Assembly: GCA_020630975.1 (NCBI GenBank)
Contig: JAHDID010000032.1
Coordinates: 30,132-66,457 of the forward strand
Source: Verrucomicrobiota bacterium
GTDB taxonomy: Bacteria > Verrucomicrobiota > Verrucomicrobiia > Verrucomicrobiales > DEV007
Length of the DNA: 36,326 nt
Reading direction: 5' to 3'
Positions 1-36,326 of the stretch are shown here, piece after piece; position 1 is the first letter of the stretch; every line of letters begins with the position of its first letter. A model generated the notes under the pieces. The model was not told where the DNA came from. It was given only the letters and a program-made list of their open reading frames with translations, and ran no database searches. The translations under genes and the position numbers were made by a program.

Positions 1-289
1 CCGCAGGGATTTAAATTAGGGCAGCCTTTCGTAGCGGAACTTGCTAAAGTTCCGACCACAAAGCCTCCCGTAGAGCTTCCTCACAAGCCACCACAGGGCA
101 GATTGGGATCTGCCTCTACTACCATTTAGGCTCGCTCAAAGCTGTAGCGGAACTCCTAAGAGTTCCGACCGCAGGGCCTCCCCACAAGCCACCACAGAGC
201 AGATTGGGATCTGCCTCTAAACCATCTCGTCCCGCTCAAAGCCGTAGCAGAACTCCCCAGAGTTCCGACCGCAAAGCCTCCCGAAAAAA
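1..289. repeat. Tandem copies of a ~100-113 bp intergenic repeat with two hairpins per unit
   Basis: Three consecutive units begin at 31, 144 and 244 (the last is partial). Each opens with GTAGCGGAACT, or GTAGCAGAACT in the third, and forms a short hairpin such as GGAACTC-CTAA-GAGTTCC. The first two continue into CACAAGCCACCACAG and a second perfect hairpin, GCAGAT-TGGG-ATCTGC. The same first hairpin recurs at 7698, 7890, 9403 and 9609. No gene was seen here. The units lie just downstream of the leftward msrA stop codon at 290, so they may also act as 3' structure for that transcript. Confidence 0.85.
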
Positions 290-940
290 TCACACAATCA
301 CCCGCAGGATATCCTGCTCGACCGCACTCGGCAGGCCATACTCCGCCACTTCCTCACGATAAGCAGCCGCTCCCTCACGCGTACCATTACCAAACCAGCC
401 ATTCAGTCGACTGGCGATCGTGGAGTCGCAAAACGCTCGTGCATCGGGAAAGCAGGCGAGCAGCGCTTTGATAAAATGGATCTGGCGACGCAGTATGTAT
501 TTCTGGTGATAGTCCTCGGCATAGGTGAACTCACCCAGTGGCTCGATATCGGTCTGGATTTTGCCCGTATCGATACCTAGAGCATCGGCAGCTTGCTCGC
601 GAGTTTCCTCTAGTATCGACTGCTGCTCGCTGTTGGCATACCAGACCGCGTAGCGATACTGCCTGCTCGGACTCTGCCGGCGCGGGTCGTGGCTGCGCCA
701 GATCATGTCGGCTATCTGGCGATAGCTGATTTTCTCGGGATCAAAGTCGATTTGCACCGCTTCGGTGTGATCACCCATCTGCGTGTACGTCGGGCTGGAT
801 AGTCTGCCGCCTGTGTAGCCAGAGCGTGTCCTCAGCACACCGTCGATATTCCCAAACTGGGAATCAGGATGCCAAAATCAGCTCAGTCCAAAGGTGGCCG
901 TCTGATAGGCGGTGTTCGCTATTTTTTGATCGTATTCCAT
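290..940 (-). CDS. msrA: Peptide-methionine (S)-S-oxide reductase, probable selenocysteine protein (UGA at codon 21)
   Basis: MsrA reduces methionine-S-sulfoxide in proteins. The segment from the GTG at 838 has the family signature (SGYTGG, then GDHTEAVQIDFDP and HDP) but lacks the N-terminal GCFW active site. Reading the same frame upstream restores it: ATG at 940-938, TATFGLS, TGA at 880-878, then FWHPDSQFGNIDGVLRTR. The TGA falls precisely where family members have the catalytic Cys. The reading frame is otherwise unbroken, and the ATG lies 2 nt after the stop codon of the upstream kinase gene, as expected in an operon. A 6-bp hairpin with a 5-nt loop follows the TGA. With Sec decoded the product is 216 residues, normal for MsrA. 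Alternatives are a nonsense mutation or a base-call error of TGC or TGT. Cysteines near the C-terminus (ACFPD, FCDS) could resolve a selenenyl-sulfide, which is an inference. Confidence 0.85.
848..864 (-). promoter_or_regulatory. Candidate bacterial SECIS hairpin downstream of the in-frame UGA
   Basis: In the msrA mRNA the UGA (880-878) is followed by 13 nt and then a perfect 6-bp stem AUUCCC/GGGAAU closing the loop AGUUU. The loop starts 20 nt after the UGA and has G as its second base. Bacterial SECIS elements are described as short hairpins immediately 3' of the UGA with a G near the start of the apical loop, so position and form fit. The stem lies inside coding sequence, as is normal in bacteria. 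SelB binding is inferred, not shown. Confidence 0.6.
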
Positions 941-942
941 CT

Positions 943-3528
943 CTAAAGCTTACGTTCGTCCACGAGCACATAGCGAAAGCCAAACATGCGATTGCTGCGT
1001 GCCTTGGGGTCGGCCTCATTTCGATAGGCGCTTTCCAGTAGTTCTCGATCGTAGGTATCATAGCCGCCACCGCGGAGTACGCCTCTTTCACCACGGGTAT
1101 CGCTTACCCATTCCCACACATTTCCCGACAGATCATAGAGTCCGCTAGCCGTCGGTGAGAATGATCCCACAGGGGCTGTCGTCTGGTAGCCGTCTCGGTA
1201 GTCTTCTATAGAAAAGTCCAGATCGCCCGTCGATAGATCGGCAAAGTTGCCAGTGCCATCGGGTGGCGGCCATTCGATTCCCCAGGGGTAGAGTGACTCT
1301 TGTGCCGCCTGGCTCCACTCGGCATCGGTGGGTAACCGGTAGGTGTGCCAGCGGCGGATCGTGCCACGCTCGCGTTCTGTCTCCGTGAGCCAACGGCAAA
1401 ATAGCTCGGCATCGCTGCGGCTGATACCGACCACTGGGTGGTCGGGTGATTGGCCGACCACTTCTGGAGGAATCGCATCGGGGCTGAGCTGTAGGTAGAA
1501 ATCATAGTCGACATAGCGTGTCTCGTGTGTGGCGAACCAGATATCCCCGACCGGAGTGAGTGGCATGCCGAGCCCATTTTTCCACGATCTACCGTAGATG
1601 GGGGAGAGGTCGGTGCGCAGTGTAGCAGAGTGCCGCTCGATACTATCTGGCTGTAGGATGCCCTGTAGGTCGACCGGTTTGTGGCCGTCTAGAGAGAGCT
1701 GCAGCTGGTAGGGGCCTAGGCGCAGTGGCACTTCAGTAGGTGTCACGCCGACCAGTCTATCGCCATCGTAGATCTCCGCTCCGATCGGCTCAGATACCAC
1801 ATCGACTGCGGCAAACCGATTGTCGATCTGGCAGTGAAATCGGTTGCCCTGAAATTCAAAAGCTGGCTTCAGGTAGGTGCGCTCGTCGAGGTATTTACCC
1901 TCGCGGTCTAGCCCAGTCATCCAGTCGCAGAATGCCCACATCAGAGCAGGGTCTGTCACCATGACGGCGGAGCTACTACTAGTTGCCGATATCGCAGTAG
2001 CCGTGGCCATAGGTAGGGTGCTCTGGTCGGTGCCGGTGGCTTGGAGAAAGTGGTCAAATATCGCTTTGTCGACTTCGGCTACCAGAGGCGAGTTGGGTAG
2101 ATTTTTCGCTCTTTGGAAAAGCAGGCCCGCACTGTTTTTCCAGGTGCTATTGGTAGCTGATGGGCGGTTGTCCTTTTCGAGAGAGGCAAAGATCTGGTGC
2201 GGCTGTTCGCCCGGTTTTAGGGTGACGGTTTCGGTTTTTTCCAGATAACCATCGAGTCGGAAGACAAAGCTATGCTCGCCGATGTCAAAGGCGCGCGCTC
2301 TCGTCGTGGTCCGGCCGATCTGGGTATCGCCCAGCCACACGATAGCTCCGGTCGGTGTGCTGAATAGCTGGACCTCGCGCGTGTTCACGGCTGGCTCAGG
2401 TTCAGGATCGATCACGGGTTCCGCGACCAGAGTGGGAGGTGCAGGCTCCGCTACGATCGGGTCCTCTACCTCTGGTGGCTCGGGATCAGCTGGAGTCGTG
2501 GGAGGATGAGTGAGATCTTCGCTAGGCGTGGCTTCGGCAGCGATGGAGTCGGGCTCGGTCTCGGTGGTCGCTACGGGCTCCTCGTCTCCTGAACGGCTCA
2601 TGTAGATCGCAGCCGCGATGGCTGCGATCGCCAGCACAGGCATCAGCCAGATCCACCATTTGGATTTTGAGGGGGCAGCAGCTGGAGCAGCCCCGTCGGG
2701 TAGCTCCCGTATCGCTCCTAGGGCGTTGGCCATCGCGCCACCAGACTCGAATCTCCGATCCGGGGTGGGCGAGCCAGCGCGGCAGATCACTTGATTTAGC
2801 GCGCGCCATTCATCCCGGTTCACAGTCGGACCGAGCTGGTGATTGGTCGGTAGCTCGGGGAATTCCATCCGGTCTTTGCCGGTATGCATCTCATATAGCA
2901 CCATGCCTAGTGCATACAGGTCGGCCGAGCTAGTGCCGGGCCCTTCTGGCGGCACATAGCCCTCGGTGCCCACATAGGTCCGCTGCCCCGAGCGCGCCAC
3001 CAGCCCGATATCGGCGAGCTGGGGCTCTCCGCTGGCGTAGATGATATTGGCCGGCTTCACATCTCGGTGGGTCAGGCCTGCCGCGTGCAGATGATCGAGC
3101 GCGCCTGCCATCTGGCGGCCCAGGGCCAGACAGTCGCCGATATCGCGCACGCGGATCAGGCGCAGCTCGGAGGCGAGAGTCTTCGGCTGGTAGGTATCGA
3201 TGGTCTCTGCATCCAGGCGCGCGCCCGACACATCGTCGGCCAGAGCCATCACATAGTAGTAATAGCTACTATCTGCAGCGCGCCCCACATGGAGGACATC
3301 GACTAGGCCTGGGTGCCCCTGAGAGACATTCTCGTAGTGCACGATCCCCTCAAACTCTCGCTCAAAGGTGCGCTCCATCTCGAAGTTGGCCCGATTCACC
3401 ACCTTCACCGCTCGGTAAGACCCGGTCACGGTCTGGGCCAGATACACATCCCCATACGATCCGCCGCCGATCCGCCTGAGGATGGTGAAATCGGGTATGC
3501 TGGGGAAGTCTGGAGAATCAGCTGAGAT
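943..3528 (-). CDS. Membrane Ser/Thr protein kinase with PEGA repeats and C-terminal FGE-sulfatase-like domain; start codon unresolved
   Basis: The kinase domain shows a glycine-rich loop (IGGGSYGDVYLA, coded around 3440-3470), the ATP lysine in RAVKVV, and the catalytic loop THRDVKPAN (about 3052-3072). DIG stands in place of DFG, followed by GTEGYVPPE. Next come a single membrane span (WWIWLMPVLAIAAIAAAIYM), a proline/glutamate-rich linker, two PEGA-type repeats (STPTGAIVWLGD; SEPIGAEIYDGD) and a C-terminal FGE-sulfatase fold (LPTDAEWSQAA, LYDLSGNVWEWVSD, GFRYVL). The kinase is presumably cytoplasmic with the rest outside. The formylglycine-forming cysteines are absent, so this end is likely a binding module. 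The first conventional start (GTG, 3447) falls inside the glycine loop. The frame is open to 3558 without ATG, GTG, TTG or CTG. The end coordinate is set at an AUC codon as a guess. It overlaps the upstream gene's stop and lies 2 nt before msrA. Confidence 0.85.
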   Translation of the reverse strand: MSADSPDFPSIPDFTILRRIGGGSYGDVYLAQTVTGSYRAVKVVNRANFEMERTFEREFEGIVHYENVSQGHPGLVDVLHVGRAADSSYYYYVMALADDVSGARLDAETIDTYQPKTLASELRLIRVRDIGDCLALGRQMAGALDHLHAAGLTHRDVKPANIIYASGEPQLADIGLVARSGQRTYVGTEGYVPPEGPGTSSADLYALGMVLYEMHTGKDRMEFPELPTNHQLGPTVNRDEWRALNQVICRAGSPTPDRRFESGGAMANALGAIRELPDGAAPAAAPSKSKWWIWLMPVLAIAAIAAAIYMSRSGDEEPVATTETEPDSIAAEATPSEDLTHPPTTPADPEPPEVEDPIVAEPAPPTLVAEPVIDPEPEPAVNTREVQLFSTPTGAIVWLGDTQIGRTTTRARAFDIGEHSFVFRLDGYLEKTETVTLKPGEQPHQIFASLEKDNRPSATNSTWKNSAGLLFQRAKNLPNSPLVAEVDKAIFDHFLQATGTDQSTLPMATATAISATSSSSAVMVTDPALMWAFCDWMTGLDREGKYLDERTYLKPAFEFQGNRFHCQIDNRFAAVDVVSEPIGAEIYDGDRLVGVTPTEVPLRLGPYQLQLSLDGHKPVDLQGILQPDSIERHSATLRTDLSPIYGRSWKNGLGMPLTPVGDIWFATHETRYVDYDFYLQLSPDAIPPEVVGQSPDHPVVGISRSDAELFCRWLTETERERGTIRRWHTYRLPTDAEWSQAAQESLYPWGIEWPPPDGTGNFADLSTGDLDFSIEDYRDGYQTTAPVGSFSPTASGLYDLSGNVWEWVSDTRGERGVLRGGGYDTYDRELLESAYRNEADPKARSNRMFGFRYVLVDERKL

Positions 3529-3536
3529 CCCCGAGT

Positions 3537-3992
3537 CTAGCGGATGAGGGGGGAGAGTTCAACTGGTGTGGTGAGGGCAATTGAGAATCCATCGATGGAG
3601 GCAAATCCTATAGGCCATATATGACTTATAGGGCCTATTAGTGGAGGCAGGGCTACAACACAATCCACGACCACTGCCACCCAAACCAATAGCCCAGTCA
3701 AAGAGACCAAGTCCGGGTGCAGGCATTTCTTTTTCCGGTGATCGGCGATCCAGATACTCTTCTCCAGTCGCTTGTAGTATTTTCGTTTATCCCTAGATGG
3801 CTTCGCCCACTGGCGGCGCTTTTCATGATAAGTGCCGAGATTTAGAGAGCCGAAGGAGACGATGGAAAGGAAGAGAAAACCGGTCCAGTGAAAGACTGTT
3901 CTAAAGAAGAGTTCGACAAATATTTGTAACACGACCTCCAGGACGAACCTGAAAACAATCTTGAAGATACCCTCTACAATATCTTCAATCAT
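3537..3992 (-). CDS. Small membrane protein of unknown function
   Basis: This 151-residue protein was not recognised. The first ~30 residues form a hydrophobic, acid-punctuated helix (MIEDIVEGIFKIVFRFVLEV). A membrane span follows at about 35-52 (WTGFLFLSIVSFGSLNL), then a strongly basic loop at 57-90 rich in K and R, and a second span at about 97-120. It sits between the histidine kinase (18 nt upstream) and the kinase-FGE gene, whose frame begins before this stop codon, so the three are likely co-transcribed. A run of six C lies just before its stop, at the point where the kinase frame becomes open (see findings). A role as membrane partner of either kinase is only a guess. Confidence 0.65.
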   Translation of the reverse strand: MIEDIVEGIFKIVFRFVLEVVLQIFVELFFRTVFHWTGFLFLSIVSFGSLNLGTYHEKRRQWAKPSRDKRKYYKRLEKSIWIADHRKKKCLHPDLVSLTGLLVWVAVVVDCVVALPPLIGPISHIWPIGFASIDGFSIALTTPVELSPLIR

Positions 3993-4010
3993 AGCTAGTC
4001 AGGTCTCACC

Positions 4011-5729
4011 CTATGCCGCCAGCTCCACAGCGCCCACCTTGCCTTTGCCAGTCAGGATGCCCTGCACAGTACTCAGCATCTGGTCGAGTGCATACGGCTT
4101 GTGCAGAAAGGTCACTCCTAGCGCCTCAGCCTGAGCTGTCATCGCTGCATCGTCGCTGTAGCCGCTGCTGATCAGGGCTTTTTGCTCGGGATTATCGGCT
4201 ATGATCGTCTCGAGCACGTCGACGCCAGAGCCATCGGGTAGACGTGCATCGGTAAAGATCAGGTCGAAGCTGTCGCAGGTGCGATACGCCTCCAGAGCTC
4301 CGGCACAGGTGCTGGCTGTGGTGACTTCGCAGCCCAGCTTGGCCAGTGCCATGGTGACAAAGGTGGTCACTGCGGGCTCGTCCTCTAGTAGTAACACCTG
4401 ATAGTGAGCGGTGCGATCGATGGTGGTCACACTTGCCTCGCTCTGCTGCACACTATCGCTGTCTGTCCGAGCGCCTGCGCCCTCGGCTAGTGGGAAGCGG
4501 ATGGAGAAAGTCGTGCCCTGACCCTCGATCGAGTCGAGATCCAGAGTGGCATCGTGCTGGTGGACGATGCCCTTCACGGTGGACAGCCCCAGTCCGGTGC
4601 CATCGTCGCCCTTGGTCGAGAAAAATGGGTCAAAGATACGCTCCTGTAGCTCCTCAGACATACCGGCGCCATTGTCGGCTACTTTCACGATGATCTGGTC
4701 GCCATCATTGGCAGTGGTAATGCGGATTTCGCCACCCTGGGGCATCGCATCGCGCGCATTCACGCACAGATTCACCAGCACCTGCTGCATTTGCCCTTGG
4801 TCGGCGAGGATGGAGCTGCGTTCGGCCTGATCTTCGATGACGAGATCGATATTCTCCCCGAGCATGCGCTGGATCATGCGGCGCAGGTCTTGGATCTCGG
4901 CACCGATGTCCAGCACCCGTTTGTCGGCGATCTGCTTTTTGGAGAAAGTCAGGAGTTGTTTGGTCAGCGAGGCAGCACTGGTCGCGGCTTTGCGGATCTC
5001 GGTGACTTCCTCGGTCCAGTCACCAGGCTCCGGCGAGCCGAGGATGGAGTCGGCATAGCCGAGGATAGGTACCAGCATATTATTAAAATCGTGAGCGATG
5101 CCGCTGGTCAGCCTGCCGATAGCCTCTAGCCGCTGATACTGCTGCACCTGCTCCTCCAGCAGGCGGCGCTCTATCTCGATCCGCTGTTTATCTAGGGCGA
5201 TGCGGATGATGGTAGCGACAGACTCGAGTCCATCGATCTCGTCGGCAGGCCACTGGCGAGGCTCGTCCGAGGTGAAGACCGCGACTAGGCTGGCATGATC
5301 GTCTAGGGCAAACATGGCTGCCGACTGCAGCCCGCAGTGGGTCAGTAGGGTGCGCTCGGCCTCGGCACTAGCCTCTAGATCGTCTACGGAGTTGATCAGG
5401 ACTTTTTGGTAGCGCCGCAGTGCCTCGGCCATCCACGGCAGATCCGCCTGACTGGGCATATTTCGAAAGTCGATAGGCATCTCGCCCTGTTGAGACGAGT
5501 AGATAGACACAGGTGTGTAGGTATCTTCGCCATCGGGAGATAGCTGGAAGACACCGCTATAGCGCAGCGAGAGCAAGCTAGACACATCGCCCAGGCCAGA
5601 GAGTAGCACCTGGTTGAAGCCATCCCAGTCACACACGAATAGATCGTTTGTCAGCTGGTTCTTCAGTGTTTCTAGCTCGACGCGCCGGACGAGAGTGTCG
5701 ATGCTGGGGTTAGAAAGTTTAGTGGTCAT
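4011..5729 (-). CDS. Hybrid sensor histidine kinase (GAF-like, HisKA, HATPase, receiver)
   Basis: This is a soluble two-component hybrid kinase of 572 residues. Residues ~20-185 look like a GAF-type sensor region. The dimerisation/phosphoacceptor helix carries His213 in GIAHDFNNML. The ATPase domain follows, with N box NLCVNARDAMP (~320-330), G1 box DNGAGM (~352-357), F box FDPFFSTKG and G2 box GTGLGLSTVKG. The C-terminal receiver has acidic residues LLLEDE (~447-451), phosphoacceptor Asp494 in IFTDARLPDG and the conserved Lys in FLHKPY. No membrane span was seen. The ATG at 5729 is the first in frame. It is divergent from the cyclase-response regulator at 5886 across a 156-bp AT-rich spacer, suggesting shared control and possibly a phosphorelay between them (inference). 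Confidence 0.93.
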   Translation of the reverse strand: MTTKLSNPSIDTLVRRVELETLKNQLTNDLFVCDWDGFNQVLLSGLGDVSSLLSLRYSGVFQLSPDGEDTYTPVSIYSSQQGEMPIDFRNMPSQADLPWMAEALRRYQKVLINSVDDLEASAEAERTLLTHCGLQSAAMFALDDHASLVAVFTSDEPRQWPADEIDGLESVATIIRIALDKQRIEIERRLLEEQVQQYQRLEAIGRLTSGIAHDFNNMLVPILGYADSILGSPEPGDWTEEVTEIRKAATSAASLTKQLLTFSKKQIADKRVLDIGAEIQDLRRMIQRMLGENIDLVIEDQAERSSILADQGQMQQVLVNLCVNARDAMPQGGEIRITTANDGDQIIVKVADNGAGMSEELQERIFDPFFSTKGDDGTGLGLSTVKGIVHQHDATLDLDSIEGQGTTFSIRFPLAEGAGARTDSDSVQQSEASVTTIDRTAHYQVLLLEDEPAVTTFVTMALAKLGCEVTTASTCAGALEAYRTCDSFDLIFTDARLPDGSGVDVLETIIADNPEQKALISSGYSDDAAMTAQAEALGVTFLHKPYALDQMLSTVQGILTGKGKVGAVELAA

Positions 5730-5885
5730 TTGAGAAATGACGGCAGCGGCCGGTCTCGCAATCTTTATTAATTTTATGGAAATTCAAGGATTATTTAATT
5801 TTTCATAATTACTAAATTAATTTAACGCGATTCGGAGTTGGTCGGGCATGTCTCTTTCTGTAATTTTCCCACTTTAGAAGAAGTT

Positions 5886-7613
5886 ATGTCTGATCAGGCC
5901 ATTACAGAGATGCTCCGTATCCGCGAGGAGCTCATACCCGCAGCTGACGAGCTCAGAGCCGCCTCGCGAGCGGTGCCCTCGGAGCGTGGATTTGCCGAGC
6001 AGACTCGGGCGGATGTGAAAAAGATCCGCTCCCATGCCAAGGAATTCCGGCAGGATGTGGGGCGCTTTTTTCCAAAAAATCCTGAAGCTCCAGCTGGCTC
6101 GACGGGGCACGATCTACTGCGCAAATCTCGCCACGATGCGCGTAATCGCCTGAATCATCTTTTCAATCTGGTCCAGCTACTCGGTATCTCCGAGGACTAT
6201 GCGGCCATGGAGGTGGCTCTGTCCAAGCTATCTTCTCATCTCGATCGGTGTCTGGCGATTCTTTCGGCTACTATTCCAGAGGAGCCTGAGACTGGCTCAT
6301 CTACTGCCGCAGCAGCTGAGCCAGTGGAAGTGGCGATCACCAGTGATGGGCCTGTGGTGGAGACCTTTGCCCCGCATCCACATCCAGGAGATATCCTGAT
6401 AGCTGATGACGATGCGGAAAATCGCGAGCTACTAGCCCGCCTGCTCGAGCCTGCGGGGCATACCCTGTACTTTGCCAAAGATGGTGCCGAGGCCATCGAG
6501 ATGATCGACAAAAAGGTCTACGATGCGGTGCTGCTAGACATCCAGATGCCCAAGATGGATGGCTTTGAGGTGCTCTCTCGGTTGCACGATAGTGGCCACC
6601 TGCGGATGACGCCCGTCATCGTGGTGACCGGTCTGCAGGAGGAGCAGGATGCGGTGCGCTGCATCGAGATCGGTGCCGAGGACTTTCTGTCTCGCCCGAT
6701 CCGCCCGGCGCTACTCATGGCCCGTCTCAATGCCAGTCTGGAGAAAAAGCGACTCCGCGAGCAGGTGCTGGAGCAGCATTTCACCCCCGAGCTGGCCCGC
6801 GAGTTAGCGCGCAATCCCAACCCCATGGCCATGGAGGCGCGGGTGGAGAATGTCTCTTTGCTATTCTGCGATATACGCAAGTTTTCAACCATCAGCGAGC
6901 GTCTCGGGCCAGCGCAGACAGTCGACTGGCTCAGTAGTGTCATGGGCGAGTTTTCTTCCATCGTCATCGATCTCGGTGGCGTACTGGTCGACTACACTGG
7001 CGACGAGCTGCTCGCCATGTGGGGGGCGCCCAGTCATCAGCCCAATCACGCCGAGCTAGCCTGCGAGGCGGCCTTAGCCATCATGGAAAGCCTTAAAGGC
7101 ATCAACGAAGAATGGGCTGAAAAAGTCGGAGCCCAGACCCGCGTCGGGGTAGGGGTGAATACCGGCCGCGCTCTAGTGGGCAATATTGGTACGCACCGAA
7201 AGTTCAAATACGGCCCTCTAGGGACCTGCGTGAATCTCGCCAGCCGAGTCCAAGGCGCGACCAAGTACTTGTCCACACCACTACTCATCACCAGCAATAC
7301 CGCAGCTGAACTCAGCGACTCTTTTCTCCGCCGCCGTCTGTGCGCTGTCCGTGTGCAAAACATCCATGAGCCCGTCGATCTCTACGAGTTAGCCCCTCGC
7401 GACGTGAGCCGCGCCTGGAAGACCCAATCCCCACAGTACGAGGAAGCTCTCGACCTCTTCGAGTTCGGCAAGATCCCCGAATCCCTCAAAACCCTCAGCC
7501 AGCTCGACGTCCTAGACGATCAACCCAGCGTCATCCTCATGGGCCGCATCCTAGAGCTCATGAAACCCGACGCCCCGGAGTTTAATCCCATTTGGGAACT
7601 GCCTGGGAAGTAG
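5886..7613 (+). CDS. Response regulator fused to class III adenylate/guanylate cyclase
   Basis: 575 residues from ATG 5886, which has an AGAAGAAG purine tract just upstream. An earlier in-frame TTG at 5838 lacks support. An N-terminal helical region contains SRHDARNRLN (His83), resembling a histidine phosphotransfer or HisKA H-box. The receiver domain (~168-285) has IADDD, phosphoacceptor Asp218 in VLLDIQMPKMDG and the T and K-region positions (VVTGL, LSRPI). The class III cyclase domain (~320-510) carries both metal-binding aspartates, Asp329 (FCDIRKFS) and Asp373 (DYTGDELLAMWG), plus the NLASR transition-state Asn and Arg. It should therefore be catalytically competent, making cAMP or cGMP from ATP or GTP upon phosphorylation. 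Substrate choice cannot be settled from the sequence. The neighbouring divergent histidine kinase is the natural phosphate donor. Confidence 0.92.
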   Translation: MSDQAITEMLRIREELIPAADELRAASRAVPSERGFAEQTRADVKKIRSHAKEFRQDVGRFFPKNPEAPAGSTGHDLLRKSRHDARNRLNHLFNLVQLLGISEDYAAMEVALSKLSSHLDRCLAILSATIPEEPETGSSTAAAAEPVEVAITSDGPVVETFAPHPHPGDILIADDDAENRELLARLLEPAGHTLYFAKDGAEAIEMIDKKVYDAVLLDIQMPKMDGFEVLSRLHDSGHLRMTPVIVVTGLQEEQDAVRCIEIGAEDFLSRPIRPALLMARLNASLEKKRLREQVLEQHFTPELARELARNPNPMAMEARVENVSLLFCDIRKFSTISERLGPAQTVDWLSSVMGEFSSIVIDLGGVLVDYTGDELLAMWGAPSHQPNHAELACEAALAIMESLKGINEEWAEKVGAQTRVGVGVNTGRALVGNIGTHRKFKYGPLGTCVNLASRVQGATKYLSTPLLITSNTAAELSDSFLRRRLCAVRVQNIHEPVDLYELAPRDVSRAWKTQSPQYEEALDLFEFGKIPESLKTLSQLDVLDDQPSVILMGRILELMKPDAPEFNPIWELPGK

Positions 7614-7642
7614 AGGAGGAGAGGAGGAGAGGAGGAGAGGAG
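7614..7642. repeat. Short tandem repeat, 8-bp unit AGGAGGAG x ~3.6
   Basis: Directly after the cyclase stop codon there are three full and one partial copies of AGGAGGAG. Such runs slip easily and vary between strains. The tract also resembles serial Shine-Dalgarno sequences, but no start codon follows at a useful distance. Confidence 0.85.
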
Positions 7643-7649
7643 TGCCGAA

Positions 7650-7685
7650 ATTCAATAGGGTACAATTTTCATTCAATAGTGTACA
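7650..7685. repeat. Two 15-bp direct repeats ATTCAATAGKGTACA spaced 21 bp start to start
   Basis: Copies at 7650-7664 and 7671-7685 differ at one base. The spacing is two helical turns, so one protein could bind both on the same face. No open gene starts nearby on either strand, so the role is unknown. Confidence 0.6.
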
Positions 7686-7697
7686 GTCGCCCCATCC

Positions 7698-7922
7698 GTA
7701 GCGGAATTTGCTAAAATTCCGACCGCCCACCCCGAGCCGCAGAGCCCACCCAAAAATTTGTGTAATCTGCGTCCAATCCCACCAAATCTGTGAAAAATGC
7801 AACAGGCTGAGGCTCTGCCATCATTCACAGATTTTCTCAGATTACCTCAGATTACACAGATTTTTCAGGTCAGCAGCTAGCCCTTATCCGTAGCGGAACT
7901 CCCCAGAGTTCCATCATCAGCC
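7698..7922. repeat. Composite intergenic repeat, left copy (direct repeat with 9403-9641)
   Basis: The left copy begins with the hairpin GTAGCGGAATTTGCTA...AAATTCC. It continues with a central inverted repeat (TTTGTGTAATCTGCG near 7755 against CAGATTACACAGATTTTT near 7848) and ends with a GTAGCGGAACTC...GAGTTCC hairpin at 7890-7912. The same elements in the same order occur at 9403-9641, bracketing the gene at 8011-9351. The rest of the 7614-8010 gap holds only the short repeats listed separately. Confidence 0.85.
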
Positions 7923-8010
7923 CTAGCCGCAAAGCCCGATCCAATCAGTGAATAAAAAACCATGCATTGCCCTAAAACTCAATGCAGTATGATTTTACCA
8001 CCATCAATCA

Positions 8011-9351
8011 ATGCCCACAGCCAAAAATAAACGCAAATGGCCGCTACCGATTCGGATCTTGGTAGGTCTTCTCGCAGTTTTCGTCCTAGTCCCACTGCTT
8101 TGGCTGCTAGTGCTGATATTGTGGCCAGATGTTAAGCTCGATCAAGCCGAGGATTTGATCCCACTAGCAGATAGATCCCCTTCGCTACCACAAGACAATG
8201 CAGGGCAACTTCTCGCAGATCAGCTCAAACTGGAGCTGCTACCTAGCGAAAACGATTTTCTGAAAGAGCTATCTATAGAGCCTATTTCTAACCGCAGTGC
8301 AGCACAGTGGTCTCAGCTGGGAGTGCTGACTGATAAGTATAGTGAATCAATAAATCTAGTGATCAATGCAATCGAGCAAGATGATTGGGGACTCGAGCTA
8401 GAGTATTCCTTTTCAGCTGAGGTGCCCTATCTGAAACCCATGCGAGATGCAGCTCGCTTGCTACAAGCTCGGAGTCAATTGAGCTTACACCAAGGGAATA
8501 CAGCTGCAGCGATTGACTACTCAATTGCTAATGTAGTGTTAGGTCAAAAACTTAACTCTTGTAGAGGTGGTATAATCCATAAATTAGTCGCCATATCGAT
8601 AGCAGCGATGGGACAAAACTCCGTGATCGATTTGGTTGATTCTCAAGTGCTCACTGAGCCAGAATTATTGCAGCTCCAAAAGGGGCTGGAAAGATACCGG
8701 CCGGAGTCAGATTGTTTTGCCGATACCTTTAGAGTGGAGTACCAAATGTTAAAGCGAAAAACTTTGAATCAACAGGATCGTAAGAGTTTTTACTTTAGAT
8801 TGTCTCCCGGTGTGCACCAGAAATTTCTTTTCTACCGTTTGTTTTTCCACCCTAATCGATCGATCAACGAAGTGGCTAGTCGGAGCCGTCTGATTATAAC
8901 AGATTGTGGGGCTGTTCCATTAGGCGAAGCTTATGAATCCTACGAAGAGAGTAACCCTGTCATAGGTGATAGGCGGTTGATCTGGGTAAAGCCGAATGCT
9001 GCAGGGAAATTAATGCTCCAGATGACTAGTTCTTACAGTGGTGATTTTTTGAAAGCGTTTGCTCTCTTTCAGACTGTTGATAGGTTATCCACGATAAAGA
9101 TAGCGGCAGAGCGCTATCGCTTAGAGCATGGTAGATCTATTGATAACCTAGATGATCTAGTTCCCGATTTTTTATCTCAGGTACCATTAGACCCATTTTC
9201 TGGTCAGCCTATACAGTTTAACCCAGCATCGCGTCGTGCGTATAGTGTAGGTAGCGACCGGATCGATCAACAAGGTGGTGCGGATCGTGATCGCAGCCCC
9301 CGGCAGCTTTTGCACCGTTACAAAGATGAGCCGGCGATCATAGTGCCGTGA
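8011..9351 (+). CDS. Hypothetical membrane-anchored protein, between direct repeats
   Basis: 446 residues; family not recognised. One membrane span lies near the N-terminus (~14-38, LPIRILVGLLAVFVLVPLLW), followed by a largely helical soluble body, so it is probably anchored with the bulk outside the cytoplasm. The last ~90 residues have a recognisable pattern (AERYRLEHGRSIDNLDDLVP, VPLDPFSGQPIQF, YSVGSDRIDQQGG). Similar tails occur in many uncharacterised PVC-group proteins that recall pseudopilin C-termini. The ATG at 8011 fits the membrane span. It stands alone between two ~230-bp direct repeats and has its own upstream region. Its GC is lower than that of the flanking cyclase and dnaE genes. 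Confidence 0.75.
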   Translation: MPTAKNKRKWPLPIRILVGLLAVFVLVPLLWLLVLILWPDVKLDQAEDLIPLADRSPSLPQDNAGQLLADQLKLELLPSENDFLKELSIEPISNRSAAQWSQLGVLTDKYSESINLVINAIEQDDWGLELEYSFSAEVPYLKPMRDAARLLQARSQLSLHQGNTAAAIDYSIANVVLGQKLNSCRGGIIHKLVAISIAAMGQNSVIDLVDSQVLTEPELLQLQKGLERYRPESDCFADTFRVEYQMLKRKTLNQQDRKSFYFRLSPGVHQKFLFYRLFFHPNRSINEVASRSRLIITDCGAVPLGEAYESYEESNPVIGDRRLIWVKPNAAGKLMLQMTSSYSGDFLKAFALFQTVDRLSTIKIAAERYRLEHGRSIDNLDDLVPDFLSQVPLDPFSGQPIQFNPASRRAYSVGSDRIDQQGGADRDRSPRQLLHRYKDEPAIIVP

Positions 9352-9402
9352 TAGCTGCGAATAAACGGGGTGTTATGCAATAACTTCAAGCACGCCCACC
9401 CC

Positions 9403-9641
9403 GTAGCGGAATTTGCTAAAATTCCTACCTTACAACCCCAGCCGCAGAGCCCACAAAAAAAATCTGTGTAATCTGCGTCCAATCCCACTAAATCTGTGAA
9501 AAAAGCAACAGGCTGAGGCATTGCCTTCATTCACAGATTTTCTCAGATTACCACGGATTACACAGATTTTTCAGAGCCAGCGCCACCTCTGCAACTCGCC
9601 CCCCGGCCGTAGCGGAACTCCCCAGAGTTCCATCATCAGCC
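9403..9641. repeat. Composite intergenic repeat, right copy
   Basis: The same order of elements as 7698-7922: GGAATTTGCTAAAATTCC hairpin, the TCTGTGTAATCTGCGTCC / CAGATTACCACGGATTACAC inverted pair, then GGAACTCCCCAGAGTTCC at 9613-9630. Differences are scattered single bases and a small insertion, so the copies are similar but not newly duplicated. Confidence 0.85.
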
Positions 9642-9862
9642 ACTTCTCCCCACAACCTCCGGTCAACTACTAGAGAAGGTTCCCACCCGTTCGACCACCC
9701 CGCACTCCATCTCGCAGAATTCCCTAGCCAAAAGGCTGTTTTTATTTACACTTAAAGCTCCAGCGCAACCCAAAAATCCAATCACTTTCCCTTTGCCACA
9801 ATTCAACCCTTCCGTAGGATTCTAATCCAACAAACGGACCAGCTTCCAAGAAGCAAAACACC

Positions 9863-9913
9863 GCAGGCCGGCCAACCATCCTGCTTTCCCGCCATAGCTT
9901 CAGCGACGGCGGG
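9863..9913. repeat. Hairpin pair upstream of dnaE
   Basis: GCAGG...CCTGC (9863-9884) is followed by CCCGCC...GGCGGG (9888-9913, containing ATAGCTTCAGCGAC). The second resembles a dispersed repeat known from intergenic regions of this kind of genome (recall, not checked). It lies about 45 bp upstream of the dnaE ATG and could affect its leader. The remainder of 9642-9862 shows no gene. Confidence 0.5.
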
Positions 9914-9956
9914 CCCACCAGCCGCTACCCTCGCAATCCTTTAAATCACGAACCAC

Positions 9957-12900
9957 ATGTCAGACCCATTCATTCATCTGCACCTGCACACCGAGTACTC
10001 ACTCCTAGATGGCGCTGTGCGTATCCCCGACCTAGTGGACAAATGCCAGCGCCTGAAGATGCCTGCCGTCGCTATGACCGACCACGGCAACATCTACGGC
10101 GCGATCAACTTTTACCAAAAGGCCAACAAAGCCGGAATCAAGCCGATCATTGGCTGCGAGATGTACATGACTCCTCCGGGCATCAAGATGACCGAGAAAA
10201 ACACCCAGCCGATCGCCATGGCTGGGGGCGGGGGAAAGGCCAAAAAGAAGCGCAACTCGCACCTGACTCTGCTGTGTGAAAACGAGGCCGGGTACAAAAA
10301 TCTGATGAAGCTGGTCTCCAAGGCGCAGATGGAGGGCTTTTATTACAAGCCGCGCATCGATAAGGAGACTCTGGCCGCTCACTCCGAGGGCCTCATCTGC
10401 CTGAGCGGCTGCATCACCGGCGAGGTGAATCAATTCATTCAAAATGAAGACATCGAAGGTGCGCGGCGGTCGGTCGGCGAGTTTCGTGATATCTTTGGCA
10501 AGGACCACTTCTTCCTCGAGATGCACGACCACGGGCTAGAGGCCCAGGCGCTGTGCAACAAACACCTGATGGAGTTTGGCAAGGAGTTCGATCTGCAGAT
10601 GGTCGCGGCCAATGATGTGCACTTTCTCAACAAAGCCGACCACGACGCGCACGATGTGATGATCTGCATCGGCACGGGCTCGCTGCAGTTCGACGAAAAC
10701 CGCATGCGCTACTCTCCCGAGGTCTACATGAAGACTACGGCAGAGATGAAAAAGCTCTTCAAGTGGTGCCCCGAGGCGATCAAAAACACCTTGGTCATCG
10801 CCGATCGCTGCAATCTCGAGATCCACCTCGATGCGACCAGCTCAGAGAAATACCCACAGTTTGATTCGCCCGATGGCTCGCCGCGCAATGAATACTTCCG
10901 CCGCGTCTGTCAGGAAGGTCTGATCAAACGCTACGGCGCCGAGCGCGCCGCCAACGACTCCGAGCTGAAGGATCGTATGGAGTATGAGATCGGCATCATG
11001 GAGAAGATGGGCTTCGTCTCCTACTTCCTCATCACCTGGGACTTTTGCCGCTGGTCGAAGGACAACGACATCCCCGTCGGCCCGGGCCGTGGATCGGCGG
11101 CCGGATCGCTGGTCGCCTACGTCATGGAGATCACCGATATCTGCCCGATGCGATTTGGGCTGATCTTCGAGCGATTTCTCAATCCCGAGCGTGTCTCACC
11201 TCCCGATGTCGATATCGACTTCTGCCCGACCCGCCGCTACGACGTGATCGACTACGTCCGGCAGAAATACGGCGAGGAGGCCGTGTCGCACATCATCACC
11301 TTTGGTACCTTTGGCGCGAAAAGTGTGGTCCGCGATGTGGCGCGTGTCATGGGACTCGGCTTCTCCGAGGGCGATCGCATCTCCAAGATGATCCCCTCCG
11401 ACCTCGGCACCACGCTGAAGGACGCCAAAAAGAAAAACCCCGAGCTGCGCGAGGAGATCGACAACAATCCCACCGTCGCCCAGATGTGGAAATACTCCGA
11501 ATTCCTCGAGGGCCTCACCAGGAATACCGGTGTGCACGCTGCCGGAGTCGTGATCGGCGACTGCGCGCTCATGGAGCACGTACCTCTCTCCCGATCCAAA
11601 GACGGCGTGGCCACCACCCAGTACGACATGTCGCCGCTCACCGATGTCGGCATGCTCAAGATGGACTTCCTCGGTCTGAAGAACCTCACCGTCATCAAAG
11701 ACTGTATCGACCTGGTTCACACCCACACGCCCGACTTCGATCTCTACGCCGACGATCTCGAAAATGCTGCCGCATTCGACCTACTAAACCGAGGCGAGAC
11801 GATCGGAGTATTCCAGCTGGAATCCGGTGGTATGATGGCACTGTGTCGTCAGTTCGACGTGAACCGGATCCAGGATATCATCGCTCTCATCGCGCTGTAT
11901 CGTCCAGGCCCGATGGACCTCATCCCCGACTTCATCGACCGAAAGAAAGGTAAGAAGAAAGTCGAGTACCTACACCCCCTACTCGAGGAGGCCTCGGAGG
12001 AGACCTACGGAATCCTCATCTACCAGGAGCAGGTGCAGCGCGCGGCCAACCTACTCGCTGGCTACTCACTAGGTGAGGCGGATCTACTCCGCCGAGCCAT
12101 GGGTAAAAAGAAGATCGAGATCATGCAGATCGAGCGAAAGAAATTCGTCGCTGGGTGTAAGGAGGTGAACGGCATCGAAGAAAAGAAAGCCAACGACATC
12201 TTTGACCTACTCGAGAAATTCGCCGGATACGGATTCAACAAATCGCACTCGGCAGCCTATGGATTAATTAGTTACCAGACCGCCTACCTCAAGGCCAATT
12301 ACCCAGTCGAGTTCATGGCAGCGCTACTGAGTAACGAGATTAATAATACCGAAAAGATTTCCGTCTTCGTAGCCGAGTGTCAGCGCATGGGTATCGAGAT
12401 CCTTGGGCCAGATGTGAACAAATCGTCCCTAAAATTCCAGCCCGAGAAAAAGCCCGACGGCTCCGATGCCATCCGCTTCGGTCTAGCTGCGGTGAAGAAT
12501 GTCGGCACCGCCGCCATGGAGGCAGCCATCAAAGACCGCACCGCCAATGGCGAATTCCAATCCATCGAGGATTTCTCTAGTCGTCTCGATAGCAAGACGA
12601 TTAACAAAAAGATCCTCGAGAACTTGATCAAAGCCGGTGCCTACGACTTCACCGAGCAGCGCCGCGATCACCTATTCTCCCGAGTCGGCCAAGTCATCGC
12701 CGGAGCCAACGCCACCCAAAAGGATCGCGAGACCGGCCAGGGCAGCCTATTCGACATGAACGACCTCATGGACGCCGCCCCGACCCCACAGGTCGAGGAG
12801 GAGGAACTAGTCGAGTGGACCCAGCGCGAATACCTAAAACACGAGAAAGACCTACTAGGCTTTTACGTAACCGGACACCCGCTAGACGAGTATCGCGGCA

Positions 12901-13556
12901 CCATCGAAGCCGCCGGCAAATACAAGCAATTCGCCGACATCGACAATCTCAAACCCCACCCCAAAAAGACCCACCTATTCGCCGGACTCATCGGCGAAGC
13001 CGTGGTCAAATACACCAAACGCGAAGGCAAACCCTTCGCCATCCTCCACCTAGAGGACTTCTCCGGCCAGACCGAGGTCATGGTCTGGAGCGACACCTAC
13101 ATGCAGACCCGCGAGTTCCTAGTAGCCGGAACCCCCATCGTGCTAAAAGCCAAAGTAGAAGAAGACTCCTTCAGCGAAGGCAACCGCCTAACCGCCGACG
13201 CCATCAAAGTCCTAGAACTAGACCCCAACGCCCCAGCCCCACAAAGAGCCACTGTAAACCGAGTAGCCGCCACCCCACCAGCCCAAGGAGCAGCAGCCAC
13301 CACCGCCCATAATGGCTATGCGGCGAGAGCGAGCCACCACAACCCAGTGAGGCTGAATTTGGATTCGGCGAGAGATTCCGCAGCTGCGCTGGAGACGATT
13401 AAGGGTGTCGCGAAGCTGCATCCTGGGGATAGACCACTACACTTGCAGGTGAGGCGACCCGACGGCGAGAGCATCACCTTGGTGGCAGGCCCAGAGTTCC
13501 TGGTCGGCGATGGCTTTGAGGGTGAGGATGCCGTTTGCAACTGGATAGCCGCATAG
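9957..13556 (+). CDS. dnaE: DNA polymerase III alpha subunit
   Basis: The replicative polymerase catalytic subunit, 1199 residues, a usual DnaE length. The N-terminal PHP domain begins HLHTEYSLLDGAVR and has MTDHGNIYGAINFYQ. The palm catalytic aspartates are in PPDVDIDFCPTRRYDVIDYV and in LKMDFLGLKNL. GPGRGSAAGSLVAY is the conserved nucleotide-binding motif. The fingers and tandem HhH region follow (GYGFNKSHSAAYG). The OB-fold is at about 1015-1055 (FAGLIGEAVVKYTKREGKPF, HLEDFSGQTEVMVW). The ATG at 9957 begins MSDPFIHLHLHTEYS, the standard DnaE start. It is a single gene with long spacers on both sides and is the clearest housekeeping anchor of the window. Confidence 0.98.
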   Translation: MSDPFIHLHLHTEYSLLDGAVRIPDLVDKCQRLKMPAVAMTDHGNIYGAINFYQKANKAGIKPIIGCEMYMTPPGIKMTEKNTQPIAMAGGGGKAKKKRNSHLTLLCENEAGYKNLMKLVSKAQMEGFYYKPRIDKETLAAHSEGLICLSGCITGEVNQFIQNEDIEGARRSVGEFRDIFGKDHFFLEMHDHGLEAQALCNKHLMEFGKEFDLQMVAANDVHFLNKADHDAHDVMICIGTGSLQFDENRMRYSPEVYMKTTAEMKKLFKWCPEAIKNTLVIADRCNLEIHLDATSSEKYPQFDSPDGSPRNEYFRRVCQEGLIKRYGAERAANDSELKDRMEYEIGIMEKMGFVSYFLITWDFCRWSKDNDIPVGPGRGSAAGSLVAYVMEITDICPMRFGLIFERFLNPERVSPPDVDIDFCPTRRYDVIDYVRQKYGEEAVSHIITFGTFGAKSVVRDVARVMGLGFSEGDRISKMIPSDLGTTLKDAKKKNPELREEIDNNPTVAQMWKYSEFLEGLTRNTGVHAAGVVIGDCALMEHVPLSRSKDGVATTQYDMSPLTDVGMLKMDFLGLKNLTVIKDCIDLVHTHTPDFDLYADDLENAAAFDLLNRGETIGVFQLESGGMMALCRQFDVNRIQDIIALIALYRPGPMDLIPDFIDRKKGKKKVEYLHPLLEEASEETYGILIYQEQVQRAANLLAGYSLGEADLLRRAMGKKKIEIMQIERKKFVAGCKEVNGIEEKKANDIFDLLEKFAGYGFNKSHSAAYGLISYQTAYLKANYPVEFMAALLSNEINNTEKISVFVAECQRMGIEILGPDVNKSSLKFQPEKKPDGSDAIRFGLAAVKNVGTAAMEAAIKDRTANGEFQSIEDFSSRLDSKTINKKILENLIKAGAYDFTEQRRDHLFSRVGQVIAGANATQKDRETGQGSLFDMNDLMDAAPTPQVEEEELVEWTQREYLKHEKDLLGFYVTGHPLDEYRGTIEAAGKYKQFADIDNLKPHPKKTHLFAGLIGEAVVKYTKREGKPFAILHLEDFSGQTEVMVWSDTYMQTREFLVAGTPIVLKAKVEEDSFSEGNRLTADAIKVLELDPNAPAPQRATVNRVAATPPAQGAAATTAHNGYAARASHHNPVRLNLDSARDSAAALETIKGVAKLHPGDRPLHLQVRRPDGESITLVAGPEFLVGDGFEGEDAVCNWIAA

Positions 13557-13560
13557 GTGA

Positions 13561-13586
13561 AAAGGAGCAATTAATATCACTCCTTT
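13561..13586 (+). terminator. Possible dnaE terminator hairpin
   Basis: AAAGGAG (13561-13567) pairs with CTCCTTT (13580-13586) across a 12-nt loop, 4 nt after the dnaE stop. There is no clear T-run beyond TTT, so function is uncertain. A second hairpin, AAGGG...CCCTT followed by TTCT, lies at about 13808-13824, just before the insertion sequence. Otherwise 13587-13852 holds nothing recognisable. Confidence 0.35.
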
Positions 13587-13857
13587 GCCAGAAACTTGGG
13601 GAGGCTCAGAGCAAGGAAAACACTAGTAGGAAAATTCGAGCTAATTCGCTAAGCTTATGGGAAAAGGAAGAGAAGTAAACCTCTCGTGAATCGCCATATA
13701 GACCTTCCACCAACGGGTCTCTAAACAGCTTGATTTCTTTAGAACGTGCACGGTTCGCTTCAGAACGTACATTGCGTGTTCATACACTTTTGCCCTCGTT
13801 TGTCTAGAAGGGCAATTGTCCCTTTTCTATTTCTATTCGTCTCCTATTTGATTTGAT

Positions 13858-15616
13858 CCTAAAAAGAGCAATGGGCTAAGCTTGGAATTCCTTCAACTCT
13901 CTGATATACAGGCAGATGGATCGAGAAATCCAGCTTCGTGACACTCACCCAGAGGGTGAGCGTGTATCAGACACTTTAGACAGCTCAAAACGCTGGCCAT
14001 TAGACACGCCAGGAGGGCGGGTTTTCGCCGAATGGCAGGAAGATCTACCAGTCACACGAGAGGGCCAGCTGATTTTCTTTTTCCAGTTCCTACAGACAGG
14101 AGGGCGCTGGTCGGAGCTACTACGTGATTGCCCGCTAGTCTACGAGGGTAACCAAGGTAGTGGTAAGACCAATGTATTTGGCACTCTATTACTCAGTGTC
14201 CTCAGTGGGTATTATCGTTACGCACATATCAATACTGTTCGTGGCGATGGCGTAAATCCCGCTCTGCTTGGCATGAGTAAAGTCGTTAGCGAAGATACCG
14301 TGCGCCGCGCCCTAAAGCGCATCGATCCGGATAAGGGATTGGATTGTCTGGAAAGACACCTCCTCGACTCCATAGCACAGGCGCTAGTTTTGCCTTGGAT
14401 ATTGGATATCGATACGACGATAAAACCTATCTATGGGCACCAAGAAGGAGCGACAATAGGCTATAACCCACAAAAGCCTGGGCGACCGAGTCACAGCTAT
14501 CATTCTTACTTCGTAGCCAATCTTCGATTAGCACTAGGAGTCGACGTCTGCGCTGGGAATGAGTCAGCCTCTACCGAGGGACTCTCTGGGCTATGGCGTA
14601 TGCTAGACCGTCTCTCAGGAGTGCAGCAGCCTACCTTTATCCGAGGTGACTGCGGTTATGGCAGCGAGCGCTTTATGGTCGAGTGCGAGCAGCGTCGGTT
14701 GCCCTATCTGTTCAAGCTACGTCATACATCGAAAGTGAAAGCTTTAGTCAAAACCTGCATGGCACAGAGCGATGGCTGGCGAGATACCGGTGACGGCTGG
14801 CAGGCTATGGAAGCCCATCTCAAGCTCAGCGGATGGACACAGCGGCGTCGAGTTGTAGTGGTGAGAGAAGCTCCGGCTACTGCACCCAAAAAAGATAAGC
14901 CTACGAAGAGAAAGCCAAACCGCCGAGGTAGCTCTACTAAGAGTAAAAATACACCGATGCTGCCCGGTGAGGATTGGGACGCGCCATCTAAAGCCACACC
15001 CTGGTCGGGTAAAATAGCAGTGCTAGTCACCTCGCTAGATCCCCTCCGATACCCGACTGAGTGCATGCCTAGGCTCTACCGCGAGCGAGCTGATGTAGAG
15101 AATAACTACGATGAATTGAAAAACCAGTGGGGCTGGTGTGGATACACAACGCGGCAGCAAGGTGTTAGCCAGTTGGCAGCGACCTTCATCGCCATTGCTT
15201 ACAACTGGTGGAGTCTGTATGCGCGCTTCTATGACGCCGAGCACCATCGAGAGGCCGTGACGACTCGGCCCTATCTTATGTCAGGTGTAGGCCGCCAAGT
15301 CCAGAGTGGGGGCCAGAAAACAGTCAAAGTCAGTCTCACTCATGATATGAGCGCCAAGATAGTTGAGTCTGTCTCATTAATCAGCAGGCGCTTACATGAA
15401 TTGAACCTCACTGCGGAGCAATGGGACATATCTCAACGCTGGGCCTACCTTTTAACGTGTGTGCTGCGCCCTTGGCTAGGTGGGAAATGGCTATCAGGCG
15501 TGCCACCAGATCATAAGACTTACCTAATCGAATAGGTGCCACACTGCTGCGCTGCTCAGATAAGCAAAATTCGAGGCAAACCAGCTCGTAAACGAGGGGC
15601 CATTGTCGTTTTTAGG
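13858..15616 (+). mobile_element. IS1380-like insertion sequence, complete
   Basis: 1759 bp. Left end CCTAAAAAGAGCAATGGGC (13858-13876) matches the reverse complement of the right end, CCTAAAAACGACAATGGCC (15598-15616), at 15 of 19 positions, including the first eight. Both ends are flanked directly by TTGAT (13853-13857 and 15617-15621), a 5-bp target-site duplication. One transposase gene fills it. Intact ends, gene and duplication point to a fairly recent insertion. It fell between dnaE and the damaged helicase gene without cutting either. The family name comes from the transposase motifs and the CC-starting ends. Confidence 0.88.
13916..15535 (+). CDS. DDE transposase, IS1380-like
   Basis: 539 residues. 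The RNase H-like catalytic core shows the first Asp in LDIDTTIKPIYGHQEGA (Asp166), followed by the typical GYNPQKPGRPSHSYHSY. The second Asp is in IRGDCGYGSERF (Asp245). The catalytic Glu is in the signature Y-x2-R-x3-E-x6-K, seen as YRERADVENNYDELK (Glu395). N-terminal KVVSEDTVRRAL is a helix-turn-helix-like region common to the group. A basic insert (KKDKPTKRKPNRRGSSTK) lies between the second Asp and the Glu. The gene sits between terminal inverted repeats and is uninterrupted, so it is likely active. GNQGSGKT (~79-86) looks like a Walker A motif but is probably coincidental. Confidence 0.93.
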   Translation: MDREIQLRDTHPEGERVSDTLDSSKRWPLDTPGGRVFAEWQEDLPVTREGQLIFFFQFLQTGGRWSELLRDCPLVYEGNQGSGKTNVFGTLLLSVLSGYYRYAHINTVRGDGVNPALLGMSKVVSEDTVRRALKRIDPDKGLDCLERHLLDSIAQALVLPWILDIDTTIKPIYGHQEGATIGYNPQKPGRPSHSYHSYFVANLRLALGVDVCAGNESASTEGLSGLWRMLDRLSGVQQPTFIRGDCGYGSERFMVECEQRRLPYLFKLRHTSKVKALVKTCMAQSDGWRDTGDGWQAMEAHLKLSGWTQRRRVVVVREAPATAPKKDKPTKRKPNRRGSSTKSKNTPMLPGEDWDAPSKATPWSGKIAVLVTSLDPLRYPTECMPRLYRERADVENNYDELKNQWGWCGYTTRQQGVSQLAATFIAIAYNWWSLYARFYDAEHHREAVTTRPYLMSGVGRQVQSGGQKTVKVSLTHDMSAKIVESVSLISRRLHELNLTAEQWDISQRWAYLLTCVLRPWLGGKWLSGVPPDHKTYLIE

Positions 15617-15664
15617 TTGATGTTTGCAATCGATTTATATTCCGATTGCTCCGCAAGCGAATCC

Positions 15665-18007
15665 CTACACACTCCGGCTCTGTTCATACAGCTCCGCAGG
15701 TATTGCCTGCTCCAGCCTCCACTTCATTCGTATCGGCCTCGCACCCTCTGCCGATACCAGCTCGCTAGCCCTTCCCAAAAAGGTGAATGGTGCTGTCTCG
15801 CCTTCTACCGATTTCTCATATCGAGCGAAGAAGAGGATGGTGTAGTCTAGCTTCTGGAAGTTTAGATACTTTTGGCCGGTAGTCCTGGTCTGGGTGGTGG
15901 CTGCCTGGGTCTCCCAGTGGAGCAGATCGGGTAGTCTTTGTACCGAGTGGTGGGTGAGAAGTCTTTCTCCTCTTTTTTGAAAAGTGACTAGGTGGATGTA
16001 TGCCCGCTGGTCGGGTAGATGCACGACGCCGGTACCTGCTGGGCCGGTGGTGTGTAGATCGGCCTTGCCGAAGGCTGCGGTGATCTCGCGCAGGCCGTAG
16101 GCGGCGTGCACGCGCAGCGGGCAGGTGAATGGTAGCTCGGCGGAGTGGGTGATCGAGGGGTGGCTCGTGCGTCGCCACTCTAGGATCTCGCGTAGGTCCT
16201 GCACAGCGCTGGTGTGGTTAGCCCACAGCTGGCGGGCCTGCTGGTAGGTATCCACACCTAGGTCTTTGCCATTTTTCCCCCAGAGTAGGTAGTGGACTAT
16301 GCCCTGCTCGGCCTGGCTCAGGCCTAGCTGCTCAGCCGTGGCATCGCCAGATACTAGGGCGAAGGCCTTCTCCAGTAGGGCGATATCCGTGCGTAGGGCG
16401 ATGCGGCGCAGGGCACTACGGATATCGCCTAGGTGGGTGCCATCGACTAGCTGCGTGCCACGAGCTAGATCCTGCCACTCGCTCCAGGTGCGCCTACGGA
16501 GCAGCTCGATGGGGGATATACCTGACTGCTCGACAAAGTGGCCGAAGCTGAGTGGTAGGCAGGAGTCTGTTTCGAAGGTATTGATCGACTCGGGGATGAA
16601 GGCTTGCAGATTGCCCAGCGTTTTCTTTACATTCTCCAGCACATGCTCTTTGGCGACTTTCTCAAACTGGATGCTACAGCCAGGCGGTAGATGGGGGAAA
16701 TCGCGGACGATCTCTCTATCGATACGAGATTTTGAGCTGCGCAGCAGAGCGCTGAGCTTGCGGTCGACGCGGTAGCGACGATGCGTCTGGCCGACAAAGT
16801 CGAGGACAGTTAGGCAGTCTTTCTCGGGAGCGACACGTAGGCCTCGGCCGAGCTGCTGGAGAAATACGGTGAGACTCTCGGTAGGTCGTAGAAACATGAC
16901 CAAATTGATCTCGGGCACGTCGCCACCTTCATTGAAGATATCGACGACGAATAGAAACTGGAGCCGATCACTGCGAAACTCGCTGACTAAATGCTGCCGA
17001 GTCGCGCCATCGGAACCGGAGGTGAGAGCGCAGGCATTTAGCCCTTTTTCGCTGAAGCAGGCGGCCATGAAATGAGCATGCTCGACACTGGCGCAAAAGC
17101 CGACACACCGTGCGATGCTCAGCTCGGGGAAATATCGATGCAAGGCACCGAATATCGCATTGAGCCGATCGGTGGACTGCGAGCCCTGGGTATAGACATT
17201 CTCTAGCTCGCGAACATTGTACCTACCACCGCTCCAGAAGTGATCGCCCGCTACCGATACAGGATCGGAAACGCCAAAGTAGTGAAACGGGCAAAGCAGC
17301 TTCTCCTCCAGCGCCTCGGGCAGCCGGATCTCTGCCGCATAGCGATTGTCGAAATCGGGCAGGATCGATCGGCCATCCATCCGCTCGGGTGTGGCGCTCA
17401 GGCCTAGCAGGATCTGTGCTTCGAGACTATCAAAAAGAAAACGATACGAGTCGGCCTGGCCATGGTGCACCTCGTCGACTACCACAAAGCCAAAGCGATG
17501 CTCCGCCAGCTCGCCTGCGCTAGCATACCTAGAGAGACTCTGCACCGAGGCGAATACTGCCTCCCACGACGTAGGTCGATGACCATCCACATATAGCTCG
17601 CCAAAGTCGAAATCCTTTAGCACAGCTCGAAAGCAATCGCGCGCCTGCTCGAGGATCTCCTTTCGGTGGGCGACGAATAGCAAGCTACACTCCCTACCCA
17701 AAGACTGCCGGTGCTGGCGATAGTCAAAAGCGGCGATGACCGTCTTGCCCGTACCTGTAGCTGCTACGACCAGATTCCGAAATGACTGCGGCGCTCTAGC
17801 AGCCAGCAGCGCCTCGAGTACACGGCGCTGGTAGGCAAAGGGCTCGATATCGGCATAGAAGCGACTACCACTATCGCTACTGGCATGGCGCACGCCGTCG
17901 ATCGCCTTGCGGAACTTCGCTGCCTGCGTTTCGTCGAATGTCTCGAAGCTAGCATTCGCCCAGTAGGTCTCGGACTCGGCCTGAAACCTCGCCATCATAT
18001 GCGGCAT
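15665..18007 (-). CDS. Superfamily 2 DEAD/DEAH helicase with DUF3427-type C-terminus (3' part of a broken gene)
   Basis: This open part starts at MPHMMARFQAESETYW and holds the whole helicase. Walker A GTGKT at ~85-89 of this fragment, DEVH box at 178-181, motif III SATPER at 204-209, and motif VI QQLGRGLR. A long C-terminal region corresponds to DUF3427 with its ending domain (SITHSAELPFTCPLRVHAAYG). Homologues carry an N-terminal phospholipase D-like nuclease in the same chain. Here that part is frameshifted and interrupted upstream (18008-18768). The methionine at 18007 is internal in the family, so translation from it would be fortuitous. Proteins of this type are restriction- or repair-like, often found in defence islands. 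It could still give a nuclease-free helicase. Confidence 0.8.
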   Translation of the reverse strand: MPHMMARFQAESETYWANASFETFDETQAAKFRKAIDGVRHASSDSGSRFYADIEPFAYQRRVLEALLAARAPQSFRNLVVAATGTGKTVIAAFDYRQHRQSLGRECSLLFVAHRKEILEQARDCFRAVLKDFDFGELYVDGHRPTSWEAVFASVQSLSRYASAGELAEHRFGFVVVDEVHHGQADSYRFLFDSLEAQILLGLSATPERMDGRSILPDFDNRYAAEIRLPEALEEKLLCPFHYFGVSDPVSVAGDHFWSGGRYNVRELENVYTQGSQSTDRLNAIFGALHRYFPELSIARCVGFCASVEHAHFMAACFSEKGLNACALTSGSDGATRQHLVSEFRSDRLQFLFVVDIFNEGGDVPEINLVMFLRPTESLTVFLQQLGRGLRVAPEKDCLTVLDFVGQTHRRYRVDRKLSALLRSSKSRIDREIVRDFPHLPPGCSIQFEKVAKEHVLENVKKTLGNLQAFIPESINTFETDSCLPLSFGHFVEQSGISPIELLRRRTWSEWQDLARGTQLVDGTHLGDIRSALRRIALRTDIALLEKAFALVSGDATAEQLGLSQAEQGIVHYLLWGKNGKDLGVDTYQQARQLWANHTSAVQDLREILEWRRTSHPSITHSAELPFTCPLRVHAAYGLREITAAFGKADLHTTGPAGTGVVHLPDQRAYIHLVTFQKRGERLLTHHSVQRLPDLLHWETQAATTQTRTTGQKYLNFQKLDYTILFFARYEKSVEGETAPFTFLGRASELVSAEGARPIRMKWRLEQAIPAELYEQSRSV

Positions 18008-18768
18008 ATCCTGCGCCGTGACCCTTTACCGTCCACTCCAGCCCACTGGTCATAGCAGGCTGACTCATATTCGCCGAGCCGATGTAGGCAGTCGAGTAGC
18101 CGGTCTCTCGATAGAAGTAGTAGGCCTTGGCATGTAGCCGAGTGCGCTCGGTATCGTAGGAGACTTTTACCCGCACATTTCGCCTAGCAGCCAGCCACTC
18201 GATCGCATGCGGATCGGACGCGCCCATATACGATGTGGTGATGATCCGAACCGGTACCCCACGCCTCTCGATCTCCTCAAAGGCATCTAGTAGCAGGCTC
18301 ACCCGACCACTAAATAAACGATACCAGTATGTCGACTCGATCGGAGCTGACCAGTTCCGCCCGCAGCTCACGATCCAGCGAGGGATCATCTGCAGCCCCA
18401 GTCAGCAGGCTACTCGTGCCCAGTGGTGTCTCAGGTCGCACCAGATCGCCCTGCGCGCCATCGGCCTTTAGCTCTGTGAGTCGCTGCGATTTCGGTTCGT
18501 CGAGCAGCCGCCGCTTCAGCGTATACTCGGCACCATCCTCAGCTCCGACCACTTCGGTCATTCGATTGGTCAGACGCAGCTGCTCAGCCTCCGGCACCAG
18601 CTGCAGTGCCTCGCCCAAGACCCGAGAAATCAGCTGCGACAGCTCATCCGGAGTCCCCTCGGGATCGAGCTTTTCAAACACCGGCACCAGCTCCGGATGA
18701 TCGGCCAATAGCCCAGACAGCTCTTCATCCAGAAGTCTATCATAAAGTCCTGTAGCGAGGTCGGCCAT
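18008..18768 (-). pseudogene. Broken N-terminal PLD-like nuclease part of the helicase-DUF3427 gene
   Basis: The original start is probably ATG 18768 (MADLATGLYDRLLDEELSG). The frame runs to SSDRVDILVSFI and then hits TAG at 18312-18310, where homologues have a Lys (FIKWSG). A small deletion just after WSG shifts the frame. The PLD region resumes as LLLDAFEEIERRG, TTSYMGASDPHAIEWL, SYDTERTRLHAKAYYF and YIGSANMSQPAMTSGLEWTVK. The HAK and GSAN motifs mark the PLD active site. After EWTVK an extra G (CCC at 18022-18024 on the plus strand) shifts the frame again. Removing one base gives VTAQDMPHMMARF, joining the helicase. Three lesions make a base-calling explanation unlikely. Confidence 0.8.
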
Positions 18769-18923
18769 AGATGCGGAAACCTTAGACTCCGGGTAGGTGA
18801 CCGTTTTACAAGTGTGATTGTGGTTTTGTGACTTGTGACTGAAGGATGTTTTCAGAAACAGAAGCGCTTCCAACCTAAGGAGGTTGCAAAACATCCAGAC
18901 CGCATTAAACCCGAGAGAAACAG

Positions 18924-19946
18924 TCAAGAATCTAACCAATCCGCGCTCACAGATTGCCAGTGCAACCGACGATAAGGTTGCAGCAAGGTCGGAATCTCAG
19001 CGTCGTCCATGTCGTCTAGAACCATGCAGATAGCTTTCTGTTCTGATAAACCTGCTAATAGCTTTGTCAGGACAGCGGTGTACTCTGCGCGGCACCAGCC
19101 TGATCTCAGTTGATTGCGGCTCAGACAAATCAAGATTTGTTTCGAATGATCAAGGCCACATTCAATCAATGGCACAATCCATCCGCCAATGGAGATTTGT
19201 TCGCGATCGATCCAGTAGGTCTTGTTACAGCTACGGACTTCTCTAAGGATATCGGCCACGATTGGCCAATCCTGACTCGCATACGATATAAAATAGTCCC
19301 ACCCCTCACCGGGATAGGGCGGTGGTTGATACGTTATTTCGGGTAGCGGAGGATCAAAGTGAATTTCTAGGCAAATATGGCCATCAGCCTGTGTTTCACA
19401 TGTCTGCGACACACCGATATCCGCGCACTGTGTTTTGATCTGATCCAGAAAAGTCTCGTCCGCTGGTAGCGCTAGCCGTACGGAACGGGCTCCTTGGCGA
19501 ACTGCCTCAGCGATGGAGTGGGAAATGATAACTTGTTGAGTGGTCAGCGTTGGCCTAAGTCGCTGTTTCAGACTTTGCCACACCGATGATAGGATGGCAG
19601 CGGCCATGCTGCTACCTAGCAGCACCGGGATAAGATCTGAAGCAAACGCTCCTGTTGCGGCTGCTCTAGGCGGTTGTAGCAATCGATCGACCTCATAAGA
19701 GTCGGATCCTTGGGCTGTCAGTGCCATTCGAGTTGCAGCTTTCGATCGCTGCAGGTCTCTCAACTCGGTAGGAGCAAACTCGGCCAATGTTGTTCGAAGG
19801 TGATCTTCAACTGCAGATACCGTTTGGGGATCTAGATCAATGCGGAGGCGCTTTGCGAAATTAATGCTTTCCAACTGATGATACGCCTCGGCAATTACTA
19901 AGCGTTCTAGGGCTGATTCTATCGAAGCTAAGTTAATTGACTCCAT
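18924..19946 (-). CDS. TIR-domain protein with hydrophobic segment
   Basis: 340 residues from ATG 19946 (MESINLASIESALERL), which lies 1 nt after the stop of the zinc-peptidase gene. An earlier in-frame TTG at 19988 is unlikely. The N-terminal ~100 residues are helical, and 102-122 is hydrophobic (LIPVLLGSSMAAAILSSVW), possibly a membrane segment. The region around 135-200 was not recognised. The C-terminal TIR domain (216-340) starts WDYFISYASQDWPIVADIL and carries the NAD-cleavage glutamate Glu288 in WCRAEYTAVL. TIR enzymes hydrolyse or cyclise NAD. Tight coupling to a peptidase suggests that the two work together. Target and trigger are unknown. Confidence 0.88.
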   Translation of the reverse strand: MESINLASIESALERLVIAEAYHQLESINFAKRLRIDLDPQTVSAVEDHLRTTLAEFAPTELRDLQRSKAATRMALTAQGSDSYEVDRLLQPPRAAATGAFASDLIPVLLGSSMAAAILSSVWQSLKQRLRPTLTTQQVIISHSIAEAVRQGARSVRLALPADETFLDQIKTQCADIGVSQTCETQADGHICLEIHFDPPLPEITYQPPPYPGEGWDYFISYASQDWPIVADILREVRSCNKTYWIDREQISIGGWIVPLIECGLDHSKQILICLSRNQLRSGWCRAEYTAVLTKLLAGLSEQKAICMVLDDMDDAEIPTLLQPYRRLHWQSVSADWLDS

Positions 19947-19947
19947 G

Positions 19948-20931
19948 TTAATCGGGCGTGGTTTTCTGTTCGATTTGACCAATGGCAAACTGTTTTAAGT
20001 CATCTAACGTATTGATTAGGCTAGCCGCTAGATTCTGAGCAGTCTCATGACTGGGTAATACAATCATCTCACGTCGTGCCTTTGGGGCTGGGTGAGTATC
20101 ATGCGTTACCTGGCAGCCCGAATCCAACTCTAGCATTGCGTAGGCAAAGTCGAGAATCTCGAAGAAAACGTGTGGTGCATGAAGGTAGTCGACACTGGTT
20201 TTGGCCCCGACACACTCATCGGTGGCGCTAGTCACTTTCTCCAGCATTTCTGCCGCGAACTGATCCGCTTCGAACTCTTCAGTCTGCATCCGCACGTAGT
20301 AGAGCCAATCCAGTTGCTGGTCATTCGGAAGAGGGTGGGTAATCTGCCTTGTCTCTCCAGTGTGTCCTAGCATATGATGCCCCAGTTCATGAGCCAAAAT
20401 AAAAGTATTTATTGTAACCGATAGAGTGTGTCCTACGTTGCACAGGTGTGGTTCAAGACTAGTTAGCTCGATAACAGAAGGTCGATCTATCTCTTGATCT
20501 GTGGGGCTGAGAAAGTGAGCTACCGCACGAACTAATTTTTGAGCTATCGAGGTCAACTCTTCCGGCAAAAGCTCCTCAAAAGTCAATCTCACCAAACCGT
20601 GTGAAAGGGCATTCACCACATACTCGAGATTACTGGAGTAAACGATAACCGGATCTCCCGATCCTGGACTACGGACGGCAAAAGCATTAAAATCGGATAA
20701 AAATAGGGAAACGAAAGCAGGCGCTTTTTCCTTATTCATCAGTTTTATCAGATCATTGTAGAACAAAGAAACAGTTGGCGCCTCTCCTCTGAAGATCCCG
20801 TCAAGATTGTCTGGTGGGGATTCATTACGCTCCAACCAATAGGATCTAATTGCATCCTGTACTACACTTGGTGTAGTCGGTTGCGGGTTAGTACGCGATT
20901 CTAGATGATCAATATATTCGCATGCAGTCAT
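19948..20931 (-). CDS. HExxH zinc metallopeptidase-like protein coupled to TIR gene
   Basis: 327 residues from ATG 20931. A TTG at 20988 would add 19 residues but looks less likely. The zincin motif is AHELGHHMLGH, with His181, Glu182 and His185. A plausible third ligand is Glu221 in EEFEADQFAAEML, a pattern shared with gluzincins such as the M48 family. The N-terminal half was not recognised and there is no signal peptide or membrane span, so it is probably cytoplasmic. Stop codon and next start are separated by 1 nt, implying translational coupling with the TIR protein. A proteolytic activator or effector of TIR signalling is a reasonable guess, not shown. Confidence 0.85.
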   Translation of the reverse strand: MTACEYIDHLESRTNPQPTTPSVVQDAIRSYWLERNESPPDNLDGIFRGEAPTVSLFYNDLIKLMNKEKAPAFVSLFLSDFNAFAVRSPGSGDPVIVYSSNLEYVVNALSHGLVRLTFEELLPEELTSIAQKLVRAVAHFLSPTDQEIDRPSVIELTSLEPHLCNVGHTLSVTINTFILAHELGHHMLGHTGETRQITHPLPNDQQLDWLYYVRMQTEEFEADQFAAEMLEKVTSATDECVGAKTSVDYLHAPHVFFEILDFAYAMLELDSGCQVTHDTHPAPKARREMIVLPSHETAQNLAASLINTLDDLKQFAIGQIEQKTTPD

Positions 20932-21031
20932 GCCCCTACCCGTACACACAGAAAAAGCTCTATATAAACCTAAAATACGGAATCTCAAGAGATGAAAGTT
21001 TCCCAGTAATTCAACTTATAGTTACAAGATT

Positions 21032-24000
21032 TCATTCGCGCTGATCTGATCTAACTAATACTAATCGTATGCCTAGTCGATTGTATTCAAACTCCGGCCA
21101 TGCATAATCCCTTGTTGCTGAAGCGCATGAATTTGCAGAGGTACTATATGATCCTCCTCGATTAATCCGGAAATCTCCCTTCCTTACTAATGGGTCGGTT
21201 AAATCATCTAACTGATATTGACGGTCGTCTTTATCATGGCTATCGAAACACCACTCCAAAACATTTCCATGCATATGATAAATCCCCCATGGATTCGGTT
21301 TGAAATATCCCTCTACTAGTTTATCGTCAATAAAAGCATTGCCATTAACTGCGGAAGTGTATCTCTGTCTATCCTTACCCCATGCTTCTTCATAGTTTCT
21401 CTGAAAGTGGCCGTCATCAAAATTACCATAATTCTTTAAATCCGAATCGGCGTCACCAAAACTATACTTATAACTGCTGGGTGTGCCAGCTCGACATGCG
21501 TACTCCCACTGAGCTTCAGTTGGCAAGGAGTAACTCCAGCCTGATAATAGAGTTCCCCTAACCTTCTCTCTATCGGACAGAATATTACAGAAATTCAATG
21601 CATCATACCAACTAACATTCTCCACTGGACGTTGTGCGTCTCCTTTATTTGTGCTTGGGTTATCACCTGCAATCGTCTCATAGGTTTCTTGGGATATTTC
21701 GAATCGACTAATCCAAAATCCTTGGGTTAAATTGATATGGCGTTTTGCTTGGTTTTCTTTTCCATCTCCCATTTGAAATGAACCTTTTGGGCACCATATC
21801 ATTTCGATTCCTTCTCCGTTTTCAAAATTAGAGCCTTCCTGACAGAAATCGTCAATTTTCTCTAGTAAGGAATTGGCCGCTTTCTTTTCGCCAATGTGAT
21901 CCAGCTGGTGCGCAAATAATCTAGCTCTATAAAACTGTCTATCATCGATCGAGTCTTTTCCCGAATGTATCAATAGATCAGAAATTCTTGACCGATTAGA
22001 TTTTGAGCTAACTATGAGGGCTCCTGAAAGATTTTCAGTTTGTAACAGGTGTTCCGAAACCTTGCTTCCGCCATTTCGCCACAACTGAATTGTTGATCGT
22101 TTCGGGAGGTTTAAAAAGCCCTCCCCTTTGCTCCAGACTACCTGGTTAGATTGATTAAAAGTGTACCAATTTTTAGCGATGTAATCATATAAATTGTAAT
22201 CAGAAAAAGTGTTGTGGCAAATATTCCATATTCTAGCTCTACCGTCTGAACTAACGCTAACCAACAGTTTGCGACCTGGGATGAACAAGACTCTTTTCAC
22301 TTGTCCTTCACATCCGCAAAGCGTAGCGATAAGGGAAATCACCACATTCTCTCTGTCCTTAGATAGGCCCCAGATTCTAATTTCTCCATCTTCCGATCCG
22401 CTTGCGATCATTTCTCCGTCAGATCTGAAATGTAGATCTAATACTTTACTACCATGGTTGGACTCATTGGCTGTTTTAGTAAGAGTCCGGGCGCTATTTG
22501 CTCCTAGCAGAGCGATTGAGCCATCGTCTTTTCCTATGGCTACTAGGGAGTTATCAGGGTTTAAGGCAAAGGTTGAAGCTAGTGGAATTGAGTCATCTTC
22601 CCATGCGTGATGCAATGAATCATAGTCAGCCAATATCATAGTGATATTACCATTAGAGTAAAGGTTTAAAATAAAGGATCCGTCTTGACTATATTCTATT
22701 TTTTGCAGCTCGTTCTTTACGCTCGGATAATCGCCTTCCCTATTAACTGAATGTTTTGAAGATTCTAAAGTGACTCTCTGATCAGATTTCAGTAATTCAA
22801 CTGAGCCGTTATAAGTCGATGCTGCTTTTGTTTCGCCCAAAAGGCTGTGGCTTACTAGTTCTATTTGATCATTATTTCGATTGATTACCGATTGTTTTTC
22901 AAGGTCGTAAGTGATTGTTCCCCTATCTGTGGCGATGGAAAGTACTGGCCTATAGGGGTCAAATAAGACATTATTCACCCTTTCTGCCTCTATAGGTAGA
23001 TTCGTGAGAATCTCATCTTTAGAGTTGAAATCCCAAAGATAGATAGAACCACTTTTAGAAGCGGATGCCATGTGCCTACCCGTCGGGCTTACATCGAGGA
23101 TTCTAGGATCTAGATCGGTCTTGTCGCTGATCCATACAGGTGCGTAGAAAGGGGATGATTTAATTGTTTCAACTGCTTGCTCGTATTTGCTTTTGTGGCT
23201 CCAACTTTTCCAAAGCCTAAGGTTTGGATCGGGTTTTGAGAGTTGTGGAATCCATTCTGCAATCCTGTCCTGGAAAGTTGGTTCGCTTTTCGTCTCTCTG
23301 CCCAATCCGTCGAAGCCTATGGCTTTTGCTGCATATAGAATTTTGTCAGGATATCTGTTTCCATTCTGTTCAGCTACTTCAGATTGAAGTAGCCAGCTTT
23401 GGCCCTCGTTGATATGCGCCAAGTCTCTCTGGGAGATAACTTCTTGGTTCTTTTTGACTGTGAGGGTTATTCCAATTAGAGCCAGAATCGTAATTGCGAT
23501 AAAAGTAAATAAAATTATTCTTTGTCTCTTTAGCTTCCGTGCCGTTTTCGCTATATCCCGTTGAATTAACTCATCTAGTTTTATACCGATTATCCCTGCA
23601 ATTAATTTTAGTTTCGAATGCTCAAGCAGTTCGGAATAGTCATCTAGCTCCTTCTTTATACTTTTGTAAGGTTTTGCTTGGCTCTTAAGGTGGATTTTAT
23701 ACTCTTTTGGATCTGTCCAACCTTGGGTGTCATCCGAGAGGCGAAAACTGACTGCAAGACTATCAAGACTTTCACCATCACGTCCCTTCTCTGTTAATGC
23801 TTCAGGATAATTTGTGGTGCCTTCCCCTTCTAGTAAGGCTGGATAGATACGGTTCCCTTTGCCGATTTTCCGATAATAGGCAATCTCCTGGTTTACGTAG
23901 GGCGATTCTTTAGATCTGGAAGAGCACAATACAACTAGGGTTGCACTATTATCAAGCGCTATGTTTATTCTTTCTTTTAACTTTCCACCCGCTTCTAACT

Positions 24001-24208
24001 CTTGTTGATCTATGAAGACCGGGCTGATTTTGCTAGGTATTTTTTCGTTGTACTGATTTGTAGTGTTTATCAACCTAGGCGGAATTTCGTACTCTTCAAT
24101 CTGTTTGTGAAGCCAGTTTGCCCATCGGCGACCTTTAGTTTCATTATCACCGTGTTGGTATGATATAAAGCACCAGTAGTGCTCAGGTTGTGACTTCTGT
24201 TTGCTCAT
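21032..24208 (-). CDS. TIR - transmembrane - WD40 - FGE-sulfatase-like fusion protein
   Basis: 1058 residues. The N-terminal TIR domain (~10-170) starts YWCFISYQHGD, with putative catalytic Glu108 in SPYVNQEIAYY. A basic helix and one membrane span follow (231-250, IILFTFIAITILALIGITLT). Then come WD40-type repeats (~370-720; e.g. LDHFRSDGEMIASGSEDGEI, DVSPTGRHMASASKSGSIYL). The C-terminal FGE-sulfatase/C-type-lectin fold (~800-1055) shows WCPKGSFQMGDG, PVENVSWYDALNFCN, LPTEAQWEYACRAG, HGNVLEWCFDS and GIRLVLV. One of the two formylglycine-forming cysteines is missing (GGSYSTSANSC), so it probably binds rather than oxidises. The layout suggests TIR inside and sensing outside. It is AT-rich compared with the dnaE side, and 100 nt upstream of the peptidase gene. 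Confidence 0.9.
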   Translation of the reverse strand: MSKQKSQPEHYWCFISYQHGDNETKGRRWANWLHKQIEEYEIPPRLINTTNQYNEKIPSKISPVFIDQQELEAGGKLKERINIALDNSATLVVLCSSRSKESPYVNQEIAYYRKIGKGNRIYPALLEGEGTTNYPEALTEKGRDGESLDSLAVSFRLSDDTQGWTDPKEYKIHLKSQAKPYKSIKKELDDYSELLEHSKLKLIAGIIGIKLDELIQRDIAKTARKLKRQRIILFTFIAITILALIGITLTVKKNQEVISQRDLAHINEGQSWLLQSEVAEQNGNRYPDKILYAAKAIGFDGLGRETKSEPTFQDRIAEWIPQLSKPDPNLRLWKSWSHKSKYEQAVETIKSSPFYAPVWISDKTDLDPRILDVSPTGRHMASASKSGSIYLWDFNSKDEILTNLPIEAERVNNVLFDPYRPVLSIATDRGTITYDLEKQSVINRNNDQIELVSHSLLGETKAASTYNGSVELLKSDQRVTLESSKHSVNREGDYPSVKNELQKIEYSQDGSFILNLYSNGNITMILADYDSLHHAWEDDSIPLASTFALNPDNSLVAIGKDDGSIALLGANSARTLTKTANESNHGSKVLDLHFRSDGEMIASGSEDGEIRIWGLSKDRENVVISLIATLCGCEGQVKRVLFIPGRKLLVSVSSDGRARIWNICHNTFSDYNLYDYIAKNWYTFNQSNQVVWSKGEGFLNLPKRSTIQLWRNGGSKVSEHLLQTENLSGALIVSSKSNRSRISDLLIHSGKDSIDDRQFYRARLFAHQLDHIGEKKAANSLLEKIDDFCQEGSNFENGEGIEMIWCPKGSFQMGDGKENQAKRHINLTQGFWISRFEISQETYETIAGDNPSTNKGDAQRPVENVSWYDALNFCNILSDREKVRGTLLSGWSYSLPTEAQWEYACRAGTPSSYKYSFGDADSDLKNYGNFDDGHFQRNYEEAWGKDRQRYTSAVNGNAFIDDKLVEGYFKPNPWGIYHMHGNVLEWCFDSHDKDDRQYQLDDLTDPLVRKGDFRINRGGSYSTSANSCASATRDYAWPEFEYNRLGIRLVLVRSDQRE

Positions 24209-24460
24209 ATTCTTGCTACTACTAAGATCGTTACAGGAATTTTTTTTGGATTATTGATCCTGTTAGTTTTTCTTAAGAGGTATCCGGTATTTATTGACTA
24301 GTTTTGGTGTGAGGTGGGGCTTTGATCAACAATTGTATCGACATTAGGAAGTCTGTATCAATTGCTTGTCTTTATGAGTTCTGGAGCATAGGCCAAGTGG
24401 TTGCTCTAAAGCAGTAAAAAATATTGAAAAGTAAATTAAGGGTCCTAGTATTAGAATTTT
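24209..24460. other. Spacer between two TIR genes
   Basis: 252 bp, AT-rich, between the tandem-TIR gene and the TIR-WD40-FGE gene, both leftward. It is long enough for a separate promoter. No hairpin terminator, repeat or short gene stood out. Confidence 0.5.
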
Positions 24461-25321
24461 TTAAGTTATAGAACCGGCTAATTCCTCAATAAGTTTCTGT
24501 TCATCCGACGATGAATAGAATTGTCTTTCGGTTAATTTTCTATATGTTTGATCGTTTGAATCGAGATCTCTCACCATTTGGCTGACACTTTCTTGTTCCC
24601 TTTGAAAACCCTCTGGAAATATTGTATAAATATTGATTCCCTGTGCTTCAGCGAGCATGATTTCAGTTTTAAGTATTTTTGAGTTGGTAATTTCACTGTT
24701 CAGTACTACTACATGAGCTGCAGCGTTCATCATTGCCTTGGCTTGAGCAGTCCGCCAATTTTGACCCAATTTAAGGTTCTTAGTCGCTACCCAAGATGAC
24801 ATGCTAGACCTTTCTATGTTGTTAGCTAGCGATGTGGCAAAATCGGCATTTTCCGACAAATAGGAAATATAAACCAAATGTGGTTCTTCGATTTCGTGTG
24901 AAGGTGTTGATATCTCCTCGATGATTCGGTTTAATTTGTCTTCCCGGCTGGTTTTTAACCCAAAAAGATTATCTGTGTGCATATGAATCCCAAATATGTC
25001 AGAAATCCTATTGGTTTCCTCGTATTTATTCAATTCTTCATAACATTCGTCCACTAAGATAGGAATGATTTTTCTGTTGTATGCCTGTGCTGTGAATGCC
25101 TCCATTCTACAGAATTGGCTTGCAGCGTAGTCTTTCGATAGAATCAGGATACAGTAATCTGTTTTTTTGATTTCATCAAGTAGCTCCCTACGCCAATATT
25201 TACCAGGAGTGAATGCTTCTACCCACGGGGTAATTTTGTTTCTCTTAAGATGCAACGAAAGTTCGGTTACGAATTTCTTTTGTTTGTTCCTAAACGAAAT
25301 TAGTACTGACGGTTTGGTCAT
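24461..25321 (-). CDS. Tandem TIR-domain protein
   Basis: 286 residues consisting almost wholly of two TIR domains. The first (~4-130) starts SVLISFRNKQKKFVTELSLH and carries Glu74 in QFCRMEAFTAQA, the position of the NADase glutamate. The second (~147-286) starts HLVYISYLSENADFATSLA and has Glu220 in LKTEIMLAEAQ. There is no signal peptide or membrane span. Both domains keep a glutamate, so both may be active, or one may serve assembly. The gene heads the leftward TIR cluster and is divergent from the cell-wall hydrolase gene across 305 bp. The ATG at 25321 fits the domain start. Confidence 0.88.
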   Translation of the reverse strand: MTKPSVLISFRNKQKKFVTELSLHLKRNKITPWVEAFTPGKYWRRELLDEIKKTDYCILILSKDYAASQFCRMEAFTAQAYNRKIIPILVDECYEELNKYEETNRISDIFGIHMHTDNLFGLKTSREDKLNRIIEEISTPSHEIEEPHLVYISYLSENADFATSLANNIERSSMSSWVATKNLKLGQNWRTAQAKAMMNAAAHVVVLNSEITNSKILKTEIMLAEAQGINIYTIFPEGFQREQESVSQMVRDLDSNDQTYRKLTERQFYSSSDEQKLIEELAGSIT

Positions 25322-25626
25322 TAACTTAATTGTTTTATCTCCACAGGGCTCTTCTATAGATGCTTGGATAGGTACTCGTTACTAACTCGGAGTGGATTTT
25401 TGGGATTTTACTCGAGAGGGGGTGGGATTTTTATTGTAGTTATGATTATTGAGTCTTGTGCTTTATCGTAGATTTGGTTTAGCTTTCTAGTTAGTTTCGA
25501 CAGGGCTCTTTAATGAGGCTTCAGTCTTTGTATTTCTAGCGAATTTTAGGTTTTCGGTCAAGGATTCGGCCTTTCAAAAGTTTGTGTTTTTTTGCTTGCC
25601 TCTACTTTTGATATTTTTCTAGGTTT
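25322..25626. promoter_or_regulatory. Divergent intergenic region of the TIR island
   Basis: 305 bp between the leftward TIR cluster and the rightward hydrolase gene, so it should hold promoters for both directions. I could not settle on convincing -35/-10 boxes. No repeat or small gene was seen apart from the G-rich stretch near 25414-25427. Confidence 0.4.
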
Positions 25627-28260
25627 ATGGCGGAACGAACCGTTATGAACCGATATCAATACGTTGTTGGGCGTTTTTTGCCCAAAACCAAGAAGTTTAA
25701 GACTGTCGATGGCGAAATTGACTTGTTTTCTAGTCTGGCTGAGGAAGAAAAAGAAGTTTTCGAGGCTGAGGTGCCTGACTGGGAGTCTTTCGCTCTGTTG
25801 AAGGGGGTGTTGGTAGGGGGGCAACTGTTTGATACTCAACTGATTGAGAAGTTGCCAACCCTTGCCTCTAACTTGCTCCTCGATTATCTCGACAAGGGGT
25901 TGATTTCCCGTGCTGAGTTGGAAAGTCGCGTTTTGTTTTTATTGGAGGGAATTTTAGGGCCAATTGAGCAGGCGCCTGGACCGGATGAAGTGGTGCCATC
26001 TGGGCCGAAGCCGAAGGTGGCTTTGGTTGTCTCGGGGGAGTGGGATTATGAGCTGGAGCTTGCTGATCTTATTTCAAAACAGGTGAAGTTGGTCGAGTTG
26101 AAAATCTTTTCCGAGCCCGACATGATGACTCCGGATTTGCCGAAACGCATCAATACATTTGATCCGAGTATCGCCATAGTTTTGCGGTACGATCTAGAAG
26201 AATCGGAGAAGTCGGGCTCAAAGGTCATGCACCACTATCGTTCGAGGGTGGGGGGGGGCGTTGCTGCGGCTTTGCAGGAAAAGTTCGCTAAGATCTTGGA
26301 TGTGCCGGTACTACCTGTCGAAAAAATCGAGGCAGATTCTCCTCTGTACACCCTTGTGAACTATACCAAGGCTCCCATTGTCCTTGCTCAACCATTCAAT
26401 AGTAATAACGCCTCTGATGTTCAGGTAGGGGGGGGGAGTCGCTTTTCGTTGGCGGAGGGTCTGGCTGAGTTCATCGATTTGGAGGCGACGGGGAGGGAGA
26501 CGGTAGAGCCTAGTAACGATGAGATGGCTGCTGTATTTGAAGAACCGAAAGAGGGAGAATCAATCAGTCTAGTCTGGCAGAATCTGACAAAGGAGCGTTT
26601 TCTGGAACAGAATATTGGCGCTATTCAACGCATTATTGACGAGTCAAATGAATGGCAGCAAGGCAGGCAAAGTTCGCCTGTCTGTGCCGTCACCATGGAG
26701 GATTTCTGGGCTGTTACTTACTCTGAAATGGGTTTAACCAGTAAGGGGAAAGTGAATCCTTTCAACAAGCATAGCTTGGGTGAATATGGATTGTTGCCAT
26801 TGCCTAAGAATCTTCGTGATTGGGCTGGAAGTGACGCGCCGCATTGGACGGCTGTGATACCTCTTGTCGAAAATATTTCATGGTTTACGCGGTACTTGGC
26901 GATACTGAAAAACCAGAAGTTGGCGTCGGGCGCTGGCTTCGACTTGTATCCTGACTGTTTTCGTTATGATGGAATTAGTGGTAGCCCTGTCAGGGAGGCA
27001 AGGCTGTTGGCAGCGGTGGTTCACGGATATTTCTATTCGGGTGCCTACAATCATCCGCGACACGTGCCCATCGAGCGTATTTTGAAAGGGATTACTTCGG
27101 ATCTGACTATTCCGGAAATTATGAATAGCACAACTTACAAGCATGTGGGGACAGGTATTCTGGAGTCACGAGAGAAGAATATCGTTCTCGCACTGGGGCT
27201 GCTCGGTAGTGATGGAATCAATGGTGGTATAGTTAGCGCAGGTCAATCTAATGACGGTGGGCTGGATAGTGGTTCTGAAGAAGCTGGGGAGGAGCAGATT
27301 GATGATCAGCCGACGGAACTTACGGTGGATACTCCTAAAGTGATCGCCAACCCATTGACGGTTTCCAATCACTTCGTCGGCGGTGTTAAGCGTGATATGC
27401 TTAAGTATGGCGGAACTATTGTGCCTCGCTATTTAGTGATTCACAATACAGAAGGTGGCAAGTTGAATGGTTCGATCAGTCATCTTCGAAAAATGGGGTA
27501 TGCTTACCATCTGATGATCGAAAGAACGGGTGAAATCGTCCAGTGTGCGCCACTCAATAAACGAACGTCTCATGCTGGAGCCAGCAATTGGAAGGATACT
27601 AGTAGTCTGAATAATCATAGTATCGGTATTTCTCTCGCCAACTGGGGGCCTTTAGAGAAAGTAGGAAATATTTGGGTGAAGAAGTGGGTGTGGGAGAAAG
27701 ATAGGTCCCGTTTCGATTTTACTGATGAAGATGTTTTGATTGAAGATCATAAAAACGGCATTAACACAGGATTTGCTTGGGAGTATTATACAGAGCAGCA
27801 GCTTGAATCCCTGCATCGCCTTTGCGACGTCTTATGTAAAAGTTATGCGATTGAAAATATTCTTGGTCATGATGATATTGCGATAAAGCGAAAATCTGAT
27901 CCTGGACCAGCCCTTAAACTGCCCCAATTTAGGGGATATATTCGATCCAATCGGTTGCTGATGGATCGACGGCGCCATTATCATAAAGTGATAAGAGTGC
28001 GAGCGAATGATACTCTGAATGTAAGGAAAGCGCCTTCGTTCACGGGAGCGGTTGTCGATGAATTGCGCCCCGATGAGCGAGTTTTTGTCCTTTCGAGGTG
28101 CTATCAAGGGGGGAGCGCACTGATTGACTGGTTGTCAGTCAGTCGTGATGGGGTGACTCATCTTGGGTATGTAAAAAGGAGGTACCTTCAGCAAGTATAT
28201 GACACTCCTGAGTTTCCTTCAGGTGATGATGGGAGTGTGAAGCCTGAGGATTTTTCTTAA
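25627..28260 (+). CDS. Multidomain cell-wall hydrolase: degenerate Amidase_3-like, possible lysozyme-like, Amidase_2, SH3; no signal peptide
   Basis: 877 residues. The clear part is an Amidase_2/PGRP-type N-acetylmuramoyl-L-alanine amidase (~590-765), with zinc ligands His606 (YLVIHNTEGG), His748 (ILGHDDIA) and Asp758 (KSDPGPAL). The His-x9-Asp spacing is as in AmpD/AmiD. An SH3-like domain follows (~780-860, RVRANDTLNVRKAPSFTG). Residues ~130-290 resemble Amidase_3 (VALVVSGEW at the start, TLVNYTKAPIVLAQPFNSNN at the end) but Gln stands where Glu is expected, so it may be inactive. Around Glu367 (YSEMGL, then EYGLLPLPKNL) there is a weak lysozyme-like look. No export signal is visible. Two runs of nine G (26250-26258, 26428-26436) encode Gly-Gly. 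The start at 25627 is not certain; ATG 25645 is possible. Confidence 0.8.
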   Translation: MAERTVMNRYQYVVGRFLPKTKKFKTVDGEIDLFSSLAEEEKEVFEAEVPDWESFALLKGVLVGGQLFDTQLIEKLPTLASNLLLDYLDKGLISRAELESRVLFLLEGILGPIEQAPGPDEVVPSGPKPKVALVVSGEWDYELELADLISKQVKLVELKIFSEPDMMTPDLPKRINTFDPSIAIVLRYDLEESEKSGSKVMHHYRSRVGGGVAAALQEKFAKILDVPVLPVEKIEADSPLYTLVNYTKAPIVLAQPFNSNNASDVQVGGGSRFSLAEGLAEFIDLEATGRETVEPSNDEMAAVFEEPKEGESISLVWQNLTKERFLEQNIGAIQRIIDESNEWQQGRQSSPVCAVTMEDFWAVTYSEMGLTSKGKVNPFNKHSLGEYGLLPLPKNLRDWAGSDAPHWTAVIPLVENISWFTRYLAILKNQKLASGAGFDLYPDCFRYDGISGSPVREARLLAAVVHGYFYSGAYNHPRHVPIERILKGITSDLTIPEIMNSTTYKHVGTGILESREKNIVLALGLLGSDGINGGIVSAGQSNDGGLDSGSEEAGEEQIDDQPTELTVDTPKVIANPLTVSNHFVGGVKRDMLKYGGTIVPRYLVIHNTEGGKLNGSISHLRKMGYAYHLMIERTGEIVQCAPLNKRTSHAGASNWKDTSSLNNHSIGISLANWGPLEKVGNIWVKKWVWEKDRSRFDFTDEDVLIEDHKNGINTGFAWEYYTEQQLESLHRLCDVLCKSYAIENILGHDDIAIKRKSDPGPALKLPQFRGYIRSNRLLMDRRRHYHKVIRVRANDTLNVRKAPSFTGAVVDELRPDERVFVLSRCYQGGSALIDWLSVSRDGVTHLGYVKRRYLQQVYDTPEFPSGDDGSVKPEDFS
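26250..26258 (+). repeat. G9 homopolymer inside hydrolase gene
   Basis: Nine consecutive G within the RVGGGVAAAL codons. A one-base change would end the protein before the amidase domain. It is paired with the identical-length tract at 26428-26436. Confidence 0.9.
26428..26436 (+). repeat. Second G9 homopolymer inside hydrolase gene
   Basis: Nine G within QVGGGSRFSL, 178 bp downstream of the first tract. Opposite changes in the two tracts would restore frame. Confidence 0.9.
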
Positions 28261-28283
28261 TTGTGTGGAAGCTTTTTCGCTGG

Positions 28284-28322
28284 TCTGCCTGCTGCTATTC
28301 TTATAGAAATGCTGTAGGCAGG
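28284..28322 (+). terminator. Possible terminator hairpin after the hydrolase gene
   Basis: TCTGCCT (28284-28290) pairs with AGGCAGG (28316-28322), one G-U pair included. The intervening bases contain a smaller TTCT/AGAA hairpin. The following sequence (CGATTCTTATTCT) is moderately T-rich. Located 24 bp after the stop. Confidence 0.4.
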
Positions 28323-28373
28323 CGATTCTTATTCTGTGTCGTCCCTCTCTAAAGAAGTAAAAATTTTGAGGAG

Positions 28374-28396
28374 TTTAGGGCCGTTTAGCGCCTAAA
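28374..28396 (-). terminator. Possible terminator for the leftward lipoprotein gene
   Basis: On the minus strand TTTAGG and CCTAAA form a 6-bp stem with an 11-nt loop, followed by CTCCTCAAAATTTTTAC. It lies 23 bp beyond the lipoprotein stop codon at 28419. Confidence 0.4.
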
Positions 28397-28418
28397 GGAG
28401 CTGGGTTGTGATCGCTAG

Positions 28419-28880
28419 TTAACCACGTGCTCCGGTTAATACCCAGTTGCCATTCAGTTCGGTTAGGTGAACACGGATTCGTAGAGGTGGAGAGTCTTTG
28501 ACTATAACTTTGCCCTCTATTGTCACCCAATTAGGATTTGGGGAATCTACAGATCGTAGCCATTCAACTTTTCCAATTCGGTCTAAATTGGATTCGTTCA
28601 CAGTGACTCCTTCTCGCGACGACAAAGTATTAGTTTCCCAAGTTAGGCCAAATAGCTCTGCGATGTAGTGTGCTCGTGGCATCTCATCTTGAATCTGGTC
28701 AGAGAGGTGGTCCTGATCGGAAAGGTCCAAGATTGACAGCCATCTATGATTCTGGATAAGAGTTTCTAAGTCTGCTAATAAATCTTGGGCCTCACGGGGG
28801 AGGGATTGGAGTGTAGCCTCTCCCTTTACGCAAGAAGATAGTAAACTGAGTGAAATTATAAAAAAGACGATCGTTCTCAT
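28419..28880 (-). CDS. Small lipoprotein of unknown function
   Basis: 153 residues from ATG 28880. An upstream in-frame start at 28994 would bury the signal and is unlikely. The N-terminus MRTIVFFIISLSLLSSC is a lipoprotein signal with lipobox LSSC (Cys17), so the mature protein is lipid-anchored outside the cytoplasmic membrane. The mature part (EAQDLLADLETLIQNHRWLS, then beta-rich KVIVKDSPPLRIRVHLTEL) has the alternating look of an NTF2-like fold, but I do not recognise the family. It is convergent with the cell-wall hydrolase and divergent from the phospholipase. A protective (immunity) role against the hydrolase is conceivable from its location but not demonstrated. Confidence 0.75.
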   Translation of the reverse strand: MRTIVFFIISLSLLSSCVKGEATLQSLPREAQDLLADLETLIQNHRWLSILDLSDQDHLSDQIQDEMPRAHYIAELFGLTWETNTLSSREGVTVNESNLDRIGKVEWLRSVDSPNPNWVTIEGKVIVKDSPPLRIRVHLTELNGNWVLTGARG

Positions 28881-29053
28881 TGTTATTAAATTAAGTGGTT
28901 TTAAGTTTACCTCATTTAAATTTCGACTACGATCAAAAACTGTCAAGACTGGCTGGTAGATAGGTAAACCGCTCAACAATTTAGGCAAAACCACATGGTT
29001 AGGGTTGACTCATTATTTGAAATTCGTTCAAATAAAGTGTCTTCACCGCATTA

Positions 29054-31789
29054 ATGAGCGATTCACAGAACGATCCAAACCGCGAGCCCGCCCATATTCT
29101 CTGGGTGGAGCTGACAACCCGCATCTCCCGTCAATCTCTGCATGCTCGATCGGGCCAAGAGGAGGCTGCATCGAATAGTATCCATAAAGTTTTTACCACG
29201 GCTAGAGATCTCATGGTGGAACACCATAAGGCTAAAGAATTTTGCAGGATATCCGAGGAGATGTTGAACCAGGCGATGCGACCCTACACATCTCGCTGGC
29301 ATGGATGGATGGATGGTGAGCATCGTTTCGTCAGTGCCTTGGTTCGGAAAAAATTTCGACAGGAACTAAAAGGCTTTTCTGAGGCAATTGACCCCTATGT
29401 TCATCAACTCGCAAAACTAAGCGGTAATCGAGTAGTGAACCGGGAGACTTCCAACAACCTTGCGATAGACAGATTTTTCGCTAATTTACCTGTCACTGAG
29501 CCCTTGGTGGATGGTTCGCCGAACTACCGCGAGATGATTGAAAAAGAGCGGGGGGATATTCGGGCTAGGCGTCGTGACCAGAACAGGGGTGAAAGATTGT
29601 CGAATCTAACGGGTATCGCACTGTCCGGTGGTGGGATCCGGTCGGCTACATTTTGTCAAGGTATCGTGACAGAATTGGCAAAAAGGGGGATATTGGATCG
29701 AACTGACTACCTCTCAACCGTCTCAGGGGGTGGGTATTTCGGGGCTTTCATTACTTCAGCACTGACTTCCATAAAAAAACGAAGTGGGAGTCAATGGAAC
29801 TCTAGGGAAGCAACTAAGGAGATTTTTGGTGAAGTTGAATCTTCATCTGATACGCTTGCGCTACGCCACCTTCGTAATAATAGTCAATACCTAATAAGTA
29901 AGGGCTTTTGGGGATTTCTTTTGATAAAAGGAATGATGTTATTCGGTATTATTCTTAATTTACTAACATTCGTTTGTATTGGGGTTTCTTTAGCGATTGT
30001 TGCCTGGGTTAGTCACCTAGGGATCAGTTGCATATTAGAGCTTGCTGAGTCGTCAAAAGAACAGGTGAGAATCGGTGGTTTAGTTCCATGGATGGCAGGT
30101 GCTTTAGGTATTTGGTGCGTCGTATTATTGCCGATCACACAAAGTTATTGTCGGGGTTCAGCACCGGCTACAGAGTGTGGTGATGGTATCAGTTCATCCT
30201 CAGCCACGCAGCGTTCTAAGGGGGGGGTAAGGAAGCGCCGACTTCTATCCCTTGTTGAAGGAGGGGCGATTATTCTGGGTGTAATTGGAATACTTTTAAC
30301 GCTTATCTATTATTTACCGAATCTGGTGGAGGGCTATGATAACTGCTTGGATTCATTGGGGCGATGGACTTGGGAGCAGGCTAGGTGGTTTGTTGGAGCG
30401 GGGGCGTGCCTAATTGCAGTTGCCTCAGCAATTGGGGCTGTTTTTTCTGGTGGAAGGAAAAGAATTTTTAAAGCATTTTATTCCCTTTTCGGATTGATTG
30501 GAATTCTTGCCTCAATCTGGGTATTCTTCACTACCTGTAGCCTTTTATATAATGGCGAAGTTAGTGTATTGTCGGTTTTTCTCGCTGTGGTCGGTTTTTG
30601 TCTGTGGGGTTACTTTTGTGTGAATATCAACTACACATCTCCGCATCGATTTTACCGAAACCGGCTTTGTGATTGTTTCCTTGTTCAGGCCGATATTAAA
30701 GAAAGAAAGCATTGGAGTATTTTTAGGAAGATGATGCCTAACTTTAGGAATGGAAAGGGCGTTGCTAACTTTTATTCCACCTCACAATTGAGTTTTCAGG
30801 ATATTGATCCAATTGCTTCGCCGGTTCATCTTGTTAACTGTGCCGTAAATTTGCCATACGAAAGAAACCCAGATCTGAGGGGTCGGAAGTCTGACTTCTT
30901 TGTTTTTTCTAAGCGTTATTCAGGAAGTTTGGCTAGTGGAATTCTGGCTACCAGTATGTTCACTCAAAAGGATCCGCATTTAGATTTGGGGACTGCAGTC
31001 GCAATAAGCGGGGCTGCTGCGAGCAGCCAGATGGGGCATAAGACTCCCAAAAGATTACAGTCTTTTTTGACTGTACTTAATATTAGGCTTGGTTATTGGA
31101 TTCCTAATCCTGGTAACCTCGTTAAGCGAATTCATCCCCTAAGTTGGGTATCTAAGCTTAAGTATCTAAGATTTTTCAAGCCAGGGCCGTGGCATCTGAT
31201 CAAAGAGATGACTAACTGGTTTACGGATACTCGTGGTACATACCTCAATGTTTCCGATGGTGGTCATATTGAAAATCTAGGAATCTATGAGCTCTTGCGC
31301 CGTAGATGTCGATTTATAATAGCTGTTGAAGGTGGGCGAGACTCAGATTCAACTTTCGCTGAGATTCGGCGTCTGCAACGTTATGCTGAGGTGGATTTGG
31401 GATACGAAATTGAGATTGATTTGAGTGATATTTCTCCCGGCGAAACAGGCTATAGCAAACATCATTTTACTTTGGGGACTATAAAATACTCTGAAACAGA
31501 GACTGGTTTTTTACTGTTGTTTAGATTGACCATGACAGGAGATGAGAAAGATCATGTGGCAGATTATAAGAGGAGGTATGCCAATTTTCCTCATCAAAGT
31601 ACTGCCGATCAAGTTTTTGATGAAACTCAGTATGAGGCTTACCGTTCTTTGGGCGAGACTGCTGCAACCGGGCTTCTGGAACAGGTGCAAATGCAAAATT
31701 TGGAGGATATAGAGCCGTTTAGGTTATTTCAAGAGCTAGCCAAGATCGGGCTTCCTGATAACCATTGGTTGTTTGAGAGAGTGGGATGA
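29054..31789 (+). CDS. Patatin-like phospholipase with multi-pass membrane insert
   Basis: 911 residues. The N-terminal ~185 residues are helical and soluble. The patatin core begins with GIALSGGGIRSATF, holding the oxyanion motif GGGIR at ~192-196. The catalytic Ser224 is in TVSGGGYFG and the catalytic Asp735 in NVSDGGHIENLG. Between Ser and Asp, at about 285-525, is an insert of five to seven hydrophobic helices (e.g. LLIKGMMLFGIILNLLTFVC, AFYSLFGLIGILASIWVFF), so the enzyme is embedded in the membrane whose lipids it probably cleaves. Patatin effectors are used in CBASS immunity (CapV) to destroy membranes. Here it is 171 bp upstream of the TIR-SLOG gene. A G8 tract (30220-30227) lies within the insert. 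ATG 29054 is taken as the start. Confidence 0.88.
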   Translation: MSDSQNDPNREPAHILWVELTTRISRQSLHARSGQEEAASNSIHKVFTTARDLMVEHHKAKEFCRISEEMLNQAMRPYTSRWHGWMDGEHRFVSALVRKKFRQELKGFSEAIDPYVHQLAKLSGNRVVNRETSNNLAIDRFFANLPVTEPLVDGSPNYREMIEKERGDIRARRRDQNRGERLSNLTGIALSGGGIRSATFCQGIVTELAKRGILDRTDYLSTVSGGGYFGAFITSALTSIKKRSGSQWNSREATKEIFGEVESSSDTLALRHLRNNSQYLISKGFWGFLLIKGMMLFGIILNLLTFVCIGVSLAIVAWVSHLGISCILELAESSKEQVRIGGLVPWMAGALGIWCVVLLPITQSYCRGSAPATECGDGISSSSATQRSKGGVRKRRLLSLVEGGAIILGVIGILLTLIYYLPNLVEGYDNCLDSLGRWTWEQARWFVGAGACLIAVASAIGAVFSGGRKRIFKAFYSLFGLIGILASIWVFFTTCSLLYNGEVSVLSVFLAVVGFCLWGYFCVNINYTSPHRFYRNRLCDCFLVQADIKERKHWSIFRKMMPNFRNGKGVANFYSTSQLSFQDIDPIASPVHLVNCAVNLPYERNPDLRGRKSDFFVFSKRYSGSLASGILATSMFTQKDPHLDLGTAVAISGAAASSQMGHKTPKRLQSFLTVLNIRLGYWIPNPGNLVKRIHPLSWVSKLKYLRFFKPGPWHLIKEMTNWFTDTRGTYLNVSDGGHIENLGIYELLRRRCRFIIAVEGGRDSDSTFAEIRRLQRYAEVDLGYEIEIDLSDISPGETGYSKHHFTLGTIKYSETETGFLLLFRLTMTGDEKDHVADYKRRYANFPHQSTADQVFDETQYEAYRSLGETAATGLLEQVQMQNLEDIEPFRLFQELAKIGLPDNHWLFERVG
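30220..30227 (+). repeat. G8 homopolymer inside the phospholipase gene
   Basis: Eight G in the codons for KGGVRKRR, in a cytoplasmic-looking basic loop of the membrane insert. Slippage would truncate the protein before the catalytic Asp. Confidence 0.88.
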
Positions 31790-31960
31790 TTTTTGTTTTT
31801 TATTTGTCTAGTCTTATGGTTGTGTGAGTAGGTTTATTGTAATGAGTCTTGGAAGTAAGATTTTTAATTGAATTAGTTGTGTGCTATCGGGGTTCAAAGT
31901 GGATGCTAAGTTTGAAAGCATAATTAGTGTGGCTTAGGCTGCAGTTGATCTATAATTAGA

Positions 31961-34258
31961 ATGGCAGTGAAGAGAGCGACACGAAAGGGAGCTTCCCAGA
32001 AAAAAAGATTTACGACTCCGGTTAGGATTTACGTATACTGGCATCCTTCATTCAAAGATGGTGGGCGACTTGCTCGCCAAATCTACCATTGGTTTCGCTT
32101 ACCGTCAGGTGCAGGGATTCCTGTGTATCTTCGTTGCAAGCTAGAAGGTGAAAATATTAAAAAATGGAAACGTTACGAGAGGAGTTGTAAGCACGATTTA
32201 GTTCTCGTTTTGGTCGATGCGCATATGGTTGCGTCGTTGGATTGGCGGAGGTATTTTCAAGATTTGGTTTCTCGGAGTAAACAGGGGAGGCGCGGGGGGG
32301 CAAAGATCCATATTCGGCCCCTTGCTATGGATGATACTGCCTACCAGATGCCCGATGCATTCAGTAGCTTAAATTACATTAGACGGTCAGGGGGCTCTGA
32401 TCCTGATAATGAAGTGTTGATGACGCGTATTACCGAGTCATTGTGTTTGATCCTTAGGCAAGAGAATCTCGAGGAAGAGAATTCTAGGAGTTATAGCGTG
32501 AGGCCGATCAAGATATTTTTGAGCCATGCTAAGGCGGATGGAACTGATATTCCGCAACAGATTAAGCGTTTTATTCAGACTGAAACCCAGTGTGAAGTAT
32601 TTTTTGATGAGAATGATATCGCGTATGGTAGAGATTTCGGAGATGTGATCAAGCAGGCTCTTGGTGAGGACTCCGCAGGCTTGCTTGTTGTGCAAGGCGA
32701 TCATTACGCAGATCGGCCTTGGTGTAGGAAAGAGATCCGTGATTTTTTGAGCCCCACTAGGACCGGTTCGGATGACGATTTATCGTTTTTGATTATGCCT
32801 TCCGTTGTGGTGAGTGCGCTAAGTGGAGATAAGAGTGCTCGGACTATTCCGGAATTGGGTTACTCCCCACTCATACACTCTACTGAACGAAATCTTAGGC
32901 AAATTGTCGTAATGATGTTGCGGGAGATTTTGTTCGCAAATTTCTACCATATGCTGGCGCGGGAATCAGCTCAGTATCATAAGGGCAGGGAAGGGGTGAA
33001 TATTTATGTAAATCGACCTCCAGACCCGATTATGATCGAACGAATTTGTTCCGAATGGAAAGTGTCGTCCAAAGGGGCTTTCACTTTGCATCATCCGGGA
33101 CACGGGTTGACTGAGGTTGAGGCAGATGGAATGAGGTCTCTTTTTCCTGAAATTAGATTTCTGGCTTATGGTGCAAATGAATCAGGGTCCGACAATAAAA
33201 TCTATTCCGAATCGGAAAAGATGCAAAGCAAAGTGTTGGCTGTTTCGATTAGTGGCTCACAAGACTCAATTGATGTCGGATTGATTGACGAGCACGCTGT
33301 GGAATTGTTAAGGCGTGTTCTGCAGCCACTATTTCGCAAGGGTATCTCTCTTCTGTATGGTGGTCGTTTGCCTCAATTCCGCGAATCTCGTAGGCCATGG
33401 GATGATGAAGTGAACTTTAGTGAAGTTTTCTTTGAAATGCTGCTTTCAGAGCAGAGGGTAACTCTTAGTGGCGAGTCGGTGGATGAGAGGGATCTCGGGA
33501 GGCTTTTTAATCTCAGTGCATGGCCCTACAGTAAAAGATTTAAGGTGGAAGACGAGGCCATGATGATAAACACGTGTACTTTGCTTCTTCGGAGCCAGAA
33601 GGATGCTGGTTTAGAAGAGAGGGATTGGTTTGCCGAAGAAGAAGAGGAGCAGGCTGAAAAAGGGGATGAACCTAGTGATGAGCTACAGATCAAGGTCAAG
33701 AAATCTAGGAATACAGCGATTTGTTTGAGTGGGATGAGACAGAGTGCCTGTCAGTTAATCAAGGCCCCGACCCCTAGCGATGACAAATTTGAGTTTCTCC
33801 CTTTCGCTCATGTGATGATAGGGGGCAAAACAAAGGGCTATGACGGATCTGTTCCAGGTATCTGGGAGGAAGTGTACTGTGCACTAGAATATGAGAGGCC
33901 CTGTTTTCTTGTTGGAGCCTTTCAGGGGGCTGCAGGGCAGCTAGCGAACTGGTTTTTGTCTGGGCCATCAAAACGACCTAAAGAATTATCTGTCAAATAT
34001 CAAATTCGTCAGAATAAGAACCCGATTATAGCCGAACATGTTCAAGATGAACTGAATCAAAGAGGGGCATGGGTGAGTGCTGAGGATATTCTTGATGGCT
34101 TATGGGGGCAGATACAGAGAGCTAGGGAGAAAGATGTGGGATTAGCAAGAGTGTTTAAGAATGGACTCTCTGACGAAGATAATACAGAGCTTTTAAAGGC
34201 GACGAGTTTTTACTCGATTTCACGGCTGATTGAAAAGGGATTGGAATCGCTAGACTAG
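31961..34258 (+). CDS. TIR-TIR-SLOG fusion protein
   Basis: 765 residues. Residues ~20-170 (VRIYVYWHPSFKDGGRLARQ) look like a divergent TIR-type fold without a clear catalytic glutamate. A typical TIR follows (~187-320), starting IKIFLSHAKADGTDIPQQIK, with Glu258 in RPWCRKEIRDFL as the likely NADase residue. Residues ~335-415 were not recognised. The C-terminal ~420-720 is a SLOG-family nucleotide-binding fold: VLAVSISGS, LFRKGISLLYGGRLPQF, then HVMIGGKTKGYDGSVPGIWE and PCFLVGAFQGAAGQLANWF. In Thoeris a SLOG domain senses the cyclic ADP-ribose isomer made by a TIR protein. Here both are in one chain. A G7 tract lies at 32294-32300. It is on the same strand as the phospholipase and probably in one unit with it. 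Confidence 0.87.
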   Translation: MAVKRATRKGASQKKRFTTPVRIYVYWHPSFKDGGRLARQIYHWFRLPSGAGIPVYLRCKLEGENIKKWKRYERSCKHDLVLVLVDAHMVASLDWRRYFQDLVSRSKQGRRGGAKIHIRPLAMDDTAYQMPDAFSSLNYIRRSGGSDPDNEVLMTRITESLCLILRQENLEEENSRSYSVRPIKIFLSHAKADGTDIPQQIKRFIQTETQCEVFFDENDIAYGRDFGDVIKQALGEDSAGLLVVQGDHYADRPWCRKEIRDFLSPTRTGSDDDLSFLIMPSVVVSALSGDKSARTIPELGYSPLIHSTERNLRQIVVMMLREILFANFYHMLARESAQYHKGREGVNIYVNRPPDPIMIERICSEWKVSSKGAFTLHHPGHGLTEVEADGMRSLFPEIRFLAYGANESGSDNKIYSESEKMQSKVLAVSISGSQDSIDVGLIDEHAVELLRRVLQPLFRKGISLLYGGRLPQFRESRRPWDDEVNFSEVFFEMLLSEQRVTLSGESVDERDLGRLFNLSAWPYSKRFKVEDEAMMINTCTLLLRSQKDAGLEERDWFAEEEEEQAEKGDEPSDELQIKVKKSRNTAICLSGMRQSACQLIKAPTPSDDKFEFLPFAHVMIGGKTKGYDGSVPGIWEEVYCALEYERPCFLVGAFQGAAGQLANWFLSGPSKRPKELSVKYQIRQNKNPIIAEHVQDELNQRGAWVSAEDILDGLWGQIQRAREKDVGLARVFKNGLSDEDNTELLKATSFYSISRLIEKGLESLD

Positions 34259-34566
34259 CTGCTGGTTTTCTTGGAGTGGGTCCGGTAGTTGTGTTGGTTC
34301 TACTGATGGTGTGAATCTGTAAGCTTTCAGTTACAAAGCGCATGCGTCGAAGTTGGGTTTCAGGCCGAGATTGTTCTTTTTGATCGTGTTTCAACTGGGT
34401 ATTGAAATTTTAAAACGGTTTCCAGTTCGTTGATTGTGTTTTTGGTCTGTGCGGTTTGTCCTGTTCTTTGGATGTGAGAATTTGTTCCATTCAGTAAATA
34501 TTTCCACTTGATTAAAAGTTAAGTTTCAATAGACGTTGAATTTGGAATTGTAGAATCAATGTCTTA
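34259..34566. other. Spacer after the TIR-SLOG gene
   Basis: 308 bp. T- and G-rich, turning AT-rich near 34480-34560, which is a plausible promoter zone for the following lipoprotein gene. No gene, repeat or strong terminator was identified. Confidence 0.4.
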
Positions 34567-35688
34567 ATGAAAAATAAAATAGTCCGTGCTCAGCACGTTT
34601 ATAACCACACAAAGATTGTAACATTCCCCCTTTTAGTAGTTTCCCTCGCATCTTTGTTCACATCGTGTCGTCTTACGCAGGCGCCAGTTTTAACTACACT
34701 TGGCTCATCGATTGAGACCGTTAAGAAACGGTCTCACAATGTGCCTTTCACCCAGACACTGTCTCATGCGGCTGCAGCTCCGTTTACTGATGTTGGTAAC
34801 ATTTGGCGTTACCAACCGGGTGCTGGCTATTCAAGAGCGATTGGCGTAACAGACTGCGCGAGTTTTGTGCAGCGGACAGAAATGAGCGGTAACTATTGTC
34901 CTCAAGAGCTGGCAGATCTGCAGGCAGACCTGCTGAAATTGCAGCAATTAGGTGCTTCCCGTGTATCGCTTAGATTTCAAAAAGAGCTACTCCCTCGAGC
35001 AAGACGTTATGCAAAGATCAAAAAAATGGGAGATTCGCATGATCCGATGAATGTGAATCCTGAGGCTGCAGCATTACAAGCTGAGTATAACGAAGTGTTG
35101 AAGCAATATAATACTGCTTTCGACAAAGTTGTTACGGCCCTGAATAAACCCGGTATTATCGCTATGCGCTGGAATTCGCAGAGTGAGACCAATTTTACTG
35201 CTACTGTTACAGACATTGCTTCTCTTGGCTTGTCTCGAGGCAGAAGTTTTGGTGGGACCGTAATAGCGGCGGGTCTTAGGCAGTCGATTTTGCATGTTGG
35301 GCCAGATATTCACCAGCTCGGGCACGAAAACATACCGACTAACCGTTTAGCCAATATGAAGGTAGCAACCTTTACGCTCCAAGCCGAGAACGTGATGTGG
35401 GTGAAGGACATGACACTAGAATCTGTCTTTGGGGCGGGATTTAGGTTTGATCCTAGAAATGTTCAGGCTATAAATGCGGCGGAGATCGAAATGAAAATTA
35501 CTCAGGCTTCGATTGCGAGTCTCTCTGCTATTGGTCATATGAGTAAGCCTGTACGAAAGGTGGAGCGCATCGATTGGTCTACTCAAGCCGGTATTTCTAG
35601 GATTGATAACAGTGATGGTTGGCTAACGATTTTGATGGTTCACAGCAGTATACCTAATCTGCAAAAGATGGTTCTGGTACCTCAGTAG
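34567..35688 (+). CDS. Lipoprotein of unknown function
   Basis: 373 residues. The signal sequence with lipobox LFTSC (Cys34) follows a hydrophobic stretch TFPLLVVSLAS, so the mature protein is a lipoprotein. The long N-region (20 residues) is unusual; a start further downstream is not available in frame before the signal. The mature domain was not recognised. It has a helical segment (~115-200, ELADLQADLLKLQQLG, LQAEYNEVLKQYNTAFDKVV) and a beta-rich C-terminal half. Two perfect 9-bp inverted repeats occur in its first 250 bp (34714-34735, 34792-34816). It follows the TIR-SLOG gene by 308 bp and may or may not belong to the system. Confidence 0.75.
   Translation: MKNKIVRAQHVYNHTKIVTFPLLVVSLASLFTSCRLTQAPVLTTLGSSIETVKKRSHNVPFTQTLSHAAAAPFTDVGNIWRYQPGAGYSRAIGVTDCASFVQRTEMSGNYCPQELADLQADLLKLQQLGASRVSLRFQKELLPRARRYAKIKKMGDSHDPMNVNPEAAALQAEYNEVLKQYNTAFDKVVTALNKPGIIAMRWNSQSETNFTATVTDIASLGLSRGRSFGGTVIAAGLRQSILHVGPDIHQLGHENIPTNRLANMKVATFTLQAENVMWVKDMTLESVFGAGFRFDPRNVQAINAAEIEMKITQASIASLSAIGHMSKPVRKVERIDWSTQAGISRIDNSDGWLTILMVHSSIPNLQKMVLVPQ
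34714..34735. repeat. Perfect 9-bp inverted repeat inside the lipoprotein gene
   Basis: GAGACCGTT-AAGA-AACGGTCTC. A stable hairpin with a 4-nt loop, about 150 nt after the start codon. Confidence 0.85.
34792..34816. repeat. Second perfect 9-bp inverted repeat inside the lipoprotein gene
   Basis: GTTGGTAAC-ATTTGGC-GTTACCAAC, 56 bp downstream of the first. It is not related to the first in sequence. Confidence 0.85.
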
Positions 35689-35775
35689 CCTGTAAGCTAA
35701 CTGATGCGTGAATGATCATCTGTGGTCTTTACCTCTAGACGGCTTTCCGATTTTCATTTCGATTGTTGTTGATGA

Positions 35776-35812
35776 TTATCACGTCGACTGTCGACTGACG
35801 TCGCCGTGATAA
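35776..35812. terminator. Strong hairpin downstream of the lipoprotein gene
   Basis: TTATCACG (35776-35783) and CGTGATAA (35805-35812) are perfectly complementary. The enclosed bases can form an inner CGTC/GACG pair and contain two GTCGAC palindromes. There is no T-run, so it may be a factor-independent terminator remnant, a 3' RNA-stabilising fold or a protein site. It lies 88 bp after the stop codon. Confidence 0.4.
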
Positions 35813-35920
35813 ATTCGTGTTTCGCTTCTCAAGGTTTTTGACGGCTGGTGCATTGCCCAAACGCTACATAGTTCGCTTGGGATGAGATCCCCCATTTCAA
35901 TTTCTAAAACAGAAACAAAA

Positions 35921-35935
35921 AGGCCATTTCGGCCT
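35921..35935 (-). terminator. Rho-independent terminator for leftward transcription
   Basis: On the minus strand AGGCC-GAAAT-GGCCT is followed at once by TTTTGTTTCTGTTTT, a classical terminator form. It implies a leftward transcript arriving from the right end of the window, possibly through the short frame at 36009-36158. Confidence 0.55.
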
Positions 35936-36008
35936 AGCGAAAACAAGTCATACTAGTTGCAAAGTTTATTTAGAAGTCGTTTTGCCGAAATCAGGGGCTC
36001 CGGTTTAA

Positions 36009-36158
36009 TTATATGCTTCTTCCGCTAAATTTGCGGGCATCATAAAGCAGACCGATCCCGATGAGTGCCATCAGCCATTGTTCTGGGCGATGGAACAAGC
36101 GGAATAGTGGTCGGACGTCGAAAAGGTTCCGCTTGTGGCATTGTCCGAAAACGGCCAC
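36009..36158 (-). CDS. Possible short leftward gene or gene remnant
   Basis: A 49-codon frame, starting at best with GTG (36158), ends with RPEQWLMALIGIGLLYDARK and then TAA. It contains one hydrophobic stretch and ends 74 bp before the leftward terminator at 35921-35935, which is its main support. It could be the tail of a decayed gene. The surrounding stretch 35936-36326 has otherwise no recognised gene; an inverted repeat ACAAGCGGAA/TTCCGCTTGT occurs at 36095-36104 and 36127-36136. Confidence 0.25.
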   Translation of the reverse strand: MAVFGQCHKRNLFDVRPLFRLFHRPEQWLMALIGIGLLYDARKFSGRSI

Positions 36159-36326
36159 CGGAGACTCCGTCCATCAAAACTGGAGGTATCTGGATAGGCA
36201 CCCATTGGCGTCAGGTTAAGGCGTAACTAATTGATGCTTAATCGATAAATACATAATAAACCTGAAATAACGCTTGATTTTTGGAGGCGGCCAGCAGGTT
36301 TTTTATGCTACTAAATCTGCCTGCCA

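Follow-up and report, generated by a model that had tools for sequence, protein, structure and literature searches.

A probable selenocysteine-containing methionine sulfoxide reductase A of the Clostridium oremlandii type in Verrucomicrobiales

The closest described counterpart of the protein considered here is the peptide methionine-S-sulfoxide reductase (MsrA) of Clostridium oremlandii (CoMsrA), an organism also named Alkaliphilus oremlandii. Passages of PMC4479559 describe CoMsrA as a natural selenoenzyme that has no Cys residue at all, is 20-fold more active with selenocysteine (Sec) than with Cys, and has glutaredoxin, not thioredoxin, as its reductant. A passage of PMC4333827 states that the activity of CoMsrA requires its helical domain. 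In bacteria more widely, a listing within PMC13188914 gives MsrA as a selenoprotein of certain species, with the motif GUFWG/H, and a section of PMC2398784 reports Sec-MsrA from marine metagenomes. Sec-MsrA itself is an established bacterial selenoprotein, and the statement in a preliminary description of the present locus that some bacterial MsrAs carry Sec at the catalytic position agrees with the PMC13188914 listing and with the passages on CoMsrA in PMC4479559.

The DNA studied is a stretch of 36,326 nt, referred to as the window (GCA_020630975.1, contig JAHDID010000032.1, positions 30,132-66,457), from a member of Verrucomicrobiales DEV007. The genome that carries it comprises 7.1 Mb in 158 contigs and is 95.8% complete. 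The preliminary description had reported a minus-strand frame from 940 to 290 with a single interruption, a TGA at the position of the MsrA catalytic Cys, and an ATG located 2 nt past the preceding stop. Both observations hold. Read on the minus strand, positions 940-287 give 216 codons followed by a terminal TGA (292-290), and codon 21 (880-878) is the only internal TGA; the upstream ORF, 3447-943, terminates in a TAG (945-943), and the ATG at 940 follows it by 2 nt. Translational coupling of msrA to this ORF is possible. MsrA-like sequence had also been noted on both sides of the TGA, and the Pfam PMSR match indeed crosses it, scoring 129.7 bits over residues 14-153 (cut-off 23.7), while the NCBIfam model TIGR00401 (msrA) scores 116.5 bits against a cut-off of 108.1. 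In a phmmer alignment to the CoMsrA structure chain, codon 21 pairs with residue 16, which is catalytic in that enzyme. A scan for promoters and terminators in window positions 1-4100 gave counts near chance. The features of the locus are collected in Table 1.

Table 1. Features of the putative Sec-msrA locus, in window coordinates.
Feature	Position	Strand	Remarks
msrA gene, predicted selenoprotein	290..940	-	216 residues; predicted Sec is residue 21
UGA at the catalytic position, predicted Sec codon	878..880	-	TGA also in 17/17 readable family relatives and in paralogue L104
Catalytic MsrA (PMSR) domain	482..901	-	residues 14-153, Pfam match
C-terminal helical domain, C. oremlandii MsrA type	293..481	-	residues 154-216; phmmer, model helices, fold match over about 205 columns
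Bacterial SECIS-like hairpin AUUCCC-AGUUU-GGGAAU	848..864	-	starts 13 nt after the UGA
Upstream ORF with kinase, PEGA and FGE-sulfatase domains	943..3447	-	stops 2 nt before the msrA ATG

Other parts of the window were inspected as well. Downstream of msrA, at positions 1-290, units of roughly 100 nt are repeated imperfectly in tandem. A 41-nt block occurs in them three times, with two of its copies 76% and 85% like the third, the reference; the repeats include the near-palindrome GGAACTCCTAAGAGTTCC and are possibly a dispersed intergenic repeat. The large ORFs at 18924-25321 and 29054-34258 resemble, by eye, TIR-domain, FGE-sulfatase/WD-repeat and patatin-like proteins, and these two regions are possibly a conflict or defence region. 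An ORF at 13916-15535 looks transposase-like by eye.

Relatives of the gene were searched for in 141 genomes of the order, the window genome included, and in 74 genomes of the taxonomic family. Among the matches listed, the TGA-msrA family is present in 13 of the 141 order genomes, that of the window being one of them. Within the taxonomic family it is carried by 16 of the 74 genomes, namely ten already in the order set, G132 and five new ones. An alignment with MsrA homologues had been suggested as a check of the original reading; the homologues align at the catalytic position, and TGA occupies the same codon in the window gene and in all 17 distinct family relatives that are readable at the active site, whose proteins are 41-54% identical to that of the window. 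The same-codon TGA is also found in a diverged paralogue (L104, contig C28, 194.4 bits) that genome G098 carries beside its main copy. In the relatives read, the active-site TGA is the sole in-frame TGA; the second TGA listed for G109 is, by its coordinates, the terminal stop. Many columns at and around this codon are invariant in the family (T14, T16, F17, G18, residue 21, F22, W23, P25, D26, S27, F29 and G30). The active-site motif is SUFWH in the window protein, GUFWH in its nearest relative (L102) and GUFWG in the other 16.

In these counts, L054 was left aside because it shares its contig and its protein with L033, a locus from a genome of the same genus; L037/L103 of G132 was not read since a contig edge cuts the gene before the active site, and the paralogue L104 was read for TGA and omitted from the hairpin counts. 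Three loci flagged for a TGA (L043, L063 and L083) were rejected as UGA-MsrAs, as their active site carries an ordinary Cys, and a phylum match in G247 (one TGA flagged, 128 bits) stands outside the counts. No Cys version of the two-domain family was seen among the matches listed in the order and family surveys, where the next matches below the family were mostly ordinary MsrAs that cover the core only to about residue 150. A survey of the phylum covered 387 sampled genomes, of which at least two, that of the window and G091, exceed 300 bits against the family profile. This is a lower bound, as part of the candidates was scored in most genomes; the other matches reached 142.3 bits or less among the candidates scored. 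A contig search with the window protein returned three loci, one of which belongs to the family.

The genome was searched for selA, selB, selD and tRNA-Sec, the check to which the preliminary description had tied its reading, and all four are present. The tRNA-Sec scores 58.6 bits (cut-off 47) and is called by ARAGORN as tRNA-SeC with anticodon tca; its RNA folding is uninformative taken alone (z -0.75). The matches to selA (522.4 bits), selB (272.6 bits, or 296.5 when the C-terminal match is added, in a 667-residue ORF) and selD (301.1 bits) exceed their curated cut-offs, and the bacterial Sec-decoding trait, consisting of tRNA-Sec, SelA, SelB and SelD, is complete in this genome. The selD match makes up the C-terminal portion of an ORF of 754 residues (L018, contig C77), the N-terminal part of which resembles, by eye, a pyridine-nucleotide-disulfide oxidoreductase. 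Sec seems to be used elsewhere in the genome too, because a second UGA gene, encoding a VPGUxxT type 2 selenoprotein, is present (L087, contig C93, 14143-14997; 358 bits, cut-off 275). The genome also encodes a Cys-type MsrA (contig C39, 209.7 bits) and two members of the glutaredoxin family, all three free of internal stops.

Across the order, selA was found in 39 of the 141 genomes, among them G132 with its truncated msrA gene and all 13 TGA-msrA genomes. Because the genomes are related, the P values overstate the strength of this co-occurrence, which amounts to 13/13 TGA-msrA genomes (the window's included) versus 26/128 others in the order (Fisher P ~1e-8) and, in the taxonomic family, to a selA match in 50 of the 74 genomes, all 16 msrA genomes included (P ~7e-4, or 0.003 counting above-cut-off matches alone, the selA of G512 being a fragment below the cut-off). 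Many genomes have selA and no TGA-msrA, as is expected if they contain other selenoproteins.

These results bear on the possibility that the gene is a pseudogene, in which a nonsense mutation or a sequencing error has made the catalytic Cys codon a TGA and the remainder is decaying. A single base change from TGC or TGT would suffice for this, and the intact Cys-type MsrA on contig C39 also speaks for it. However, in other genomes the same codon is TGA in 17/17 readable relatives, 41-54% identical to the window protein (19 sequences with the paralogue and the window gene), something that an isolated nonsense mutation or a misread base does not explain. The 216 codons contain no other stop or frameshift, the alignment shows conservation on either side of the TGA, and the Sec machinery is present in the genome, all of which argue against decay, and we consider both a pseudogene and a sequencing error very unlikely.

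Slightly less credible still is translation from the internal GTG at 838, giving a 182-residue protein with another function. This ORF is open and is the one that a mechanical ORF listing returns, but its PMSR match falls by 27 bits, to 102.7, and it has no catalytic residue, just as the preliminary description had argued that a start at this GTG would leave no active site. Residues 14-30, which are encoded upstream of 838, hold many of the invariant family columns. Least probable of all, and by a wide step, is an altered genetic code in which UGA is a general sense codon and not Sec: it would account for one frame being open across a TGA, but TGA terminates 5 of the 19 main window ORFs, msrA included, reading the terminal TGA as sense would add 30 residues with one further TGA, the relatives end near the msrA terminal TGA and those read have an internal TGA at the active site alone, and the genome has a tRNA-Sec whose anticodon is tca.

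The 6-bp hairpin with an AGUUU loop noted earlier, 13 nt past the UGA, was found again at 864-848; its outer loop A-U can pair, which leaves a GUU loop. A section of PMC13188914 gives as criteria for bacterial SECIS elements a loop of 3-9 nt, a stem of 4-16 bp, a G in the first two loop positions, a distance of 16-37 nt from the UGA and an MFE of at most -7.5. The window hairpin, with 6-7 bp, an AGUUU or GUU loop, a spacing of 19-20 nt and -7.8 kcal/mol, falls within these limits. A SECIS prediction had been suggested for this region, and a custom script that applies the limits from that section placed all 18 sequences, the window and 17 relatives, inside them (stems of 4-9 bp, spacing of 19-20 nt, best 30-nt MFE from -7.8 to -15.0). 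The folding energy of the window hairpin is unexceptional (shuffle z from -1.84 to +0.36 in four folding windows); the case for Sec rests on comparison with the relatives and on the Sec machinery. Rfam gave no match in window positions 1-4000.

One register is common to nine of the 18 sequences, in which CCC or CTC precedes the loop. In this set, whose choice after viewing the sequences weakens the test, 94.4% of cells are paired, four cells are changed on both sides and the covariation score is 0.247, and for each of these values 2 of the 500 shuffles did as well. Both partners have changed at two of the pairs, from C-G to U-A at one and from A-U to G-C at the other; a compensatory A-U to G-C change distinguishes the window from L102. 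The numbers of doubly changed pairs (114/500 shuffles) and of further pair types (500/500) were not unusual, so that three of the five covariation measures are supportive, and slid registers were clearly worse. With a fixed register, 13 sequences showed no excess covariation (75.8% paired, 278/500 shuffles as high), likely because the pairing of the GAG-type sequences, whose stem is mostly shorter, is shifted by one base. RNAalifold prefers another, weak consensus fold for these 13 sequences.

Codon-preserving controls were also used. The summed stem of the 13 sequences was 81 bp versus 49 (sd 4.8). This excess comes from the six CAG/CGG-type sequences (P 0.001-0.023 each); synonymous-codon controls for the other seven, all of the GAG type, often produced stems just as long (P 0.29-0.56). 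The corresponding energy test on the 13 sequences gave a mean z of -1.27 for the 30-nt hairpin stretch and -0.92 for 45 nt, and is weak alone because another position of the gene reached -1.22. Among the first 13 sequences, the first letter of this codon, C in CAG/CGG versus G in GAG, associates with the choice of TTT or TTC for Phe (P 0.005); L098, one of the five later sequences, has CAG with TTC and breaks the CAG-with-TTT rule. On these comparative grounds the predicted hairpin is well supported for the window-type sequences, which are half of the family, and plausible for the remaining half. The sequence set offers a natural test of the mutual constraint between a coding-region SECIS and the protein encoded by it.

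We conclude, with a probability of about 96%, that the gene encodes a Sec-containing MsrA of the C. oremlandii type, with UGA decoded as Sec by means of the downstream hairpin. The original proposal that UGA is read as Sec in this MsrA is thus supported by the Sec machinery, by the TGA in 17/17 relatives and by the SECIS criteria in the cited section of PMC13188914. When the ribosome reaches the UGA at codon 21, SelB with Sec-tRNA-Sec would bind the hairpin at 864-848, and Sec would be inserted in place of termination. Sec21 would then attack the sulfur of methionine-S-sulfoxide, freeing methionine and forming a selenenic acid, which, by analogy with CoMsrA, may be reduced by glutaredoxin.

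What is new here is the lineage, as Sec-MsrA in Verrucomicrobiales is without report in the literature searched. A search combining selenoprotein or Sec terms with Verrucomicrobia returned no report of a verrucomicrobial Sec-MsrA in the retrieved portions of the matches listed. By term counts, words beginning with Verrucomicrobi do not occur in the main texts of PMC13188914, PMC12013277, PMC2398784 and PMC9312934. In the literature on selenoproteins, MsrA and Verrucomicrobia, the pertinent passages of PMC3281104 concern SELO, and the retrieved portions of PMC4807772, which deals with planctomycete genomes with selenoproteins and holds the word Verrucomicrobia, contain no mention of MsrA. Our survey adds a Verrucomicrobiales clade of predicted Sec-MsrAs that is known here in the Sec form alone, with TGA in all 19 readable sequences. 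Standard gene reading would turn such a gene into a truncated MsrA from which the active site is missing.

The best solved relatives of the window protein are the CoMsrA chains (PDB 4lwj, 4lwk, 4lwl, 4lwm and 4u66), with phmmer aligning residues 11-214 to CoMsrA 6-204. An AlphaFold2 model, built from a 13-row alignment with Sec entered as Cys, has a pLDDT of 83 (about 62 around residues 21-30) and a pTM of 0.80, and predicts helices from residue 151 on. Compared with 4lwj it gives TM-scores of 0.84/0.89 at 35% identity. The C-terminal helical domain, absent from other known MsrA structures, is thus shared by CoMsrA and the window protein. Some animal MsrAs perhaps have a CoMsrA-like architecture as well. 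The VPGUxxT type 2 selenoproteins (NF041383) are related in another way: model positions 137-222 match residues 4-100 of the window MsrA, and in L087 the UGA lies in VPGU, whereas the C-terminal MsrA-like part has no UGA and keeps a CFW motif.

Several features set the new proteins apart from CoMsrA. The window lineage is Verrucomicrobiales and not clostridial, and, unlike CoMsrA, which is Cys-free according to passages of PMC4479559, the window protein has C163 and C171, while 14 of the 18 family sequences have a Cys43 in a GYCGG motif that is absent from the window protein. Because of these residues, the resolving step may differ from that of CoMsrA. One could go further and propose that the Sec-MsrAs of this clade have left the 1-Cys mechanism of CoMsrA, with Cys43 or, in the window protein, C163/C171 resolving the selenenic acid internally and making the enzyme reducible by thioredoxin, and that two register-shifted SECIS forms, CCC-AGUUU-GGG and CCG-AGUU-CGG, are tied to a Gln/Arg versus a Glu codon in the stem; we regard this combined proposal as speculative and rather unlikely to hold as a whole. 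As in CoMsrA, whose Sec is described in passages of PMC4479559, the window gene has a predicted Sec codon at the catalytic position, and its product aligns with CoMsrA over nearly the full length, the C-terminal helical domain included.
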